Below, one piece after another: positions 1 through 64,000 of a stretch of 64,000 nucleotides of DNA. The notes under the pieces were generated by a model. The model was not told the DNA's origin. It made no database searches and saw only the letters and a program-made list of their open reading frames with translations. Each line of letters opens with the position of its first letter. The first letter of the stretch is position 1. Made by a program: the position numbers and the translations under genes. The DNA comes from a virus, in IMG/VR virus record IMGVR_UViG_3300010885_011653, positions 1 to 64,000 of that record. One strand, 5' to 3'.

Positions 1-438
1 GCCTACAGACAGTGGCGAGCAGATAGCCACTGTAATTTAATACATGGCTACAGCTTTAGTATGAAGTTTTACTTTGGCACCAACGACCTGGATGTACGCA
101 ACTGGGCAGCAGACTACGGTGGATTAAAAGAATTAAAGAACGTATTAGAAAGCCAATTTGACCATACCTTACTGGTAGCAGAAGATGATCCAGAACTAGA
201 AACATACAAGTTACTTGAATCAAAGAACATGGCCAAGCTGACTATACTGCCTAAACTAGGGTGCGAAGGGCTTGCTGATCAATTGTACCGGTATGTCAAT
301 GGTGTGTATATTCCTGACATGTGGGGACAGGCAGAAGCAGATCGTTTGTGGTGCTACAGAGTAGAAGTACGTGAAACACAATCAAATATGGCGTTCCGTG
401 AAGGACACCGTGAATGGAATGAGGATTTATTTGCATGA
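1..438 (+). CDS. queD: 6-carboxytetrahydropterin synthase QueD, 5'-truncated by window edge
   Basis: The reading frame is open from base 1, so the protein begins outside the window; the first internal Met is at base 61. QueD converts dihydroneopterin triphosphate to 6-carboxytetrahydropterin, the step before QueE in 7-deazaguanine (preQ0) synthesis. Visible family marks are a Cys followed by HGY near visible residues 11-17 (CNLIHGYSF), RNWAADYGGLK, FDHTLL with the following acidic DDPE, GCEGLADQL, and a C-terminal VEVRET strand carrying the pterin-anchoring Glu. Most family members have HGH where this has HGY, so one expected zinc His looks replaced. It overlaps the MazG-like gene by 4 bases (ATGA) and lies just before queE, which supports the assignment. 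Confidence 0.85.
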   Translation, partial: AYRQWRADSHCNLIHGYSFSMKFYFGTNDLDVRNWAADYGGLKELKNVLESQFDHTLLVAEDDPELETYKLLESKNMAKLTILPKLGCEGLADQLYRYVNGVYIPDMWGQAEADRLWCYRVEVRETQSNMAFREGHREWNEDLFA

Positions 439-710
439 TGAATAATAAAATTAATGAAACTCTGGTTATATTGCAGGAAGAATGTGCTGAAGTTATTCAA
501 GAAGTAAGCAAGTGTTTTCGCTTTGGCATTGATGCCATGCACAAAGATGGTATGGTACATCGTTCCAAGCTGGAAATGGAAATTGGTGATATGTTAGCCA
601 TGGTTGATATCTTGTTGGATCAAGGTGTTATTACACAAAAGAATCTTGACTTGGCAAAACAAAACAAAGTAAACAAACTTAAAATTTATTCGAGTATATA
701 TGAAGATTAA
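435..710 (+). CDS. MazG-like nucleotide pyrophosphohydrolase
   Basis: This 91-residue all-alpha protein has the MazG signature: an EECAEVIQE helix (EExxE type, about residues 15-23) and a later EIGDMLAMVD helix (ExxD type, about residues 50-59), which together bind Mg2+ to cleave NTPs to NMP and pyrophosphate. The length fits the short phage MazG-like/dUTPase-superfamily proteins. The start overlaps the queD stop (ATGA) and the end overlaps the queE start by 11 bases, so the three are co-translated. Phage MazG proteins are thought to adjust nucleotide or alarmone pools. Here it may simply be a passenger between the two deazaguanine genes. Confidence 0.8.
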   Translation: MMNNKINETLVILQEECAEVIQEVSKCFRFGIDAMHKDGMVHRSKLEMEIGDMLAMVDILLDQGVITQKNLDLAKQNKVNKLKIYSSIYED

Positions 711-1560
711 AGTCAGCGAAATCTTTTATAGTCTACAAGGCGAAGGTCGCTTTATTGGTGTGCCTAGTGTTTTCTTAAGAACATATGGCTGTAACTTTAC
801 CTGTAGTGGGTTTGGTTGCAAGCCTGGTGAAAAAAGCACAGAAGCAGACGAAGTTGGTCGAGTAGTAGACAAGTATAAAACATTCTTAGAACTACCCTTG
901 GTAACCACAGGTTGCGATAGCTATGCAAGTTGGCATCCAGACTTTAAACATCTGAGCCCAACACATACCACCGAAGAGCTGGTAGAAAAAATGTTGGCAT
1001 TAACTCCTAACAATCAGTGGATGCAAAACAATGGAAATGATGTACACTTGGTTATCACAGGTGGCGAGCCATTGCTGGGTTGGCAACGTGCATATAAAGA
1101 ATTGCTAAGTCATCCACGTATGGCAGACTTAAAGAACATTACATTTGAAACTAATGGTACTCAAGAACTACACGAAGACTTCCGTGATTTCTTAATCGAC
1201 TGGGCAGATGAAAAATCTAGTCGAGAAGTTACATTTAGTGTAAGTGCCAAACTAAGTGCTAGTGGAGAAACTTGGGAAGATGCTATTAAGCCTAAGATTG
1301 TCAATATCTATCAAACATACGGGCATGTATATCTTAAGTTTGTTGTTGAAACAGTTGAACATGTTGATGAAGCTGTTCGAGCTGTTGATGCATTTAGACA
1401 TGACGGATTCAAAGGCTCAGTATATTTGATGCCACAGGGCGGTATTGTTGAGCCATATGATGCTAACAAATTAACCATTGCCAATATCTGCTGTGAGCGC
1501 GGATTTAACTACAGTCCACGCTTACACGTAGATTTGTGGGGCAACGGGTGGGGCAAGTAA
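700..1560 (+). CDS. queE: 7-carboxy-7-deazaguanine synthase QueE (radical SAM)
   Basis: QueE is the radical SAM enzyme that ring-contracts 6-carboxytetrahydropterin to 7-carboxy-7-deazaguanine. The N-terminus has the family signature SEIFYSLQGEG, followed by RTYGCNFTC, with GGEPLLGW at about residues 125-132 and TFETNGT after it. The cluster loop is unusual: C31-x3-C35 is followed by a second candidate at C40 and then, after an insertion of more than 30 residues, by GCDSYASW with C72, which resembles the sequence that normally directly follows CX3C in QueE. At 286 residues it is longer than the usual 210-240, mainly because of this loop and extra helices. With QueD it suggests the phage makes preQ0-type bases, as known phages do for 7-deazaguanine DNA modification. 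QueC, FolE and the DNA transglycosylase are not in this window. Confidence 0.9.
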   Translation: MKIKVSEIFYSLQGEGRFIGVPSVFLRTYGCNFTCSGFGCKPGEKSTEADEVGRVVDKYKTFLELPLVTTGCDSYASWHPDFKHLSPTHTTEELVEKMLALTPNNQWMQNNGNDVHLVITGGEPLLGWQRAYKELLSHPRMADLKNITFETNGTQELHEDFRDFLIDWADEKSSREVTFSVSAKLSASGETWEDAIKPKIVNIYQTYGHVYLKFVVETVEHVDEAVRAVDAFRHDGFKGSVYLMPQGGIVEPYDANKLTIANICCERGFNYSPRLHVDLWGNGWGK

Positions 1561-1808
1561 TGCCGATCCCAGAGAGTATTAGCATTGCTGGACCAGAAAA
1601 CTATAGTGAAGAACGTTTTTTAGAACGTGCAGACACAGAAGTTAAATGGTCACTACGTCCAAGACGTTGTCATGTTAGCGGTCGTTGGTTGTGGCTCACA
1701 CAAGCCTATCGTGCTGTGTTTGTTATCCACGGTCCAGGAGATCCTGCTGTTTGGTACCGTTGGTACAGTACCACAGAAATGCTTATATTAAAATTAAAAC
1801 ATGGATGA
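1560..1808 (+). CDS. small conserved-type hypothetical protein
   Basis: This 82-residue protein is not recognised. Its start is placed at the ATG overlapping the queE stop (TAATG), which gives MPIPES; longer in-frame starts lie inside queE. The sequence is rich in Trp, Arg and Tyr (LRPRRCHVSGRWLWLTQAYR, then WYRWYSTTEMLIL), which suggests a compact beta-rich fold. It ends 8 bases into the next gene. Its position directly behind queE suggests co-expression but no function. Confidence 0.6.
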   Translation: MPIPESISIAGPENYSEERFLERADTEVKWSLRPRRCHVSGRWLWLTQAYRAVFVIHGPGDPAVWYRWYSTTEMLILKLKHG

Positions 1809-2280
1809 AAAGAAATCTAACGTAACAGACGGACGTGAAAGTTTTGATATTACTGTAGGCAATACTTTAGTTGCTTTCTTTAATCGTAACGTAAGTACAT
1901 ACCCTACCGAAGCTGGTGGACCCAAGTTTGATCTAGTTCCTGTTGAAAAACAAAAAGATGTCATGCTGAACGTGGCACGTATGCATGCCAATCAAGAGTA
2001 TAACAGGATCATGGAATTAGTTGATGTACTACAAAAACAGGCCTCAGAATTAAAGCGCAGATTAGATATTACCGACATGGTTCATGCGGCTAAATACGAG
2101 TTCCAGGTAGCACATGGCCAGACATACTGGTTAGTACAAGATACACGTCAAAACAAACTTATACTATGTGGCATGGGACCAAACGGTTGGTCAGCTGGTG
2201 CTCCTGTGTGGTACAAGTATATTGTAGCAGTAAAATGGCTAGGTGATTACACCTGGATTGAAGTACCTGAAGAGGAATGA
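1801..2280 (+). CDS. DUF2452-like hypothetical protein
   Basis: This 159-residue protein has a C-terminal half (about residues 95-155) in which an alternating pattern GQTYWLVQ...LCGMGPNGW...APVWYKYIVAVKWLGDYTWIEV resembles DUF2452 proteins, a family of unknown function found in marine T4-like phages, bacteria and eukaryotes. A helical segment around residues 70-92 (MELVDVLQKQASELKRRL) is a likely coiled coil. It overlaps the previous gene by 8 bases and sits in the same unit. No catalytic motif is evident. Confidence 0.6.
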   Translation: MDEKKSNVTDGRESFDITVGNTLVAFFNRNVSTYPTEAGGPKFDLVPVEKQKDVMLNVARMHANQEYNRIMELVDVLQKQASELKRRLDITDMVHAAKYEFQVAHGQTYWLVQDTRQNKLILCGMGPNGWSAGAPVWYKYIVAVKWLGDYTWIEVPEEE

Positions 2281-2281
2281 T

Positions 2282-2707
2282 ATGTTCGACAAATTAAAAA
2301 ATATGTTTAAGAGTCCAGAACTGTTGACGCCAGTTCCAAATGAAGCTGTTAAACAGCTTAAAAAAGAACGTGCTAAGAAACCCGCTAAATCTGCTAAAGA
2401 TCTCGCGACAGAAGCAGGCGAACCTTATGTGGCTATTCTTAGTGTAGAGCTAGATCCAGAAAACATTGGCAATGGCGCATTTGAATTGGATTGGAATGAC
2501 AAATTTATTACCAATTTGGTTCGTGCAGGATATCAGCAAAAGGCCGGAGAAGAAGAAACCGTTATTGTAGACCGTTGGTTTGCTGATGTATGCAAAAACG
2601 TATTGTCTGAAAATTTCGAGCAGTGGGAAGCCAACCAACCATATGATAACCGACCACGCAACGTAGACCGTAAAGATCTAGGAAACGGTAAAACGGAAGT
2701 AAGTTAG
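2282..2707 (+). CDS. conserved marine T4-like phage hypothetical protein
   Basis: The 141-residue form starts at ATG 2282, preceded by AGAGGA about 8 bases upstream; an upstream in-frame Met lies inside the preceding gene and is less likely. The N-terminal 50 residues are Lys/Ala-rich and probably disordered (KKERAKKPAKSAKDLA). The body has EAGEPYVAILSVELDP, ELDWNDKFI and IVDRWFADVC, segments I recognise as recurring in T4-like marine virus proteins of unknown function. No enzyme motif is visible. Confidence 0.7.
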   Translation: MFDKLKNMFKSPELLTPVPNEAVKQLKKERAKKPAKSAKDLATEAGEPYVAILSVELDPENIGNGAFELDWNDKFITNLVRAGYQQKAGEEETVIVDRWFADVCKNVLSENFEQWEANQPYDNRPRNVDRKDLGNGKTEVS

Positions 2708-2708
2708 G

Positions 2709-2737
2709 TTGACCATTAAATAATTATATGCTACTAT
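2709..2737 (+). promoter_or_regulatory. sigma-70-like promoter before the exonuclease gene
   Basis: TTGACC (2709-2714), a 17-base spacer and TACTAT (2732-2737) lie in the short A+T-rich gap before the exonuclease gene at 2766. The -35 box is close to consensus, and an alternative -10 (TATTAT) overlaps it. Confidence 0.5.
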
Positions 2738-2765
2738 TATAACATATAACTTTAATTGGAAATTC

Positions 2766-3761
2766 ATGCGTTACTTACTTGTAGATACAGCTAACACATT
2801 CTTTCGTGCTAGACACGCCGCACACCGTCAGGCTGATACTTGGGATCGGCTTGGTTTTGCCATTCACGTTACGCTAAATAGTGTTAGTAAGAGTTTTAGA
2901 GATCAAAAAGCAGACCACGTTATTTTCTGTTTAGAAGGACGTAGTTGGCGCAAAGATTTTTATACACCATACAAGGCCAACCGTACTGTAGCTCGTGCGG
3001 CACTTACAGAAAAAGAACAAGAAGAAGATAAGTTATTTTGGGAGACCTTTGATACTCTCAAAGACTACCTTGCTAACAAGACAAACTGCACAGTTTTACA
3101 ACACCCCGAATTAGAAGCAGATGATTTAATTGCTGGTTTTATTCAAGCTCATCCTGCAGACCATCATACTATTGTATCTAGCGATACAGACTTTCATCAA
3201 TTACTAGCAGAAAACGTAAATCAATATAACGGAATTGCAGATGAACTCCATACTATACAAGGTATTTTCGACAAAAAAGGTAAAGCAGTCATCGATAAAA
3301 AAACTAAGGAAGCAAAAACAATTCCGGATCCTAGCTGGATTCTTTTCGAAAAGTGTATGCGGGGAGATCCCACTGACAATGTGTTTAGTGCGTACCCTGG
3401 GGTCCGTACGGTTGGAAGTAAAAATAAAGTCGGGCTCACCGAAGCATTTGCAGATAAAGATGCGAAAGGCTTTGCGTGGAATAATTTGATGCTACAGCGG
3501 TGGACTGATCATAACAACGTTGAACACAAGGTTTTGGATGATTATAATCGTAACGTAACTCTGGTTGATTTGTCTGCACAACCTGCAGATATCAAAGCTA
3601 AAATTACAGAAACTATCACAGCAGGTGCAGTACCACTTGGTCGCCCCATGGTAGGAGCACATTTCCTAAAACTATGCGGCAAGTATGATTTAGTTAAGAT
3701 GTCAGAAATGTCTGACAGTTTTGTTCGCTTCTTAGAAGCAAGTTATCCGGAAAAAGAATAA
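2766..3761 (+). CDS. 5'-3' exonuclease / RNase H (FEN family)
   Basis: This 331-residue protein belongs to the FEN/T4 RNase H family, which removes RNA primers and 5' flaps on the lagging strand. Metal-binding acidic residues are in place: D7 in LLVD, the ELEADD cluster (about 115-120), SSDTDF (about 138-143), and the helix-3-turn-helix entry GDPTDN (about 200-205). Arg/Lys residues at WRKDFYTPYKANR fit the helical-arch DNA contact region. The length matches T4 RNase H (about 305) with a small insertion. It has its own promoter immediately upstream and is followed within 1 base by the AbrB-like ORF. Confidence 0.92.
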   Translation: MRYLLVDTANTFFRARHAAHRQADTWDRLGFAIHVTLNSVSKSFRDQKADHVIFCLEGRSWRKDFYTPYKANRTVARAALTEKEQEEDKLFWETFDTLKDYLANKTNCTVLQHPELEADDLIAGFIQAHPADHHTIVSSDTDFHQLLAENVNQYNGIADELHTIQGIFDKKGKAVIDKKTKEAKTIPDPSWILFEKCMRGDPTDNVFSAYPGVRTVGSKNKVGLTEAFADKDAKGFAWNNLMLQRWTDHNNVEHKVLDDYNRNVTLVDLSAQPADIKAKITETITAGAVPLGRPMVGAHFLKLCGKYDLVKMSEMSDSFVRFLEASYPEKE

Positions 3762-3762
3762 C

Positions 3763-3942
3763 ATGACACGTTGGACTATCACGCTCGAAGAAGCAGATGA
3801 CGGCAGTGGCGATTTAGTTATGCCATTACCGCAAGATCTATTAGATGGCGCTGGATGGAAAGAAGGCGATACCATTGAGTGGATTGACAACAACAACGGC
3901 ACTTGGTCGATGAAGAAAGTAGAAGTAACCGATAACAAATGA
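3763..3942 (+). CDS. AbrB/SpoVT-like 59-residue protein
   Basis: This ORF of 59 codons (MTRWTITLEE...KKVEVTDNK) starts 1 base after the exonuclease stop and ends in an ATGA overlap with the next gene, so it is surely translated. The pattern WTITLEE...GDLVMPLPQDLLDGAGWKEGDTIEW resembles the swapped-hairpin AbrB/SpoVT/MazE fold (beta-hairpin, helix, then GWKEGD-x-hydrophobic strand). Similar short proteins occur in marine T4-like phages next to exonuclease genes. A DNA-binding role is inferred from the fold only. Confidence 0.75.
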   Translation: MTRWTITLEEADDGSGDLVMPLPQDLLDGAGWKEGDTIEWIDNNNGTWSMKKVEVTDNK

Positions 3943-4127
3943 AATTCTTTAATCTATCTACTGTTATTGTATTAATTATGACTGTTGCAAGTATATTTGC
4001 AATACTCAACTGGCCCAGAAATGGTGTTGTGGTATATAACTGTACTATTGCTGAAATTAGTCCAGACATTCCCCTTAAAGTCAAAGAGGCCTGCAGGAAG
4101 GCCAACGCAGAGGCATATAGAAAATGA
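3939..4127 (+). CDS. small single-pass membrane protein
   Basis: This 62-residue protein has one N-terminal hydrophobic segment (about residues 5-24, LSTVIVLIMTVASIFAILNW) followed by a short hydrophilic tail with two Cys (VYNC..., EACRK). The tail motif EISPDIPLKVKEACRK recurs in T4-like marine phage proteins of unknown function. It overlaps both neighbours by 4 bases (ATGA), so it is translationally coupled. Topology and function are not known. Confidence 0.7.
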   Translation: MKFFNLSTVIVLIMTVASIFAILNWPRNGVVVYNCTIAEISPDIPLKVKEACRKANAEAYRK

Positions 4128-4492
4128 TCAACATTAAAATTGCATTACTAATTTTGTTACTATTGCAAATCAAACATTGGTATATTGATTTTGTCAATCA
4201 ATCAATGGAAGAAGTTAAATCAAAAGGCATATACGGCGACTGGCCGGGTATATGGCACAGTGGCAAACATGGATTGGCCACTGCTGTTATCTTTAGCCTA
4301 TTTGTTAGTGCCCCAGTGGCGTTTGCCATTGGCGTATTAGATTTTGCCACACACTATCACACCGATTGGACCAAAATGAATTACGGTAACCGTGATATTA
4401 CCACTCCACAATTCTGGAACCACCTTGGCCTTGACCAAATGGCGCACCAGATTGTGTATATTATATTGATAGGATTAATTGTATGGAAATGA
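4124..4492 (+). CDS. DUF3307-like membrane protein
   Basis: This 122-residue protein has three likely membrane segments: residues 3-16, about 50-75 (ATAVIFSLFVSAPVAFAIGV) and 107-121. Polar residues between them fit DUF3307: QIKHWYIDFV near the N-terminus, a GIYGDWPG...HSGKHGLAT segment, HYHTDWTK, and FWNHLGLDQMAHQ. The His/Asp-rich loops could bind a metal or form an active site at the membrane, but the family has no established function. It is coupled by short overlaps to both neighbours. Confidence 0.8.
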   Translation: MINIKIALLILLLLQIKHWYIDFVNQSMEEVKSKGIYGDWPGIWHSGKHGLATAVIFSLFVSAPVAFAIGVLDFATHYHTDWTKMNYGNRDITTPQFWNHLGLDQMAHQIVYIILIGLIVWK

Positions 4493-4956
4493 TTGCAAAA
4501 CCCGTAGTAAAGAATAAATTCTGGATTGTAGAATCCCAAGGTACCAAGATTGGTAACATACAGGCCTGTGATGAAGGCGGTGTTGTATATGTACACGACA
4601 ACCAACGTGAAATGTTTCCCAGCATCAAACTGCTCAGTACCAAGTACAACATCACCTTTGTCAAAGCAGAAAAGCCTAAGAAGATCAAACAAGATGTTTA
4701 TGATGTCTATGGCTTTCCAACCAACACACAGCCCAACAACGAAGTATTAGATGTACAGCGTTACTTGCCTATATACACCAAAGGTGTTAAAAGCAAGAGT
4801 TTCTTTTGTGCCGGCTATTACATTATTAAGTTTAGCAGTACTTGGGTTCGTGCTTATTGCCCTAAGTTAATTACATTGAATCGCTACGAATACGAAGGTC
4901 CGTTTAAGACACAAGATCGTATGCTAGAAGCAATGAAGGAAGCAAATGGACAATAA
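4483..4956 (+). CDS. conserved marine phage hypothetical protein
   Basis: This protein has 157 residues, or 155 if the second Met (MIAKPV) is used. It opens with KNKFWIVESQGTKIGNIQ, a pattern I have seen in T4-like marine phage proteins of unknown function; the rest is beta-rich with aromatic residues and no catalytic motif. It overlaps the DUF3307 gene by 10 bases and the following gene by 11. No function is assigned. Confidence 0.65.
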   Translation: MEMIAKPVVKNKFWIVESQGTKIGNIQACDEGGVVYVHDNQREMFPSIKLLSTKYNITFVKAEKPKKIKQDVYDVYGFPTNTQPNNEVLDVQRYLPIYTKGVKSKSFFCAGYYIIKFSSTWVRAYCPKLITLNRYEYEGPFKTQDRMLEAMKEANGQ

Positions 4957-5158
4957 TTTGCCATTACAGATTAAAAAGTTTAACGATAAGGTCAGAGCCA
5001 TGAATCAAAGTAATGGCAAGGTTCTTACACTAAATGCTGAAGAAGCTCGCGGTTTACACGCCGAAATCTATGATTTGATGGCCACAATTAGCCATCTAGC
5101 CAACTCTGCTACTAACGAGCCAACTGTTGCTATTAGCATGGATGGTGGTAAATTTTAA
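4946..5158 (+). CDS. small helical hypothetical protein
   Basis: This 70-residue protein is mostly predicted helix (LQIKKFNDKVRAMN, then LNAEEARGLHAEIYDLMATI) with a flexible C-terminus. It resembles the small conserved ORFs that sit between structural and replication genes in T4-like marine phages. It starts inside the end of the previous gene and ends just before a late-promoter-like motif, so it is likely the last gene of its unit. Confidence 0.6.
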   Translation: MDNNLPLQIKKFNDKVRAMNQSNGKVLTLNAEEARGLHAEIYDLMATISHLANSATNEPTVAISMDGGKF

Positions 5159-5179
5159 CTAAATATGCGTATATATTGA

Positions 5180-5188
5180 GATAAATAA
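5180..5188 (+). promoter_or_regulatory. T4-type late promoter motif
   Basis: GATAAATAA lies 23 bases before the ATG at 5211. It matches the single-box late promoters of T4-like phages (TATAAATA core). The same core appears at a similar distance before tail genes on the minus strand of this window. Confidence 0.45.
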
Positions 5189-5210
5189 ACTGCGTATCGA
5201 GGATCATTAA

Positions 5211-5498
5211 ATGAGCAGACCTAAACCAACTGTGTTGTTGGACCATGTGAACAAAACCAATTATAAGAGCGAGCAGGTATTGAGCTCTGACGGTATCTGG
5301 GCGGTCTTTTACAACAATCAATCTATCAATCTCAAGACACATAATATACTTGTGTCGTATCCTGGCCCTAAGTACAAGAAGGTAAGTTTCAGTAATCCGG
5401 GTCATGCTATTAATCTTTGCAAGAAACTCAACACCTTGTTTAAGACCGACAAGTTCAGCGTTCACTTGCTCAAAGCCGGTGACAAAATTTTCCCCTAA
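5211..5498 (+). CDS. hypothetical protein
   Basis: This 95-residue protein is not recognised. The ATG follows TCGAGGATC, an acceptable ribosome-binding site, and a late-promoter-like GATAAATAA lies 23 bases upstream. The sequence is mixed alpha/beta (a basic middle, VSYPGPKYKKVSFSNPGHA, then an amphipathic helix), without Cys clusters or nucleotide-binding motifs. The next gene begins inside its end. Confidence 0.6.
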   Translation: MSRPKPTVLLDHVNKTNYKSEQVLSSDGIWAVFYNNQSINLKTHNILVSYPGPKYKKVSFSNPGHAINLCKKLNTLFKTDKFSVHLLKAGDKIFP

Positions 5499-5859
5499 GC
5501 GGTACACTCAAAGTCAGCTAAGTAAAATCTTTTTTGAATTAGCTGACGTGCCCGTTGGCCACCACCATCAACATCGCATGAACATCTGGACCAATCCCAC
5601 TGACAATAACAGTCTACGACTTACCTTAGCGGGCTTGCAGTTTGTTAAAAGCAATCTTGATCTTAAGAGTTATAAATTTGAACTTGAAGAAGAACTAACC
5701 AACCAAAACATCTTACAGTTAGAACGATTATTCCAAGGTCCTTACTACTTGCTCAAACGCCAGAAAATAATAGTGTTCGAAGAAAGTGAGGCCATGATGC
5801 TGACCTTACACGGCAACAATCTTAAGGCCTATTTGGATAACTTAGAATCAACAAGTTAG
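5479..5859 (+). CDS. hypothetical protein, GTG start
   Basis: The frame is open from 5404, but its first part only mirrors the preceding gene. I place the start at GTG 5479, giving 126 residues beginning VTKFSPKRYTQSQLSKIFFELADVP; a basic N-terminus followed by helix is typical of the conserved marine phage version. A HHHQH run at about residues 28-32 could bind metal. It overlaps the previous gene by 20 bases and precedes the promoter-bearing gap at 5.9 kb. The function is unknown. Confidence 0.55.
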   Translation: MTKFSPKRYTQSQLSKIFFELADVPVGHHHQHRMNIWTNPTDNNSLRLTLAGLQFVKSNLDLKSYKFELEEELTNQNILQLERLFQGPYYLLKRQKIIVFEESEAMMLTLHGNNLKAYLDNLESTS

Positions 5860-5889
5860 TACACACTAACCTAAATTTAACCAAAATAG

Positions 5890-5918
5890 TTGACGTTATA
5901 CAGGTTATACTGTATAGT
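5890..5918 (+). promoter_or_regulatory. strong sigma-70-like promoter
   Basis: TTGACG (5890-5895), a 17-base spacer ending in TG, and TATAGT (5913-5918). It lies in the 120-base gap before the ParB-like gene. The rest of the gap holds a leader with AAGGAA close to the ATG at 5980 and no other gene. Confidence 0.75.
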
Positions 5919-5979
5919 TACAAATAGCAGTACATTTATTAACTGATCCCATATTGTTTGGGTAAAAAGGAAAACTAAA

Positions 5980-7026
5980 ATGGTACAACGCCTCACACGT
6001 AAATTATCTGACGTGGCTCAAGAAGTCGAACTCCAACTCAAAGCCCACTATAACGTAACCGACAAAGACCTTGCCGCTTGGCGCTATGCGTCTAGAGCCT
6101 GTGGTTCATTCCCACTAAGCAACATGGTACCTATTGCCGATCTTTGGATTGACTACGAAGTTCAACGTGACGTGCTACATAAGCATATTATCAACATTAT
6201 GAAGAAATGGGACAGCCAGATTTGTAGTCCTGTTTCTGCTTGTCGACTAGTTCACACCGATCGAATTAACACATATGATGGCCAACATCGTACTATCAGC
6301 GCGGCAATCTTGGGCTTTGTAGAAGTTCCTTGTGCTGTGGTAGTAACAGACGACAAGAACTTTGCCAGTTATGCTTTCGAAATGCTCAATGACACTGGCG
6401 TTAAACGTCTAACTCCAGGCGACTTGCATCGCAATGCACTGGTGCGTTTTAAAAATGGTAGCCGTGATATTAAGGTTGTACGTGCTCGTGCAATGCAAGA
6501 TCAATTTGATTCGCTTGGGATTGATTTACAAGATAAAAATTCCCGTAGCAGTCCTGCTTTACGTGGCGACAACGACTATTTTATGAGTCACTTTAAGTAT
6601 GCACAAAAGGGCATTGAAATTGATGAGAGCGGCAAAGTACTACACAGTATTTTAAGCGCAATCAAAGAAGTATTTCCATTACAAGAAGAAATTGATCAAG
6701 GTGTGTTTATTGGCTTGTACGAATTGCAACGGCTAATTGGCACCAACCCTAATCTTAACATGCCTGCTGATTGGATGAAAACTTTATTGGTTAGCGTTAA
6801 AACTAGCTTTAAGAGTTCACGTCTTGCACATGATAAGGCCAAGGTACAATGGGAACATACTCATCCTGGTGCAGGTTGGACTGCTCCAATGGCTATGGCT
6901 AACTTTATGCGTGAGTTACATATTCACAACGGCGGTAAGTTAAACTTGCCATATCACGGGGAAGGTAGTAAAGTGGGTATTGAAGCTGGTAATTTCGTAC
7001 CTGGCTTATTCCCGGAGGTAGCATAA
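5980..7026 (+). CDS. ParB/DGQHR-like domain protein
   Basis: This 348-residue protein has YDGQHRTISAAILGF (about residues 105-119), the signature loop of ParB/sulfiredoxin-like and DGQHR proteins, preceded by a segment consistent with a ParB-type beta-core. ParB-like phage proteins can be CTPases, nucleases or transcription-linked factors; which applies is not visible. The C-terminal half is helical with an IGTNPNLNMPADW segment and no recognised domain. It has its own strong promoter and AAGGAA ribosome site. Its last codons contain the GGAGGT that serves the following HNH gene. Confidence 0.7.
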   Translation: MVQRLTRKLSDVAQEVELQLKAHYNVTDKDLAAWRYASRACGSFPLSNMVPIADLWIDYEVQRDVLHKHIINIMKKWDSQICSPVSACRLVHTDRINTYDGQHRTISAAILGFVEVPCAVVVTDDKNFASYAFEMLNDTGVKRLTPGDLHRNALVRFKNGSRDIKVVRARAMQDQFDSLGIDLQDKNSRSSPALRGDNDYFMSHFKYAQKGIEIDESGKVLHSILSAIKEVFPLQEEIDQGVFIGLYELQRLIGTNPNLNMPADWMKTLLVSVKTSFKSSRLAHDKAKVQWEHTHPGAGWTAPMAMANFMRELHIHNGGKLNLPYHGEGSKVGIEAGNFVPGLFPEVA

Positions 7027-7027
7027 T

Positions 7028-7510
7028 ATGGCAAACGGACAAAGAGAAAAATGTGCTAATATTGGTTGTAATAATTTACAAATTCCGTCGCGTGGTAAAA
7101 TTGGTGCCCACGGAACTCGATATAGGGCAGTATGCAGTTTGTGTCACGAGTCTAGTTATAAAGGATACAATTTACCATATGGGATAACTGATTTTAAAAA
7201 GTATTGTTGCAGTAACCATAATGGAAAATTAGGATTCCCGTGCTCAACCGATCACAGTAAAATACAAGATACACGAGGTAAGTTTCATATCGACCACATA
7301 AACGGAGACTGTACTAATAATCAGTTAGATAATTTACAAGAGTTATGTTTAAACTGTCATCAAGAAAAAGGTATGAGAGCAGGCGATTATGCTAAAACTA
7401 GTAATACAGGAAGAGCATCAAACTCTGTAAAAAAGTCAAAACCGGTTAATGTGTTCGAAGAGTTATTCGAATATACTAACTATAATGTTAGAGAATACAA
7501 AAATGCTTAA
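7028..7510 (+). CDS. HNH endonuclease, probably a free-standing homing enzyme
   Basis: This 160-residue protein has an HNH core HIDHINGDCTNNQLDNLQEL (about residues 88-107) followed by CLNCHQEK; together with earlier Cys pairs (CANIGC, CSLCHE) it forms zinc-binding CxxC knuckles. This layout is typical of phage HNH homing endonucleases. The gene starts 1 base after the ParB-like stop, using a GGAGGT embedded in that gene. Its codons differ from those of its neighbours: AGA, AGG and CGA for Arg, and more A+T-rich third positions, where the neighbours use mostly CGT. This suggests recent insertion. Confidence 0.85.
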   Translation: MANGQREKCANIGCNNLQIPSRGKIGAHGTRYRAVCSLCHESSYKGYNLPYGITDFKKYCCSNHNGKLGFPCSTDHSKIQDTRGKFHIDHINGDCTNNQLDNLQELCLNCHQEKGMRAGDYAKTSNTGRASNSVKKSKPVNVFEELFEYTNYNVREYKNA

Positions 7511-8060
7511 AGAATCTCTAGACAGTTTTATTGCACCCAATTACGGCAAGACTACTCGTACCGCAGAAACTTATAAAACAGTTGCCGCTTACTGTAAAAA
7601 GAACCTAGACCGACTAGTTGTAGATTACAGTCAAGTAGTTAATGATCAACAGTTGTTGCGTGAAATTCGCAATGATATTGATTATTACCTGCGTCGCTAT
7701 CACGAGTACTGTATTCAACAACGTGACGGTATGAAAGCGCACTACCACGAAATTGGTGCAGATGAGGACTGTGATTTTGAGCATTTAATCCCGGCAAGCC
7801 GTATTCGCGACTTACTATTAGCCGGACGTATTACTGTAGTTCAAGCTCTTAATCCTCCTACTGTAAGACTAAGCCGTGCTAAACACATGGCCTTAAAAGA
7901 TGCGGGCTGGGCTAGCAAAACCCCTAACATGTGGTTGCCCTTTGAGCGATATACTAACGTATTCCAAGCAGAATACCAAACACATGATGGTACTGTAATT
8001 GACCCTGCTATGTGGACACTGGAAAAACATTATAGTTATTTTCAACACTTAGTACTATAA
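7503..8060 (+). CDS. conserved phage protein with possible HNH/His-Me finger core
   Basis: The chosen start is ATG 7503 (MLKESLDSFIAP), 185 residues; further upstream the frame lies inside the HNH gene. Centrally, DCDFEHLIPASRIRDLL followed by NPPTVRLSRAKHMAL carries the Asp/His and downstream His pattern of divergent HNH (His-Me finger) nucleases, but zinc Cys pairs are absent, so catalysis is uncertain. Base use matches the resident phage genes, unlike the preceding HNH gene. It ends before a hairpin and a clear terminator, so this is the end of the transcription unit started at 5.9 kb. Confidence 0.6.
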   Translation: MLKESLDSFIAPNYGKTTRTAETYKTVAAYCKKNLDRLVVDYSQVVNDQQLLREIRNDIDYYLRRYHEYCIQQRDGMKAHYHEIGADEDCDFEHLIPASRIRDLLLAGRITVVQALNPPTVRLSRAKHMALKDAGWASKTPNMWLPFERYTNVFQAEYQTHDGTVIDPAMWTLEKHYSYFQHLVL

Positions 8061-8078
8061 TGTTGCATAAAAACAACA
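8061..8078 (+). repeat. hairpin element TGTTGCATAAAAACAACA, copy 1
   Basis: The 18-base sequence TGTTGCATAAAAACAACA immediately follows a stop codon. It forms TGTTG/CAACA arms around an A-rich loop and is followed by CTTTTT, so it may be a weak extra terminator. The identical 18 bases recur at 10615-10632. Confidence 0.6.
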
Positions 8079-8084
8079 CTTTTT

Positions 8085-8107
8085 AGCCCCGTTTTTGGGG
8101 CTTTTTT
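8085..8107 (+). terminator. rho-independent terminator
   Basis: AGCCCC, a GTTTTT loop, GGGGCT and a run of T form a textbook intrinsic terminator directly after the gene ending at 8060. Confidence 0.9.
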
Positions 8108-8129
8108 ATGGCTAAAATGCTGATTTTGG

Positions 8130-8182
8130 TTGGTCCAAAATGCCCAAAATGCTATAATAGTTGTATTGTAAATGAAACGGAG
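8130..8182 (+). promoter_or_regulatory. duplicated promoter-leader cassette, copy 1
   Basis: TTGGTC (8130-8135), a 17-base spacer ending in TGC, TATAAT (8153-8158), then a leader TTGTATTGTAAATGAAACGGAG ending in the Shine-Dalgarno for the ATG at 8190. The 53-base cassette is 49/53 identical to 8714-8766, including the leader and ribosome site. Confidence 0.8.
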
Positions 8183-8189
8183 TTAAATT

Positions 8190-8489
8190 ATGGTATCAGA
8201 CGAGATCAGATTTCAGCGTTGTACAGACTACAGTAAGTTAGCTGGTAGTTTTAAACTTGGTTATGTTGATGCTTCTTACAGTACGCTAGAGAAGATCTTT
8301 GGTAAGCCCTGTCAAGAGTTTAAAGAACGTAATCAAACTGACGTAGAATGGCACTTAGAGTTTGAGGACGGTACGTTTGCAAGTATTTACAATCGCATAG
8401 GCGGTCGATGGACAAATAGAGCAGTAGTGGGCAGTCCAAACAGAAATGCCTTGGCTTTAGTAAGAGCGTACATTGCAGAATTAGGTTGA
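8190..8489 (+). CDS. hypothetical protein
   Basis: This 99-residue protein has ASYSTLEKIFGKPCQEF...DVEWHLEFEDGTFASIYNR, a pattern seen in small phage proteins that pair a helix with a beta-sheet ending in FEDGT; no function is known. It is expressed from its own TATAAT promoter with a GGAG ribosome site. Its stop codon lies within the -35 box of the next promoter. Confidence 0.65.
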   Translation: MVSDEIRFQRCTDYSKLAGSFKLGYVDASYSTLEKIFGKPCQEFKERNQTDVEWHLEFEDGTFASIYNRIGGRWTNRAVVGSPNRNALALVRAYIAELG

Positions 8490-8514
8490 CAGTAAATGGC
8501 ATTTCGGCCATAAT
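8486..8514 (+). promoter_or_regulatory. sigma-70-like promoter overlapping a stop codon
   Basis: A perfect TTGACA (8486-8491), a 17-base spacer and CATAAT (8509-8514). The -35 box contains the TGA of the preceding gene. Confidence 0.8.
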
Positions 8515-8544
8515 ACTTACACACTAAACAAAACGGAGTAAGAA

Positions 8545-8712
8545 ATGGATTACTTGATCAAAATGGAAATGGCCAAAGCCAACATCGCTCGTGCTATTGC
8601 TGAGTTAAAAGAAGTTGACGGAATGGAGTACATGGTCGAGCAGTTGCAGGAAATGAAGTCAGAATTAAGCGAAGAAATCGTCGAGTATAAACAACACTCA
8701 GACTTAGAGTAG
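8545..8712 (+). CDS. small coiled-coil protein, 55 residues
   Basis: The ATG at 8545 is preceded by ACGGAGTAAGAA, the same type of ribosome site as the flanking genes, and by a strong promoter. The product (MDYLIKMEMAKANIARAIAE...SDLE) is a single highly charged amphipathic helix with heptad-like Leu/Met/Ile spacing, probably a dimeric coiled coil. The size and dedicated promoter suggest an early small regulatory or inhibitor protein, but nothing proves it. Confidence 0.7.
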   Translation: MDYLIKMEMAKANIARAIAELKEVDGMEYMVEQLQEMKSELSEEIVEYKQHSDLE

Positions 8713-8713
8713 G

Positions 8714-8766
8714 TTGTACCAAAATTGCCAAAATGCTATAATAGTTGTATTGTAAATGAAACGGAG
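8714..8766 (+). promoter_or_regulatory. duplicated promoter-leader cassette, copy 2
   Basis: TTGTAC (8714-8719), a 17-base spacer ending in TGC, TATAAT (8737-8742), and the same leader ending in ACGGAG as copy 1. It drives the ATG at 8773. It differs from copy 1 at only four positions, all in the -35/spacer part. Confidence 0.8.
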
Positions 8767-8772
8767 CAGATT

Positions 8773-9051
8773 ATGAAAGCAGAAAAATTCCAAGCAAACG
8801 ACATTATTCGTTCTTATGATTTCAAGCCAATGTTTGGCCGCCCAGACTGTTTTGTTGAAGGGCGCATTATTGAGCGCACCAACCAGCATGGGTATGATGC
8901 TTTCAAAATCCACGTGTTGGTAGACGAGTTTGATGGCAAGCGTTTTGAAGAAACTGGGCGCGGTAGCCGTGTTGGTACCTCTGTGTTGGTACCTGTACGT
9001 GTCAGCTATAATGACTACCCAGGCCGTGTAATTAACCTAAGCCGTATCTAA
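8773..9051 (+). CDS. hypothetical protein
   Basis: The 92-residue form starts at ATG 8773, right after the cassette GGAG; upstream in-frame Met codons lie within the promoter. The sequence IIRSYDFKPMFGRPDCFVEGRIIE suggests a small beta-barrel type domain known from other phage proteins of unknown role. It ends with AAGGAG, which serves the next gene. Confidence 0.65.
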   Translation: MKAEKFQANDIIRSYDFKPMFGRPDCFVEGRIIERTNQHGYDAFKIHVLVDEFDGKRFEETGRGSRVGTSVLVPVRVSYNDYPGRVINLSRI

Positions 9052-9063
9052 GGAGCAGTATAC

Positions 9064-9330
9064 ATGATTACCAAAGACAAATTGGACCAGTTGATGAGCA
9101 TTGGTGCTGACCAAATGACCGAGCTGTTGCTGGATGCCGGGCACGATAACACGAATGAGCCGATCCTTAATACTCATTTCAAGGGTGTTGCGGCACACGG
9201 CAGTATTATGAATTTTGTTTACGATGCTATGTACCTCGACACACATAACACCGGTAGCATTGCCTACGCTGATTTGATTGTGTCGTACAATCCTGTCACA
9301 AAAGAAATTTCAGCAGACTACCGCGGTTGA
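9064..9330 (+). CDS. hypothetical protein
   Basis: This 88-residue acidic protein (KDKLDQLMSIGADQMTELLLD, then beta-rich AYADLIVSYNPVTKEI) has a good AAGGAG ribosome site 8 bases upstream. It is probably co-transcribed with the gene ending at 9051. I recognise no family. Confidence 0.6.
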   Translation: MITKDKLDQLMSIGADQMTELLLDAGHDNTNEPILNTHFKGVAAHGSIMNFVYDAMYLDTHNTGSIAYADLIVSYNPVTKEISADYRG

Positions 9331-9335
9331 TTTGC

Positions 9336-9364
9336 TAGACAGTTAATTGTCAATATTGTATAAT
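9336..9364 (+). promoter_or_regulatory. sigma-70-like promoter before the MoxR-like gene
   Basis: TAGACA (9336-9341), a 17-base spacer and TATAAT (9359-9364), in the 88-base gap before the AAA+ gene. TTAATTGTCAAT overlaps the spacer. Confidence 0.7.
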
Positions 9365-9418
9365 TGTTTTTGTAATAAGTAATTTAAACATTTTAATTCC
9401 AATTGTTAGGAGCCTGTG

Positions 9419-10519
9419 ATGAGTGTTAGTGAAAATCGTACCGTAACGGTATCAGAAGCAAAAAGCCGTCTGAAACGTGCTTTCAAAGTTAAGCGTCCTG
9501 TATTTCTTTGGGGTCCTCCAGGTGTAGGTAAGTCAGAGTTGGTTGCCGACTTGACCGAAGAGTTCGGCGGACATATGATTGACCTGCGTCTAGGTCAAAT
9601 GGATCCAACAGACTTGCGTGGTATTCCTTTTTATAACAAAGAGAATGGCAAGATGGATTGGGCAGAACCAGTTGAACTGCCAACAGCCGAAATGGCTAAA
9701 CAGTATCCCATGATTACGTTATTCTTAGACGAAATGAACGTAGCACCTCCTGCTGTACAGGCCGCGGCTTATCAGCTGATCCTTAACGGTCGGTTGGGTA
9801 CTTATCACTTGCCAGACAATGTTGTAATTGTTGCCGCAGGTAACCGCGAAAGCGACAAGGGTGTAAGCTATCGTATGCCAATGCCTTTGGCAAATCGTTT
9901 TGTTCACTTAGAAGTACGTAGCGATTATGACAGCTGGAACGAGTGGGCTGTACAACATCGTATCCACAAAGATGTGGTAGGTTACATTGGCTTTGCTAAG
10001 AACGATTTAATGGACTTTAATCCACGTTCAAGTTCACGTGCCTTTGCTACTCCACGTAGCTGGAGCTTTGTGTCAGAATTCTTGTACGACGATGAGGCTA
10101 CTGATGCTGAATTGGCTGACTTGATTGCCGGTACCATTGGTGACGGTCTTGGTGTTAAGTTTATGGCGCACCGTAAACATGCTGCCAACATGCCTAACCC
10201 AAGCGAAATCTTGGCAGGTAAGGTCAAGGAGCTCAAAGTAAAAGAAGTGTCAGCTATGTACTCGTTGACTGTGTCCATGTGCTACGAATTGCAAGATGCG
10301 TATGCTAAACTTGGTAAAGCTAAAATGGAAGATTGGCACTCAATGGCCGATAACTTCTTCCGCTTTATGATGGATAACTTTGGTACTGAGTTGGTTGTTA
10401 TGGGTGCTCGTGTTGCACTTACTACATACAACCTGCCACTGGTACCAGGTAAGCTGAAAAACTTTGACGAGTTCCATAAGCGTTACGGCAAATACATTAT
10501 CGCTGCCGGCGGTAAGTAA
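9419..10519 (+). CDS. MoxR-like AAA+ ATPase
   Basis: This is a 366-residue AAA+ ATPase. Walker A is GPPGVGKS (residues 32-39), Walker B LFLDE (about 101-105), followed by a sensor-1 AAGNRE and an arginine-finger-type NRFVHLEV segment; GQMDPTDLRGIP is typical of MoxR/RavA-type ATPases. These work with a VWA-domain partner to remodel or load metal into protein complexes, and the next gene is such a partner. I use ATG 9419 rather than GTG 9416 because AGGAG (9408-9412) is 6 bases from the ATG. The gene has its own promoter and a terminator just after it, so it is expressed separately from its partner. Confidence 0.9.
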   Translation: MSVSENRTVTVSEAKSRLKRAFKVKRPVFLWGPPGVGKSELVADLTEEFGGHMIDLRLGQMDPTDLRGIPFYNKENGKMDWAEPVELPTAEMAKQYPMITLFLDEMNVAPPAVQAAAYQLILNGRLGTYHLPDNVVIVAAGNRESDKGVSYRMPMPLANRFVHLEVRSDYDSWNEWAVQHRIHKDVVGYIGFAKNDLMDFNPRSSSRAFATPRSWSFVSEFLYDDEATDAELADLIAGTIGDGLGVKFMAHRKHAANMPNPSEILAGKVKELKVKEVSAMYSLTVSMCYELQDAYAKLGKAKMEDWHSMADNFFRFMMDNFGTELVVMGARVALTTYNLPLVPGKLKNFDEFHKRYGKYIIAAGGK

Positions 10520-10538
10520 ACGGTTGCTCTCACAGGCA

Positions 10539-10575
10539 GGAGGCTAGGGGCAACCCCGTAAGCCCTCCTTTTTTT
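10539..10575 (+). terminator. rho-independent terminator
   Basis: GGAGGCT (10539-10545) pairs with AGCCCTCC (10561-10568, one bulged base), with a nested GGGGCAACCCC hairpin, followed by seven T. It follows the AAA+ gene. Confidence 0.85.
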
Positions 10576-10611
10576 AACCACTGCATTTTCATTAAGATGG
10601 GCATAGTAGAT

Positions 10612-10635
10612 GTCTGTTGCATAAAAACAACAGAC
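10612..10635 (+). repeat. hairpin element, copy 2, with longer arms
   Basis: The inverted repeat GTCTGTTG/CAACAGAC (8 bp) flanks CATAAAAA. It contains the same 18 bases as 8061-8078. Here it overlaps the -35 box of the next promoter (10631-10636), so an operator role is possible. Confidence 0.6.
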
Positions 10636-10659
10636 AATTATAGGCCAAAATGCTATAAT
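10631..10659 (+). promoter_or_regulatory. extended -10 promoter before the VWA gene
   Basis: CAGACA (10631-10636), a 17-base spacer ending in TGC, TATAAT (10654-10659). The -35 is embedded in the inverted repeat 10612-10635. AGGAG lies 6 bases before the ATG at 10690. The rest of the 170-base gap holds only the terminator and hairpin. Confidence 0.7.
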
Positions 10660-10689
10660 ATATGTATAGTGAATAATTAGGAGCATTCA

Positions 10690-11946
10690 ATGACTACATT
10701 AGCAGAAAAAAGCAAGTCAGTAACAGTAACAGATCCCAAAGTAGATGAGGCGGCACGTGAAAAGCTGATTACCGCACGTATTGGATTGTTACTCCGCGCC
10801 CCGTTCTTTGGCAACCTAGCTACCCGTATGACTCTAGTTAACTCAGATGCTTGGTGCCCCACTGCCGCAACAGACGGACGCAAATTCTACTACAATAGCG
10901 AATTTGTTAACTCACTACCACTCAAGCAATTAGAGTTCCTAGTAGGGCATGAAGTATTGCATGCCGTATATGACCATATGGGGCGTCGGGGCAATCGCGA
11001 CCCTAAGCTGTGGAACATTGCCGATGACTATTGTGTAAACTGGGACTTGGTAGAACAACGGGTAGGAGACAAAATTCCCGTAGCCTTGTATGACGCCAAA
11101 TACAAAGGTATGTCAGCAGAAGAAGTTTATGACGACTTGTATGAAAACGCCGACAAGATTGACATTGACGAGCTTATGAAGCGTTTGTTGGACGAGCACA
11201 TGGATGGCGACGGAGATGAAGATGGTGATGGCGAAGGCAATGGAGACAAACCAGGTAATGGCCGTCCACGTCTGAGCGAAGCCGAAAAGAAAGAAATCCG
11301 TGACGAGATTAAAAATGCCGTACTGTCTGCCGCACAGGCAGCTGGTGCAGGTAACTTGCCCGGCGGCGTCAAGCGCATGATTAAAGACTTAACTGATCCT
11401 GTTATGGATTGGCGCGAGTTGCTACAGCAACAAATTGAGTCTACTGTTAAATCGGACTACACTTGGGCAAAACCCAGCCGTCGTAGCTGGCATATGGATG
11501 CTGTTATGCCAGGTATGAAACCCGGCGAGCAGATTGACGTGGTTATTGGTATTGATACCAGTGGTAGTATTACTGACAACGATCTTAAAATCTTTTTGTC
11601 AGAGATCAAAGGTATTATGGAATCATATGACGAGTACCGCATCCATGTCATGGGTTGGGATACTCAGGTTCACAACACTGAGGTCTTTACTAGCGATAAC
11701 TTAGAATCAATTGAATCGTTTGAGCCAGGTGGTGGTGGCGGTACTGACCCGCATTGCGTTTGGGAATGGCTTAAAGAGCATGAAATTGAGCCCAAGAAAT
11801 TGATTATGTTTACTGACTTCTGCTTCTTTGGGTGGAGCCCACAAGATGTTGAAACGTACTGCGACACCGTATGGATCATCAAAGGTAACAAGTCAGCAGA
11901 ACCAGAGTTTGGTGTGTTTGCACATTACGAGGACGCAGGCAAATGA
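10690..11946 (+). CDS. VWA domain protein with N-terminal metallopeptidase-like domain (DUF2201 type)
   Basis: This 418-residue protein has two domains. The N-terminal one has a zincin-like HEVLH (residues 87-91) with D95 nearby, as in DUF2201 putative metallopeptidases. A Gly/Asp-rich acidic linker (about 171-190, DGDGDEDGDG) may bind Ca2+ or simply be flexible. The C-terminal VWA-like domain has a MIDAS motif DTSGS (289-293) and GGGGTD (347-352). Such proteins pair with MoxR AAA+ ATPases, and this gene follows one. The pair probably remodels a protein target; the phage target is unknown. It overlaps the next gene by 4 bases. Confidence 0.88.
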   Translation: MTTLAEKSKSVTVTDPKVDEAAREKLITARIGLLLRAPFFGNLATRMTLVNSDAWCPTAATDGRKFYYNSEFVNSLPLKQLEFLVGHEVLHAVYDHMGRRGNRDPKLWNIADDYCVNWDLVEQRVGDKIPVALYDAKYKGMSAEEVYDDLYENADKIDIDELMKRLLDEHMDGDGDEDGDGEGNGDKPGNGRPRLSEAEKKEIRDEIKNAVLSAAQAAGAGNLPGGVKRMIKDLTDPVMDWRELLQQQIESTVKSDYTWAKPSRRSWHMDAVMPGMKPGEQIDVVIGIDTSGSITDNDLKIFLSEIKGIMESYDEYRIHVMGWDTQVHNTEVFTSDNLESIESFEPGGGGGTDPHCVWEWLKEHEIEPKKLIMFTDFCFFGWSPQDVETYCDTVWIIKGNKSAEPEFGVFAHYEDAGK

Positions 11947-12236
11947 ACTTTACTGACGCTTTGCGTGAGACTGTCAAACTTGTTGAGACTGGCAAAATTA
12001 CCACATTCGGTAAATCATTTGACAGCACTTGGGTTACCTTAAAGCAAGGTGATCCAAGTTTTCACCTAATAGGGTCTTTGTATGTAGCAAGTCGTGCGGG
12101 CATTCAGATCAATGCTGACTGTCCAAAACAGGTCAGGGACTATGTTATGTTGGCGTTAAAATCCCGTTGGATTGAACCTATAGCTACAGTACCAAAAAAC
12201 GATCCCACGCTAATGTGGGATACCTTACAGAGTTAA
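11943..12236 (+). CDS. hypothetical protein
   Basis: This 97-residue protein is coupled to the VWA gene by an ATGA overlap. It has SFDSTWVTLKQGDPSFHLIGSL and a helical C-terminal half, with no recognised motif. Coupling suggests it could act with the VWA protein, but this is inference. Confidence 0.6.
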   Translation: MNFTDALRETVKLVETGKITTFGKSFDSTWVTLKQGDPSFHLIGSLYVASRAGIQINADCPKQVRDYVMLALKSRWIEPIATVPKNDPTLMWDTLQS

Positions 12237-12249
12237 TTTGGAGAATAAA

Positions 12250-12666
12250 GTGTTAGAATGTCTTATTGTTGGTGATAGTATTGCAGTAGGTACTAAGATG
12301 TTTGCGCCTCATTGCGAACTGCAAGGCAAAGGCGGTATTAACACCTGGCAGTTTAATCGCATGTATAAAGGTTCGTTCTATGCTGATACAGTTATTATCA
12401 GTCTAGGTTCAAATGACCATAATGGTGTAAAGACCTATGATGAACTGTTTGAAATGCGTCAACGTGTAGGTGCTAAAAATGTATATTGGGTGTTGCCGGC
12501 TGGTAATTTAAAAGCCAGCAATGTACCAATTGAACGGATTCAAAGCATTGTACATGAGATTGCTAAATCTTACGGTGATACAGTATTACCTATTACACGA
12601 TTACAACCAGACGGTATTCACCCATCTTGGGCAGGGTACAAAGATATTGCAGAGAGAGCAAAATGA
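12250..12666 (+). CDS. SGNH/GDSL-type hydrolase
   Basis: The GTG start at 12250, with GGAG 6 bases upstream, gives 138 residues; a TTG at 12238 is in frame but its ribosome site is worse. Block I is VGDSIAVG with the catalytic Ser, block III SLGSNDHNG (Gly-x-Asn-Asp), and block V DGIHPSWAGY with the Asp/His pair, so the full SGNH catalytic set is present. Members hydrolyse acyl, acetyl or carbohydrate esters. There is no signal peptide. It is the smallest of the SGNH-like proteins in the window. The next gene overlaps its stop (ATGA). Confidence 0.85.
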   Translation: MLECLIVGDSIAVGTKMFAPHCELQGKGGINTWQFNRMYKGSFYADTVIISLGSNDHNGVKTYDELFEMRQRVGAKNVYWVLPAGNLKASNVPIERIQSIVHEIAKSYGDTVLPITRLQPDGIHPSWAGYKDIAERAK

Positions 12667-13010
12667 ACAACCTTTATAGACCAGACCTTTGGGTCGTTGT
12701 GGAATTAAAGTACAACAACAGCGACGAAGTTAATCGCAAGGTGTTAGCAAGTTGGTTTGGTGGTTACTTAGGTAGTGATCGATGGAAACTGAGTTCGGGT
12801 ATTACCGAAACTATTGAGCACGAACATCACTATGAGTTTATCAATCACAGTGGTAGTATTTACGAATGCGGTAAACACATGCAGGGCATGAGTGGATATA
12901 CTTCCGGTATCTTTGCACAGTTTGTCAAAGATTTAGAAGGTACAGGAACTATTGAGGCAATTAAATATGGAGAGACAGAAGATGGAATTTCAGGACCCGA
13001 CAAAACTTAA
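12663..13010 (+). CDS. hypothetical protein
   Basis: This 115-residue protein starts at the ATG overlapping the GDSL stop (ATGA). The N-terminus (MNNLYRPDLWVVVELKY) leads into a beta-rich protein with EHEHHYEF at about residues 57-64; I recognise it only as the type of small protein found in marine T4-like phages. It overlaps the next gene. Confidence 0.6.
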   Translation: MNNLYRPDLWVVVELKYNNSDEVNRKVLASWFGGYLGSDRWKLSSGITETIEHEHHYEFINHSGSIYECGKHMQGMSGYTSGIFAQFVKDLEGTGTIEAIKYGETEDGISGPDKT

Positions 13011-13287
13011 ACCCAAGGCCGCACGTCAGCTGGCATTGGACTTACAGATTCGTATGCTCAAGTTAGAGAATACCTTAGACGATCTTATGCGTAGTGTGGA
13101 AATTGCACAGTACACCAAACAGTACAACGTCACAGAAGTGTTTGTGCGCGATGCAGAAGATCTACTTAAAGAGCGTATTACTTTGCCTGAAATTAAACAA
13201 GGCAATACCAAATATACAATGATTGAAGGCGAGCTCAGTGACGAAACTCGTACTAAGATCGAGGAGCACAATGCTCAAGTACGGTGA
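12982..13287 (+). CDS. helical hypothetical protein
   Basis: The 101-residue form starts at ATG 12982, with GGAG 9 bases upstream (in-frame Mets at 12952 and 12967 lack one). Long amphipathic helices (AARQLALDLQIRMLKLENTL and YTKQYNVTEVFVRDAEDLLK) suggest a coiled-coil bundle. There is no catalytic motif. It overlaps the next gene by 17 bases. Confidence 0.55.
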   Translation: MEFQDPTKLKPKAARQLALDLQIRMLKLENTLDDLMRSVEIAQYTKQYNVTEVFVRDAEDLLKERITLPEIKQGNTKYTMIEGELSDETRTKIEEHNAQVR

Positions 13288-13564
13288 ACCTAATCCGCTA
13301 GCAGTATTTGGACTCAGGCAAGTAGATCATTGTCCTCCCCATTTTGCCCGAGTTGAGTTTGAACTCAAAGGTCCAGAAAAGGTCATCCAGGATTGGATTT
13401 GGGCGAATCTTTCTGGGCGTTTTTGGTTTGGGGATTACTACATCAAAGACTCAAACAATCACGTTAATTTCTCAAAATGTGCAGCGTTCGAAATCCCAGG
13501 AGAAGCCAGTATGTTTGGCTTAATTTTGGATCAAATTAACAAACACGATTTCGATTTGTTCTAA
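13271..13564 (+). CDS. hypothetical protein
   Basis: This 97-residue protein starts at ATG 13271, 6 bases after GAGGAG. It is aromatic-rich and beta-type: HFARVEFELKG, WIWANLSGRFWFGDYYI and CAAFEIPGEASMFGLIL. No family is assigned. It ends the unit that starts with the VWA gene; a 64-base gap with an A-run follows. Confidence 0.6.
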   Translation: MLKYGEPNPLAVFGLRQVDHCPPHFARVEFELKGPEKVIQDWIWANLSGRFWFGDYYIKDSNNHVNFSKCAAFEIPGEASMFGLILDQINKHDFDLF

Positions 13565-13628
13565 AAAAAAATTTCCGGTCTGGCTACAGGTAGTAAATAT
13601 ATGCATAGATTATTACACCGGAGATACT

Positions 13629-13877
13629 ATGTCAGACCAAGTAGAACAACAAGCCAGCGAGCCTGCAACAGAACAACCAGTACAGCTACAATTAGCTGAC
13701 TTGTTGCTGGCCGCACAAGTAATTCAATTAGCAAGCACACGTGGTGCCATTAAGCCAGAAGAGATGACTCAGGTTGGTGGTTTGTATGAACGTTTAGTTA
13801 AGTTCCTGCAACAAAGTGGCGCACTACAGCCAGCTAGTGAAGCAGGCGCAGATGCTCAAGCACCTGCCGCTGAATAA
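13629..13877 (+). CDS. conserved T4-like phage hypothetical protein
   Basis: This 82-residue acidic protein has disordered Glu/Pro/Ala-rich ends and a helical core LQLADLLLAAQVIQLASTRGAIKPEEMTQVG, a pattern that recurs in marine T4-like phage virion-region proteins. CCGGAG precedes the ATG. An AGTAAATA sequence 30 bases upstream is one mismatch from the late-promoter core. Confidence 0.6.
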   Translation: MSDQVEQQASEPATEQPVQLQLADLLLAAQVIQLASTRGAIKPEEMTQVGGLYERLVKFLQQSGALQPASEAGADAQAPAAE

Positions 13878-13891
13878 TAAAGGAAATTAAA

Positions 13892-14590
13892 ATGATTAAA
13901 CATGTCGGTAAACACAACAGCAAAAAAGTTGTCGTTCTATGGCGCAAGACACCCGGTGAAGACCATATGTGCTTGTTATCATACAGCGATACATTACCAC
14001 GTATGATTCACGACGAAGTAATGAAAGCATTGGAAAGTACAATTGGTCAAAACGCCAAAGACTTTAGCGATGTATTATTCCGTACCGTTATGGGCGACGG
14101 ACGCAATGCATTAGAAGTATTGCATCGCGAAGGATTTATCAAGAAGGTTCCAACAAGCCAAGTATTGATTACTCCTACTGCTAAAAGCTCTGTTCGATTA
14201 GATGAACTAAACAGCATCTTAGACGAAATGGAAAAAGGTGAAGAAGCAGTCAAGCGTCTATCTGACATTGATAGAGACGCAGGTTACACAGGCAAGAAAA
14301 AAGTTCGCGAAGGTCGTGAAGTTGGTATGCCACCAAACAATCAAAATCTAAGTCGTACCAATATTGATGTTGACAGTACTGCAAGTGCTGCCGCATATAT
14401 TAAAGGTGTATTGTCTGATGATGATTTGGCAGCAGATCGTTTAAAACAAGCTGACGCTATGCAAAAACAAGCCGAGCAATTATTAGCCGAAGCTAAACGA
14501 TTGACAGAAGAAGCAAGATCACTAACACCTGCGAAAAATGCCAAAACAAGAGCCAAAAAAGCCACGCCAGCCAAAAAGCAAGCGGCTTAA
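13892..14590 (+). CDS. conserved T4-like phage protein with coiled-coil and basic tail
   Basis: This 232-residue protein has an alpha/beta N-terminus (KHNSKKVVVLWRKTPGEDHMCLL), a central conserved segment, a coiled coil at about residues 178-212 (RLKQADAMQKQAEQLLAEAK) and a Lys/Ala/Pro tail (KNAKTRAKKATPAKKQAA) like DNA-binding or assembly tails. I recognise the N-terminal part from marine T4-like phages but no function is established. It has AAAGGAA before the ATG and overlaps the next gene by 53 bases, because that gene starts in its basic tail. Confidence 0.65.
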   Translation: MIKHVGKHNSKKVVVLWRKTPGEDHMCLLSYSDTLPRMIHDEVMKALESTIGQNAKDFSDVLFRTVMGDGRNALEVLHREGFIKKVPTSQVLITPTAKSSVRLDELNSILDEMEKGEEAVKRLSDIDRDAGYTGKKKVREGREVGMPPNNQNLSRTNIDVDSTASAAAYIKGVLSDDDLAADRLKQADAMQKQAEQLLAEAKRLTEEARSLTPAKNAKTRAKKATPAKKQAA

Positions 14591-14882
14591 TTTAAACACT
14601 AAAGCCAAATGGGAAGCCTTGCTCAAAGAAGTTAAAAAAGAGCAAGTTCCAATTGGTGTATTACGCTACATTACAGTAAATCTTAAAGATGGAACCAGTG
14701 TCGATGTTAACATCGCCGAGATGTTAGAAGAAGGCGCTGATCCTGCTGTAGTCGAAGAAGTAATAAATGCTAAACTAGAAGCACTGGATGATATCATTAA
14801 AGATGTTGACTTTCATATCAGTGTGGACAGCGTAGCAAAAGTAATACAACCTTTCACAGATAATTTACTAAAGAACTTATGA
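14538..14882 (+). CDS. conserved T4-like phage hypothetical protein
   Basis: This 114-residue protein has a strongly basic first 17 residues (PKQEPKKPRQPKSKR), then WEALLKEVKKEQVPIGVLRYITVNLKDGTSVDVNI and a helical acidic C-terminus. It is one of the paired small proteins seen before structural genes in marine T4-like phages. It overlaps both neighbours (53 bases upstream, 4 bases with folA). Confidence 0.65.
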   Translation: MPKQEPKKPRQPKSKRLNLNTKAKWEALLKEVKKEQVPIGVLRYITVNLKDGTSVDVNIAEMLEEGADPAVVEEVINAKLEALDDIIKDVDFHISVDSVAKVIQPFTDNLLKNL

Positions 14883-15385
14883 TTAATGCTGTATTTGCTG
14901 CCGACTTCTTTGGAGGTATGGGGCTCAATGGCTCATTGCCATGGTCCCACAATGCCGAAGACCTGGCACACTTTCGACACCTAACTGAAGGCAATGTAGT
15001 AGTAATGGGACGTCGGACTTGGGACGATCCAAAAATGCCCAAGCCTTTACCTAACCGTACTGTATATGTTGCCACACATCGTCCTGTTATGTACGCTAAT
15101 CCATTTAGCGGTAATATACAAGATGAGCTACTTGAAATAGAAGCCAGACATCCAACCAAACAGATATTTGTTATCGGGGGAGTTGAACTGTTATTTGAAG
15201 CTAAACCAGTCTTGGACAAAGTGTACTTGACACACATCAAAGGTTCGTATAAAGTAGATACAAGGATTAACTTAAAAGAGTTTTTATCGGGACTTCGCCA
15301 AACAGGTGCAAGCGTCAGCAAAGATTTTCAATCGGTATTTACAACATATGAAGGTTTATTTAAACGCATTAAAACAAGTACTTGA
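14879..15385 (+). CDS. folA: dihydrofolate reductase
   Basis: This 168-residue DHFR recycles the dihydrofolate made by thymidylate synthase, using NADPH. Family marks: AADFFGGMGLNGSLPW near the N-terminus, HFRHLTEGNVVVMGRRTW, and IFVIGGVELL at about residues 97-106. The N-terminal MINAVFAAD and the acidic residue in the FRHLT helix region are consistent with a working enzyme. It is coupled to the previous gene by ATGA and overlaps thyA by 38 bases. Confidence 0.92.
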   Translation: MINAVFAADFFGGMGLNGSLPWSHNAEDLAHFRHLTEGNVVVMGRRTWDDPKMPKPLPNRTVYVATHRPVMYANPFSGNIQDELLEIEARHPTKQIFVIGGVELLFEAKPVLDKVYLTHIKGSYKVDTRINLKEFLSGLRQTGASVSKDFQSVFTTYEGLFKRIKTST

Positions 15386-16259
15386 GCAAGGTCAAGTCAA
15401 AGACGATCGTACCGGTGTGGGCACTATTAGCCTGTTCGGTATGCAACAGCGATACAATCTAGCAGAATCATTTCCCGCAATAACTACTAAAAAACTAGCA
15501 TGGCGTGCCTGTGTGGGCGAGTTATTATGGATGATTGAAGGCTCAGGCGATGAACGTAGGCTAGCAGAAATTACTCATGGTACAGCAGATGGCAAGACTA
15601 CTATCTGGACTCCAAATGCTCTAGCTGACTACTGGAAACCCAAGGCTAAATTTGATGGCGACCTAGGTCGTGTGTACGGAGTACAGTGGCGCCATTGGCG
15701 CACACCAGTTGAGCATAAGAAAGAAACTTATCAAGATGATTTTGGTAATCGTTTCAATCGCGGTGGCACCCTGCATATTAAAGAAACCGATCAATTAACC
15801 AAGTTAATCGAAGGTATTAAGAAAGAACCACACGGACGACGACACATACTATCCGCATGGAACCCCGGTGAACTAGATCAAATGGCCCTGCCGCCGTGCC
15901 ATGCTTTTGCACAGTTTTATGTTAGTAACGACAGAAAGTTAAGTTGTCAGATGTACCAAAGAAGTTGTGACATGTTTTTAGGTGTACCTTTTAACATCGC
16001 GAGCTATAGTTTGCTTACACATATTATAGCTCATTTGTGTGACTTAGATGTGGGGGAGTTTGTTCACTGCTTAGGCGACGCACACATATACTTAAATCAT
16101 GTAGAGCAGGTAAAAGAACAATTAACCCGTGAACCATTACCTGCGTCACAACTTTTCCTTAATAAGACTGTACGAGATATCGCCCAGTTTACCATGAGTG
16201 ATATTCAACTTGTGGGCTATCAATCACACGATGCAATTCGAGCTGAGATGGCAGTATGA
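15348..16259 (+). CDS. thyA: thymidylate synthase
   Basis: The start is ATG 15348 (MKVYLNALKQVLEQG), 303 residues; the upstream in-frame Met lies within folA. The enzyme makes dTMP from dUMP and methylene-tetrahydrofolate. The catalytic C184 is in LPPCHAF, the dUMP-binding segments are YQRSCDMFLGVPFNIASY and GDAHIYLNH, and the folate region RTGVGT is at residues 21-26. The Asn in PFNIASY and the intact set argue for a true synthase rather than a dCMP/dUMP hydroxymethylase. An insertion near residues 122-142 (KKETYQDDFGNRFNRGG) is somewhat longer than in E. coli. It is coupled to the epimerase gene by ATGA. Confidence 0.95.
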   Translation: MKVYLNALKQVLEQGQVKDDRTGVGTISLFGMQQRYNLAESFPAITTKKLAWRACVGELLWMIEGSGDERRLAEITHGTADGKTTIWTPNALADYWKPKAKFDGDLGRVYGVQWRHWRTPVEHKKETYQDDFGNRFNRGGTLHIKETDQLTKLIEGIKKEPHGRRHILSAWNPGELDQMALPPCHAFAQFYVSNDRKLSCQMYQRSCDMFLGVPFNIASYSLLTHIIAHLCDLDVGEFVHCLGDAHIYLNHVEQVKEQLTREPLPASQLFLNKTVRDIAQFTMSDIQLVGYQSHDAIRAEMAV

Positions 16260-17230
16260 AATTCATTGTAACTGGTGGTGCTGGATTCATTGGGCATAAT
16301 GTAGTACGTCAGTTAGAAGCGCAAGGTCATGATTGTTTTATTTTAGACAACGTAACTGATTATGGTTTTGTGCCAAAAGATGAATTAGCGTATCTATACG
16401 ATGCTAGAACAAGACGCATTGATGCTAGTGTACATCACATAGATTTATGTGGGCATGAACGTGTTAAAGAATTCTTCGGTAATTTTGCATCTAAAACAGA
16501 TGCAGTTATACATCTAGCCAGTTTTCCAAGACAAAAAGTAGTCAGTGCTGACCCTGTGTGGGGTGCAGAAGTAATGGGCACTGGATTGGTTAATCTATTA
16601 GAACTTACCAAACGCTATAAAATTCCCAAGTTTGTTTATGTAAGTAGCAGTATGGTCTACGGTACCTTTTTTAATGGCGTAACTGAAGATGCTGTATGCG
16701 ACCCAATTGGACAATATGGCATTATGAAATACATGGGCGAGAAATTAGTTGAAGATTACACACGTCGTGGTTGCTTTGATCATGTTATCGTTCGTCCCAG
16801 TGCTGTGTACGGTGAGTATGATGTTAACGATCGTGTGGTCAGTAAGTTTATGCTATCTGCTATACAAGGTCGTGTACTTAAAGTTAACGGTGCCGGAGAA
16901 GTATTGGATTTTACCTATGTAGAAGATACTGCACAAGGTATTGTGTTGTGTGCAACTAAATCAGAAGCCAACAACCAAGTTTTCAATATTACTCGCAGTG
17001 ATCCATATACACACAATCTTACAGAAGCCGCAGAACTTATTATTCGTATAGCAGGTAGCGGCACTATAGAAATACGCGGCAAGGACTTAGACTTTCCATC
17101 ACGTGGAAGATTAAGTATTGAGCGTGCCGTTCAGGTCCTGGGATACAGGCCTGCGGTGGGAGTTGAGGAAGGCTTCAACAAATATTATCGATGGTTTACT
17201 GAATCACCATATTGGCATGACAAAATTTGA
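16256..17230 (+). CDS. NAD-dependent nucleotide-sugar epimerase/dehydratase
   Basis: This 324-residue extended SDR protein has the Rossmann motif TGGAGFIG (residues 6-13), VSSSMVYG (about 129-136) with the catalytic Ser/Thr position, and Y154-x3-K158 in YGIMK. Substrate classes in this family are NDP-hexose 4-epimerases, decarboxylases and dehydratases; which one cannot be read from sequence. With the following DegT/DnrJ aminotransferase it looks like the start of an amino-sugar nucleotide route feeding the glycosyltransferases further on. It overlaps thyA by 4 bases and the next gene by 14. Confidence 0.9.
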   Translation: MKFIVTGGAGFIGHNVVRQLEAQGHDCFILDNVTDYGFVPKDELAYLYDARTRRIDASVHHIDLCGHERVKEFFGNFASKTDAVIHLASFPRQKVVSADPVWGAEVMGTGLVNLLELTKRYKIPKFVYVSSSMVYGTFFNGVTEDAVCDPIGQYGIMKYMGEKLVEDYTRRGCFDHVIVRPSAVYGEYDVNDRVVSKFMLSAIQGRVLKVNGAGEVLDFTYVEDTAQGIVLCATKSEANNQVFNITRSDPYTHNLTEAAELIIRIAGSGTIEIRGKDLDFPSRGRLSIERAVQVLGYRPAVGVEEGFNKYYRWFTESPYWHDKI

Positions 17231-18320
17231 TATAGAATTCTTTGGATTAAAAAAACAGTATCTTGTATTACGAGATGAACTGTTAGATGCCACTGACCGC
17301 GTGTACCGTTCGGGACAAGTATTAGACGGTGTGTATACTCGAGAGTTTGAACTTCAAATAGCAAAACGTTGTCAACGTCAGTATGCTGTAGCAGTAAACT
17401 CTGGCACACAGGCTCTTATATTTGCACAACAGGCTCTGGGATTGGAAGATCAAAAGATTATGATTCCCGGTGTTAGTTTTGTTGCTACCATTAATAGTGT
17501 ATTGATGGCTAAAAATAAACCTGTGTTTTGCGACGTAGACGAACGTGTGTTACTAGACATAGACAGTATCGACTATGCTATGAATGGAAACATTGCGGCA
17601 ATCATGTACGTTAACTTGTTTGGCAATATCTTAGACTACTATAAGTTACAAAACATTGCCAAATTCTTCAATGACGATATACAAATCATTGAGGATGCCG
17701 CACAATCGTTTGGTGCTACATACCAAGGAGTGCCCAGTGGAAAGCTGGGCGATATCAGTGTATTAAGTTTTGACCCTACAAAGAATCTAAGCAATTACGG
17801 ATCCGGCGGCATGGTCTTAACAGATGATCTTCATGCCGCGGCATTGGTATTAGATTTGCGTAACAATGGCAAAGAATACAATCACGACTACCCAGGTACT
17901 AACAGCAAAATGTCAGAAGCAGACTGTGCCCAGATGTTAGTCAAGTTAAAGTACTTCGATCAATGGCAACAACGTCGCACAGAAATTGCCAATTTTTATG
18001 TTGAAGAACTAATTGATTATTTTGATATACCATTGCCGGGGCAAGATGTAGAACATTCATGGCATAAGTTTGTTATACGCTTGACTGAGCGTCATGGATT
18101 ACAAACACACTTACAAAGCAAGGGCATTGAAACAAGGATACACTATAACAAAGCCCTGTTTGAACACGCTGTAGGTTGGGATCACATAGATTACGCCACT
18201 GATTCTATGCGTGGCTCAAGTGCTTTTACTAGAGAGTGTTTGAGTTTACCTATCTACCCTGAACTAACAGACAGCGAAGTAGAACATGTAGTAGAATCTA
18301 TTGTTGCGTACTTGCATTAA
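17217..18320 (+). CDS. DegT/DnrJ/EryC1/StrS aminotransferase
   Basis: The start is ATG 17217 (MTKFDIEFFGLKKQ), 367 residues; further upstream is inside the epimerase gene. This PLP-dependent sugar aminotransferase family acts on NDP-keto-sugars. Visible sites: NSGTQAL (about residues 61-67), EDAAQSFGA (D160, Q163), and the PLP lysine K189 in SFDPTKNLSNYGSGG. It is nearly full length. With the upstream epimerase it predicts an amino-deoxy sugar. Its 3' end overlaps the convergent gene by 23 bases. Confidence 0.92.
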   Translation: MTKFDIEFFGLKKQYLVLRDELLDATDRVYRSGQVLDGVYTREFELQIAKRCQRQYAVAVNSGTQALIFAQQALGLEDQKIMIPGVSFVATINSVLMAKNKPVFCDVDERVLLDIDSIDYAMNGNIAAIMYVNLFGNILDYYKLQNIAKFFNDDIQIIEDAAQSFGATYQGVPSGKLGDISVLSFDPTKNLSNYGSGGMVLTDDLHAAALVLDLRNNGKEYNHDYPGTNSKMSEADCAQMLVKLKYFDQWQQRRTEIANFYVEELIDYFDIPLPGQDVEHSWHKFVIRLTERHGLQTHLQSKGIETRIHYNKALFEHAVGWDHIDYATDSMRGSSAFTRECLSLPIYPELTDSEVEHVVESIVAYLH

Positions 18321-20724
18321 ATCTTTCGCGCAACCAGGCCCACTCAAAGCTGAGTTTTAACTTTTCGTAGTCTCCCCCAACTTCATTATAATAGGCCACA
18401 GCATCTTTGGCTCCGGCTAAACAATCATCGGCATAGTTGCCTTCTGCTTTTGTACACCAGACATTGAGTCTATGTTCAGTTTCTACAGTAGGCTCGGTAG
18501 ACATAAAATATTTTAGTTTAACCACTTCGCGGAATGCTGTACGCCATGTCATCCAGGCATCTTGATTAAAATGTGCTATGCCGGACAGTATAGGCACCGA
18601 CTCATGCGGCTGTGTCAGGGTAAAGTCAATGCCAGGCGTGTTGTTGGCCAGCACTAAATTCTTGTTGTAAGCAATCATACCCTGGTGTCCGTACTCTAAT
18701 CCATTTACAGGATTAAGTGCATTAAAGATATAGTGTTTAGGTTCTTGAAAATAGTCCGGCATCCAAAACCAATCAAATGTCCCGCCCAGAACTTCTAGTT
18801 TAGCAAACACAGCAAAGAACCAAGGAGTTTCACTTTGACGTGCGGCTTCTTGATAAGCGGCAACTCGTCCATTTATTCCACGTACCCATTTTACATCATT
18901 GTTGCTCATATAGCAAGTATGCTCATACCATTTTTGCTCGTCTGGTTCTCCATTACTAATGAATACTATGTCCAACTGTGGGAATCTACCGGCGGATAAG
19001 TAGTCGTTAACTTGGTAATTCGACACCTCAATGTAAGGATAATCGTATATTTGTGTACGCAAATTGGCCTTGATATCTCGGGGTACTATCGCAGTAGCAC
19101 CTGCACGACTACAACGCATTACAACTCGGTCTTTTGGACTCCATAAGCAAGGGGCAATGCCTATGTGTAAATCTGGTTGGTTAGTAAATAGCACGTAAGG
19201 AGTTTCAAAATTGTAGTTTTTAATTTCAGTCACTAGGTCATCTGTATAATAACGATGTCTTGGTATGGGCTTTCTATGTACTGATTGGTCGTCGCAGTAG
19301 TTGATAACATTAAACCAATCTAGTAATTCCAAATCAATCATTTGCTGTTTGAACGATTCTACATGTATACGGAACGTGTCTCCACGGTCTTGCCTATCAC
19401 TTGGGAATACGTGAATCATTTCACTTTGCCACGGCTCAGGTTCCCAGGTAAAATCAAATAACGAATACTCACAGATGCTGTTAATAATCCATACGTATTC
19501 CGTGGTAGCAGTAGACATAATACGTTTAAAGGTATCTAGATAGTTGTGTACAAAACGTGTCTTGACAATGTCTGTGAGTAATCGTTCGCGTAATGCAGTA
19601 TACTGTTCTTGGCTACCTGGATTGCCATGATCAACATAGTAAATGTTATAGGTATTGTCTGGCTTGACGACTGTTTGATTGGCGACAAAGTTTAAGTTAG
19701 GAAACTCTTCTAAATTCTTGGCCCAAACTTCGTGTCGTTCAAATTCCCACTTGTTAATTAAGAATGTATCAGACCATTTTTGATGTTGGCTAGGGAATAC
19801 ATGTGTCATGCCTTGTTGCCATGGCTCTGGTTGCCAGCTAAAGTCAAAGCCAGTATAGTCGTACTCACTGCTGATGACCCAGAAACGATTAGTTTTGGTT
19901 TTAGTAGTACATCTGTGTATAGTGTCTAACAAGCTGTTGATGTAGCGTACTTTGACTACGGCAGGATACACAGCCTGTAGTTTTTCAAAACGTGTTTGTG
20001 CTGTGTCGTTACCCTTGTCCAGGAAGAATATATCTAATGTACCTAGTTCAGCACGTAAGTCTTGTATAAATTTGCGCTCAGTTGCGCCAGGCACATGATA
20101 CTCTACACTAGCACTACGCTCACCTGCCCAGTGTTGATTACCAAATACATATATGTACGGTGGGTCGTGTGGGTCGGGCACCCACGAGTAATCCCACTCG
20201 CAGTCTATTAGAGTATGCCAATGGTTATCATGTCGTTCAGGTAGTGTAGCACGTGGATAGTCTAAGTACTTGCGTTCTCGAGCACCTGGTGCGTGATATT
20301 CTACTGTGGGCATACGCTCACCAGGATACCACTGATTACCAAACACATATATGTAAGGTGGGTCCAGCGGGTGCGGTTCCCAAGACCAATCAAATTCTAC
20401 ATCACGTAAAACTTTAAACTTATTTTTGTTGGGTTTTACTGGAACCATTTGCTCGTGAAAATGATATTCATCATTGGCTACAGTATCTGGATGTGCTAGA
20501 TATGTACCGCCATATTGGTACCATTGATTGGGCCACGAGTGCGTGTATTGACTTTGCCAGGGTAATGCTTTATAATCAAAATCAAAGTTTGAGTAATCAT
20601 TGCCCCCATAAATATACCAGTAGTAGCCAGTTCTAGTTAATGCCGCGGCAGCTTCTAAGCTGTCAGCAGGTTGCTCAAATTCAAATAGATTAGGCTTAGG
20701 CCCATAATAGAAAACATCAAACAT
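18298..20724 (-). CDS. multi-module glycosyltransferase-like protein, 808 residues
   Basis: This is a long soluble protein made of repeated units. Three larger modules begin with a strand and turn LDIFFLDKGND (about 229-240), YNIYYVDHGNPG (about 359-370) and LDIVFISNGEPD (about 584-595). Each continues to a W-rich block such as FDFSWQPEPWQ...HVFPS, with further W-rich copies near residues 47-75, 109-135 and 173-203. The same opening and the block NPVNGLEYGHQG also occur in the 297-residue protein at 36.2-37.0 kb, which has DGDN; here the equivalent sites read SSEYD, NSICE and FAKLE, so the metal-binding DxD looks lost. It may be a binding scaffold or an inactive relative rather than an enzyme. 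It shares start-codon bases with the divergent gene at 20723 and overlaps the aminotransferase at its end. Confidence 0.6.
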   Translation of the reverse strand: MFDVFYYGPKPNLFEFEQPADSLEAAAALTRTGYYWYIYGGNDYSNFDFDYKALPWQSQYTHSWPNQWYQYGGTYLAHPDTVANDEYHFHEQMVPVKPNKNKFKVLRDVEFDWSWEPHPLDPPYIYVFGNQWYPGERMPTVEYHAPGARERKYLDYPRATLPERHDNHWHTLIDCEWDYSWVPDPHDPPYIYVFGNQHWAGERSASVEYHVPGATERKFIQDLRAELGTLDIFFLDKGNDTAQTRFEKLQAVYPAVVKVRYINSLLDTIHRCTTKTKTNRFWVISSEYDYTGFDFSWQPEPWQQGMTHVFPSQHQKWSDTFLINKWEFERHEVWAKNLEEFPNLNFVANQTVVKPDNTYNIYYVDHGNPGSQEQYTALRERLLTDIVKTRFVHNYLDTFKRIMSTATTEYVWIINSICEYSLFDFTWEPEPWQSEMIHVFPSDRQDRGDTFRIHVESFKQQMIDLELLDWFNVINYCDDQSVHRKPIPRHRYYTDDLVTEIKNYNFETPYVLFTNQPDLHIGIAPCLWSPKDRVVMRCSRAGATAIVPRDIKANLRTQIYDYPYIEVSNYQVNDYLSAGRFPQLDIVFISNGEPDEQKWYEHTCYMSNNDVKWVRGINGRVAAYQEAARQSETPWFFAVFAKLEVLGGTFDWFWMPDYFQEPKHYIFNALNPVNGLEYGHQGMIAYNKNLVLANNTPGIDFTLTQPHESVPILSGIAHFNQDAWMTWRTAFREVVKLKYFMSTEPTVETEHRLNVWCTKAEGNYADDCLAGAKDAVAYYNEVGGDYEKLKLSFEWAWLRERFNASTQQ

Positions 20725-21937
20725 GTATAATATTGCTCATCATTATAATAACGTATACTCGTATCTAAAAGACATTATAGCAGATGCCAGGGTACTTTAC
20801 CTACATCCTTTTGGATCAACTCAACCAGAAAACATAGAAATTATCAGGAATGATATTGATCCTCCCAATCGTCGCGGTCCATTGTTTATATTTTATGATC
20901 AAGAGCCACTGCATTCAACATACAACCAAGAACTGTTTGCTTACATTAAACACAATACTGTGGGACCACATATATTAGTTAGCACCGAACGTGACAGCAA
21001 AGAAAAAGATATCATATGCGAACGTTTTGGTTTTGCACACATGGATTACTTCTTTCATATCTTTGCCGCAAGCGACTGGTACCGCGGGTGTGAGTTTGAT
21101 CCTAACATTATACCGGTAGCTGAAAGACAACTCAAAAGCATTTATATTACCCTTAATCGATTAACCAGCAATGAGCGAGTATATCGCAGTTTGTTTATTA
21201 ACGAACTGTACAAAAACGATCTACTTGACTTTGGCTATGTTAGTTACAGCAAAGATTGCCCCGACGGCGGCATGTATGATGAAAATCTACGCAAGGGCAT
21301 TGACAATTTAAATCTAGACCCGGCATTAGTTGAAGAAGCTATTACCAACATTGCCGCAATGCCAGACCTGCGTATTGACTTTGAGGGTGAAGCTATACCT
21401 AATCAAAGTATGTTGTTGACTCCCACTAAAGAATTAATGAGTAGCTTTTTGTTTGTAGTAACAGAAACTTGTTACTGGCAAAAGAAAACACACCTCACTG
21501 AAAAAATCTTTAAGCCTATTGCACTCAGGATGCCATTCATCCTGTTAGGATGTCAGGGCAATTTACAATACCTACGTGACTATGGATTTATTACTTTTGG
21601 CGATTTCTGGGACGAAGGATATGATGCTATTAGCGATCCTATTGAGCGTATGCGGGCTGTGACAGAAATTTTAAATAAACTTAAAGCACTAAGTGAAGAA
21701 GACCTAATGCACATGCTGTTAAGTATGCAACCTATATTAGATCATAACTATAAGTTGTTTACTTCAGGAACAGTACTGCGTCGAGAATGGCAACACTTGA
21801 TCAAAGGATTTCACGACATCAGTCGGTTCTATGAGTTTGACAAGCCGCACTCAGTAGACTTGAATACCAGACAAGCTATTCCTGTCGCCCCCAGCCAATG
21901 CGGTTCCATACACGCTCATGGAACCAAAATAAAATAA
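20723..21937 (+). CDS. glycosyltransferase-like protein
   Basis: This 404-residue protein has a C-terminal half with FLFVVTET...LTEKIFKPIALRMPFILLG then GNLQYLRDYGF and FGDFWDEGYD, a pattern I recognise from exostosin/fucosyltransferase-like (GT-B) enzymes of marine phages; the TEK-FKPI-PFI block corresponds to the donor-binding site. The N-terminal half (FIFYDQEPLH, HILVSTERD) is consistent with the acceptor domain. It is the only plus-strand gene between 18.3 and 39 kb. Its ATG shares two bases with the divergent gene's start codon, and its end overlaps the DUF2061 gene by 62 bases. Confidence 0.7.
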   Translation: MYNIAHHYNNVYSYLKDIIADARVLYLHPFGSTQPENIEIIRNDIDPPNRRGPLFIFYDQEPLHSTYNQELFAYIKHNTVGPHILVSTERDSKEKDIICERFGFAHMDYFFHIFAASDWYRGCEFDPNIIPVAERQLKSIYITLNRLTSNERVYRSLFINELYKNDLLDFGYVSYSKDCPDGGMYDENLRKGIDNLNLDPALVEEAITNIAAMPDLRIDFEGEAIPNQSMLLTPTKELMSSFLFVVTETCYWQKKTHLTEKIFKPIALRMPFILLGCQGNLQYLRDYGFITFGDFWDEGYDAISDPIERMRAVTEILNKLKALSEEDLMHMLLSMQPILDHNYKLFTSGTVLRREWQHLIKGFHDISRFYEFDKPHSVDLNTRQAIPVAPSQCGSIHAHGTKIK

Positions 21938-22082
21938 TCTTTGTAAGAACTTCTACTGCTGAAATACTTAAGGCAATAACAGGTTGCCCTGTTATTAGCC
22001 AAGCTATTAAAAACGTATCTACAGTACCAGTTACTCGCCAACTAACTGCTTTGGCAAAACTCCGAACTGGTGTATCACTCAT
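21876..22082 (-). CDS. DUF2061 membrane protein
   Basis: This 68-residue protein has one clear membrane segment (about residues 19-37, GTVDTFLIAWLITGQPVIA) followed by a second weaker one, and the DUF2061 marks RSFAKAVSWRVTGT, AVEVLTKIILFWFHERVW and a final IGWGR. DUF2061 genes in bacteria often lie next to sulfate-activation genes; here the neighbour is an APS-kinase-like fusion. Its end overlaps the convergent gene by 62 bases and its start overlaps the preceding gene by 4. Confidence 0.85.
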   Translation of the reverse strand: MSDTPVRSFAKAVSWRVTGTVDTFLIAWLITGQPVIALSISAVEVLTKIILFWFHERVWNRIGWGRQE

Positions 22083-22912
22083 CTCAATCCCATTTCTTCA
22101 CGAATTTTTGTAGCACTGATGTCTGTAATTGACTCATCAAACGTTTCTTCTCCTGATGTATAGCCAACGCCACGACCCCATCCAATGTGTACAATGTTAG
22201 GTACTACTTGTATATCGTACTGGCCTTGATATAAAGGATCAAGGTCACGTCTAATAAAGCCTTTGACTTTTTCTACTTCAAAAGGGTTTGAGCCTTGCCA
22301 TCCTTGTACATCACGCACTTGAATAATAACTTGTCCTGTCTTTTCTAATAGGCGTTCAAACAGCGCACGATGTCCTTTGTGCCACGGTTGCCAACGTCCT
22401 AGCATTTGCACAGTTTCTTTACGCCAGTCAAATTGCGGACGACGTTGCTGTTTAACAATACGTTTGCCCACATAAGAAGCCCACTTGTCTGCATCTTGTT
22501 CTGTAATACGAAAGTCGTAGTGGTCAGGTGGAATGAATGCTTTATTGGTATCTTCAAAGCGTCCGCTATCAATTGTATCCATCCAGATAGTCCAGTCTGC
22601 TTTAAAGTTATTACGCATTTCAACCAATGGACACACAAAGTCACAAATAACATAATCGCCCTGCGCTTCCATACTAAACTGAAACATACGAATACTTTGA
22701 CGTATGCGTCCTTCATTGCTAAAATCCCAATCGTTATACTTGCGGCGAATGTCGTCGGCATTAAACCAAGTTACTTCGCAATTTAAGTTAGTGTCCTGCA
22801 TCAATGCACGACTATAACTCATTTCGCCATGTGCTTCTAAATACTCTTTTAGTTTGCCGGCAAAGGTTGTTTTGCCTGATCCAGGTAATCCCATTATTAA
22901 TATACGTGACAT
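22079..22912 (-). CDS. APS-kinase-like P-loop kinase fused to nucleotidyltransferase
   Basis: This 277-residue protein has two domains. The N-terminal P-loop GLPGSGKT (residues 8-15), NADDIRRKYNDWDFSNEGR and YVICDFVCP follow the adenylylsulfate-kinase/zeta-like layout, phosphorylating a small alcohol or sulfate adenylate. The C-terminal domain has GRWQPWHKGH (HxGH-type signature, about 172-181) and ISATKIRE (about 265-272, the ISxTxIR motif), as in cytidylyl/nicotinamide-nucleotide adenylyltransferases. Such a fusion could phosphorylate and then nucleotidylate a head group for transfer. It lies in the minus-strand block, 10 bases after the first radical SAM gene, with AGGAG before its ATG. 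Confidence 0.82.
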   Translation of the reverse strand: MSRILIMGLPGSGKTTFAGKLKEYLEAHGEMSYSRALMQDTNLNCEVTWFNADDIRRKYNDWDFSNEGRIRQSIRMFQFSMEAQGDYVICDFVCPLVEMRNNFKADWTIWMDTIDSGRFEDTNKAFIPPDHYDFRITEQDADKWASYVGKRIVKQQRRPQFDWRKETVQMLGRWQPWHKGHRALFERLLEKTGQVIIQVRDVQGWQGSNPFEVEKVKGFIRRDLDPLYQGQYDIQVVPNIVHIGWGRGVGYTSGEETFDESITDISATKIREEMGLR

Positions 22913-22922
22913 GTTTATCTCC

Positions 22923-24167
22923 TTATGTCCACTCTTGATCTAACCAAGGAAATGTTTCCTTCCAGTTAGTATTTCTACGCCTATCTAATTCAGTTAGATA
23001 AACTTTTAAATCATTAATACGTTTTACATCTCTTGTTTTACTGTTAATTTGTTTAAATACACCCGCTAAGTGTTCTCTGCTACTATCCCGGGGCATAAGT
23101 TCTAACACCTGTTCAAACTCTTGATCAAATGCACCTGGTCCAAATATGTCTGGCATCATTTGTACAGGTTGTACAGCACTCATAAAGCTGTACTGTATGG
23201 TTTTGTCTTTAGGGCGAACTTGATTCCAACGTACTAGATTTTCAATGAACTCAGGCATGGTCTTAATAGTTAATCCGGTAATAGTTGAATTAATAGATAA
23301 CTGTATCCAATCTTTAGTTAACATGTACTCAAAATTTTCTTGCCACTCTGTTAAATCTAATCCTTGCCTGACATATTCTTGTTCTTTGCCCCAGCAATCT
23401 AGACTGCACGACATCTGTAATTTTCTAATATGCTGATCAGCAACCATACGTTCAAAACGATCTATATACTTGCGAAACTTTTTAGGATTAACTTTTAAGT
23501 TAGTGACAATGTTAAATGTTAAATCAGGATTAGGGTGCGTATCCCAAAATTCTATACAGGTATCTAGTTCAGGTTGAAAGAAAGGTTCTCCACCCAACAC
23601 TTGAAAGTAACGTATATGGCGGCCTCGATCTTCTAGATACTTCCAGAAGTCTGCAAGCATACGTTCGTAATTGGGATTATTTTTAACAGGATAACCAAAC
23701 TTAACGTCTCCTTGATGAAACGCACCAAATCTTTTATTCTCTTCTTCCCACTTGGTGCTCAACCAACTGTTACAGTATACACAACTCATGTTACAAGTAT
23801 TATTAAAGTACACTTCTAGTATAGTGGGAGTTACTTCTATAGCAACGGGGTCAGTGCTTAACTCTGGTGGCGGCAATTCTCCTTCCCGGCCACTATTAAA
23901 CTGATACATACGATCGCTAGTGCCGCCTGCCGATTCAATACGCTGACAATATTGACAACCACCTTGCGGCCATTGTCCTCGCAACATAGTTCTACGTGCC
24001 TCTAGTTTACGTGGCAAGTTATGAAAGCCGGCAAAATTGTCAGGGTCTATAGGTAGTTGGTCACAACGATGACAACTACTAGTCACACCTTCTTTTAGAA
24101 AAACAGTTGACCACGACCATTTTAACAAACAGGCTGTGTCTGTTTTGATAGGAAATACTTTATTCAA
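22923..24167 (-). CDS. radical SAM protein with N-terminal twitch-type Cys region (group B)
   Basis: This 414-residue radical SAM enzyme has the cluster motif CNMSCVYC (C125, C129, C132), GGEP at 192-195 and IVTNLK after it. Before the barrel is a Cys-rich segment, CLLKW (C13), SCHRC (C32, C35) and CQYCQRIESAGGTSDR (C71, C74), which matches the N-terminal twitch type of radical SAM proteins, where an extra Fe-S cluster is expected ahead of the core. The KW...SCH form separates it, with the genes at 32723 and 34059, from the three PW...PCC genes of this block. Substrate unknown. Its start overlaps the carbamoyltransferase stop by 4 bases. Confidence 0.88.
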   Translation of the reverse strand: MNKVFPIKTDTACLLKWSWSTVFLKEGVTSSCHRCDQLPIDPDNFAGFHNLPRKLEARRTMLRGQWPQGGCQYCQRIESAGGTSDRMYQFNSGREGELPPPELSTDPVAIEVTPTILEVYFNNTCNMSCVYCNSWLSTKWEEENKRFGAFHQGDVKFGYPVKNNPNYERMLADFWKYLEDRGRHIRYFQVLGGEPFFQPELDTCIEFWDTHPNPDLTFNIVTNLKVNPKKFRKYIDRFERMVADQHIRKLQMSCSLDCWGKEQEYVRQGLDLTEWQENFEYMLTKDWIQLSINSTITGLTIKTMPEFIENLVRWNQVRPKDKTIQYSFMSAVQPVQMMPDIFGPGAFDQEFEQVLELMPRDSSREHLAGVFKQINSKTRDVKRINDLKVYLTELDRRRNTNWKETFPWLDQEWT

Positions 24168-25651
24168 CTGTGTACCTTAACATTATATGCTTGTTCGAAT
24201 CTGTCAGCGTCTGCGCGAGTATTGACCATTGGCTCTCCACGAATGTTTAATGACGTATTAAGCAACATAGGACACCCAGTTATCACAAACCACTTTTCTA
24301 ATAGTTCACGGATTCCACTTCCGCAATCTTTTTTAACTGTCTGTACTCTACTACTGCCATCGATATGAGAAATAGCAGGGTATAGGTCAGGGTACCGGCA
24401 AATGCCGACAGATTGCATGTAAGGGCTAGTACCCCAACCACGAGGCATATGGAAGTATTGATCCACAAATTCCTCCAAGATAATAGGGGCAAAGGGGCGA
24501 AACTTCTGGCGTCTTTTAATGTCATTTACTCGATCCTTTATATCTGGTCCTCGCGGGTCTGCAAAGAGACTTCTATTTCCAAGGGCTCTAGGACCAAACT
24601 CTGCTCGTCCACTAGCAACTCCAACGATTTTATCTGAGAGTAAACTATCAAGGAGGGCATTGACGGGATACTGGCTGCTAATCTCGTGACCGAGATATGC
24701 ATTTGTGAAGTTGAGCTTTTTTCCGTAGGCCAATGCGGCAGCGCCAAGGCTACTACCAGCATCGCCAGGATTAGGCATGATCCAAATATTTTCAAAATAC
24801 TCACCAAGATTTCTATTAGCTAGACAGTTTAGGGCAACACCGCCCTGGTATACTAGATTTATGCTCCACCCAAAGTTTTTTGCGCGGCGCATTATATTAT
24901 ATATCAAATTTTCACAAAGTGTCTGTGCAGAACTGGCAATTTCCTCGTTGTGTGCAAAATGATAGAAAAAGTCCGGATCTAGTCCTGTGTGTAGATTTTG
25001 TTTAAATGTTACGTCCCATTCGTTATGTATTAAACCGTTCTTAAATGTATCAGCAAATCTGGGCTTACCATATGCGCTCATGCCCATTAGAATGTATTCG
25101 TCTTCGTTGGGTTTGAGTCCTACACGTTGAGTCATTGCACTATAAAATAGTCCGATACTGTGCGGATATTTTTGTCCCCACAATCGTTTGTACTTTGCCT
25201 GTCCATTATGATATTCTGCCGCCCATATACTGATAGTGTCCCATTCTCCTATAGCATCAATGACAACCACAGTAGCACGTTTAAATGGACTTGTTTGGAA
25301 TCCTGCGGCCGCATGTGATAAGTGATGACTGTAGTTGACTATACGGTCTGGCAACACACAAGGACCAAACTGTTGTTTAAGTATTTGCTTAACTGTAAGT
25401 TTATTCCACTCTATGCCTTGCCCTGAGTATAATTGTCGTAACTGTTTCTTCCAAGGTATTTCGTAGTAGGCAATTGTGTCAATCGTGCCGGCCGCTTGCC
25501 ATGCATCCATGAGTAAGTCAGGGTGCAAATTTGGGTCATTTTTAATCCTGCTGTAGCGTTCGCTATGCCCGGCGTATAAGATGTTACCATTACCGTCAAC
25601 TACTGCGGCAGCGGCATCATGGAAGCCAGCTGAAATGCCTAATATATTCAT
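24164..25651 (-). CDS. O-carbamoyltransferase, NodU/CmcH/TobZ family
   Basis: This 495-residue enzyme of the family transfers a carbamoyl group from carbamoyl phosphate through carbamoyl-AMP to a hydroxyl. The N-terminal Kae1-like domain opens with ILGISAGFHDAAAAVV and has the metal-binding SHHLSHAAAGF (about residues 108-118); the C-terminal YrdC-like domain has GRAEFGPRALGNRSLFADPR and FRPFAPIILEE. It is shorter than typical members (about 550-600) but keeps both domains. Family substrates are sugars and antibiotic scaffolds, which fits the neighbouring glycosyltransferases. It is coupled to the radical SAM gene downstream and overlaps the SGNH gene upstream by 35 bases. Confidence 0.92.
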   Translation of the reverse strand: MNILGISAGFHDAAAAVVDGNGNILYAGHSERYSRIKNDPNLHPDLLMDAWQAAGTIDTIAYYEIPWKKQLRQLYSGQGIEWNKLTVKQILKQQFGPCVLPDRIVNYSHHLSHAAAGFQTSPFKRATVVVIDAIGEWDTISIWAAEYHNGQAKYKRLWGQKYPHSIGLFYSAMTQRVGLKPNEDEYILMGMSAYGKPRFADTFKNGLIHNEWDVTFKQNLHTGLDPDFFYHFAHNEEIASSAQTLCENLIYNIMRRAKNFGWSINLVYQGGVALNCLANRNLGEYFENIWIMPNPGDAGSSLGAAALAYGKKLNFTNAYLGHEISSQYPVNALLDSLLSDKIVGVASGRAEFGPRALGNRSLFADPRGPDIKDRVNDIKRRQKFRPFAPIILEEFVDQYFHMPRGWGTSPYMQSVGICRYPDLYPAISHIDGSSRVQTVKKDCGSGIRELLEKWFVITGCPMLLNTSLNIRGEPMVNTRADADRFEQAYNVKVHS

Positions 25652-26303
25652 TGATGTTTTCTGCTATTTGTTGATGTCCTGCTTCGGTTGGATGGCCACC
25701 AGGAAGTTTTTGGTCAGAGGAAAAATAATAGCACATGGTCTTATACCCATTGGATCCATTAAGATTACTAGTTGGGTGTCCAATGAAATATCTAAAGTCT
25801 ACTTTGTCCCACAGATCCTGTGTATCTTCTGTTGGTGCCCAATCGTGCCATGTTACTAACATTAGATAGCGTTTACCTTGATTAGCTAGTAAATTTTGTG
25901 TTACGATAATATCTCTAATCCATTTACGCATACACCACAGATCAAAGTGTTCGTTGTGATCAAGCGTAAGTGCTTTGATTAGAGTTTCTTTATGTTTATT
26001 ATCAACGGCTTTTAAATTTCTACCAGGCCATACGTCGTATGGGGTACCGTTTAAAAATTCTATCCTATTAGGACTAGTCCAGGAAATAACTACTAACTCA
26101 GCGTCATCTTTAAAAGCTGTGTCAACTATTCTTTTAACCAATCTGGTATTGCCGCAGGCCCTACGACCCAAATTAGTAACAGGACGATTGGTTAATTGTC
26201 CTAGTTTACCGGGCCAAGCATTTGGACTTGGGTGTTGATTGTCCCACCCAGCATCTGTCAGCTCGTCACCGTAGGTAAAGCTGTCGCCTATACAGTATAT
26301 CAT
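25617..26303 (-). CDS. SGNH hydrolase-like protein
   Basis: This 228-residue protein has IGDSFTYGDEL at residues 5-15 (block I, nucleophile Ser), LGRRACGN in the block II region and a C-terminal GGHPTEAGHQ with the catalytic His. The usual GxND block III is not obvious. It may be an esterase or O-acyltransferase acting on a glycan. It overlaps the carbamoyltransferase by 35 bases and starts in an ATGA overlap with the 21-residue ORF. Confidence 0.75.
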   Translation of the reverse strand: MIYCIGDSFTYGDELTDAGWDNQHPSPNAWPGKLGQLTNRPVTNLGRRACGNTRLVKRIVDTAFKDDAELVVISWTSPNRIEFLNGTPYDVWPGRNLKAVDNKHKETLIKALTLDHNEHFDLWCMRKWIRDIIVTQNLLANQGKRYLMLVTWHDWAPTEDTQDLWDKVDFRYFIGHPTSNLNGSNGYKTMCYYFSSDQKLPGGHPTEAGHQQIAENINEYIRHFSWLP

Positions 26304-26365
26304 TTGTAAATAAAAGGGTCTCGTTTTTTAAGTGCTCGCATCTTTCGGCGATAATGTATTTCCAT
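26300..26365 (-). CDS. tiny basic protein, 21 residues
   Basis: This ORF of 21 codons encodes MEIHYRRKMRALKKRDPFIYK. It begins 1 base after the stop of the upstream SGNH-like gene (TAAAATGG) and its TGA overlaps the next ATG (ATGA). Coupling at both ends is the evidence that it is translated; without it the ORF could be chance. It is very basic (about eight Lys/Arg) with a final PFIY. I recall similar short basic ORFs ending in DPFIY in marine phages, but cannot verify this here. Confidence 0.55.
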   Translation of the reverse strand: MEIHYRRKMRALKKRDPFIYK

Positions 26366-26366
26366 T

Positions 26367-26942
26367 TTAATTCTGTTGTAAATGTTTTGTAACCATTTCA
26401 TTGAATTTTCCTTGTATAAGTTTTGCGGCATCAACATGTGCCTGTTCCAGTGGATGTTGATCTGGTCCACACGGATAATTGTTTTCTATTGCCCATTGAT
26501 AAAAACCTCTCGGCGTTTGTGTGTTCCACGCTTCTTCCGCGGGCGGAAACAAAAACCAATGGTCCCAATCTGTTGCATCATCTAACCATTCTAATAAACA
26601 GTTATCAGCACAGGTAAACAGGTATGGTATGTTACGTTCTTCCAGCCGTGTTTGTGTGTCTTGTATTACAACTCGACTAGTAAATGCGTTATGTCCTCTT
26701 AGAGGCCAAGTCCAACATGCTATTACAAACATTTCATCGTTGCTATTGTTAGCCATGTGTTTGGATAAAAAATGCATAATATTGTAGTTACATTCCCCAG
26801 GAGAGGCAAGACAATGATACTGATTATCTCCCGCTAACAATGCTGTAAAAGTCTTTCGGCTGTACCCGTTGGGGCCGCTGTGACGGCAATCAGCTAACTC
26901 ACTTCCCCAAACAAAACTATCACCCCCGGCTACTATAATCAT
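26367..26942 (-). CDS. SGNH hydrolase-like protein
   Basis: This 191-residue protein opens with VAGGDSFVWGSELAD (GDS block I) and ends with DQHPLEQAHVDAAK (block V, catalytic His). It is similar in layout to the SGNH protein one gene downstream, suggesting a local duplication. It has no signal peptide. Substrate unknown; O-acyl groups on the product of the pathway are plausible. It overlaps the preceding gene by 23 bases. Confidence 0.72.
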   Translation of the reverse strand: MIIVAGGDSFVWGSELADCRHSGPNGYSRKTFTALLAGDNQYHCLASPGECNYNIMHFLSKHMANNSNDEMFVIACWTWPLRGHNAFTSRVVIQDTQTRLEERNIPYLFTCADNCLLEWLDDATDWDHWFLFPPAEEAWNTQTPRGFYQWAIENNYPCGPDQHPLEQAHVDAAKLIQGKFNEMVTKHLQQN

Positions 26943-27996
26943 ATCCTGGCTTCATCATGTCTATTTGCATTTGTTTGTATGCGGTATCAGTCCAACAATA
27001 TTTAAATTTATTGCCAACACCGTCTACTTCTATGCTGTATATATCTAAGTGCTCGCCTAGTATATCCCAAATTGTTTGTCCATCGGTTGTTCCAAAACTT
27101 GATCTCAACTCTACTTGTCCAATTGGCAAGTATCCAAGACTTAACTTGGGATCTTTATAATCCTTATTGTTGGCAGTAAGCCATTGACGGAACTGATCTT
27201 GTTCTATATTATGCCAAGGTTGCTTGCCACCATATACTACATCATTGCCCCACTCTACATCAAACTCGCCTGAGTAATACTTTAACTCGGTAATAGCTTC
27301 ACATACTGTGTCAGTTAACTCGGGTGCATGTTCGTCACGGAATACTTCAAATAAGGTTTTACCTATTTGTGTCCAGTGCATATACACTCCACCTAGTACA
27401 CGATCATATCCGTTAGTCGCAAATAATTCTCTATGTGAGTCTTTTAAGTCTAGTCTAGTACTGTTAATGAATGTAGTAATTTGACTAGGGCGTACCCAAA
27501 AAGGTGCTGTTGCTTGTTTACGTTGACTTAAGATTAAGTTTTCTACTTCGTGACACAGATTATTTAACTGACGAATGGCGTATTTGGTATCGTGGTCCGC
27601 ACGTCGATAATAATCACTTAATCCCCACACAGTACCTTGTAATCTTTCAAAGTGATTGTGCAGTATGTTCATAGTTGTATGATTGATACCATGCTCGGCA
27701 TAATCATAGCCCACTACATTATCAGGAGTGAATGTTTCTTCAATGCGATAGTCAGTAAAGAAACTGTTTACTTGTTTGACTGCTAGATTAATTTCATTGC
27801 ATAGGTAATCTAAGTTACGAGCTGTGTTAGGGAAGCCCATAAAGCAATAATTCTTTTCTAGTAAGCTACCGGACTGTAACAAACCCTTTAATGCTCGAAT
27901 CCAATCTCGTGACAACTCATGATCAAATGAATTGATCACATAGTCAACTTGGTCGTTGTAATTGAGAGGATTACGTAGTACAATTTTGATTGTCAT
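26920..27996 (-). CDS. hypothetical protein, 358 residues, in the radical SAM block
   Basis: Not recognised. A soluble, aromatic-rich protein with NYCFMGFPNTARNLDYLCNE (about residues 48-67), a His-rich helix HGINHTTMNILHNHFERLQG (about 101-120), GVYMHWTQIGKTLFEVF and a C-terminal PIGQVELRSSFG. Its segment order (a helix with IHxLHxxxxxxxGT, then W-rich strands, then Gly-His) resembles the 262-residue protein at 29.4-30.2 kb, so the two may be distant relatives. A role as substrate or partner of the radical SAM enzymes is only inference from position. Confidence 0.6.
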   Translation of the reverse strand: MTIKIVLRNPLNYNDQVDYVINSFDHELSRDWIRALKGLLQSGSLLEKNYCFMGFPNTARNLDYLCNEINLAVKQVNSFFTDYRIEETFTPDNVVGYDYAEHGINHTTMNILHNHFERLQGTVWGLSDYYRRADHDTKYAIRQLNNLCHEVENLILSQRKQATAPFWVRPSQITTFINSTRLDLKDSHRELFATNGYDRVLGGVYMHWTQIGKTLFEVFRDEHAPELTDTVCEAITELKYYSGEFDVEWGNDVVYGGKQPWHNIEQDQFRQWLTANNKDYKDPKLSLGYLPIGQVELRSSFGTTDGQTIWDILGEHLDIYSIEVDGVGNKFKYCWTDTAYKQMQIDMMKPGYDYSSRG

Positions 27997-28133
27997 TAGA
28001 ATGCCGGTGGAGGGAAAAAATCGTCCTTATCGTTAAGAACTTCTGGATTCTTTTTTACATAGCAATACATACAAACAACATATACTATTCCTACAAATAC
28101 TATAAAAATTAAAGGGAAATATTCTTCCACCAT
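27996..28133 (-). CDS. small single-pass membrane protein, 45 residues
   Basis: The ORF (45 codons) encodes a short acidic start MVEEYF, one membrane segment (LIFIVFVGIVYVVCMYCYV, about residues 8-26) and a cytoplasmic-type tail ending DDFFPPPAF. Its start overlaps the end of the radical SAM gene by 25 bases and its TAA overlaps the next ATG (TAATG). Hydrophobicity and coupling make it credible. It could anchor part of the pathway at the membrane. Confidence 0.65.
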   Translation of the reverse strand: MVEEYFPLIFIVFVGIVYVVCMYCYVKKNPEVLNDKDDFFPPPAF

Positions 28134-29404
28134 TTTAATACCTCTGGCCTTTCTGCCAATATATCTTCCATAGTATACACGTCTTTACGAATTTCTTCAA
28201 GACGTTGTATACGTTGTTTACCTTTGATTAGTCCAGATTTGTAAGTGTCTGGCCACTGTTCAGCAAAAGTGGGTCTGGTTTTCAGTTGAGCAAGTACGTC
28301 CCTTAGAGCTCCGGTTGTTTTCCCGGAAATATGTTCGTCTATCCAAGGATGTAATAATTCCCGGGGTAGTGCTAAAGGCGACATGACAATGTCAGGGCCG
28401 AAACTAAAAACTACTTTTGCTAATACGTCTACATCTAGTTGTCTTGAAAGCTGTTCGATACGTGTAACTTCGAACATTCCGGGCAAAGTGAGCGTAAAGT
28501 CAATTCTTGTTTGACGTCTGTGACGTCTGATTTTAACTCCTTGACTGAAGTTCTCAAGCCACGCATTAAAGTCAAGGCCCGTCCTAATATATTCTCCAAT
28601 TTTGCCTGTTCCGTCGAGTGACGCACAGATTTGCCAATCCCGTAACCCGCTGAGAATATCACTATAAAGATTAATACCTCTATAATTGACCCTACTAAGA
28701 TTTGTGTTGTACCGAGCGTAAACATTTGGCCCGTCTCCTAATTCTATTATGCGCTTCATGTACTTCCAATGTTGTTCGTACATTAGCGGTTCGCCTCCCA
28801 CCCAATACACCTCTTCTACACGGTGCTCTTCTACAGCAGTAGAAAACTCTTGCTCTACCTGGGTATCTTGAAACGTTTCTATTTGTTTTTTGACTTCAGG
28901 ACGCATCCAATTATTTTTTGGATTTGTATAGTCGACCATGTCATGTTGCTTCTGTTCAGTTTCCCAAGCACTCGACAACATGTCGCCGCACATACGGCAC
29001 TTAAAGTTACACAAGTTACTAAAACGATAATCCCAACTAACAGGTAACATTGTGGTATAGCCAGTGGGATCTGTGTTTTCCATGACTGTATTATACTTAT
29101 GTCCAAATAACTGATTAAAATAACTGCGGTAAACATCTGTGTTTAATAGCTTGTCGTTACATACTTCACACTCTGGGAGGGTTTCCCCGCGCATCATACG
29201 CAGGCGCACGGATCTCATGTGCTCACCATTCCAATGCTCATCCAGGGTGATGGGTATGTATCGGCCAGTTCCAGATTTGGTATCTATATACTGCTCAAAG
29301 TTTTGTGCAGGTTCACGAGATGCACAGCACATACGTCGCTCTGTTTGCGGACTTAGATAGGTGTGAGTCCACGGTGCCATGCATAGTGTTGCTGGATTAG
29401 TCAT
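28109..29404 (-). CDS. radical SAM protein with N-terminal twitch-type Cys region (group A)
   Basis: I choose ATG 29404 (MTNPATLCMAPW, 431 residues) since this places the conserved CMAPW at residue 8 and gives an 8-base overlap with the previous gene; a start at 29422 is also possible. N-terminal auxiliary cysteines: C8, C26-C27 (MCC), C79 and C82 (CEVC). Core motif CNFKCRMC at C132, C136, C139; VGGEPLM follows. The order of auxiliary region before core is opposite to the usual C-terminal SPASM. Substrate unknown. A nested frame at 28435-28725 is discussed in the findings. Confidence 0.87.
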   Translation of the reverse strand: MTNPATLCMAPWTHTYLSPQTERRMCCASREPAQNFEQYIDTKSGTGRYIPITLDEHWNGEHMRSVRLRMMRGETLPECEVCNDKLLNTDVYRSYFNQLFGHKYNTVMENTDPTGYTTMLPVSWDYRFSNLCNFKCRMCGDMLSSAWETEQKQHDMVDYTNPKNNWMRPEVKKQIETFQDTQVEQEFSTAVEEHRVEEVYWVGGEPLMYEQHWKYMKRIIELGDGPNVYARYNTNLSRVNYRGINLYSDILSGLRDWQICASLDGTGKIGEYIRTGLDFNAWLENFSQGVKIRRHRRQTRIDFTLTLPGMFEVTRIEQLSRQLDVDVLAKVVFSFGPDIVMSPLALPRELLHPWIDEHISGKTTGALRDVLAQLKTRPTFAEQWPDTYKSGLIKGKQRIQRLEEIRKDVYTMEDILAERPEVLKWWKNISL

Positions 29405-30185
29405 TGAATGATAAACTCTCAAATTCTAATATGCCACTGTTGACTACTGCATGTAAGTCGTTTAAGTTGGTTACACGCCCAACTACAGGGTATCCTGTGT
29501 AATGTATAATCTTTTCTACTCCGTGTTCTTCTAAGAAGTCAGGACCGTGCGCCCAAAAGAATTTAATCAATGCTTCAAAGTCTTTAAATTCTGGATAGTC
29601 TGTTTGTGCTATGTTAATACCTGCTTTGATAAAGTTGTGGAACTTACAAGTTTGGCTAATGTTGATACCATCTTGTTCCTGAAATAACTGTAGAGGACCG
29701 TGTCCTACATAAGGGTTAATTAATTTAACATCACCAAAGTCAAAACTACGTTTAAACTTAAAATCTGTGTCTAAGGGAAAGCCCACTGGTAAATGATATT
29801 CTAATTGTAACCAGCTTGTTCTATCACCTGTGCCAAACTGTGTTAGGTGTAAGCAATAGTGTAACTCGTGTATGAGTTCATCTTGTTGTTCAGTAATCTG
29901 ACTAAAGCCCGTTGCTAGTAGTGTTTCTAAATTCTTATGTAAGCTAGGAGCAATGCCTATGTTAATGTCTTCGTGTTCATCCCAAGTCCAGCCAAATTCT
30001 CGTTTAGCCTGTTGACTTAATTCTCTCATGTACTCGGGTGTATACTTTAATACGTCTCTGTATATAGTTGGGTGTCTACTATATGTGGCTTTGATTAGTT
30101 TAGCAAACTTATTCCCAACGGCGGTATCATCAATGGCTAAATTGAGTTCGGGACGATCTTTAAATTTAACTTGTATATTAGGCAT
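29397..30185 (-). CDS. hypothetical protein, 262 residues, between radical SAM genes
   Basis: Not recognised. Features: FGWTWDEHEDINIGIAPSLH (about residues 63-82), a His-containing helix ELIHELHYCLHLTQFGTGDR (about 103-122), DVKLINPYVGHGPLQLFQEQ (about 150-169) and EEHGVEKIIHYTG near the C-terminus. The arrangement recalls the 358-residue protein at 26.9-28.0 kb. It lies between two radical SAM genes with 8-base overlaps on both sides, so it is probably part of the same process. Confidence 0.6.
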   Translation of the reverse strand: MPNIQVKFKDRPELNLAIDDTAVGNKFAKLIKATYSRHPTIYRDVLKYTPEYMRELSQQAKREFGWTWDEHEDINIGIAPSLHKNLETLLATGFSQITEQQDELIHELHYCLHLTQFGTGDRTSWLQLEYHLPVGFPLDTDFKFKRSFDFGDVKLINPYVGHGPLQLFQEQDGINISQTCKFHNFIKAGINIAQTDYPEFKDFEALIKFFWAHGPDFLEEHGVEKIIHYTGYPVVGRVTNLNDLHAVVNSGILEFESLSFND

Positions 30186-31389
30186 AACCCATTGCTCTGG
30201 CTATTTCAGGATGCGTATCTGTAAAACATTGTTTACGATATTCATCTGTTTGTTTCATCTTAAATAAGAATTCACTTCCGTCACTGCCAGGACCTGCTTC
30301 GATAAAATTAATCACGCTGTTAATTTCTTCTTGGTACGACTTGCTGGTCCAGAATGTTGTTTTTAATTTATTAAGAACTAGTTCTTTTGCCCGAGGAGTC
30401 ATATACTGTATGCTCATATGATCGGGGCTGTGCATCATGTTAAAGTAAATGCTACCAAAGGGTTTAGTATTTGCCCATGCCAGTAATTCATCCAAGTAGT
30501 ATACGTTCTGTATGTTGATAGTGAAGCATAACTGTGTGGTAATGTTAGGGACACTCATTTTTTTCATTATGTGAATTTCATCAATGATGATGTTTGATTC
30601 TTGCCAGTTAGCCCCATAACGCTCGTATTCAAATCTATTACCCACATTGTCTACACTAAATGCAATGTCCACACGACCAAAATTCTTCCATAGTCCCCAG
30701 TGTCCACCAGGATACTGTGTAGCATTGGTATTGTAGTGTATATCAATATGTTGACTATCACCAGTTTCAACTGCGTATTCTAATAGATCAAAGTGTTCTT
30801 TGATCATCCAGGGTTCGCCGCCAGTAAACTCAAAGTACTTGATGTTCGGCAACAACTCACGCATGTTATCCCAGAACGTTTCAGTCTTACGCGGCCAAGC
30901 GCCTTGCTTTAACCATTGGTATGCTATGTGTTGTTTCTTATCAACACCGGGCATATACTTTAGTTCTTCTTCTGCCCACTTACTACTGGACCAAGAGCCG
31001 CATATACGACATTTAAGGTTACAAATGTTACCCAGCTTTAAATCAACAAACCAAAGTTGATCGGGATTGTCATTGGTCCAATCTACTTCTTTGTACAGTT
31101 CTTTAAGTCGTACTTGTGTATGCATACGCTTGCTAGTACGGCCCGCGGCTTCTTCTTCCCAACAACGGTTACATGTTGCAGGTTTTTCACCTGCGCGAAA
31201 CTGTTGCCGTAAATTTTGCATATAAGTACTACGATATGCTGTTTCAATATTGGTTTTAGTTAAGTCGTACTTGTTGCCGGCTTCGTCTGTAATTTCTTCA
31301 TGTGCCATACAGCAAGGACGTACTGTGCCCATTGGGCTAGTTTCTACGCTAATCCAAGGTAACATACAAATTGAACTGGGTAATGTCAT
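30178..31389 (-). CDS. radical SAM protein with N-terminal twitch-type Cys region (group A)
   Basis: This 403-residue protein has CMLPW (C8), RPCC (C26, C27), CNRCWEEEAAGRTSKR (C73, C76), the core motif CNLKCRIC (C123, C127, C130), then TGGEPWM and HYNTNATQY. The N-terminal block matches the SPASM/twitch consensus C-PW...G...PCC...C-C, moved in front of the radical SAM barrel. At 403 residues it is the most compact of the group and a good model for comparing the others. It overlaps both neighbours (8 and 4 bases). Confidence 0.9.
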   Translation of the reverse strand: MTLPSSICMLPWISVETSPMGTVRPCCMAHEEITDEAGNKYDLTKTNIETAYRSTYMQNLRQQFRAGEKPATCNRCWEEEAAGRTSKRMHTQVRLKELYKEVDWTNDNPDQLWFVDLKLGNICNLKCRICGSWSSSKWAEEELKYMPGVDKKQHIAYQWLKQGAWPRKTETFWDNMRELLPNIKYFEFTGGEPWMIKEHFDLLEYAVETGDSQHIDIHYNTNATQYPGGHWGLWKNFGRVDIAFSVDNVGNRFEYERYGANWQESNIIIDEIHIMKKMSVPNITTQLCFTINIQNVYYLDELLAWANTKPFGSIYFNMMHSPDHMSIQYMTPRAKELVLNKLKTTFWTSKSYQEEINSVINFIEAGPGSDGSEFLFKMKQTDEYRKQCFTDTHPEIARAMGYA

Positions 31390-32726
31390 CGTTTAATTGT
31401 TGCTAATTCTGGAAATACTGTAAAGAAATCTTCCCCGCGCAAATTATCTAACTTGGCCGTTTCGTTTAAGAACGCCCCCATAAATCCACCATTGCGTTTG
31501 GCGTTTATCATGTTGAGCGCACTTTGAAATCCGTTGCTGGCTCTACGTAAATCATCTTTAGGCACTAACCATTTTAAATGACTTTTATATGCTGGAGTAA
31601 TAACATCATCTTTAAACTCTTGTGGAAATATATCAACACGATACCATTCGGGACTTTGACAAATGTTTACGTTAAAATCTTTGGGCTGTATCAATCCTAA
31701 CTCAACCCATTCTTTGTGAAAGTCCAAAACGTGTAACACATTCATAGCACTGATGGTTGCCGCAACATAAAAGTCTACATGCGGAACTTCTTCCATCATG
31801 CGTCTACGGTTATCCACAGTTTGTGCCCAATCTGTTCCTTTTCGCATTAGCTCCGCTCTAGCTCCGCTTGCATCTAAGCTGGCTCCAACGCTAACATTGG
31901 TAAAATGTTTCCAATATTCGAATACGTGTTTATCTTTATATGCCAATTCGCTAAAGTTTGTATTGTACTGTATACGTATATCTGTTTTACCTGCTTCAAT
32001 TAACTTCTCTAGCAAGTAATAATGTTCCTTCATAATCAGCGGTTCGCCACCGGCAAAGTACACCTGCTCTAAGTGAGGAATATGTGGCTCCATTTGTTGA
32101 AGCATGTCTTCTTCATCACCGGTAGTGTACTCTATACGTGCCATTGGACGATTTAGCACGTCTGGGTCCTTACCGTATAACTTTTTATGATCGTTAAACC
32201 AATTACTACTAAAGATAGGACCGCAACTACGACAACGGAAATTACATAAATTACTAAAGCGAACGTCCCAGTAGCGTATTTCAAATTTGGGGTTAGTACC
32301 ATCAGATAATGTGTCATCTACTTCGGCAATGTGCTGTCCGTAACTACGATTGGCATCATTACGCATACTAAAGAAACCATTTTGCTCTTGCTCGTAGCAC
32401 TTGGTACATTCTTTACATGGCTTGTCTTCCATCATATTAGTACGCATTAGTTTATATGGATCTTGATTCCATACTTCTTCCATTGTGTTCTTGCGTAGGT
32501 CTCCTACTGGATGCCAATACTCACTTAGACAACAAGGATAAGCACGACCGTCCGGGAAGGCATGCATGTGTACCCAAGGCATCATGCAGAATGTTTCGCT
32601 TTCAGTTAATCGATTCCATTGTTCGTCTGTGCATTGATCGCGTTCAATGAAAAAAGGATCCTTTACATTGTAACTGTATCCTCTTTTATAAAATCGTTTA
32701 ATCTTATCTTCTTCTTGATCGCTCAT
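31386..32726 (-). CDS. radical SAM protein with N-terminal twitch-type Cys region (group A)
   Basis: The start is placed at ATG 32726, which overlaps the upstream TGA (ATGA) and gives 446 residues; a start at 32741 is possible. It has an extra N-terminal helix of about 40 residues before CMMPW (C47) and YPCC (C65, C66); CKECTKC adds C104, C107 and C110, one more Cys than its relatives. Core CNFRCRSC, AGGEPLIM and QYNTNF are intact. It is closest in pattern to the group A genes at 28.1 and 30.2 kb. Confidence 0.88.
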   Translation of the reverse strand: MSDQEEDKIKRFYKRGYSYNVKDPFFIERDQCTDEQWNRLTESETFCMMPWVHMHAFPDGRAYPCCLSEYWHPVGDLRKNTMEEVWNQDPYKLMRTNMMEDKPCKECTKCYEQEQNGFFSMRNDANRSYGQHIAEVDDTLSDGTNPKFEIRYWDVRFSNLCNFRCRSCGPIFSSNWFNDHKKLYGKDPDVLNRPMARIEYTTGDEEDMLQQMEPHIPHLEQVYFAGGEPLIMKEHYYLLEKLIEAGKTDIRIQYNTNFSELAYKDKHVFEYWKHFTNVSVGASLDASGARAELMRKGTDWAQTVDNRRRMMEEVPHVDFYVAATISAMNVLHVLDFHKEWVELGLIQPKDFNVNICQSPEWYRVDIFPQEFKDDVITPAYKSHLKWLVPKDDLRRASNGFQSALNMINAKRNGGFMGAFLNETAKLDNLRGEDFFTVFPELATIKR

Positions 32727-34072
32727 ATTGAATTGTACCAATCTGCCAGTGCAGGAAATGTTTGTGTAAAGTTTTTACCACGACGCTGATCGTATTGTGT
32801 GTAAAACTGTTTGAAGTCTTGTTGTAGTACTGATTGTTCTGCGGCGCCCATATGAGGAGTTTTAACTACATCTAAGTAATCGATTAGTCTTTGTAGTTGA
32901 TTGCGTTCCATCTGGTGTAAGAATTCATCATTTCTATTAGCATCTAGCCAGGCTTGTAATCTAAAACGATATTGTGTACGTAACTCATCTGATAGTACTA
33001 AGGGACTTTGAAAACTTGGAAAGCGTAAAATATTTAGCGTAAACGTGGGGTAGTCTTTACCGTATTCGCGTTTCCAATTCAGTATACATTCTAAGAATTG
33101 ATCCAGTGTGTCTAAACATAATGCGTTAATAGTACACATCATGTGGAAACCTTCTATCCTGCCATTGGTTAGGACTTTTTCTACATTGTTAGCCCAGTCA
33201 TCCCATACTAACCCATCACGTATGTATTCTGCTTGCGTACCCATTGCTTCGTTACTAGTGTACAAATGAAAGTGCTTGATGTTTTGACTAGCATCAATCA
33301 TACGATCAATTAGCTCGTCTTTGGCACCCAGGTTACTGTTAAGAGCAAAGCGCATGTCAGTGTCATTATTCTTAAACCAATCTAACAGTTTAAATGTTTC
33401 TCCGGACATTAATGGCTCGCCGCCAGTTAGTCGTAATTCCAAGAGTGTTTTATGTAAGTCTGATTCCCACCATTTAAAGAACGCTTCAACATAAGGATTA
33501 CTTTGACCAAACTTATAAAGCTGACTACTACCATGGTTATGAGTAAAATGATTCCTACCGTCTGAAGTGAGATTTGTGTAAGGCCCGTGAACATCGATAT
33601 CTTTAACCCAAGTACTACTGAAAGCAGGGTTACAGTAGCTACACCCAAAATTACATGTACGATCAAAAGCAATCTCAAGCGTTCGTAAATCCACGTCAGC
33701 TGATGGGTTAAGTCTATAGGCATCATCGAGTTCCTCATCTTTGTATATAACAGTTTTGTAAACACGATCGCTGATGTTGTCCCGACCAATGTCTTCTATT
33801 TTCCAACAGTACTCACACCCAGATGGTCTTTTGCCCTGTTGCATCTGAGCACGTTCCTCTTTTTTCTTGGGTGTGTTGTGCAATGCTTTGGGGTTTGCTT
33901 CTACTTCTTCCACACTTACTTTATGCGGTAATGGGTGATGACAACTTGTAGTCATTCCAGATCCCAACCATATAGTAGCGTTGTACCATTTTGCTCCACA
34001 GAATGACTCTGACTTGATGTCAATCACACGGTGCTTGTATTCTAAATCAGTTTCGTTATTAATTCTTGGCAT
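32723..34072 (-). CDS. radical SAM protein with N-terminal twitch-type Cys region (group B)
   Basis: This 449-residue protein has CGAKWYNA (C25), TTSCHHP (C44), GCEYCWKIEDIG (C86, C89), the core motif CNFGCSYC (C140, C144, C147), and LTGGEPLM with NSNLG after it. In group B the first block reads C-x2-KW and the PCC is replaced by SCH, leaving four N-terminal Cys that could hold one extra 4Fe-4S cluster. It overlaps its neighbours by 4 and 14 bases, so it is tightly coupled. Confidence 0.88.
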   Translation of the reverse strand: MPRINNETDLEYKHRVIDIKSESFCGAKWYNATIWLGSGMTTSCHHPLPHKVSVEEVEANPKALHNTPKKKEERAQMQQGKRPSGCEYCWKIEDIGRDNISDRVYKTVIYKDEELDDAYRLNPSADVDLRTLEIAFDRTCNFGCSYCNPAFSSTWVKDIDVHGPYTNLTSDGRNHFTHNHGSSQLYKFGQSNPYVEAFFKWWESDLHKTLLELRLTGGEPLMSGETFKLLDWFKNNDTDMRFALNSNLGAKDELIDRMIDASQNIKHFHLYTSNEAMGTQAEYIRDGLVWDDWANNVEKVLTNGRIEGFHMMCTINALCLDTLDQFLECILNWKREYGKDYPTFTLNILRFPSFQSPLVLSDELRTQYRFRLQAWLDANRNDEFLHQMERNQLQRLIDYLDVVKTPHMGAAEQSVLQQDFKQFYTQYDQRRGKNFTQTFPALADWYNSI

Positions 34073-35441
34073 AGTATTCGCATTCTTTCCAGAACTCTTT
34101 CATTTCTGGAAATGTTTTTAAAAAGTCGGTATCTCTGCGTTGATCGTGTTCGTGAAAGAAACGATAAAAATCAGCACGTTGTAGTTTAACATAATCAGGG
34201 TCTAAATTGCGACCTTCTTTCATCCAGTCTATATCCCTACGCATACGCTGTATTTCGTAATCTTTAAAACCTTGAAATGGACGTTCTTCAGTTTCTAAAT
34301 GTAATTCCATCCAGTCTGCTACACGTTCTAGTACACCAATGTAGACTTCGGGCAGTATCTGTAAACTTTGCCAGGCTGGTTGTCTTAGTAAAGGAGTATC
34401 AAACCAAACACGTTGATATGTGCTACTGTACATTTTTCGTAAATCTAAAATCCATTCTAATTGTTGTTGTATGCCTAACACACTTAGATTATTCATTGTA
34501 ATGATAAACGTAAGACTATTGCGATAGGGAATCTCATCTAAGAATCTATGCACTCGATCCCATACACGTCTGAAGTTTAATCCGTTGCGAATATACTCAG
34601 CATGTCTGGGATTTCCAGAATCTAAACTTACGTATTGCATAAAGTGTTCTATCTGTGTGCCGCATAATTCTTTAACATAACCCAGGTATTTTTCAAACAA
34701 AGGTTCTTCAACACTAAAGTTACTTGTTACATTTAAGTGTAGTTCGGGATTAGGCAATGCTAACACATAGTCAAATACTTTATAAGTATTCTTATCCATT
34801 AGCGGCTCGCCACCGGTCATGCGAAAATGTTTTAAGTGGGGATATAGTGTGGGCCACCATTCCCAGAATGCATCAACATATGGATTATCTTCTCTAGTAG
34901 GAATTGGTCTATTACGGCCAGTAAAATGGCTAGGATCATTGTGAACAGTACTAGTAGGATAGCCACCCCAACGGTCAACCTCTTGTTGCCAGCTCGAGCT
35001 GAACTGTGGACTACAATAACTACATTTGAGATTACAAGCGTGATTAAAATTAACTTCAACATAACTAGGTACAACATCTTCATCTCCGGTACTATTCTGA
35101 ATAGTATCAAAATCACTTGCAGCCCAGGGCTCACCTGAACGATAGTGTCTGTCGCTTAACTGTCCGTGTGCTTCTATATTCCAACAATAACTACATTCTG
35201 CGGGCTTTTCATTCTTAAGCATTATAACCCGTTGTTGTTTTTTATATGCTGTATTATGTAGTGCGCCCGGATTGTCTTTAAGTGCATCTGCATCAATTGC
35301 GTGAAGTGGCGGGTGGTAGCAGGAGTTGTTTAGTCCTGTGGGCAAGTGTAAACTAACTTGTTTCCATTTAGCCAAACAAAGTGCAGGACCTAAGTTCGCC
35401 TTCATCCATTCAGCTGATGCCATAAAATCGCTTTTAGACAT
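34059..35441 (-). CDS. radical SAM protein with N-terminal twitch-type Cys region (group B)
   Basis: This 460-residue protein has CLAKWKQV (C22), NNSCYHPP (C41), CSYCWNIEAHG (C83, C86), the core motif CNLKCSYC (C136, C140, C143), MTGGEPLM and NVTSNF. Its closest relative in the window is the gene at 32723, with which it shares PSxHFTxNxG-type middle segments, NPYVDAFWEWW and the final DQRR-T-FP segment, so the two look like a tandem duplication that then diverged. The start at 35441 overlaps the upstream SGNH-like gene by 8 bases; ATG 35423 is an alternative. Confidence 0.88.
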   Translation of the reverse strand: MSKSDFMASAEWMKANLGPALCLAKWKQVSLHLPTGLNNSCYHPPLHAIDADALKDNPGALHNTAYKKQQRVIMLKNEKPAECSYCWNIEAHGQLSDRHYRSGEPWAASDFDTIQNSTGDEDVVPSYVEVNFNHACNLKCSYCSPQFSSSWQQEVDRWGGYPTSTVHNDPSHFTGRNRPIPTREDNPYVDAFWEWWPTLYPHLKHFRMTGGEPLMDKNTYKVFDYVLALPNPELHLNVTSNFSVEEPLFEKYLGYVKELCGTQIEHFMQYVSLDSGNPRHAEYIRNGLNFRRVWDRVHRFLDEIPYRNSLTFIITMNNLSVLGIQQQLEWILDLRKMYSSTYQRVWFDTPLLRQPAWQSLQILPEVYIGVLERVADWMELHLETEERPFQGFKDYEIQRMRRDIDWMKEGRNLDPDYVKLQRADFYRFFHEHDQRRDTDFLKTFPEMKEFWKECEYYAKN

Positions 35442-36156
35442 AGCCTCTACTTTTTAATTCAGTGTATAAAAATTCTGCATACACAGTATAAGCCCACTCG
35501 TTTGGGTAATTAACGTTATCTGGGTCAGTCCATCCACGTTCTGTGGCCAAATCTATTAGATGTTGTTCTGTGTAGAATTGTGACCAATCGATTAATTGAT
35601 ATAAATTTTTATATCTATCGAATTTTTTTAATGTACCAGGGGTCATGAAAAGATAGGGAATTTTCATTTCTTTAAGAACACCTTGTAAACTAACAACTCT
35701 AATTAGACTCTGTTGTACCAGCTCTGCATACTTTACTACACTAAAATAATCCACAAACAACCGGCTAATAGTATCCAGCTCTTCTTTTGATTTTTTCTTT
35801 TTTCCAAAACTTTCTACCAGGTATCCTTGGCTACTGATCCAGTTTTCTGGAACATGATTATCTTGCGGCATTCCTTCGTGTATTCCTTTAAGATGATTGG
35901 AAGTCCAATAATTATTATCAAATTGGTCAATGCTACCAACTTGCCAGTCTGCACGTACCATTGTTTCCGGCCACATAACTAATACTAAATCAAATTTCTC
36001 TTTAGATAATTTTTCAACTGTACTTTCGTGTACGTAAGTGTATCCGGTGCCCGGACACGAAATATTGATTATTTCGCATTCCATTTTATTTTTAAGCTGG
36101 TTAGGCCAGGCGATAGGTTTAGCACTTATTGATGCGCCGTTAACTAGTATTTTCAT
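35434..36156 (-). CDS. SGNH-like protein with degenerate nucleophile block
   Basis: This 240-residue protein begins ILVNGASISAKPIAWPNQL, where the usual GDS block reads NGASIS, and has SCPGTGYTYVHEST, LVMWPETMVR and a C-terminal NYPNEWAYTVYAEFL in place of the usual HPxxxGH. Ser is kept but the Asp/His pairs are changed, so activity is doubtful. It may be an esterase relative or an acyl-binding protein. It overlaps the next glycosyltransferase-like gene by 4 bases. Confidence 0.55.
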   Translation of the reverse strand: MKILVNGASISAKPIAWPNQLKNKMECEIINISCPGTGYTYVHESTVEKLSKEKFDLVLVMWPETMVRADWQVGSIDQFDNNYWTSNHLKGIHEGMPQDNHVPENWISSQGYLVESFGKKKKSKEELDTISRLFVDYFSVVKYAELVQQSLIRVVSLQGVLKEMKIPYLFMTPGTLKKFDRYKNLYQLIDWSQFYTEQHLIDLATERGWTDPDNVNYPNEWAYTVYAEFLYTELKSRGYV

Positions 36157-37046
36157 TCGCGTGTCATTGGTCCTTGATTTTTAAAATTGCTCTTATAGTG
36201 GTGTTTGAAAAACTTACTTTCTGCAGGTTTTATGTCCACAATAGGCAATCCCAATCGTATACGTAGTATGTCGCCTACATTGATACTTTGGTCTGTACCA
36301 TCTTGTTTGAATGATTCCCACAATCGAGCCAGCACATCAAAATCTTGTACATCTTGATAATTCCACCCTTCCAGCATGATCATAAACGTTCCAAGGCGTG
36401 CGCCGTATATGGCCCACATGCCATTGTCAACATCTGCGCCTACACTTTGCCAAATACACAAGTGATCATAGTTGCGATTGTTCACACGGGTTTCAAATTC
36501 TTCTAGTGAGGGCTTATGTCCTCGATCCAAACACATCTTTACGCCTTCACGAAACCCGGCGCGCCATGCTTGAAAAGGGCTGGCGTTAGGATAAGTTGTA
36601 CTGTAGCAATCATTCATAGCCCAGTAATTGGGATAAAAACAAAACTCTACATCATTGGCTTCACTGCCGTCACTATTCTCGTGAGTACGCATATTTCGTA
36701 TAAATTCTTTTGTCCAACAACTCATACCACCATTGCCGTACATCAATCCATTGATAATATTACGGCTGCGCCAACGAAACACACAATCGCTATTACTGCT
36801 ATCCAGAGTAAGTTGTAAATTAAAAAATTCGGGATCAGGTATGTTATCACCGTCAATAAGAATAAACCGCTCAGTATCACTTGCATCAGCCGCAGCCTTA
36901 TGTGCCGCATCTGATCCCTTGACCCCGTCCACTCGCTTTGCCCAAGGCACCATGTTTTGAATTTTAATCCAAAATTCTTCTTTTTTAGGTTCATCATATG
37001 TTAAGTAAATGCAGTCTAAGTCTGCTACATCAATTATATCTGTCAT
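36153..37046 (-). CDS. GT-A-like glycosyltransferase with DGDN motif
   Basis: This 297-residue protein starts with a Rossmann-like LDCIYLTYDEP (about 10-20), has DGVKGSDAAHKAAADAS, and the metal-binding motif LIDGDNIPDPEFF (DGDN at 65-68). The later NIINGLMYGNGGMSCW and AFQAWRAGFREGVKM-type segments match the C-terminal module of the 808-residue protein. It looks catalytically complete, unlike those modules. It is one of five glycosyltransferase-like genes of this block. Confidence 0.7.
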   Translation of the reverse strand: MTDIIDVADLDCIYLTYDEPKKEEFWIKIQNMVPWAKRVDGVKGSDAAHKAAADASDTERFILIDGDNIPDPEFFNLQLTLDSSNSDCVFRWRSRNIINGLMYGNGGMSCWTKEFIRNMRTHENSDGSEANDVEFCFYPNYWAMNDCYSTTYPNASPFQAWRAGFREGVKMCLDRGHKPSLEEFETRVNNRNYDHLCIWQSVGADVDNGMWAIYGARLGTFMIMLEGWNYQDVQDFDVLARLWESFKQDGTDQSINVGDILRIRLGLPIVDIKPAESKFFKHHYKSNFKNQGPMTRE

Positions 37047-37392
37047 AGTACTCTACGTTGTTATATTCTTCTTTGGGGTATAATGCTATTGCGGCATTGC
37101 CTGCTACTACTCTTTGTCCTGTAGTACCTTTTGATAGTACAGTTCGGTTCTGTGTCTTTACTTCTATCTTTTTTAATTTTCCGTCAACAACACGAAGCTG
37201 ATTAGTATTTGTTTGATTAAATTCGTCGGGATGATTTAATACAATGTAATTGCCTTCAGGATGATCTGTTTCCCATAGACCAATTATACTGCCATCGTCA
37301 TTGTAATACAACCTAAACTCTTTTACCTGCTTAGGTCTATTACGATCATATTCAGCTACTAGTTCAAGTGCTTTTAAGAATTCTGGATTCAT
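37030..37392 (-). CDS. hypothetical protein
   Basis: This 120-residue protein has a first half that is helical and basic (FLKALELVAEYDRNRP); the second half is beta-type with DDGSIIGLWETDHPEGNYIVL and ends in YNNVEYYDRYN. No family recognised. It overlaps the glycosyltransferases on either side by 17 and 29 bases. Confidence 0.6.
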   Translation of the reverse strand: MNPEFLKALELVAEYDRNRPKQVKEFRLYYNDDGSIIGLWETDHPEGNYIVLNHPDEFNQTNTNQLRVVDGKLKKIEVKTQNRTVLSKGTTGQRVVAGNAAIALYPKEEYNNVEYYDRYN

Positions 37393-38233
37393 AGTATTCG
37401 ATCATATCATCTGATGCAAATGTTTTATCATGGTAATGAAAAGGATGTAATTGGTTAATGCCGTTTACTCTGATCATTCCAGAATCAAACTCTGAAACAA
37501 ATGTTTGTTGAAAAGTCAAATCTTCATCAAAGTTATTGTGTGCAGGCTTCATATGTGTAAAATTAACAAAGTCTGCACTGGGTATTGTGCATAGTTCTGG
37601 TCCTACTAGTTGTGCCGCTAGAGCAAATACTACATCTGTAGTTGCTTGGTCGTCTCTACAGTTTTTAATAGTATTTTTAACTGTGTCCCAATTTTCATAA
37701 ATTTGTCTGGCGTAGGTAAAAAAGTCTCGGGCTGTTTTAGTAAATCTAAAATACATTAATCCGTTATAAACATCAGGTAACTGATTGTTAATGAACACTT
37801 GTCTGTATTTTTTACTTGTGCTTATATTTTGTTGATAATCTCTGCAACCGTGACTTAGTACAATATCACGTAGTCTAAAAGTATTCCACCAATGATCTAT
37901 ACTGCGTGTAAACAGTAAGTCGCTTTCTACTTTAATAGTTTCTTTAAAAGGCGTGAGCCAAAACGCTTGCCATTCGTTATCCAACCGCCAACCAGAGGCC
38001 ATGCTAGAATCATCCCGGGCAAGATCAATAATGTAATCAAAAACGCTATGATGGCTATCATTTAATAACTCTCGAGTTTGGGAATCTACTACGACTGCTA
38101 CTTGAGCATTTGTTTGTGTTGCTTTTATATTTAGTGCTTGTAGGTAAGCCAGGCGTAGATAGTCTACATCTGCTGTGTTTAGTGCAAAAGTTAAGAATCC
38201 CTGTTGTGCTTTATGCTGACTCAAGTTCAACAA
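37364..38233 (-). CDS. glycosyltransferase-like protein (GT-A type)
   Basis: This 289-residue protein opens with GFLTFALNTADVDYLRLAYLQA; KETIKVESDLLF (ESD at about 103-105) is in the position of a DxD motif, but the first Asp is Glu. SHGCRDYQ and VYNGLMYFRFT resemble the acceptor-side segments of the neighbouring 257-residue protein, its closest relative here. It is probably a nucleotide-sugar-binding protein of the GT8-like class; the donor and acceptor are unknown. Confidence 0.6.
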   Translation of the reverse strand: MLNLSQHKAQQGFLTFALNTADVDYLRLAYLQALNIKATQTNAQVAVVVDSQTRELLNDSHHSVFDYIIDLARDDSSMASGWRLDNEWQAFWLTPFKETIKVESDLLFTRSIDHWWNTFRLRDIVLSHGCRDYQQNISTSKKYRQVFINNQLPDVYNGLMYFRFTKTARDFFTYARQIYENWDTVKNTIKNCRDDQATTDVVFALAAQLVGPELCTIPSADFVNFTHMKPAHNNFDEDLTFQQTFVSEFDSGMIRVNGINQLHPFHYHDKTFASDDMIEYYESRILKST

Positions 38234-38984
38234 ACTCCTTAAACTGTTGGCTTAGTAAATATGCTTTACTCATAACATGTAAATTCATACGTGGCACTAT
38301 ATAAGCCTTGGTCTCATCACGTATGATAAACGTGTTATTTTTTGCTGTAATAGATTTAATAGGTTGATCTATGTTTAGCATAGGTCCAGGAATACCCTGC
38401 GGGTTATACTGGTGTCCGTTTAAGATAATATCAGCAATAGCAAACGCATAGTCATTTCTATAGTTGCGTTGTTCTATGTTGTACAAGGCTCTATAGTATC
38501 CATAGTTGTTTTGTATACGTTTAATCAATTCAAAGTATGTTTGTGCCCTGGGTGTTTTTCTAAAAGCAAATACCGTGGCCCAGACATAAGGTAAACTAGT
38601 TACTCCCATTGTCTTGGGAAATTCCTGTGTTAGACCACGAGCTTGTTTCATTATGCTCCAATCAAAATCTAACGTAAACAATTGATTAAGTGTATCATTG
38701 AAAATTAAATAGTCTGCGTCAATTACAATAGTTTCGTCGTATGGACTTAGCTCATAGGCCATATAACGACTGGCATTGTTCCATTGTACAAACTGTTTAC
38801 TATCTATATCATAGCGTGTGTTTTCTGTGCTAGGTACATCAGTAATTAGTGTATAAGGTAATCCCAGGGTCTTACTGGCCAATTTTAGTGTGTGGTTAGC
38901 TATACCAACATAGTCTGTGGTATCTGTATTAACAGCAAAGGCCACAATGCCTCTAGATTCTACGGAGACGTTTGAGTTCTGCAT
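38211..38984 (-). CDS. glycosyltransferase-like protein (GT-A type) with DAD
   Basis: This 257-residue protein has GIVAFAVNTDTTDYVGIANHTLKLA at the start, ETIVIDADYLIF (DAD at 89-91, the likely metal/nucleotide site) and QFVQWNNASRYMAYELSPY before it. The N-terminal pattern VAFAVNT-DYV-IA matches the preceding gene product, a likely duplication. The DxD is intact here. It overlaps its neighbours by 32 and 23 bases. Confidence 0.65.
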   Translation of the reverse strand: MQNSNVSVESRGIVAFAVNTDTTDYVGIANHTLKLASKTLGLPYTLITDVPSTENTRYDIDSKQFVQWNNASRYMAYELSPYDETIVIDADYLIFNDTLNQLFTLDFDWSIMKQARGLTQEFPKTMGVTSLPYVWATVFAFRKTPRAQTYFELIKRIQNNYGYYRALYNIEQRNYRNDYAFAIADIILNGHQYNPQGIPGPMLNIDQPIKSITAKNNTFIIRDETKAYIVPRMNLHVMSKAYLLSQQFKEFVELESA

Positions 38985-39306
38985 GTTCTTGATGCCATGT
39001 GTTCATTGCCTGTTGATAGTGCTGACAAGCAGTACGGTAAAATTCTGCACAATTTTCAATTTGAATAGGATTGCCGTACGTATCTTCCATAAACATATTT
39101 TCCCCGCCACCCCAGGGCCATACTTCATCTGCACTACGCCAAGCATGTACAAAGGAGATTAATTCTGGTGTGGCCTTAAATAAGCCACCGGCATAAGCAA
39201 AGTGCAGATCAGTTTGAATCTTTTCGCGCAGGATTGCTCTGTTAATTTGATGGTTGGTAGATTGGTGAATTGCAGAAACAAGATTGTCGAGTTCAGCGTT
39301 TATCAT
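38953..39306 (-). CDS. conserved phage hypothetical protein
   Basis: This 117-residue helical protein has LREKIQTDLHFAYAGGLFKATPELISFVHAW and a C-terminal coiled segment (EHAELKRLRRI). The pattern resembles small proteins near tail-fibre genes in T4-like phages. It is the first gene downstream of the promoter inside the terminator hairpin at 39.32-39.37 kb, so it probably opens the long minus-strand block. Confidence 0.6.
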   Translation of the reverse strand: MINAELDNLVSAIHQSTNHQINRAILREKIQTDLHFAYAGGLFKATPELISFVHAWRSADEVWPWGGGENMFMEDTYGNPIQIENCAEFYRTACQHYQQAMNTWHQEHAELKRLRRI

Positions 39307-39321
39307 TGATTGTCCAGATAG

Positions 39322-39353
39322 AAAAAAGCATAGTAGATTTTACACTACTATGC
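39322..39353 (-). terminator. rho-independent terminator of the tail-gene transcript
   Basis: Read on the minus strand, GCATAGTAG and CTACTATGC form a perfect 9-bp stem around an 8-base loop (TGTAAAAT), followed by six T (39322-39327). It lies directly after the last tail gene (39379) in that direction. Confidence 0.85.
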
Positions 39354-39365
39354 CGGGTGTGTCAA
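39337..39365 (-). promoter_or_regulatory. sigma-70-like promoter embedded in the terminator hairpin
   Basis: On the minus strand: TTGACA (39365-39360), a 17-base spacer ending in GTG, and TAAAAT (39342-39337). The -10 is the loop of the terminator stem and the arms flank it, so the inverted repeat could also be an operator. It would drive the gene starting at 39306. Confidence 0.75.
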
Positions 39366-39378
39366 CTACCAAATTGGA

Positions 39379-40335
39379 TTATAGGGAAGTGATTGTTACT
39401 GCGCCCCAAGTATTACTTATGTTTGTAACTTCTGGGTAGCTTACATCAATTGAACGTGTTACAGCAATACCTAAGCTGTCATCAAAGCTCAATGAACCTG
39501 CGTTAGCACCAGCAGTAGAACTTAGGTTGATCCAAAAGTCAACGTTTAAGCCGTTACCGTTGTACGATCCCTGTGAGCCGTTTGGGTTAACAGCAATGGT
39601 AGCTGTATCAGATGTATAACTTGCTGTGGTGCTGGTAACGCTAATTACGGTTGTGTTAGCGTTGTATGCGCTGGTCCAATAACCTTTGGTTGTATCATTG
39701 GTATTTAATGTGCCGCCGGTACCATTGCGTCCGCCGTTTGTGTTAGCACCAAATGTAGCAATGCCGCCTAAATTAGTACATAATGCAATTGCCGCATTAG
39801 TACGAGCTGTGGTACTTGCTGATTGTGCTCCACTTACGTTTAACTTCAGTCTGCCACCGGCATTAAAGAAATAACGTGCTTGGTCAGCACTGGCAAATGT
39901 GGCACGAGCACCAAAACTACGAGCGATTGTGGCATTTACTGTGCCACTGGTCCAGGTTGTTGCTAGTCCAGATCCAACTAACACAGCTGAGTTTGATGCA
40001 AATGTCAAACGATTGGTGTATGCTGTGGTAATATTACCGCTGATAAATGTGTTGGCATTAATAACTTGTCCTGCTGTTGTTACAGTAACACCAGTACCTG
40101 TACCGCGTTGGTGTGTTGTAATACTATTTAGAGTATTAATCAAGCTAGCCCACTGAGTTGCTGTAACATTATCAGTTACCGCCGCTACGTTAGTTAGTGC
40201 TGTTTGACCGTATCCAGCCGATCCGCTACCAACTGCCCAAACAGTATTAATAGTGTTTGGTGTACCACTAGGACTTGCGCCCAAAAAGTTATTATAGTCT
40301 GCGGCTAATATTAAATTACCTGATGAATACGTCAT
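39379..40335 (-). CDS. tail/fibre structural protein, 318 residues
   Basis: This Ser/Thr/Asn/Gly-rich, low-charge protein starts MTYSSGNLILAADYNNFLG, typical of phage tail-fibre or tail-tip components. Segments such as FASADQARYFFNAGGRLKLNVSGAQ recur in marine phage fibre-like proteins. It is the last gene of the tail cluster before the terminator. It has no enzymatic motif; a role in host contact or fibre joining is inferred from position. Confidence 0.7.
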   Translation of the reverse strand: MTYSSGNLILAADYNNFLGASPSGTPNTINTVWAVGSGSAGYGQTALTNVAAVTDNVTATQWASLINTLNSITTHQRGTGTGVTVTTAGQVINANTFISGNITTAYTNRLTFASNSAVLVGSGLATTWTSGTVNATIARSFGARATFASADQARYFFNAGGRLKLNVSGAQSASTTARTNAAIALCTNLGGIATFGANTNGGRNGTGGTLNTNDTTKGYWTSAYNANTTVISVTSTTASYTSDTATIAVNPNGSQGSYNGNGLNVDFWINLSSTAGANAGSLSFDDSLGIAVTRSIDVSYPEVTNISNTWGAVTITSL

Positions 40336-40349
40336 ATTCTAATTTCCGT

Positions 40350-41912
40350 TTACGAATTAATTTTTACAATGGCTTCAATAATACCTTCGCCGGAATCTAG
40401 TTTATCAACTAAACTACGACCAATGACATTGAATGCTGTTATTTCAGTTTTATTACCAGCTCGTGCAATTCCGTTTCCTGCGCTAACTAGTCTATCGCCT
40501 TTGGCAATCACACCAATAACTCTAACAGGAACTCGACCGCTCATAGCAATTGGGGGGTGTGTGTAATCGTTGCCAGCTGCCGAATTCATTAAGTAGGCCG
40601 CATTTGTACTTATGACACCAAATACTTTATCACTTAATTCTGCTTCCACTTTGGTAATTTCTTTGTCGCCGCCCATTTCGACTACAGTACCAGCTGGGTA
40701 ATATGCATCTGCTTCGAAACGTTCTGCTAAGTCGGCGTACTGTGCCTTGATAGCAGTACCCCAAATATTACCAAAGCGCAGTGATGTGCTACCAATATCA
40801 ACAACACCAGTTACAGTTGGTAAAATACCCGAAACTGTACTTGGATTTACTGTTAAAACAGTAAATGTACCGGCACGTGGAGTTACGTTACCAACAACGG
40901 TGTCATTGATAGATGTAAAACTTGCTGAGCCGCCAACTGTGGCAATCTCAACACCTTTATAATATGTAGTACCGTTTAAGTTTGCAATACCTGTTACGTT
41001 TAAAGCACCGCTTACGTTAGCTACTGTTAAATTACCAACTGTGGTAATATTAGTTTGTGATGCTGTTTGTATGGTACCATAAATTGCAGGTGTATCAATT
41101 CTTCCACTTGCTTGTAAGTTTGTTGCTGTCATTGTGACACCAACTACGTTACCAGCTAAGTTACCAGTAAATGTACTAGTTACAGTAGGTGCAGTAATGG
41201 CACCAGTGGCTGTTACTGTAGTTGCGGCAATTGTAGAGACAGCAATACCAGCACTACCATCGCGTTGTACTAGAGTATTGTTGGTTGCGGCCGTGTCTTG
41301 TGTGTTTAACGCTAAACTTGGACTGGCACTGGTACTAAAGTTTAAGCCAGCTTTAATTGTGGTAAATCCAGTTACGCTTGTAGTAAATGGCTCTTTAGCA
41401 AAAATAGCATAAACTACACCACTAACTCTGAACTGAATAACAATACGTTGAGTACTGCTGACATCTGTCATTAGTGCAGGAACAGCACCAGTATCACCTG
41501 TTGATGGTGTTGCAACTGGTCCAACTACTACCCAGCTACTGCCAGAATAAACTTTTAATTGGTTGTTGGTTGTATCCCACCATAAGTCTCCGCCAATACT
41601 ACTTAGGTCGCCCGGTGGAGTACTTGCTGGACTACTAGTAGCACCAGTAGAAATTTTCCAGCTTGTGCCTGAATAAACTTTTAAAATATTGTTAGTTGTG
41701 TCCCACCATAATTGTCCACGAATTGGATTGGCTGGACTTGAACTGTAAGCAAAGTTTTCTAATAGTCTTACAAAGTTGTCATTTAAAAATGCACCGTATC
41801 CGGCGTAGTTTTTACCGATGAGGACTAAGCTAGAACTTTCAACATTGTTAATAGTACCATCACTGATGGTAGTTAATGTTGTTCCGTCTGTTTTAGTAAT
41901 TGTATATGCCAT
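40350..41912 (-). CDS. tail fibre protein with shared N-terminal module and peptidase-like end
   Basis: This 520-residue protein has an N-terminal module (MAYTITKTDGTTL...IGKNYAGYGAFLNDNFVRLLENF...IRGQLWWDT) shared with the genes at 41960 and 44795. The middle is Ser/Thr/Ala/Val-rich repeats. The C-terminus reads QYADLAERFEADAYYPAGTVV and GNDYTHPPIAMSGRVPVRV, like the Peptidase_G2/intramolecular-chaperone type ends of trimeric phage fibres, which help fold and may be cleaved off. An ATAAATAC late-promoter motif lies 21 bases upstream. Confidence 0.75.
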   Translation of the reverse strand: MAYTITKTDGTTLTTISDGTINNVESSSLVLIGKNYAGYGAFLNDNFVRLLENFAYSSSPANPIRGQLWWDTTNNILKVYSGTSWKISTGATSSPASTPPGDLSSIGGDLWWDTTNNQLKVYSGSSWVVVGPVATPSTGDTGAVPALMTDVSSTQRIVIQFRVSGVVYAIFAKEPFTTSVTGFTTIKAGLNFSTSASPSLALNTQDTAATNNTLVQRDGSAGIAVSTIAATTVTATGAITAPTVTSTFTGNLAGNVVGVTMTATNLQASGRIDTPAIYGTIQTASQTNITTVGNLTVANVSGALNVTGIANLNGTTYYKGVEIATVGGSASFTSINDTVVGNVTPRAGTFTVLTVNPSTVSGILPTVTGVVDIGSTSLRFGNIWGTAIKAQYADLAERFEADAYYPAGTVVEMGGDKEITKVEAELSDKVFGVISTNAAYLMNSAAGNDYTHPPIAMSGRVPVRVIGVIAKGDRLVSAGNGIARAGNKTEITAFNVIGRSLVDKLDSGEGIIEAIVKINS

Positions 41913-41933
41913 CTTTTAATCCTCTAATTAAGT

Positions 41934-41943
41934 GTATTTATGC
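41934..41943 (-). promoter_or_regulatory. T4-type late promoter motif
   Basis: GCATAAATAC on the minus strand, 21 bases before the fibre gene start at 41912. The core ATAAATA and the spacing agree with the motifs at 5180 and 62131. Confidence 0.5.
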
Positions 41944-41959
41944 TCGTTTTATATATTGT

Positions 41960-43870
41960 TTATGCGTATGGGTCAGAGTTAACTTTTTGTATATAACACA
42001 AAGCATAATAAGGAGGACGACGATCAATTGCTGTCCCGCTGCCGGTATTTGCAGTATTTCCAGTAATATTTAATGTATGTATGTGATCAGCAGTGGACTG
42101 TACAGAAATTCCTGTATTTGCAGGCCCTGTTTTGGTATAAAACCAAATTGGGTTTCCGCTGTTGCCGTCACCATCGTTGCCAGCACTGGTGTAAAACTGG
42201 AAACTAGACCCGTTTCTGTCTATTGGGGCTGTATTATTAGAAGCACTATTGTATTGGCTAAACAGTTGATCTACATTGTGTTGATGACCTGGGTCAGTCA
42301 AACTATGAGTATGTCCACCTGAAAACCCTGTGCTTCCTGCTAAAGTGCCAACTCCGTGTGCGTGTACCGGTAAGTTACCAGTTGCTATTGTGGTTGTATT
42401 TGCACCACCAACTGCGGCAGGATTATAGCTACTGCCAGCACCTACTATAAATCTGTCACGTAAATCTGGTGTACCGCCAGTGCCATCGCATAACGCCCAT
42501 CCTGCAGGAATACTCAGAACAGGTCCTCCCCACATAACAATAACACCGTCGGGCAATATATTATGTACAAACTGTGTGGTTGCAATCAACGGAGTTTTAT
42601 TGTATATAGGTTGGGTAGTTGCTCCAGTATACATTAAATCACCGTTGTAAATACGAGGACTAATTAATGCTGAATTACTGATATTTCCGCCGCTAATAGT
42701 TGCTGTGGTTGCTACAACATTGGTAAATGTAGAGTTAGTAGCAGATATGTTTGCAAGACCGCTAGCATAACCGCCCGTAATAATTACATTGCTAGTACTT
42801 AGGTTAGTTGCCGTAGCGGTAGTGGCCGAAATGTTAGCTAATCCGCTGACATATCCGCCCGTAATAATTACATTGCTAGAACTTAGATTTGTTGAACGTG
42901 TGCTAGTTGCAGTTAAGGAAGTAAGTGCGCCGGTTGTTGCTGTTATATTTGCTAATGAACTAATGTACCCACCACTTATTACCAAATTGCCAGAACTTAG
43001 ATTTGTTGCTATAGCTGTAGTTACTGCTAGTTCTGTTAACCCACGTAGTGTTCCGCCCGTGACTAAAATATTGCTGGCGCTAAAATTACTAGTGGTTAGA
43101 TTTAGTAGTCCAGTTGCACTACCGCCTGAGATTTGTGCGTTACCAGAGCTAAAATTAGTGGCCCGACTTGTAACACTATCAACATCTCCCGATACTGTGC
43201 CTACTAGTCTACCAGTTACTGTACCAATTACGTTACCTGTTAAATTACCAACCACGTCAGTGTTTGTTGTTGTACCAGTAATTGTCCTATTAATGTTAAC
43301 ACCAGGACTGATTGTAGCAAATCCAGATATTGCAACATTGGGGGTAAAAGTGCTATCGCTACTAATTATAGCAATAATAGTGCTTCCATACTTTATCTGT
43401 ACTACATTGTGTGATACACTACTGTTGTCTACGATTTCAACAGGTATAGCACCCGATATGCCTTGTGCTTTGGTATATTGTGGTCCAACTAGTTTCCATA
43501 ATGATTCGTTTACGTCATATACTTTAAGTTGGTTAGTTGTGGTATTAAGCCAAAAATCACCATTTCTAACAATGGTAGGTTCGCTATTTGATACAGTAGC
43601 ACCAGCAACAGGCTGATATCCATTTGTTGTAAATATTTTTAATGTTTGTGTAGATTTATCAAACCACAATTGACCTTTTAAACTGTTACCCGAGCTTGGC
43701 GCGGCGTTGCCTGCAAAATTTTCTAGTATGTAGACTAAATTTTCGTTGAGCTTTTGTCCGTACCCGATGTAGTTTGGGCCAGCTAATTTTAGACCAGTAG
43801 TAGCATCAAAGTCTCCGTCAGGGATATTGAAAGTTACTGTTCCGTCGTAATTTGTAAAATTGTATGCCAT
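41960..43870 (-). CDS. tail fibre protein with tail-collar domain
   Basis: This 636-residue protein has the shared N-terminal module (MAYNFTNYDGTVTFNI...KLAGPNYIGYGQKLNENLVYILENFAG...LKGQLWFD). It is followed by several near-identical repeats of about 35-45 residues (NLSSSNVIITGGYVSGLANI) at about residues 235-385, and then a phage tail-collar domain: PDGVIVMWGG, IPAGWALCDG, TPDLRDRFIVGAG, ending in RRPPYYALCYIQK. Collar-domain fibres cap or connect long fibres. A motif GATAAGTAA, one base off the late core, lies about 20 bases upstream. Confidence 0.85.
   Translation of the reverse strand: MAYNFTNYDGTVTFNIPDGDFDATTGLKLAGPNYIGYGQKLNENLVYILENFAGNAAPSSGNSLKGQLWFDKSTQTLKIFTTNGYQPVAGATVSNSEPTIVRNGDFWLNTTTNQLKVYDVNESLWKLVGPQYTKAQGISGAIPVEIVDNSSVSHNVVQIKYGSTIIAIISSDSTFTPNVAISGFATISPGVNINRTITGTTTNTDVVGNLTGNVIGTVTGRLVGTVSGDVDSVTSRATNFSSGNAQISGGSATGLLNLTTSNFSASNILVTGGTLRGLTELAVTTAIATNLSSGNLVISGGYISSLANITATTGALTSLTATSTRSTNLSSSNVIITGGYVSGLANISATTATATNLSTSNVIITGGYASGLANISATNSTFTNVVATTATISGGNISNSALISPRIYNGDLMYTGATTQPIYNKTPLIATTQFVHNILPDGVIVMWGGPVLSIPAGWALCDGTGGTPDLRDRFIVGAGSSYNPAAVGGANTTTIATGNLPVHAHGVGTLAGSTGFSGGHTHSLTDPGHQHNVDQLFSQYNSASNNTAPIDRNGSSFQFYTSAGNDGDGNSGNPIWFYTKTGPANTGISVQSTADHIHTLNITGNTANTGSGTAIDRRPPYYALCYIQKVNSDPYA
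42720..43170 (-). repeat. tandem coding repeats in the collar-domain fibre
   Basis: Several similar units encode ITGGYVSGLANISATTATATN-type segments; at DNA level units such as the stretch around 42760-42890 are nearly identical. Recombination could change the repeat number and hence the fibre length. Confidence 0.65.
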
Positions 43871-43901
43871 TTTTATTCTCTTTATACTTACTTATCTAAA
43901 A

Positions 43902-44792
43902 TTACCAGGAAATTATAGCGTACCCGGCGGTTCCAGAACCACCACCACCACCTGGCTCATATCCGCCACCGCCATATCCATAACGAGCTCCGGCTCCGCC
44001 GCCACCTTGTCCATATGCGCCAATTGTAAGAGTCGATGTTACAAACGATGATCCGCTATTACCGCCGATGCCGCCATCTTCGCCCATACTGCTGCCGCCT
44101 GTACCAGCTCCGTAGCCACCACCACCGCCACCTCCACCGCCACCATCTTCGCCCCAATCTACGCCTGCGCCGCCGGCATTTCCAGATCCAGTGCCTGGAC
44201 TACCTTGTGCCGCACGACCTGGGCCATAATTACCACCACCACCGCCGCCTCCACCACCTGCGGCAATAGCAAGAATTTTATTGGCTGCATTTTTAAATAT
44301 TGTAGCGCCACCGCCACCTCCGCCACCACCTGACCAACCACCAGGACCAGCATTTCCGCCTCGTCCGCCGGCATAGCCTGCTGTGCTTGATCCTCCAGCA
44401 CCGCCGCCGCCACTACTTACGTCTGTAGCACCCCCGGCTCCACCGCCGCCTACAGAAACGGTAATAACATCTCCGGGTCTGACCTTAATAGTACCAGACA
44501 CGGATTGGGCTGCTTGGCCTGCACTACCGCCTTGCGTATCTGCTCCGCCACCCCCGCCGGATCCTCCTGCGGCATTAACCGTTAATGTAAATATGCCAGG
44601 TGGTACTGTAAAGCTATGACTTCCTACGCCGTAAGTAACAGAACCAGTTGTGGGGTAAAATAAATGCCATTCTCCATTTACTTTTACATATCCTCCTTTT
44701 ATAGGTCTCCAGTTGCCGCTTTTACGAAGTTCAAAATCATAAACTTCTTCCCAGACACCGCCTACTTTTTGGAATATTCCTCTAGTTGTCAT
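43902..44792 (-). CDS. polyglycine-rich adhesin-like tail protein
   Basis: This 296-residue protein has an N-terminal 55 residues with WEEVYDFELRKSGNWRPIKGGYVKVNGEWHLFYP, a short conserved module. From about residue 57 it is dominated by long Gly runs (GGSGGGGGADTQGG, GGGGGGGATIF, GGGGGGGGNYGPG) broken by small hydrophobic strands (SHSFTVPPGIFTLTVNAAG). This matches the glycine-rich, polyglycine-helix-forming adhesin type known in T4-like phage tip proteins such as gp38, though homology is not shown. It ends GGGSGTAGYAIISW, as in other such domains. It sits between fibre genes and is a candidate receptor-binding tip. Confidence 0.75.
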   Translation of the reverse strand: MTTRGIFQKVGGVWEEVYDFELRKSGNWRPIKGGYVKVNGEWHLFYPTTGSVTYGVGSHSFTVPPGIFTLTVNAAGGSGGGGGADTQGGSAGQAAQSVSGTIKVRPGDVITVSVGGGGAGGATDVSSGGGGAGGSSTAGYAGGRGGNAGPGGWSGGGGGGGGATIFKNAANKILAIAAGGGGGGGGGNYGPGRAAQGSPGTGSGNAGGAGVDWGEDGGGGGGGGGGYGAGTGGSSMGEDGGIGGNSGSSFVTSTLTIGAYGQGGGGAGARYGYGGGGYEPGGGGGSGTAGYAIISW

Positions 44793-44794
44793 AG

Positions 44795-46357
44795 TTACGT
44801 ATTAATTTGGAACCAAAAATCGCCATCTGAGCCGCCTGTTGGTGGACTAGTTGACACAGTATAATTAAAATGCTTGTTTACTGCTGTTTGCACAAAGGCT
44901 GTGGTAGCAATCTTGGTTGTAGTATCTCCTACTGCCGGAGTTGGAGCACGTGGAGTTCCAGTAAAATTTGGACTATCAATTGGTGCCAATGGGCTTACTG
45001 CATTTAATAAATTTGACTGTGCTTGCTGTGCAATTAAATTTGTAGTAGTATTAGTGTATTCATATAAGGTATTGGCACTAGCAGTAACTTGATCTTCTGT
45101 TGCCGCTAAGTTGCCATTAACTGTAACTGTTCCTACTAGTGATGGACTGTTAACACTGGCCAACGTAGCAACATTTGTAAATAAACTATTAATTTGAGAT
45201 TGCAAAATTGCTTCGGTTGCAGCCAATAATGCAATTTCAGTTTCGGTGTTGTTGGATAAGGTATTTAACTCGGAAGTCAGACCAGCAACAGCACCGTTCA
45301 AATTAGCATTGGTATTTAAAATAACTGCACCAATATTAGCATTAACAGTAGAAAGTCTATTATCAACATAAGACTTCATTGAAGTATTGGCTGTAATAAT
45401 ATTTCCGTAAATGATATTTGTTTCTGAAGTTAAGTATCCGCTGTTAACAACACCGTACTGTCCGATTGGAAAATTAGAAACATTTAACGTGGCTGTGTTA
45501 CCATCAATCCACGCTGATTTAGTATTTCCTACAACAGGAGCATTAATATAAAATTCAATGTTACCAAGTAATGTTGTGTTTTGAGTGATTAGAGAACGAG
45601 CATCATAGTAAACATTTGCATTGCCTGTTGTGCCATTGAAAACAACTTTATCTTTAACAGTTACATCTTTATTAAAGGTTGTGGCAATGTCTGTACGAGC
45701 ATAGGCATTGGCAAAAGACCCGGCCAATTGTAAACTATTTGTAGATGTGCCATTAACAACAGCATTACTAACAAAATTAACACCAGATTGAATATTGCCA
45801 AACCCGCTATAACCTGCATTAGCAGTGAATGCGGCATCAGCACTGGTAATACTAATTAGAGCCCCGTGTACATAAGTGTTAACTACTGTATGTACTGTGC
45901 CATTAGAATCAGTTATGGATTCAACAAATGTGCCACTCTTGCCTTGAGTACGTGTATATGCTGGGCCAATCAACTGCCAGTTTGAGCCATCCCATGATTT
46001 TAATTGATAATCTGTGGTGTCCCACCATTGGTCGCCTGTTTGAATTCCTATAGTGGGTGCTGTTGCTGATACATTAACTCCGCTAACTACATTCCAGTTA
46101 GTGCCATCATACACTCGCAATTTTGTTTCTGTGGTATTATACCAAAGTGTTCCTCTAATAGGAGTAAAACCAACGCTTTGTCCAGGAGGAATGTCGTCAG
46201 CAAAGTTTTCTAATAGTCTTACAAAGTTTTCGTTTTGAGCATCACCATAGCTAACACTATTGCGGCCAATTAAATTAATACCGGTGTCGGTATTAATAAC
46301 GCCATCTGCTAATTCAACTAGGGTTGAGCCGTCGGTTTTACTGATAGTGTATGCCAT
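44795..46357 (-). CDS. tail fibre protein with shared N-terminal module
   Basis: This 520-residue protein has an N-terminal module MAYTISKTDGSTLVELADG...LIGRNSVSYGDAQNENFVRLLENFADD...IRGTLWYNT, then WWDTTDYQLKSWDGSNWQLIGPAYTRTQGK as in its two paralogues. The C-terminal part (about residues 330-480) is heptad-rich coiled coil (NANLNGAVAGLTSELNTLSN), ending in SPPTGGSDGDFWFQINT, a common fibre end. It is likely trimeric. The three relatives probably arose by duplication. Confidence 0.78.
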   Translation of the reverse strand: MAYTISKTDGSTLVELADGVINTDTGINLIGRNSVSYGDAQNENFVRLLENFADDIPPGQSVGFTPIRGTLWYNTTETKLRVYDGTNWNVVSGVNVSATAPTIGIQTGDQWWDTTDYQLKSWDGSNWQLIGPAYTRTQGKSGTFVESITDSNGTVHTVVNTYVHGALISITSADAAFTANAGYSGFGNIQSGVNFVSNAVVNGTSTNSLQLAGSFANAYARTDIATTFNKDVTVKDKVVFNGTTGNANVYYDARSLITQNTTLLGNIEFYINAPVVGNTKSAWIDGNTATLNVSNFPIGQYGVVNSGYLTSETNIIYGNIITANTSMKSYVDNRLSTVNANIGAVILNTNANLNGAVAGLTSELNTLSNNTETEIALLAATEAILQSQINSLFTNVATLASVNSPSLVGTVTVNGNLAATEDQVTASANTLYEYTNTTTNLIAQQAQSNLLNAVSPLAPIDSPNFTGTPRAPTPAVGDTTTKIATTAFVQTAVNKHFNYTVSTSPPTGGSDGDFWFQINT

Positions 46358-46362
46358 GTTTC

Positions 46363-46995
46363 TTATCCTATTGAGCTTAGATTAGTTAATGTCTGAACTC
46401 GTACTGTGTAATCAATTTGAATTAATCGGTTCAGAGCTTTTTGCACTGGGTGGAATACCACGTGTGTTAACAATAAGCCAGTACTAAGCAACCCACCGGT
46501 GCCATCGGTACTACGACCACGTAATCCTAGTTCGTCAAATACATATTCGCTGTTTAAGTTTTGACTGTTATCAAACAAGGCCTGGCCACTGGGCTCGCCG
46601 TAATCTAATAGACAGCTAATCAAAATGTCTGTGTAAACTGTGCCAGGAATATGTGTGATTGTAATTTTGTTGTTTGATGGATCAGCATTGGCAATAGCAG
46701 TATTATCTACAATCTTACTATATGTTGGATTGTATAGACTAGCATTTTGACCCACAGTATTTGTGGGCAAGTAGGTAATAATACCAGTAGTGTCTACACT
46801 AGTGCCGCCGTTGCCAAATGTCATTTCGTAAATAAAGTTCTGTCCTTTATTACCAATACTGTTTGCTAACGCTACAGAGAAATTTTCGTAGTGGATTGCG
46901 TTGGACTTATCAATATAAACTTCACCCGACTTGGGGTCAAATATTTTGATGTGTCCTCTGACATAGATTCCAGATGATTCATCTGGTTTTTTCAT
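46363..46995 (-). CDS. conserved virion structural protein of marine T4-like phages
   Basis: I place the start at ATG 46995 (MKKPDESSGIYVRGHIKIFDP, 210 residues). The frame is open to 47070, but those first 25 codons are Asn/Lys-rich and contain a late-promoter motif. MTFGNGGTSVDTTGIITYLP and HPVQKALNRLIQIDYTVRVQ are recognisable segments of a baseplate-associated structural protein in these viruses; no precise function is known. It lies between the giant protein and the fibre array. Confidence 0.75.
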   Translation of the reverse strand: MKKPDESSGIYVRGHIKIFDPKSGEVYIDKSNAIHYENFSVALANSIGNKGQNFIYEMTFGNGGTSVDTTGIITYLPTNTVGQNASLYNPTYSKIVDNTAIANADPSNNKITITHIPGTVYTDILISCLLDYGEPSGQALFDNSQNLNSEYVFDELGLRGRSTDGTGGLLSTGLLLTHVVFHPVQKALNRLIQIDYTVRVQTLTNLSSIG

Positions 46996-47059
46996 AGTAT
47001 TTTCCACTGCTTTTTCCTCTATTTTGTGTTTGTTATCGTTCTCGGAACGGTTGTTATCA

Positions 47060-47068
47060 GTATTTATC
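47060..47068 (-). promoter_or_regulatory. T4-type late promoter motif
   Basis: GATAAATAC on the minus strand, 64 bases before the ATG at 46995. It lies inside the upstream in-frame extension of that gene, which supports the shorter start. Confidence 0.4.
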
Positions 47069-47076
47069 ATGTATGT

Positions 47077-50000
47077 TTAGCCTTTACTTGCCTTCAGGAA
47101 TTCTGCTTGTACTGTAGTGCTGTTGACTATGCCTGTTCCATCAGTTGCATATCCAACGCCTGGATTGTACCAAATATTGCCTTGTAATAATCTAGTATCA
47201 GCAGAAACATTGGCAAATCCTGACTGTGTAACAGTACCAAGCACATATGAACTAGTTACATAAGCCGGTGTTTGAGAATCGTTAACAAATATTGAGCCCA
47301 CTGTATTGTCAAAGCCTTGTTCGTCGAAGCCAACAGGACCATTTACGTTACCGTCAAATAGTTCTGGCAATCCTTCAATTGTTCCATTAACTAGCAGTAC
47401 TGGAATAGTTTTAACATTGCTTACAGTTTCTAAAACTTTCATGGTACTGATTGTTATTGTATTACCAGCAAATGCCAAATTGGCTGCTACATTACCGGCA
47501 AATAACAAGTTAACTGCTGTGCTACCAAACGCTAGTACAGCATTACCTGACGACACTACATTGGCAAAATACGTAGCATGTACGTTGCCTTTAACTTGGT
47601 AAGTGTTGCCGCTATAGTATATCATTTGTGCTGTGGTTACAGTATTGGCTGTCCATACAGGATTGTTATTAGCACTAACGTTGGCAAAGTACGGAGCATG
47701 TACGTTACCAGTTACGTGATAAGTATTGCCACTATAGTACATGGTAGTAGATGTGATTGCAGTATTAGCTGTCCACACTGGATTGTTATTAGCACTAATA
47801 TTAGCAAAGTGTTCAGCAAATACATTACCGCTGGTAATGTACGAGTAGCCATTCAGGCTATTATAAGTATATTCGCCTGTTAATACATAGGTATTTGCAG
47901 TCCAATTACTTATAATAGTTCGTTGTGTAATAGTATCACCAATGTTTGCACTGACTATTAAAGTTAAGTTGGCTCCATAACTTACTATGTCAGTTGCTTT
48001 GTATGCTGTATTGGCAGTTACCAAAATATTACCCAATGTGGTACCAGGAATAATTTGTTGTTGGCCGGCATCAACTACACTAGAACCTGCTACATGAACA
48101 TTTGGCGTATACGTACCATCAACACCACGACGTAATTGTGCAATCGTATTGGTAGACACTTGTCGCACATTGGATTTAATAGTGTTAAATCCAGAGTTTT
48201 CGCCTGTGTACAATAATGTTAAGTTGGCTTCGATTGCTGCAAATGACGGAGCTCGAACATTACCAGTTACAATGTAACTGTTTCCGCTATAGTAAAGATT
48301 GGCATTAATGTTGTATGCTACGTTGGCAGTCCAAGGAATATTAGGTGCATAAACATTACCTTTGGTAATGTAAGTATTACCTGCATGGCCGTCGTTTGTT
48401 ACCAAAGTTGCTGTACTGATAACTGTATTAGCAGACCATACCGTTGGAGTTTCTAAACTATAATTTCTCCAGTAGGTAATTTTTTCACCATTGATAAACA
48501 CATAGCCAGGTATATCTAAATCCGGATCTGGGTTAGGTAGTTTAGTAGCATCATTGACTAAAATTTCTATGTCTCGAATGCTTAAATTACTAGACAGTAC
48601 TGTGGTGTTTGCTGCCGCAATACGCAAGAACGAGTGTTCTTGATTCATATTATCCAGAAATCTGAATTTCAATAACTCTGGATCAATGTTTTGAGTTACA
48701 GTCAAGTTTAAACTATCGTACATGCGTCCCGGAACTAATTCATCAGGAGCATAGCTACTAAACGTATCTACGTATGCTCCGCCATCTACAAATATAGCAT
48801 TAGGATCAATACCCAAGTTATCAGCATAACTGCTGGTAACAATAGCATCTAGCTCTTGTCCTATGTAAGTATTGCCATCAATGATTACTCCGGGATAACT
48901 TAGACCTGCCTGTGTTATACTTAGATCAATGTTGCCTTGAGTAGAAATAATACGATCGTTGGCATTGTTAAAATCGCCTGCATATATCTGTGTAACAAAA
49001 TCAATTGGGAAATTTACTGACCCAGTTGTAGTATTACCGGTAATAGTATAAGCATTGGCCAAGTTGTATAACTTGCTGTTTATTACTAAAATTGTATTGG
49101 CTGGAATTACATTACCAACGCTGGTATTAGCGGTTAATGTATCCCAGAATACAAAAGTATTTGCTGAAGTATAGTTAATACGGTCAAACTTCATAGTAGT
49201 ATTAATACTTCTTATTACGTTATGTCCTTGATTCGCGCCGTCGTATACATTACGCAATACTGCTCGTGCGCGAGCGTCGGTACCTGTTCCCTCAATTTTA
49301 ATTTCAGGAATAGTAGTAAATCCTTCGCCGCCTTTGGTTACATATATTCCAGTAATCTGACCACTGGAGTTAACTGCCGCGTATGCTTTGGCACCTGATC
49401 CGTTACCACCATACACAACAATGTCAGGAGGAAATAAGTAATCTTGTCCAGCATCTTCAACAATAATATCAACAACTTTGTACTTGTAATTTTGTGCCCA
49501 GTTGTAATATAAATTTTCTGTTAATAACAATGGATCATAACTTTGTTCGCCGCTTGGACTACGATATACTTGCAATGTTTTATCATAGTATGCTGGCAAA
49601 TCAAAGTCAGTAACATCACCGCCATAATTATCATTGCCGATATAATCAATTACAAATTCGCGCACGGCTGTTCTATATGGTGTAACTTCGTTCATATAGT
49701 CAAGATAGTAATTTTGATTATCGGCAATGTACGCAGGGAAATGCTCAAGTTTTCTAATATATTGTGTAGCACTGATAAAGCTGGTTTTGAATACCCAATC
49801 AAGATTCTTTTGTTCTGTTAATGCATACTTGATCATTATAAAGAATAAAGTATTGTATTCAGCTGCCAGGTCTTCGATAAGGATTTCGTTTTGTATTGCC
49901 AGTGCAAGTTGACGCATTTCTTTTGCAGGAATGCTGGTAGTATCAATTTGTACTGTGCCGTTTTGAATTCCCACTAGTGTGGTAGTCAAATTAGGGTTAA

Positions 50001-53000
50001 CATAGTAAACAGCAAATTCGCCTGATCCATTGTCTAGAACTTTGATATACGTGCTGGCAACCAGTGTAAGTTTACCTAATTCAACACGATTGGCCACAGT
50101 AACATCGGGGGTTCTGGTAGGATCGTATGTTGACTCATACCAATCAATTGATGTCCAATATAGACTAGTTTTGTAACTTTGTATTCTAGAAACAGACCAT
50201 GCGGTTCCCGACCAAGTGTAGATAGCCCATTTAGTATCTTGTGTGCTATCATTCTCTACTAGAATTTTATAACCAGTGGCAAAGTTTGCAGCATTTAGAT
50301 ATCCAAGATCTTCTTTAGTTGCAACAACTTGATTGTATGCACCAGTTAAAGCACTGGGTGTAGGTTCATTGCTGTTTAGTGTAGTCAACACTCTGCGGTC
50401 AACTACAGGATATGTTGACAAAACAGCATTTACAAATGTTAGATAATTTGTCCAAGCCAATGTTCTATTGACAAACATGCTTTGTCTTGGCCGTATATCG
50501 ATACCGTAACTTTGTGCAGGTGTTAGTGCAGGATCAGGTACAGTTTGCCCAAACAAATCTTGTCCGGACAGGCTGTCAATTAATTTATTTTTAATTACAT
50601 CAGGTATTGTGCTTGCAGGGTTTCCTTCTTGCACTAAAGCATACTCGCTGTGAATTAAACCTGAATCTACAGCTTTATTACCTAGATGTACAACACTATT
50701 TTGCCCAACTAGTTTATTTTTAATATTGTAAATTGCTATAGTATCGTTACGTAAAACGGTAGCGTACGGTATACCCTGACTTTGTGGATTTTCAATTGCG
50801 GCTGCAATACTATATGCGCTGTTTGTTTTTCCTGTTTGGTAACTAATAGAATCTTTGTTCTTTACCCAGAAGTAATACTTTAATCTAATGGTGCCACTTT
50901 GATCCACGTAACCGTAGGTACTATATGCGCTGTCATCTGAATGCAACGGAGTACCTGTTCCAGTGTACTGGCTTGGCAATACGTAACTTTCTGTCCATTC
51001 ATATACATTAATTTCGCTGCCAGGGAATAACTCTCCCCAATGATTTAGTCTATAAATCAGTGCATCTTGTTCGTAATCTATATAACGTGCATTGTCAAGA
51101 TCCCACCAAATTTTTCCAACTTGTGATGGACCCCAGTGAAAATCTTCGTGGATATCGCCGGTTCCTGCGTTATAAAGTGCAGGGTCATGTGTATGTTTGT
51201 AATCAATGTCTTGATCAACTGTAGACAATACTTTGCCTTTGGCAGGATCTATAAAATCAACCGCTGCCAAAATATTATTGTCTGATTTGTTATAGATGAA
51301 TGTTCTACCAATGCTGTTAATATCAACTTGAACTTGTTGCTGTCTTGTTAATTCCCATGCACGAGATTTTGAAATGTTTTCATAAATTTGAACATCTCCA
51401 GCTGAATTATTAGTTCCCGGAGCACCAACCATCATAACATCTCTGGTAACTGTAACGCTTGACCCAAATTGGTCGCCGGAGTCAACTTGAGCAGATAAGT
51501 CATCAGTATAAGAATACGTGCCCAGGTCATTGGCAACTGTTTGATCAATAATTGATTCAAACAAATATATTGCGCCGCTGTTAGACACTTGGTCAACAAA
51601 GTATGTTGTTCCAGCATCAATTGATAATGCATCGCCGTCAAATGTTGTATCTTCGTCTGCGGCACTACCGGAACTACCAACAGCCAGCACCACTGCATCA
51701 CCAGTGATACTCAAACTACTACCAAATTGTCCAACTTGTGCATCTGGATGCACTATAGACTCTTTAAATACATAACTGGTACCATTATATGTATATCGCT
51801 CAACCAGTCCATTAGCATTACCGCTGGCTAAACTATTTGGTATACCCACAAATAAGTTTCCTGCTGTACTATCTATGGCTAAACTTGCACCAAATCCAGC
51901 ATTAATGTTTTTATACTGACTGGTTAAAGTCTGCCCCAATGTAAATGCATTTGCAGTTCTTGAGTAAACATACAGATTACCATTGCCAATGACCCCATTA
52001 GTATCGTTCGACGCACCAACAAATAGTCGTGTTCCATTGGCATTGGTCTTGATAGCAGTGGCCGCAACAGTTAAACTTGATACCAATGTATAACTGGCTG
52101 CACTGGCCACATTACTTGTGTAATATGCTTGTACTTGTGATACTGTTGGTTCGTTTACATATAACCAATGTCCGTCGGCACTCATAGCAATGTTGGCTCC
52201 AAACTTGCCGCTAGCGTTTGCCGAATGCAACATTTGTAATTTAGTGTGTGTACCGTTATTGTTATAGTAAACATGTACGTTGCCGGCAGTAGGTGCACCA
52301 ATTGCTAATAAATTAGCCTGTGTGTCAAAACTACTGCCGAAGCTGGCGTTTATGTTACTGATAGTTTGTGCTGTTGAGAACTCGTAATCAACATTGGCAA
52401 ATACCTGTACACTCTTGTTGCCAGGATTGCCTGCATACAACCAACGTCCATTGGAACTTATGGCTGTTGTTGAACCAAATTGATCATTGGATGTAACTGT
52501 GTTGGCTGTAACTGTTACACTAACATTAGACACCCACGGACGATTGTATGTGTAAACACCCCAGCCATCTTGTGTGGCATTGTTAACCCAAATATGATCA
52601 TGTGATTTCCATCCGTTCAAAGGGCGAATTGAATCTAATTCAGTAATGCGATTAATTACTGCTGAATCAAGACTATATATTACTCCGTTGCCAACTGCTC
52701 TACCGCTGGTTGAGATTAATTTTGTTGGATCGTCAAGTTCTATAGTAACGCTTAGTAAGTCTGGAACATTTACTACTCTGTACAATCCGTCAAACAAGGG
52801 ATTAAAATTATCTAAGATAAAATAATCATTGCTATTGAAACTATGTGCATTGTCAAAAGTCAATTTAGCGTAAGTGTCAAGGGTGTATGCCATCTTAATA
52901 GCCTGACTTCTAGTTGCGTTGATACGCAACACATTCCAGTTTTTATTATAATCTTTTGCTACCCAAATCTTTTTACCCACTACCGGATTGTCAATCATTG

Positions 53001-56000
53001 ATAGTTTAGTAATATCAAATACCTGGTAATCAACATCCTGGACATTGATATATCCACAATCAGGTAAATCACCAATATACAAATTGTTTACACGATTATT
53101 ATATAATTGAGTACTTGTTGTAGTCAGATTACTTGATGTATATATATTTGACTGTACTAGATCAACTACAATATTACCAGTGCTGTAAGTATCAGCATAG
53201 GTAAATGCCACTGGGTTGGTCTTAAATGTACTTTGGTCTAATATAAACTCTCTGTACTGATTGTTGTTTACATCTCCATATACACCAACGCGAAACGCCC
53301 ATTCTTCGTAGGTACTAATTGTACTGTTAATGTTATTAAACTGTGCTTTGGTCAAAGCGTCTATAGCATTTTTTGTGCCTTTTTGTTTGATATATCCTTG
53401 ATAGAATTTTGTCTGTGTCGGGATACTCATGCCTAAATCTGTCAAGTACGGACGTTCACGGAATCCAATCAGACCCGAACTAAACATTTGTACCTGCTCG
53501 TCGACTGGAGGATTGTCTATGTCATAGATATTAGTAAACATCTGTGCATTTGTACCCGGAGTAGGTAATAATCCTGTTTGTATAGAACTGTACGGAATCT
53601 CTGTCCATACTGTGATATTGAATGTTTCGCTGGCCAATACATCCATGCTTGCAGTATAGTATGCATCATTATAAACAACAAGATCGCCCATGCGATAGTC
53701 TTGTCCTGGAATCCATGCATTAATATCCGGGTTACTATATATGTACCCAGCTGGGCTAATTGCACCCGACCAAGCACCTGTTTTAAATCCCGAGACTTTT
53801 AATCTATATTGTCTTGCTCCTTGTTCGGGTATGTAAATTACATCGCCAAAATCATCAACATTGTCAAATATCAACGTGCTTTCATACTGAACAAAATTTA
53901 GTTTAACTAATCCAATTGTAGATCCATTGATAGTATCAAATTGAAATCTATTTTCGCCAGGAAAATCAGTTCTTATAATATTAAAGTGCTGACTCTTAAT
54001 AGGTACATAGTTTTGATCTAATACAATACCTTGCCCGGGCATGTTACTAATTTCGTCAACGATTGAATCAGTAGAAGTAATAAACACTCGAGTTGACGCA
54101 GGAGTTAATACAAGAATAGTTCCAAGGTCCCAGCCTTGCTGTGCCCAGAATAAGAATTCTTTAATGCTTAGTCTAAAGTTTTTAGTTTCGCCGAGATCAT
54201 CGTCAAATGTTTGAAATACAAAACCCTGCGCTACCAAATGACGTTCGTAACTAATTAAGAAATCGGCTATTTGTTGGGCTGTAGCAAAAGTAGTTCCGTA
54301 TGGTATAGTAATAGACCGATTGCTACTGTCTTGATATATTTTTACAGCAAGATTGTCTACTTTAATTGTTTCTACTTTGTTGTTGGCAACACTAGGTAAT
54401 ATAGTAAAGAACGGATCTGTACTGTCATATCCCTTGACAGAATATCCAGATTCAGTTCTTTCAACAACAACAGCACTATATGTAATTGTGCGATTTGGCA
54501 CAGGCTTACCAATATAAGTCTCATAATTAGAATCTGGTATTATAACACTAGAGTTTGTGGTACCCGGGCTAGTTTGTTCTGCACTTACGGTAATAAGTTT
54601 TTTATCTGTAAAGCCACTGCATCTATACGCCAACTGTACAGATAAATTTTGATAATATGTGTTTAACTTAGTAACAGGATCAATACCGTAATTCTTAATA
54701 GAATCAGCAATCCAATTGGCATATCCGCTGGTACGCAATACAGTACCAGTGGTAGTATCACCGTTGACTACCAATGCCGTTGGTGTAATTTTTTGATTGG
54801 TCGCACTAGAAAACTGTCCAGTAACTTCATTAAAATAAAATCTACTGGTATCCAATTGGCTAGCAAAATACTTTGCTGGTCTAGCCAGTGCTAATCCCTG
54901 TTGAACTGCAAAAGGAAAATCACTACTACGACGCCAGGCTGTTTCTGCAGGGCCTTGGTGACCTATTGCAAATTTGTTATCTATTGTACGATTACTGTAT
55001 TCTTTAATAATCCCAATTGCTGTTGGGGGCAATAAATTACCAGCTGTATCTACAGGAATGAAATTGGTCAATCCGGGACGTGCAAATCTTGTATCGTAGT
55101 AGGCGGATCCGTTATTCCAAATATATCCAGCTTCAAGATCTTCCCATAATGTAGCATTACCAGAAGTATATGGACTTGGACCATAACGATCTTGCCACCA
55201 ACTCGGCTCATCGCTGATACCCAGCATACGCCACGGAAACAAATTAGGGCTTACTGTATCAAACCAGTGATTGTAAATTGCTCTCCAACTGCCTTGCAAT
55301 TTTACACCATCTAATCCGGTAAATTGACTGTAATTCCAAGTCCATGGATCACCTGCATTAAACCAAGTATTAGATGCATAATCAACTTTATTTGATCCTA
55401 CCCAATATAAGAAATTTTGACTTAATAATCTATTCCATTCGCCCGAACTGTAATCCGTGGACCTAAACTGACCAGGAATAGTATCGTAAAGATCCAAAGT
55501 ATTGTTAGTGTAATTGGCCTTAATGTTGTTGTATATGCGTAACTCAAGTTCCAGTAGGTATTGGTCTCTGAAGTCGCCGAACGCCGGGGTAATACTACCA
55601 TCGTGTCCTCTGAGTACTTCTGTGGGAGTTAGGTATGTTGTATCTGTAAAAAGTTCAGGAGTAAACTTTGGATACAATCCCAACTTGGTTGGTGTTTCGG
55701 GAATAAAGTTTCCGTCTGTGTTGTAATAGTCACGTATCACAAGTATGGTACCAATGCTTAACGGAGTCGTTAAAATAATAGAAGGAGCTAAGTTATTAAA
55801 TTCGTAGTCAACTCCTTTGACCAATTGTGTTCCGTTTACATACACTAGAACTGCACGATTACTTAATTGTGTATCATCAAAAATTGAACTGATTTCATAA
55901 TTGGTCTGTCTGGCATTAAGAACTGTATAAACTACTTCGTTGTATTCTGCCCCGTATGGAACCATATCGCTATAGTACCAAGGAAAATTAGAGTTCTTAA

Positions 56001-58992
56001 CTGTGTTAATATTCTTTAAAATTATGTCAACACCGGCCGCAGGATCATTATAATCTAATATGGTTAATGTTTCACACAAAGTTAAAAATTTATTTTTAAA
56101 TCTTTGATATTCTTTACGTGCATAGGCAACGGAATTTACAAAACTAACTGACTGGTCATTCATAAAAGTCAATGCGTAAACTGCAGGACTATCATGTTGT
56201 AACAATAAACCGCCCTGTGCTTTTACGTTAATGTCTTGTATAGGACGTTGTGTTGTTGGGCTAACTGTTGTGTTTTCAATTAAAGTATTATAGTGTTTGC
56301 GAATTTGCCCAAGAGTGATAGTATTAAAATTTGCATTTAATGGATTATGATCAAGGTTGGCAGGTATTTCGTAATATGCAGATGCACTGATGCTATTGCT
56401 GTATACTAATACATCAATCTTGTCGCCTTCAGTAAGATTGTTTTTTAATACAATAACATCAAATAACTTGTACTGTCCTTTAACATACCCAATGGTTGAT
56501 TGAAAATTGTTTAAGGTTGTGTAGTCGTTATCAGCACCGCGAACTAATAATTCGTTATTTAGATAAACTTTTAATGTTGGTACAGTTGACTGTGCGGCAG
56601 GTGTTATATCAATTTGTACAAATGGAAAGTCACCTTGGTCTGTTGCCAAAATTCTACCGTCGTAAAATTTTGTAAACACTTGATACTGTTTTGTAGGTTC
56701 TCTGTTTAATATCCAATTATTAACTTTTGCTACAACATTAAGCCCGTCATTTTTAGCCAAGTATCCCTGGTTAAGAGGTGTATTGGTTGCGGCGCTGGTA
56801 GAAAAAGAATCTGCGTCGTAGTAGTTAGTAAAAAGAATGTCGCCGATATTATTGAAATTTTGATATTTCAATGGAAACCCTAGTACTACATCGTTATTGC
56901 CTGTGCCTACGGAGTAATTAAAAAACTTAGTACCAGCAAAATTACTACCAGGATATACTGTTGTGTCTGAAAAACTATATCCGTTGGCATCTACTAGATC
57001 AAACAATGGCGCTTGATTAAATGATGTTTTACGTGGTAAACATTCTGTCCACACCTCTCCATCATATTTAAAAATTCTGTCTGCGTAAGTGCCTTGTTTG
57101 ACCAATACCTGCTCGCCTGCTAGTACAGGATCGTCAGCGGTTAATATTAGTCTGATAAAGTTTTGACTGTTGATTCGTTGAATATCAACTTCATAAATTT
57201 CAAATCTAATATTTTCGTCGTAGTCATTGGCAAAAACAATACGCTGACCATTGGCTAAAGTAACGCCTTCAACGGTAGCTGTGATTTGTCCTTCAATATT
57301 TACAAATGCATCAGTGGATGCAAAAGTTATAATGTCTATTGCTCTTTTGGCTATTTTACCATAACCGTATAATTGTAGGTTAGGCTCGAACTCAACAATA
57401 GCTCTGCGTCCTTGTACATTGGGACCGTAATCTATATCTGTTGTATTATATTTGGCTACTGCTTCTAACACATCTTTATGAAACCAACGGTTAGTGCGTG
57501 ACCAAGGATTTAAGTCTTGGCTTGCACGATTCACTGTTAAATAATCTGCTTCAACTAAAATCTGATCTTCGAATACTGTTGGTACTACCAATTGCTCAAC
57601 CGGAACTAGTCTAATGTAAGTACCTACGCCTTCAACATAATATTCGCCGTCGGCGTAGGTAGCGGGTAATACTAAACTATCAAATTTAACTTTTAAACCA
57701 TTGGTAAAAATAACACCGTTAGGGCTGGTATAGCTTGTTCGTCCAATGATATCATTTAGTACATCGATAGGAGTGCTGGTATTATCTACTAATTTAATTT
57801 CGCCAAAGAAATCAGGATTGGCGCTGTCCTGGTAATACAAATAGTTAGCATTGGCAGTAATTGTTGGAACTTGTACATACCTTTTGTTATTGTCAAGCCA
57901 GAACTGCAAAGATGCGTAAGTTTTCCCTGATCGTACAAAAACTTTTTCAAGAGAATTAACAGCTTTAATAGAAACCAAATTGATTGTGTAATCGCCTGCG
58001 CCATCTGACACCAAATTGATTTTCCATACACCAGTGCGTGATGACTGTGGAACAGTCATGCTATTTGCAGTCCACTTGGCAGCGTCAAGACTGTTGTTTA
58101 TAAACAGCAATGTTTTATTTTGTAGTTGATTATTAACACCATCAAATCCGTTGGCGTTAGCGGCCAAAAAGTCACTTAATAGTTGTCCCTGTATATCACT
58201 GTAGTATAATGTAGTGGCTGCGTCTACGGTATCTACAATTGGCATTCTAATATAAAAATCTTGTGCTGTAGACAATGGCACATTAAACTCTACTACCCCA
58301 GACGAAGCACCATTGTTTTTAACGCCCATTACTTCTCGGGTGCTCAATGTACTTACATTTCTATCTGCGCCAGAAATACCCGATTGACTTTGAATCCAGA
58401 AATTAAATCCAGACTGGTCGATGGCAAATGTATATTTGCCACCACGTGCCAAAGTAAGTTGTGTGTTAGGATGGCCACCAAGTGTACTAAAGGTGTATCC
58501 ATCAACTGCGGTATTACGTGTAACTACATAGTCTGCTTGTGTGGGTGTTAATCCACTGCTAACATCCACGGCAACTGGGCCGTTTGGTAACCAGTAGTAG
58601 TTGTGATAGTTAATAAATTTGTCGTAGTCAACATGCCCATCAAAGCTGTAACTGTCTTCAACAAAAAGTTTTTGATGATTATTTACATTTCCGTTGTTAC
58701 TTACAACACTTTGTAATAAATCGCTGTATTGGCCGTTAAAGGTTATATTTTCATTTTTATCGCGTATAACAACGCTGGGCTCAAGTTGATAGTTTGTTTT
58801 TAGTGTTGTTATTTCAGGAACATAGTTATCGCCAATTTGGTATGTGGGGCTAAATCTTCTGCCAATATATCCATTTACTGGAACGTTAACAGAATCGCTG
58901 GCTAGCTGATCTAATGTAGCGCCAAGGAATCGTTGATTTGTACCAGATCTGAAAACCTGTGGTAAAAAATTGATAGTGTTTACTAAAGCCAT
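47077..58992 (-). CDS. giant tail/baseplate structural protein, 3971 residues
   Basis: This is a single open frame of 11.9 kb. The N-terminal 150 residues (TINFLPQVFRSGTNQRFLGATLD, FDGHVDYDKFINYHNYYWLP) match a large virion protein conserved in marine T4-like phages and placed next to gp6. About residues 2160-2525 form seven FG-GAP-like repeats (QFGSTTAISSNGRWLYAGNPG and others), an integrin-alpha-like beta-propeller. About residues 3510-3810 are tandem beta repeats ending in FANVSANNNPVWTAN-type segments. The rest is beta-rich. It probably fills the gp7/gp8 place in the baseplate wedge or is a very large peripheral protein, but direct homology to those T4 proteins is not visible. The start abuts the gp6 stop. 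Confidence 0.8.
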   Translation of the reverse strand: MALVNTINFLPQVFRSGTNQRFLGATLDQLASDSVNVPVNGYIGRRFSPTYQIGDNYVPEITTLKTNYQLEPSVVIRDKNENITFNGQYSDLLQSVVSNNGNVNNHQKLFVEDSYSFDGHVDYDKFINYHNYYWLPNGPVAVDVSSGLTPTQADYVVTRNTAVDGYTFSTLGGHPNTQLTLARGGKYTFAIDQSGFNFWIQSQSGISGADRNVSTLSTREVMGVKNNGASSGVVEFNVPLSTAQDFYIRMPIVDTVDAATTLYYSDIQGQLLSDFLAANANGFDGVNNQLQNKTLLFINNSLDAAKWTANSMTVPQSSRTGVWKINLVSDGAGDYTINLVSIKAVNSLEKVFVRSGKTYASLQFWLDNNKRYVQVPTITANANYLYYQDSANPDFFGEIKLVDNTSTPIDVLNDIIGRTSYTSPNGVIFTNGLKVKFDSLVLPATYADGEYYVEGVGTYIRLVPVEQLVVPTVFEDQILVEADYLTVNRASQDLNPWSRTNRWFHKDVLEAVAKYNTTDIDYGPNVQGRRAIVEFEPNLQLYGYGKIAKRAIDIITFASTDAFVNIEGQITATVEGVTLANGQRIVFANDYDENIRFEIYEVDIQRINSQNFIRLILTADDPVLAGEQVLVKQGTYADRIFKYDGEVWTECLPRKTSFNQAPLFDLVDANGYSFSDTTVYPGSNFAGTKFFNYSVGTGNNDVVLGFPLKYQNFNNIGDILFTNYYDADSFSTSAATNTPLNQGYLAKNDGLNVVAKVNNWILNREPTKQYQVFTKFYDGRILATDQGDFPFVQIDITPAAQSTVPTLKVYLNNELLVRGADNDYTTLNNFQSTIGYVKGQYKLFDVIVLKNNLTEGDKIDVLVYSNSISASAYYEIPANLDHNPLNANFNTITLGQIRKHYNTLIENTTVSPTTQRPIQDINVKAQGGLLLQHDSPAVYALTFMNDQSVSFVNSVAYARKEYQRFKNKFLTLCETLTILDYNDPAAGVDIILKNINTVKNSNFPWYYSDMVPYGAEYNEVVYTVLNARQTNYEISSIFDDTQLSNRAVLVYVNGTQLVKGVDYEFNNLAPSIILTTPLSIGTILVIRDYYNTDGNFIPETPTKLGLYPKFTPELFTDTTYLTPTEVLRGHDGSITPAFGDFRDQYLLELELRIYNNIKANYTNNTLDLYDTIPGQFRSTDYSSGEWNRLLSQNFLYWVGSNKVDYASNTWFNAGDPWTWNYSQFTGLDGVKLQGSWRAIYNHWFDTVSPNLFPWRMLGISDEPSWWQDRYGPSPYTSGNATLWEDLEAGYIWNNGSAYYDTRFARPGLTNFIPVDTAGNLLPPTAIGIIKEYSNRTIDNKFAIGHQGPAETAWRRSSDFPFAVQQGLALARPAKYFASQLDTSRFYFNEVTGQFSSATNQKITPTALVVNGDTTTGTVLRTSGYANWIADSIKNYGIDPVTKLNTYYQNLSVQLAYRCSGFTDKKLITVSAEQTSPGTTNSSVIIPDSNYETYIGKPVPNRTITYSAVVVERTESGYSVKGYDSTDPFFTILPSVANNKVETIKVDNLAVKIYQDSSNRSITIPYGTTFATAQQIADFLISYERHLVAQGFVFQTFDDDLGETKNFRLSIKEFLFWAQQGWDLGTILVLTPASTRVFITSTDSIVDEISNMPGQGIVLDQNYVPIKSQHFNIIRTDFPGENRFQFDTINGSTIGLVKLNFVQYESTLIFDNVDDFGDVIYIPEQGARQYRLKVSGFKTGAWSGAISPAGYIYSNPDINAWIPGQDYRMGDLVVYNDAYYTASMDVLASETFNITVWTEIPYSSIQTGLLPTPGTNAQMFTNIYDIDNPPVDEQVQMFSSGLIGFRERPYLTDLGMSIPTQTKFYQGYIKQKGTKNAIDALTKAQFNNINSTISTYEEWAFRVGVYGDVNNNQYREFILDQSTFKTNPVAFTYADTYSTGNIVVDLVQSNIYTSSNLTTTSTQLYNNRVNNLYIGDLPDCGYINVQDVDYQVFDITKLSMIDNPVVGKKIWVAKDYNKNWNVLRINATRSQAIKMAYTLDTYAKLTFDNAHSFNSNDYFILDNFNPLFDGLYRVVNVPDLLSVTIELDDPTKLISTSGRAVGNGVIYSLDSAVINRITELDSIRPLNGWKSHDHIWVNNATQDGWGVYTYNRPWVSNVSVTVTANTVTSNDQFGSTTAISSNGRWLYAGNPGNKSVQVFANVDYEFSTAQTISNINASFGSSFDTQANLLAIGAPTAGNVHVYYNNNGTHTKLQMLHSANASGKFGANIAMSADGHWLYVNEPTVSQVQAYYTSNVASAASYTLVSSLTVAATAIKTNANGTRLFVGASNDTNGVIGNGNLYVYSRTANAFTLGQTLTSQYKNINAGFGASLAIDSTAGNLFVGIPNSLASGNANGLVERYTYNGTSYVFKESIVHPDAQVGQFGSSLSITGDAVVLAVGSSGSAADEDTTFDGDALSIDAGTTYFVDQVSNSGAIYLFESIIDQTVANDLGTYSYTDDLSAQVDSGDQFGSSVTVTRDVMMVGAPGTNNSAGDVQIYENISKSRAWELTRQQQVQVDINSIGRTFIYNKSDNNILAAVDFIDPAKGKVLSTVDQDIDYKHTHDPALYNAGTGDIHEDFHWGPSQVGKIWWDLDNARYIDYEQDALIYRLNHWGELFPGSEINVYEWTESYVLPSQYTGTGTPLHSDDSAYSTYGYVDQSGTIRLKYYFWVKNKDSISYQTGKTNSAYSIAAAIENPQSQGIPYATVLRNDTIAIYNIKNKLVGQNSVVHLGNKAVDSGLIHSEYALVQEGNPASTIPDVIKNKLIDSLSGQDLFGQTVPDPALTPAQSYGIDIRPRQSMFVNRTLAWTNYLTFVNAVLSTYPVVDRRVLTTLNSNEPTPSALTGAYNQVVATKEDLGYLNAANFATGYKILVENDSTQDTKWAIYTWSGTAWSVSRIQSYKTSLYWTSIDWYESTYDPTRTPDVTVANRVELGKLTLVASTYIKVLDNGSGEFAVYYVNPNLTTTLVGIQNGTVQIDTTSIPAKEMRQLALAIQNEILIEDLAAEYNTLFFIMIKYALTEQKNLDWVFKTSFISATQYIRKLEHFPAYIADNQNYYLDYMNEVTPYRTAVREFVIDYIGNDNYGGDVTDFDLPAYYDKTLQVYRSPSGEQSYDPLLLTENLYYNWAQNYKYKVVDIIVEDAGQDYLFPPDIVVYGGNGSGAKAYAAVNSSGQITGIYVTKGGEGFTTIPEIKIEGTGTDARARAVLRNVYDGANQGHNVIRSINTTMKFDRINYTSANTFVFWDTLTANTSVGNVIPANTILVINSKLYNLANAYTITGNTTTGSVNFPIDFVTQIYAGDFNNANDRIISTQGNIDLSITQAGLSYPGVIIDGNTYIGQELDAIVTSSYADNLGIDPNAIFVDGGAYVDTFSSYAPDELVPGRMYDSLNLTVTQNIDPELLKFRFLDNMNQEHSFLRIAAANTTVLSSNLSIRDIEILVNDATKLPNPDPDLDIPGYVFINGEKITYWRNYSLETPTVWSANTVISTATLVTNDGHAGNTYITKGNVYAPNIPWTANVAYNINANLYYSGNSYIVTGNVRAPSFAAIEANLTLLYTGENSGFNTIKSNVRQVSTNTIAQLRRGVDGTYTPNVHVAGSSVVDAGQQQIIPGTTLGNILVTANTAYKATDIVSYGANLTLIVSANIGDTITQRTIISNWTANTYVLTGEYTYNSLNGYSYITSGNVFAEHFANISANNNPVWTANTAITSTTMYYSGNTYHVTGNVHAPYFANVSANNNPVWTANTVTTAQMIYYSGNTYQVKGNVHATYFANVVSSGNAVLAFGSTAVNLLFAGNVAANLAFAGNTITISTMKVLETVSNVKTIPVLLVNGTIEGLPELFDGNVNGPVGFDEQGFDNTVGSIFVNDSQTPAYVTSSYVLGTVTQSGFANVSADTRLLQGNIWYNPGVGYATDGTGIVNSTTVQAEFLKASKG
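47560..48440 (-). repeat. tandem coding repeats near the C-terminus of the giant protein
   Basis: Units of about 30-45 codons with the frame YYSGNTYHVTGNVHAPYFANV recur at least five times, the central ones nearly identical in DNA (for example around 47640-47710 and 47740-47810). Confidence 0.7.
51420..52540 (-). repeat. seven FG-GAP-like repeats (beta-propeller)
   Basis: The encoded repeats contain FGS/FGA followed about 8-12 residues later by VGAP, AGNP, VNEP, VGIP or VGSS, with unit length about 50-60 residues; seven can be traced, one degenerate. This spacing and the Gly-Ala-Pro end are those of integrin-type FG-GAP propeller blades. Confidence 0.75.
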
Positions 58993-61900
58993 TAATAGCC
59001 CCCGACCAATGGTGCAGTTAAATTAAGTCCTGCGGCAGTCACTGCTGATACAATGTCAATGTCATTGACCGTGGCCGCACTGGCGATAATTTCCCACGGC
59101 TCGCTGTTGATTTGGAAATAGTTGCCGAATGCCATATTATCCCCTGCCGGGATAATAACCACACTTGATATTGCAGGTGCAAGTATTTTGTGCAGGTATG
59201 CACTTAGCTCAGAGAAATAAAACGTATCTCCAAATCCCCAATTGGCTATGGAAAAATAATTATTAATAGCAGATATTACACGACTTTTGATTTCGTTATC
59301 TGTTAAATTAATTGCAGGGTTTTTTACCACTTGAAAACGAGCCTGTAACATTGTGTTTGCTTTTGCCCCGAATAAAGGTTTAAATTTAGCTGGATTATAA
59401 ATTAGTGTATCACTAATGGTCTTATAGTTGTTTAGTCCGCTATAGGCAATTTCTAAACTGCCCGATGTTGGTGCAATTGGTTCAGTGATCGTACCAGTTA
59501 AATCTCTCAACCATTTAAAATAGTCTGAGCTATAGTCAGCAGTTAATATATATAGATCAATAATATTAATAGGTGTTGGGTCTATACGATTACGTGCCGG
59601 AACGTTGTGCTTGTATTGGAAATACAAATCACTGCGTGTATTGTTGCCATCTGCTACCAGAGTAAACAAATCAGGATTATCCGGTACACCGTCCATTTGT
59701 GTACTAGCAGATTTTACCAGCACTTGATTATTGTCAACATAGCCATCTTCTGCTGTGATAGTATTATAGATTTGCCAAATTACATCGTTGGCCAATGGAT
59801 TGTTACTACCGGGTTGAGTGTTGATCTTAAGTATCTTAACAATGTCCGTGACATTGGTTCCTGTTAGTGAATCATATACTTTGACCTTGGGATCAAAGTA
59901 AAATACAGTTGATCTATCGCTGCCAAAAGTATATTCTAAGTTGCGATATTGTACATTATACAATCCTTGATTGTATGTAAATTTCAATAACCAATTGGTA
60001 CTGGTACCAATTGAACTTGGTGTTATGTTTTCCCATGCTTGATTTGTTTGATTATAAATCAATCCAAAATTGACACGGGCACCAATTTGACTAACGATTG
60101 TGTCTATTAGCGATGTGGTAAAATTATTTTTATACACTGGAATAATAGCATTTTGCCCGGTCAAACTAGCCGACGGTTCGCTTAGTATTGCACCGGTTGG
60201 CACTTGAGTGCCGAATGTAATTTGATTTGGTGTTTGATTATCATCACCAGCTACTACTCGTGTAACTGCCGCATAGAAATTTAAGGTATCACTAGATACC
60301 GCAGGATTTCCAGATATTAATTTATGCTGTGCATCAAAGTAATATCCTGTTGGTGCAGAAAACTGTAAACTAGCTCCTGGTGTAATATATTTTAAATTGC
60401 TACTAATTCCTGTACCGACATCTTGCACATTACCAGAAGTAAGATATGTTAGGTTACCAGTACTGCTCACTGTAGTGTTGGCACTTTGAACAAAAGTAAT
60501 GTTAGCCCGTGTACTGTTGTATCTGGTGTAGTTTTTATAATAATAATTGTTCATGCCCACGCCGCTAACAGTTGGAATTATGTCATTGTAAATGGCATTG
60601 TAAATATCTGTTGTGGTTAAAAAGTCAAATGTCAATGTCGAAATACGACTGTTGGCTGTCAATATACCATCGTCGCCAAAAATGTTAGTACTGCTAAAAC
60701 TGCTTGTTGGATCGATGCTGTCTAGATATAAACTCACACCCGAGCTAGTACGATTAACTGCTTTGACCTTTTGAATACTAGTATATGATGTTTGTGGGAA
60801 GATATTATAATCCTCACCTGTAATCATACGATTCTGTGTATAATATTGTTGTGGTGCGTAGGATTTAACGCTGGCTAAACTTTGAGTTGTTGTTGCATTA
60901 GTTACGCTATACTTTAAACTGGCAATAACTGTTAAAGTTTCAATAGTGCCTTTCTTGCTAGTATAGTAGATAGGAATATTAACACTAGGCAAATCGTCTG
61001 GAGTGATGCTATACGCAAGACCGTTGCTGGTACGATACCAGAACGAGAAACTACCTTGTGGAATATTACTGAAACTGCCGTCACCAAATATCAAATTGAC
61101 TGTGTCACTGGACATTGAATTAATTTGATATAAATTTTTGTTTGCCAATTGGTTGTAAACAACATTTATCCCAGAAAGTGCAGGAACTGCTTGCCATACA
61201 ATTTGTGGACGATTGTTTGTGTCTAGTTTATATAACCAATGGTCTGTGTGGTTAATATTTGATGTATTAATAGTAACAAAGTTGTTTGGAACAGCATTTT
61301 GTATGCTGAAGTTGGTAGACTGTAAGCTACCTTGTTTAAAGTAAACAAAGAATCCAGTATTATTACTGCCGTTGCCATTGTTATCGTTACGATAAAGAAT
61401 GTTAAATATCCCAACATTGGTTGGGTCTGCTTCGTAGACATAGCTTTCGCCTACTGTAGTGGCGCTGACTGCTTCAAAGTTAGTTGACTCATTTTGTATA
61501 ACAGCCTGAAACGGTGCTACTGGTAAATTTTGGGGGTTGAGACTGATGCTGTATTCGTCAGTTTGAATTCCATTGATAGACTGGCTATTAGCAGGTTTGC
61601 CAACTGCCTGGCTATTAACAAAAGCCGCATTTAAGATTGTGGTAAATTGTTCTAGCCAATTATCGTTAGTTAAGTCGTTCCATTGTACTGTGGCATTGGT
61701 TAAGTTGTTGCCTGCGCTGTCTGACAAACTTTCAGTGGTACTGATACGATCAATTTTCAATAGGCCACTGGCGCTTTGTGTGCGAGTGGGGTTATACGCC
61801 AACATACGTGCTAATTTTAAAATACTATCACGGCGCTGAGCTGTATCTATGAAATTTTCACGAGCATTTAAATCTGTACGGAAAGCTAAACTTTGCCCCA

Positions 61901-62111
61901 AAAATGCTATACAATCAATGAGAGCCAGGTATTCTGAGCTTTCTACAAAATCGTTAAAAGTTTCTGGATAATAGGTTTTGATATAGTTGATCATACTAGC
62001 ACGAAGTGTTTCAAAATCGTAGCTTGCAAAATCAGCATTTGTAAAGGATTGGTATACTTTAGTCCAATCTTGTTCAACTAATAAATTTGTTTGACGTGTA
62101 GTTTGTGCCAT
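58992..62111 (-). CDS. gp6: baseplate wedge protein, gp6-like
   Basis: This 1039-residue protein is the T4 gp6 homologue class of marine phages: DWTKVYQSFTNADFASYDFETLR near the N-terminus, YPETFNDFVESSEYLALIDCIAFLGQSLAFR (about residues 48-78) and the LDLNARENFI-type segment TDLNARENFIDTAQRRDSIL. gp6 dimers build the inner ring of the baseplate and change shape on contraction. At 1039 it is longer than T4 gp6 (660), as seen in marine relatives, with an extended middle. It is preceded by a late promoter motif and followed by the giant protein with no gap. Confidence 0.9.
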   Translation of the reverse strand: MAQTTRQTNLLVEQDWTKVYQSFTNADFASYDFETLRASMINYIKTYYPETFNDFVESSEYLALIDCIAFLGQSLAFRTDLNARENFIDTAQRRDSILKLARMLAYNPTRTQSASGLLKIDRISTTESLSDSAGNNLTNATVQWNDLTNDNWLEQFTTILNAAFVNSQAVGKPANSQSINGIQTDEYSISLNPQNLPVAPFQAVIQNESTNFEAVSATTVGESYVYEADPTNVGIFNILYRNDNNGNGSNNTGFFVYFKQGSLQSTNFSIQNAVPNNFVTINTSNINHTDHWLYKLDTNNRPQIVWQAVPALSGINVVYNQLANKNLYQINSMSSDTVNLIFGDGSFSNIPQGSFSFWYRTSNGLAYSITPDDLPSVNIPIYYTSKKGTIETLTVIASLKYSVTNATTTQSLASVKSYAPQQYYTQNRMITGEDYNIFPQTSYTSIQKVKAVNRTSSGVSLYLDSIDPTSSFSSTNIFGDDGILTANSRISTLTFDFLTTTDIYNAIYNDIIPTVSGVGMNNYYYKNYTRYNSTRANITFVQSANTTVSSTGNLTYLTSGNVQDVGTGISSNLKYITPGASLQFSAPTGYYFDAQHKLISGNPAVSSDTLNFYAAVTRVVAGDDNQTPNQITFGTQVPTGAILSEPSASLTGQNAIIPVYKNNFTTSLIDTIVSQIGARVNFGLIYNQTNQAWENITPSSIGTSTNWLLKFTYNQGLYNVQYRNLEYTFGSDRSTVFYFDPKVKVYDSLTGTNVTDIVKILKINTQPGSNNPLANDVIWQIYNTITAEDGYVDNNQVLVKSASTQMDGVPDNPDLFTLVADGNNTRSDLYFQYKHNVPARNRIDPTPINIIDLYILTADYSSDYFKWLRDLTGTITEPIAPTSGSLEIAYSGLNNYKTISDTLIYNPAKFKPLFGAKANTMLQARFQVVKNPAINLTDNEIKSRVISAINNYFSIANWGFGDTFYFSELSAYLHKILAPAISSVVIIPAGDNMAFGNYFQINSEPWEIIASAATVNDIDIVSAVTAAGLNLTAPLVGGY

Positions 62112-62130
62112 ATTATTTTACCTATATTGA

Positions 62131-62139
62131 GTATTTATC
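62131..62139 (-). promoter_or_regulatory. T4-type late promoter motif
   Basis: GATAAATAC on the minus strand, 19 bases before the gp6 start, in the 52-base gap after gp25. Confidence 0.55.
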
Positions 62140-62163
62140 GGCGGAAATAATATGGTCTGTTAA

Positions 62164-62541
62164 TTAACCAAGCGTTAAAGTTTTGGAGTTTTGATTAAAA
62201 TTAAAGTTGATAGTATCGGTTTGATTTGTGGGTACATAGCTCAGGGTAATTTGAACCATCAATCCGTTATGTTGTTGTGTAACAGCAACTTGCCCCACAC
62301 GAAGTCTGGGGTCGTAGCTGACAATACGTACAATATCTTTAGTAATGAGTTCTTGGACTGATTCATCTAGCGGATCAAACAAATGATCCCAGACAATAGT
62401 GCCAAAATTTGGTTGCATGAGCTTGTCGCCCTTGCGTATATTAAAGTAATTGATCAAGTCCTGTCGTGCCAGCGCATAGTCGGTTAAGACGTATTTTTTC
62501 TTATTAACTAGTGTACTGATTCCGCGGTATATTGTTGTCAT
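62164..62541 (-). CDS. gp25: baseplate wedge protein gp25 (GPW/gp25 family)
   Basis: This 125-residue member of the gp25/lysozyme-like baseplate family, placed at the interface with the sheath, has YALARQDLINYFNIRKGDKLMQPNFGTIVWDHLFDPLDES (about residues 23-62), the family core with the conserved RxGxxxMxPxFG pattern and the acidic LFDPLDE, and IVRIVSYDPRLRV after it. It is full length compared with T4 gp25 (132). It starts 8 bases after the next upstream gene ends. Confidence 0.92.
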   Translation of the reverse strand: MTTIYRGISTLVNKKKYVLTDYALARQDLINYFNIRKGDKLMQPNFGTIVWDHLFDPLDESVQELITKDIVRIVSYDPRLRVGQVAVTQQHNGLMVQITLSYVPTNQTDTINFNFNQNSKTLTLG

Positions 62542-62549
62542 AATAGTAT

Positions 62550-63212
62550 TTATTGTGCTAGAACTTGTATGGCATAGCGACCACCATTAAAACTTGCGGC
62601 GCCCGAACCCTGATTAGAATATCTCCATGCATACGCACCTGTGCCGTACGGGTATCTCCCAGTTGGCTGTTGTCCGGCCCCTAATGTCCAGGCTACGTAC
62701 ATCATACCGGCTATTACATCTACAGAATCTGTCAACGCAATAGCACTTACTTGTAGCAACTCTTTAAAGTAATCAATTAATAGTTGATAAGCTAAATGTT
62801 CCTGAATGGTGATATTTGTTAAAAATGTATTTTGACTGTCTGCATTATAAAAATAATTAGCGTAATTGTTTACTGTAGACTGCAAGTACACTGGCCTCCA
62901 ACTGCTTTTATAGTTTACTGCATCAGTTCCATGGAACTCTGTGCTGTGTACCGCTAGCAGTCCATATTCTTCTAGTTTAGCGGCAGTGATTTGATATCTA
63001 CCTAATTGATCATCTGTACCAATTTTATTATAATCCCATACACTTATATCATAGGCAATTTGGCCAAGTAGAGCTTGTATTTGAGTATTTGATAACGGTC
63101 CTATATTGGCCCACGCTGGTGGTATTGCGGGTGCATCTGCTCTGCCTAGCCATGCTGGCGGTAAAGGAGTTAATATTTCCTGTCCAATTGCTTGTGCGAT
63201 TCCTATGTCCAC
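62550..63212 (-). CDS. putative cell-wall-degrading (lysozyme/transglycosylase-like) baseplate protein
   Basis: This 220-residue protein has a Pro-rich start (LTPLPPAWLGRADAPAIPPAW), followed by DQLGRYQITAAKLEEYGLL (about residues 66-84), a G-x-YQ-like segment of lytic transglycosylases, DVIAGMMYVAWTLGAG (about 164-179), and WRYSNQGSGAASFNGGRYA near the C-terminus, typical of muramidase-like folds with the final YxxGR region. The catalytic Glu is not certain (E80/E81). Its place between hub and gp25 fits a needle lysozyme that opens the peptidoglycan. It is separate from gp5, unlike in T4. Confidence 0.6.
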   Translation of the reverse strand: MDIGIAQAIGQEILTPLPPAWLGRADAPAIPPAWANIGPLSNTQIQALLGQIAYDISVWDYNKIGTDDQLGRYQITAAKLEEYGLLAVHSTEFHGTDAVNYKSSWRPVYLQSTVNNYANYFYNADSQNTFLTNITIQEHLAYQLLIDYFKELLQVSAIALTDSVDVIAGMMYVAWTLGAGQQPTGRYPYGTGAYAWRYSNQGSGAASFNGGRYAIQVLAQ

Positions 63213-63214
63213 GA

Positions 63215-64000
63215 TTATCCAAATGCTCCAATTGCTTTACTAATACCAATGCTGAGTACCAATGCCCCGGCGGCTTTAGCACCTGCTTTAAGTAGACTGC
63301 CGCCGCCTGCGGGTTTTGGTCTACCCGGACCGTTGCCGTCGAGCCATGGTTCGTGGCACGGTACCACAGTACAGGTACTACCCAGAGAACCTTCTCGTGG
63401 GATCCATACTGTGCCATTGAATTCTGTGTCTGGTAGTCTATTTGGTATTACCGGCATTGGTGGAATAGCCAATGGTGGTTTACCACCGGCATTTAATAAC
63501 ACCAACGATCCTTGAATACTAGTTTGCAAATATGATCCAACACTACAACTTGCTCCACCTGCTAAACTTGCGGCTCCAACAGCACTTAAACTTAACAAGC
63601 CCATGCTCTTAACTGACGTAGATACCATTGATTGAATACCAACAGATCCGATGCTGTTGATATTAATGCCATAATCAGCATTAATATCAATTGTGCCACC
63701 TGCATGAAATTTAATTGCACTATCACTGTGGAAATTCATTGGTCCTGTGCTACGAACGTTAAAGCCAGCGTATCCGTAGATGTTAATACTACCGTCTTTG
63801 CTAAACTCTAGCCACTGTAAACCGGTTTTGCTGCCGAGATAATAAATTCCTTCTGTGTCGTTCATTAATAATTGATGGCCACCGCTGGTGCGTAATCTAA
63901 TTAGTTGATCGGTGCCTTCTGGTTCGCTACTGCCTTTTGCTGCGCCATCATCCATAACAAAACTGTGGCCGCCTGTACGAGCAACAATTTTTTGCGGATT
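63215..64000 (-). CDS. baseplate hub/spike protein, gp5-like, 5' end outside window
   Basis: The frame stays open to the window end upstream of the first Met (GGHSFVMDDG continues in frame), so only the C-terminal 261 residues are seen. Segments IRLRTSGGHQLLMNDTEGIYY, GLQWLEFSKDGSINIYG, AIKFHAGGTIDINA and several SVGIQSM/SVKSMG-type turns are the repeated beta strands of the gp5/VgrG triangular spike. A late LLNAGGKPPLAIPPMPV and a hydrophobic tail GALVLSIGISKAIG finish it. It should trimerise to form the membrane-piercing spike. Confidence 0.8.
   Translation of the reverse strand, partial: NPQKIVARTGGHSFVMDDGAAKGSSEPEGTDQLIRLRTSGGHQLLMNDTEGIYYLGSKTGLQWLEFSKDGSINIYGYAGFNVRSTGPMNFHSDSAIKFHAGGTIDINADYGININSIGSVGIQSMVSTSVKSMGLLSLSAVGAASLAGGASCSVGSYLQTSIQGSLVLLNAGGKPPLAIPPMPVIPNRLPDTEFNGTVWIPREGSLGSTCTVVPCHEPWLDGNGPGRPKPAGGGSLLKAGAKAAGALVLSIGISKAIGAFG

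Follow-up and report, generated by a model that had tools for sequence, protein, structure and literature searches.

Large sets of radical SAM genes have been reported from several T4-related phages. The pelagimyophages are T4-like phages whose host recognition cluster combines tail fibres, glycosyltransferases and radical SAM cassettes (PMC7029224), and TARA_ERS488813_N000010 carries 12 radical SAM genes together with an A-type carrier (PMC5332604). In the available portions of these two reports such genes are counted, but a subfamily, orthogroups, a fixed order and a bacterial counterpart are not described. The Campylobacter phages CP220 and CPt10 possess 11-12 radical SAM genes and a five-gene module (PMC2853527), resembling the virus considered here in the many radical SAM genes of a T4-related phage. 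However, there is no N_Twi_rSAM match anywhere in CP220, and the Campylobacter genes were rejected as relatives. Vibrio phage K566 (OZ196521) has five N_Twi-type matches, four of them clustered together, although just two exceed the family cut-off, identity to the A3 protein described below is about 25% and B2 has no match.

Among characterised enzymes, the butirosin twitch radical SAM dehydrogenase BtrN shares the arrangement CX(9-15)GX4C ... CX2C with its four Cys ligands. However, the twitch domain is C-terminal in BtrN and N-terminal here, and the full-length proteins are not homologous end to end. The NCBIfam family NF033640 (N_Twi_rSAM, N-terminal twitch) is known but uncharacterised, and no assigned function was found for it. 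The window analysed here (64,000 nucleotides, positions 1 to 64,000 of IMG/VR record IMGVR_UViG_3300010885_011653) belongs to a T4-like virus of bacteria and encodes six proteins that score above the cut-off of this family over its full profile, with the twitch region ahead of the core. Some relatives carry Fe-S assembly genes (an A-type carrier in 8/20, an IscU-type scaffold in 4/13); the 93-kb record of the window itself contains neither of these two.

Family membership and the predicted auxiliary cluster

The six full-length open reading frames, all on the minus strand and placed at the same positions by an earlier note on this DNA, match NF033640 from about profile position 1 to 398, with E-values of 1e-66 to 1e-120 that are beyond chance and with scores over the curated cut-off of 170 bits. 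In coding order, these are B3 (34059..35441, 460 aa, 301 bits; auxiliary Cys 22, 41, 83 and 86, core Cys 136, 140 and 143), B2 (32723..34072, 449 aa, 311 bits; auxiliary Cys 25, 44, 86 and 89, core Cys 140, 144 and 147), A3 (31386..32741, 451 aa, 401 bits; auxiliary Cys 52, 70, 112 and 115, core Cys 166, 170 and 173), A2 (30178..31389, 403 aa, 339 bits; auxiliary Cys 8, 26, 73 and 76, core Cys 123, 127 and 130), A1 (28109..29422, 437 aa, 282 bits; auxiliary Cys 14, 32, 85 and 88, core Cys 138, 142 and 145) and B1 (22923..24167, 414 aa, 225 bits), the most divergent and variable member, which lies outside the conserved ordered five. The length of A3 is counted from a TTG start, with an ATG start possible 5 codons downstream. 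The radical SAM core CxxxCxxC and a GGE motif are present in all six and invariant in the alignments; lineage-specific Cys residues are conserved in A2 (Cys 288) and invariant in A1 (Cys 266), and B2 has two of its own (C313 and C319). The earlier note had observed a Cys block ahead of the radical SAM motif in all six proteins and had compared them with N-terminal twitch proteins. Both points hold and, because all six belong to NF033640, the leading Cys block is a trait of a known family.

The proposed division into a group A with PW and PCC and a group B with KW and SC is also real, and is kept (PW/PCC versus KW/SC[H/Y]) across 49-58 orthologs per orthogroup, although the spacing in group A is C-x2-PW rather than C-x-PW and the SCH ascribed to all three group B proteins is SCY in B3. 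Group B had been thought to lose one Cys of the PCC pair. The second Cys is indeed absent, but no cluster ligand is lost with it. With the ligand roles of the twitch Cys taken from PMC6231123, SkfB C351 aligns with the first Cys of CC, and the second (Cys 71 in A3) is a non-ligand. From the W to the SC or PC, the hairpin spans 13 residues in group B versus 12 in group A; being one residue longer, it therefore puts the group B Cys on the GX4C position that the first Cys of PCC takes in group A, so that the twitch ligand is retained. Both groups and every orthogroup keep the seven Cys, four auxiliary and three in the core. Conservation of the seven Cys is 100%, with the auxiliary Cys at 93-98% in B2/B3, where some open reading frames seem truncated; across B3 orthologs Cys conservation is 0.98-1.0. 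Ligand loss in group B is thus ruled out by the SkfB alignment and the Cys conservation, and no effect on the cluster is predicted from absence of the second Cys.

The four candidate ligands of a fully ligated BtrN-type cluster are hence present in every orthogroup. A group A profile hits the twitch domain of BtrN (1.7e-5), and CX9-15GX4C followed by CX2C is found, with 18 (A) or 19 (B) residues from the first Cys to the second; the conserved G of GX4C is missing in A1 (TERRMCC). By contrast with this single-cluster pattern, the second CX2CX5CX3C block of the two-cluster SPASM signature was not found, only four auxiliary Cys being conserved, and Pfam SPASM, which matches the N terminus of A3 (6.5e-13), covers only the first part of its motif in these proteins. 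A phmmer search of the PDB with A3 gave no match. Confident AF2 models of A3 and B2 (pLDDT 93.6 and 93.5; the A3 model is numbered one lower than the reading frame) have a Cys, a beta-hairpin, a Cys, helices and then a CxxC helix, the layout described for BtrN and SkfB, with the hairpin strands between the first two Cys and CxxC within a helix as in the twitch topology. At the level of topology, these two predictions are consistent with an N-terminal twitch and do not contradict the clustering of the Cys residues.

Orthogroups, gene order and bacterial counterparts

Sequence comparison places five of the six in ancient orthogroups, with identities of 65-73% within and 19-32% between them. Group B forms one clade (SH support 0.93-0.98, FastTree), as had been predicted for both groups. 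However, A1, A2 and A3 make up the remainder as three distinct old lineages, each having bacterial relatives of its own, rather than a demonstrated clade. The groups do not alternate as had been stated, since the order on the coding strand is B3 B2 A3 A2 A1 B1 (BBAAAB), nor are the adjacent group B genes a fresh tandem pair: B2 and B3 are not recent duplicates because they are 31% identical to each other versus 66-73% to their own orthologs in other phages. Recent tandem duplication is ruled out by these identities and the tree, which indicate old paralogs.

The order B3-B2-A3-A2-A1 is found in all 53 viral loci that hold the five orthogroups (37 of them with full flanks), with A2 doubled in four; B1-best matches occur in only 5/53. 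The genes overlap in an operon-like manner, the largest gap being 112 bases, and relatives carry from 5 to 16 copies of the family. The split had been taken to suggest two substrates or two steps in one pathway. At least five non-redundant orthogroups make two too few, but the single pathway is supported by the invariant synteny and by the co-occurrence of A1 and B2 in bacteria. Neither the A/B hairpin split nor the ordered five-orthogroup set was found described in the literature searched.

All five orthogroups have bacterial counterparts. Orthologs of the five lie in one operon-like run on a Bdellovibrionota chromosome (L144), beside obgE/rplU, and A1 and B2 orthologs occur together in 7/8 genomes (Bdellovibrionota; P = 2e-10 over 291 genomes, 5e-7 when restricted to the 95 genomes with N_Twi). 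Some bacterial B2 orthologs sit within polysaccharide export and synthesis loci: in L178 and L186 they adjoin an ABC-2 exporter and an ABC ATPase, with DegT and a carbamoyltransferase in the former and a group 1 glycosyltransferase in the latter. Locus L089 has two B genes within a glycosyltransferase/DegT/epimerase cluster. A family 2 glycosyltransferase is near 9/146 bacterial N_Twi genes, a figure that has no matched background and is suggestive only. Counting against a role in glycan synthesis, there is no glycosyltransferase beside the five-gene run of L144 and most bacterial neighbours carry no telling annotation.

Partner genes

Most of the partners are likewise on the minus strand. CARB, a NodU/Nol-like O-carbamoyltransferase (24164..25651; Pfam Carbam_trans N 1e-39, C 7e-47; phrog_1601 9e-91), is present in 37/37 viral loci with full flanks. 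KIN (22079..22912; 32/37 loci) fuses a kinase-like domain with an HxGH nucleotidyltransferase-like domain (phrog_10255 8.7e-45, Pfam APS_kinase 6e-6, CTP_transf_like 0.005) and could serve to activate a phosphosugar or small molecule. G297 (36153..37046; 37/37 phage loci), a conserved protein with an invariant DGD (DxD-like) motif (D65, D67), is a probable glycosyltransferase whose homologs adjoin N_Twi genes in six bacterial loci (L134-L138, L141). G257 (38211..38984), with a DAD motif (invariant D89, D91), is probably a nucleotide-sugar glycosyltransferase, and its paralog G289 (37364..38233; blastp E 4e-6; phrog_1903, function unknown) a probable glycosyltransferase. G404, on the plus strand (20723..21937), has a conserved 'TEKIFKP' block and is probably glycosyltransferase-like; GT808 (18298..20724) is a large protein of repetitive sequence with similarity to G297 (blastp E 3e-8 to 1e-4). 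G257, G297 and G404 had no match in Pfam/PDB profiles. Among the parts of a surface-glycan cluster, the carbamoyltransferase is certain and the kinase/nucleotidyltransferase likely, with the glycosyltransferases called from motifs only.

X358 (26920..27996; 36/37 loci) is a conserved protein adjoining A1 for which none of the databases searched, Pfam and PDB profiles included, yielded a match. Three genes resemble SGNH hydrolases: SG1 (25617..26303), SGNH/GDSL-like by a Pfam Lipase_GDSL_2 match (6e-5) under the curated cut-off, SG2 (26367..26942), so classed by eye from its sequence (GDSFVWG), and SG3 (35434..36156; 7/53 loci), also by eye. Y262 (29397..30185), an unknown protein between A2 and A1, is in 2/53 loci. 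Small conserved proteins are encoded by S120 within the module (37030..37392; 32/37 loci) and by S117 (38953..39306; 31/37), between the module and the tail-fibre/virion structural genes (40350..46357, minus strand; phrog tail fiber/collar matches) directly upstream. An NAD-dependent sugar epimerase/dehydratase (16256-17230; Pfam Epimerase 4e-40) and a DegT/DnrJ aminotransferase (17118-18320; Pfam DegT 3e-83), both on the plus strand, lie close by, outside the conserved module.

Proposed role and alternatives

The best explanation, to which a probability of about 0.5 is given, is a multi-step radical pathway that tailors a phage-directed surface glycan. Family membership, ligand conservation, fixed order, the overlapping-gene operon and the bacterial five-gene counterpart are demonstrated; which reactions take place, on what carbohydrate and to what biological end is inferred. 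For each of the six enzymes two clusters are predicted, a SAM-cleaving [4Fe-4S] cluster and an auxiliary one ligated entirely by Cys, the latter in what would be a BtrN-type twitch relocated to the N terminus. B3, B2, A3, A2 and A1, an ancient, ordered and co-inherited set, would most likely carry out radical steps in series or in parallel, of the dehydrogenation, epimerisation or deoxygenation type, on a carbohydrate. The same sugar would be handled by the kinase/nucleotidyltransferase, the probable glycosyltransferases, the SGNH hydrolases and the O-carbamoyltransferase, and may end up either on the surface glycan of the infected host, where it would shut out competing phages, or on the tail fibres of the phage itself.

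Among the closest twitch/SPASM enzymes of known function are the peptide modifiers anSME, CteB, SuiB and EpeE as well as BtrN, BlsE, AprD4 and DesII, which are of the sugar type. Since the nearest known enzymes include both kinds, the fold does not decide between sugar and peptide. The five enzymes could be protein maturases introducing cross-links, epimers or oxidised residues into the tail fibres encoded immediately upstream, in the window and in relatives, as anSME and sactisynthases do on peptides, and the best Foldseek matches (CteB, anSME, SuiB) are peptide modifiers. This is nevertheless judged rather unlikely, as no RRE/PqqD-like peptide-binding domain was matched in the six proteins, the bacterial counterparts adjoin polysaccharide export or house-keeping genes instead of fibres, and the carbamoyltransferase, DegT and nucleotidyltransferase genes form a sugar-like setting. 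Maturation of a RiPP from a local precursor found no support, there being no RRE match in the six and no room for a precursor peptide among overlapping genes with a largest gap of 112 bases.

A free secondary metabolite, such as an aminoglycoside-like small molecule, would account for the match of the twitch domain to BtrN, an aminocyclitol dehydrogenase, and NodU-type carbamoyltransferases also act on antibiotics. A similar small-molecule proposal exists for cyanophage clusters (PMC7824862). However, no transporter or small-molecule biosynthesis core was recognised in the module, and proximity to tail fibres favours surface recognition over a product other than a surface polymer, making this quite improbable. 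The presence of 5-16 copies in relatives, and of unrelated radical SAM genes in 'interchangeable' sets in Campylobacter phages (PMC2853527), would fit an ordinary expansion of an oxidoreductase family into metabolic paralogs that are exchangeable and partly redundant, with no common pathway. Redundant copies would not be expected to form five ancient orthogroups fixed in identity and order in 53/53 loci, nor to show coupled A1/B2 presence in bacteria, and such an expansion is held to be improbable too. Viperin-like antiviral nucleotide synthases acting in superinfection control are extremely unlikely, and viperin identity itself is ruled out, as the weak matches cover the core only, NF038283 scores are 18-22 bits versus a cut-off of 180, viperin lacks the auxiliary cluster domain and five different paralogs would be left unexplained.

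For surface-glycan tailoring, then, the recurrence of B3-B2-A3-A2-A1 in dozens of related viruses, beside tail-fibre and probable sugar genes, suggests a multi-step pathway modifying a surface sugar or the phage's own fibres. More tentatively, a radical SAM pathway of five steps (or five sites) making a radical-modified sugar for control of the phage or host surface might be common to T4-like and larger phages from aquatic samples and some Bdellovibrionota. The A/B split is no longer read as loss of a cluster ligand, and a functionally blank, widespread family gains a testable context in five co-travelling orthogroups, the partners CARB, G297 and X358 and a bacterial counterpart. If the sugar chemistry is true, this would be an unusually dense phage set of oxygen-sensitive radical enzymes for glycan tailoring, some relatives even carrying their own Fe-S assembly genes.

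Auxiliary cluster ligands

All six radical SAM ORFs (minus strand, 22923-35441) are full-length matches to NCBIfam NF033640 (N_Twi_rSAM), each above the curated cut-off, and the auxiliary region preceding the core, noticed earlier from the sequence and borne out in all six, is therefore what defines this subfamily, which is known but functionally uncharacterised. Common to the aligned proteins are C-x2-[PK]W, a Cys following a beta-hairpin, CxxC, the CxxxCxxC core motif and GGEP. Across 356 sequences (80 viral loci plus the window), seven Cys, four auxiliary and three core, occur in 93-100% of the members of every one of the six window groups. The group A (PW type) profile matches the twitch domain of BtrN (1.7e-5), although this domain is C-terminal in BtrN and N-terminal in the window proteins. 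AF2 models of A3 and B2 (pLDDT 93.6 and 93.5) have the expected Cys-hairpin-Cys-helix-CxxC layout at the level of the order of elements.

The hairpin Cys is doubled in group A (PCC, MCC or LCC), and group B (KW type) had been described as losing one Cys of this pair. However, in the group A profile the first of the doubled Cys aligns with SkfB C351, which follows the SkfB hairpin and is an experimentally observed ligand (PMC6231123), and the 18-residue Cys spacing is identical in group A and SkfB. This first Cys is invariant among group A-like sequences, whereas the second is only ~90% conserved. Group B has 13 residues separating the W from the SC pair, against 12 in group A, so that the SC[HY] Cys holds the ligand position and only the extra Cys is absent.

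Paralogs and gene order in phages

B1, B2 and B3 group with every bacterial KW...SC[HY] sequence in a single clade (support 0.93), as the earlier note's two-clade split predicted, but A1, A2 and A3 each form a lineage of their own and group A is therefore only a remainder. Among the phage orthogroups, A2, A3, B2 and B3 are each monophyletic (0.997-1.0), A1 is nearly monophyletic, and each has its own bacterial relatives in the tree. Identity is 65-73% inside an orthogroup versus 19-32% between orthogroups; the separation of the adjacent B2 and B3, initially regarded as a tandem duplication, therefore greatly predates the divergence of these phages.

Searching with A3 as the seed yielded 80 viral loci, all containing A3 by construction and some being near-duplicate contigs, of which 53 carry all five orthologs, invariably in the order B3-B2-A3-A2-A1 (A2 doubled in four). 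No description of this ordered set was found in the literature searched, which largely excludes subscription journals. Where full flanks are available (37 loci), the carbamoyltransferase and the putative glycosyltransferase G297 are always present, the putative glycosyltransferases G257 and G289 and the protein X358 occur in 36, and the kinase/nucleotidyltransferase (22079..22912, minus strand) in 32. X358 (26920-27996, minus strand), with ~63% mean column identity among phages, many invariant residues and no matches in Pfam, PHROGs, NCBIfam or PDB, represents a new conserved protein family linked to A1.

Large relatives have 5-16 N_Twi genes each; an A-type Fe-S carrier occurs in 8 of 20 and an IscU-type scaffold in 4 of 13, and neither is found in the window's own record, itself a fragment. 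G007 and G019 (loci L010 and L058), contigs that come from different samples and measure 220 and 357 kb, have nearly identical N_Twi sets, including one copy interrupted by two in-frame stops (TGA, TAG). A more distant contig, L091, carries tail-fibre-like genes, G257, G289, G297, one B-type and three A-type genes laid out as in the window. It is titled a Rhodobacteraceae MAG yet resembles a T4-like phage fragment with the module, and this assignment is probably a binning error.

Bacterial counterparts

Of 291 genomes in the phylum to which L089 belongs, a locus titled Bdellovibrionaceae, 95 have N_Twi genes. In one of these 95, locus L144 has a single run, B2-A1-A2'-A3-A2-B3-B2, which is chromosomal because it adjoins obgE and rplU (both recognised by eye). 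A1 orthologs are found in 8 of the 291 genomes, clear B2 orthologs in 12 (>550 bits, the cut being set where the scores visibly drop from 570 to 420), and seven genomes have both; this co-occurrence has P = 2e-10 over all 291 and 5e-7 over the 95 N_Twi genomes, ignoring phylogeny. Three of the eight bacterial A1 copies (L158, L159 and L160, from G076, G103 and G177) have one in-frame stop each, reflecting either decay or sequencing error.

At L178 and L186, bacterial B2 orthologs have ABC-2 export, ABC ATPase, group 1 glycosyltransferase, DegT and carbamoyltransferase genes as neighbours, with L184 similar to L186 by sequence clustering. L089 has two B genes within a glycosyltransferase, DegT-type, nucleotidyltransferase and epimerase cluster (partly recognised by eye), and at six further loci in bacteria G297 homologs lie close to N_Twi genes. 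Neighbours in the remaining bacterial loci give no sugar or export hint, and a Pfam tally of 146 neighbours is suggestive only. Another recurrent neighbour of bacterial N_Twi genes (L144:14829-15791, L180, L181, L184, L186) is a protein of 300-320 aa that carries an 'SDLDLT/SDIDLT' motif and looks nucleotidyltransferase-like by eye.

Setting and possible role

The source record is 93 kb, and its first 64 kb, the window, include structural genes of the T4 type, which encode a major head protein of that type and baseplate wedge proteins. Directly downstream of the tail-fibre genes, a minus-strand run of 18 genes (39306 down to 22079), six of them the radical SAM ORFs, has overlapping or almost touching ORFs and a largest gap of 112 bases. 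A 3971-aa ORF (47077-58992, minus strand) that separates the tail-fibre genes from the baseplate wedge gene is possibly the counterpart of pelagimyophage VrlC. A QueE-like radical SAM gene at 700-1560 (plus strand; phrog_2076, 1.7e-55), not related to the N_Twi set, suggests 7-deazaguanine DNA modification.

Glycan clusters that include nucleotidyltransferases and glycosyltransferases are known in other large phages (PMC7824862). Two further sources note radical SAM cassettes in the pelagimyophage host recognition cluster (PMC7029224) and a T4-like genome containing 12 such genes (PMC5332604). When a radical SAM enzyme has a fully ligated auxiliary cluster, it often catalyses a two-electron oxidation in which that cluster accepts the second electron (BtrN, anSME; PMC6231123). 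As an idea only, epimerase-type steps could use the lineage-specific conserved Cys (A1 C266, A2 C288, B2 C313/C319) as hydrogen donors. The data establish the enzyme family, the ligand sets, the invariant gene complement and order and the coupled occurrence, and the proposed reading beyond these is a carbohydrate substrate and a role at a surface.
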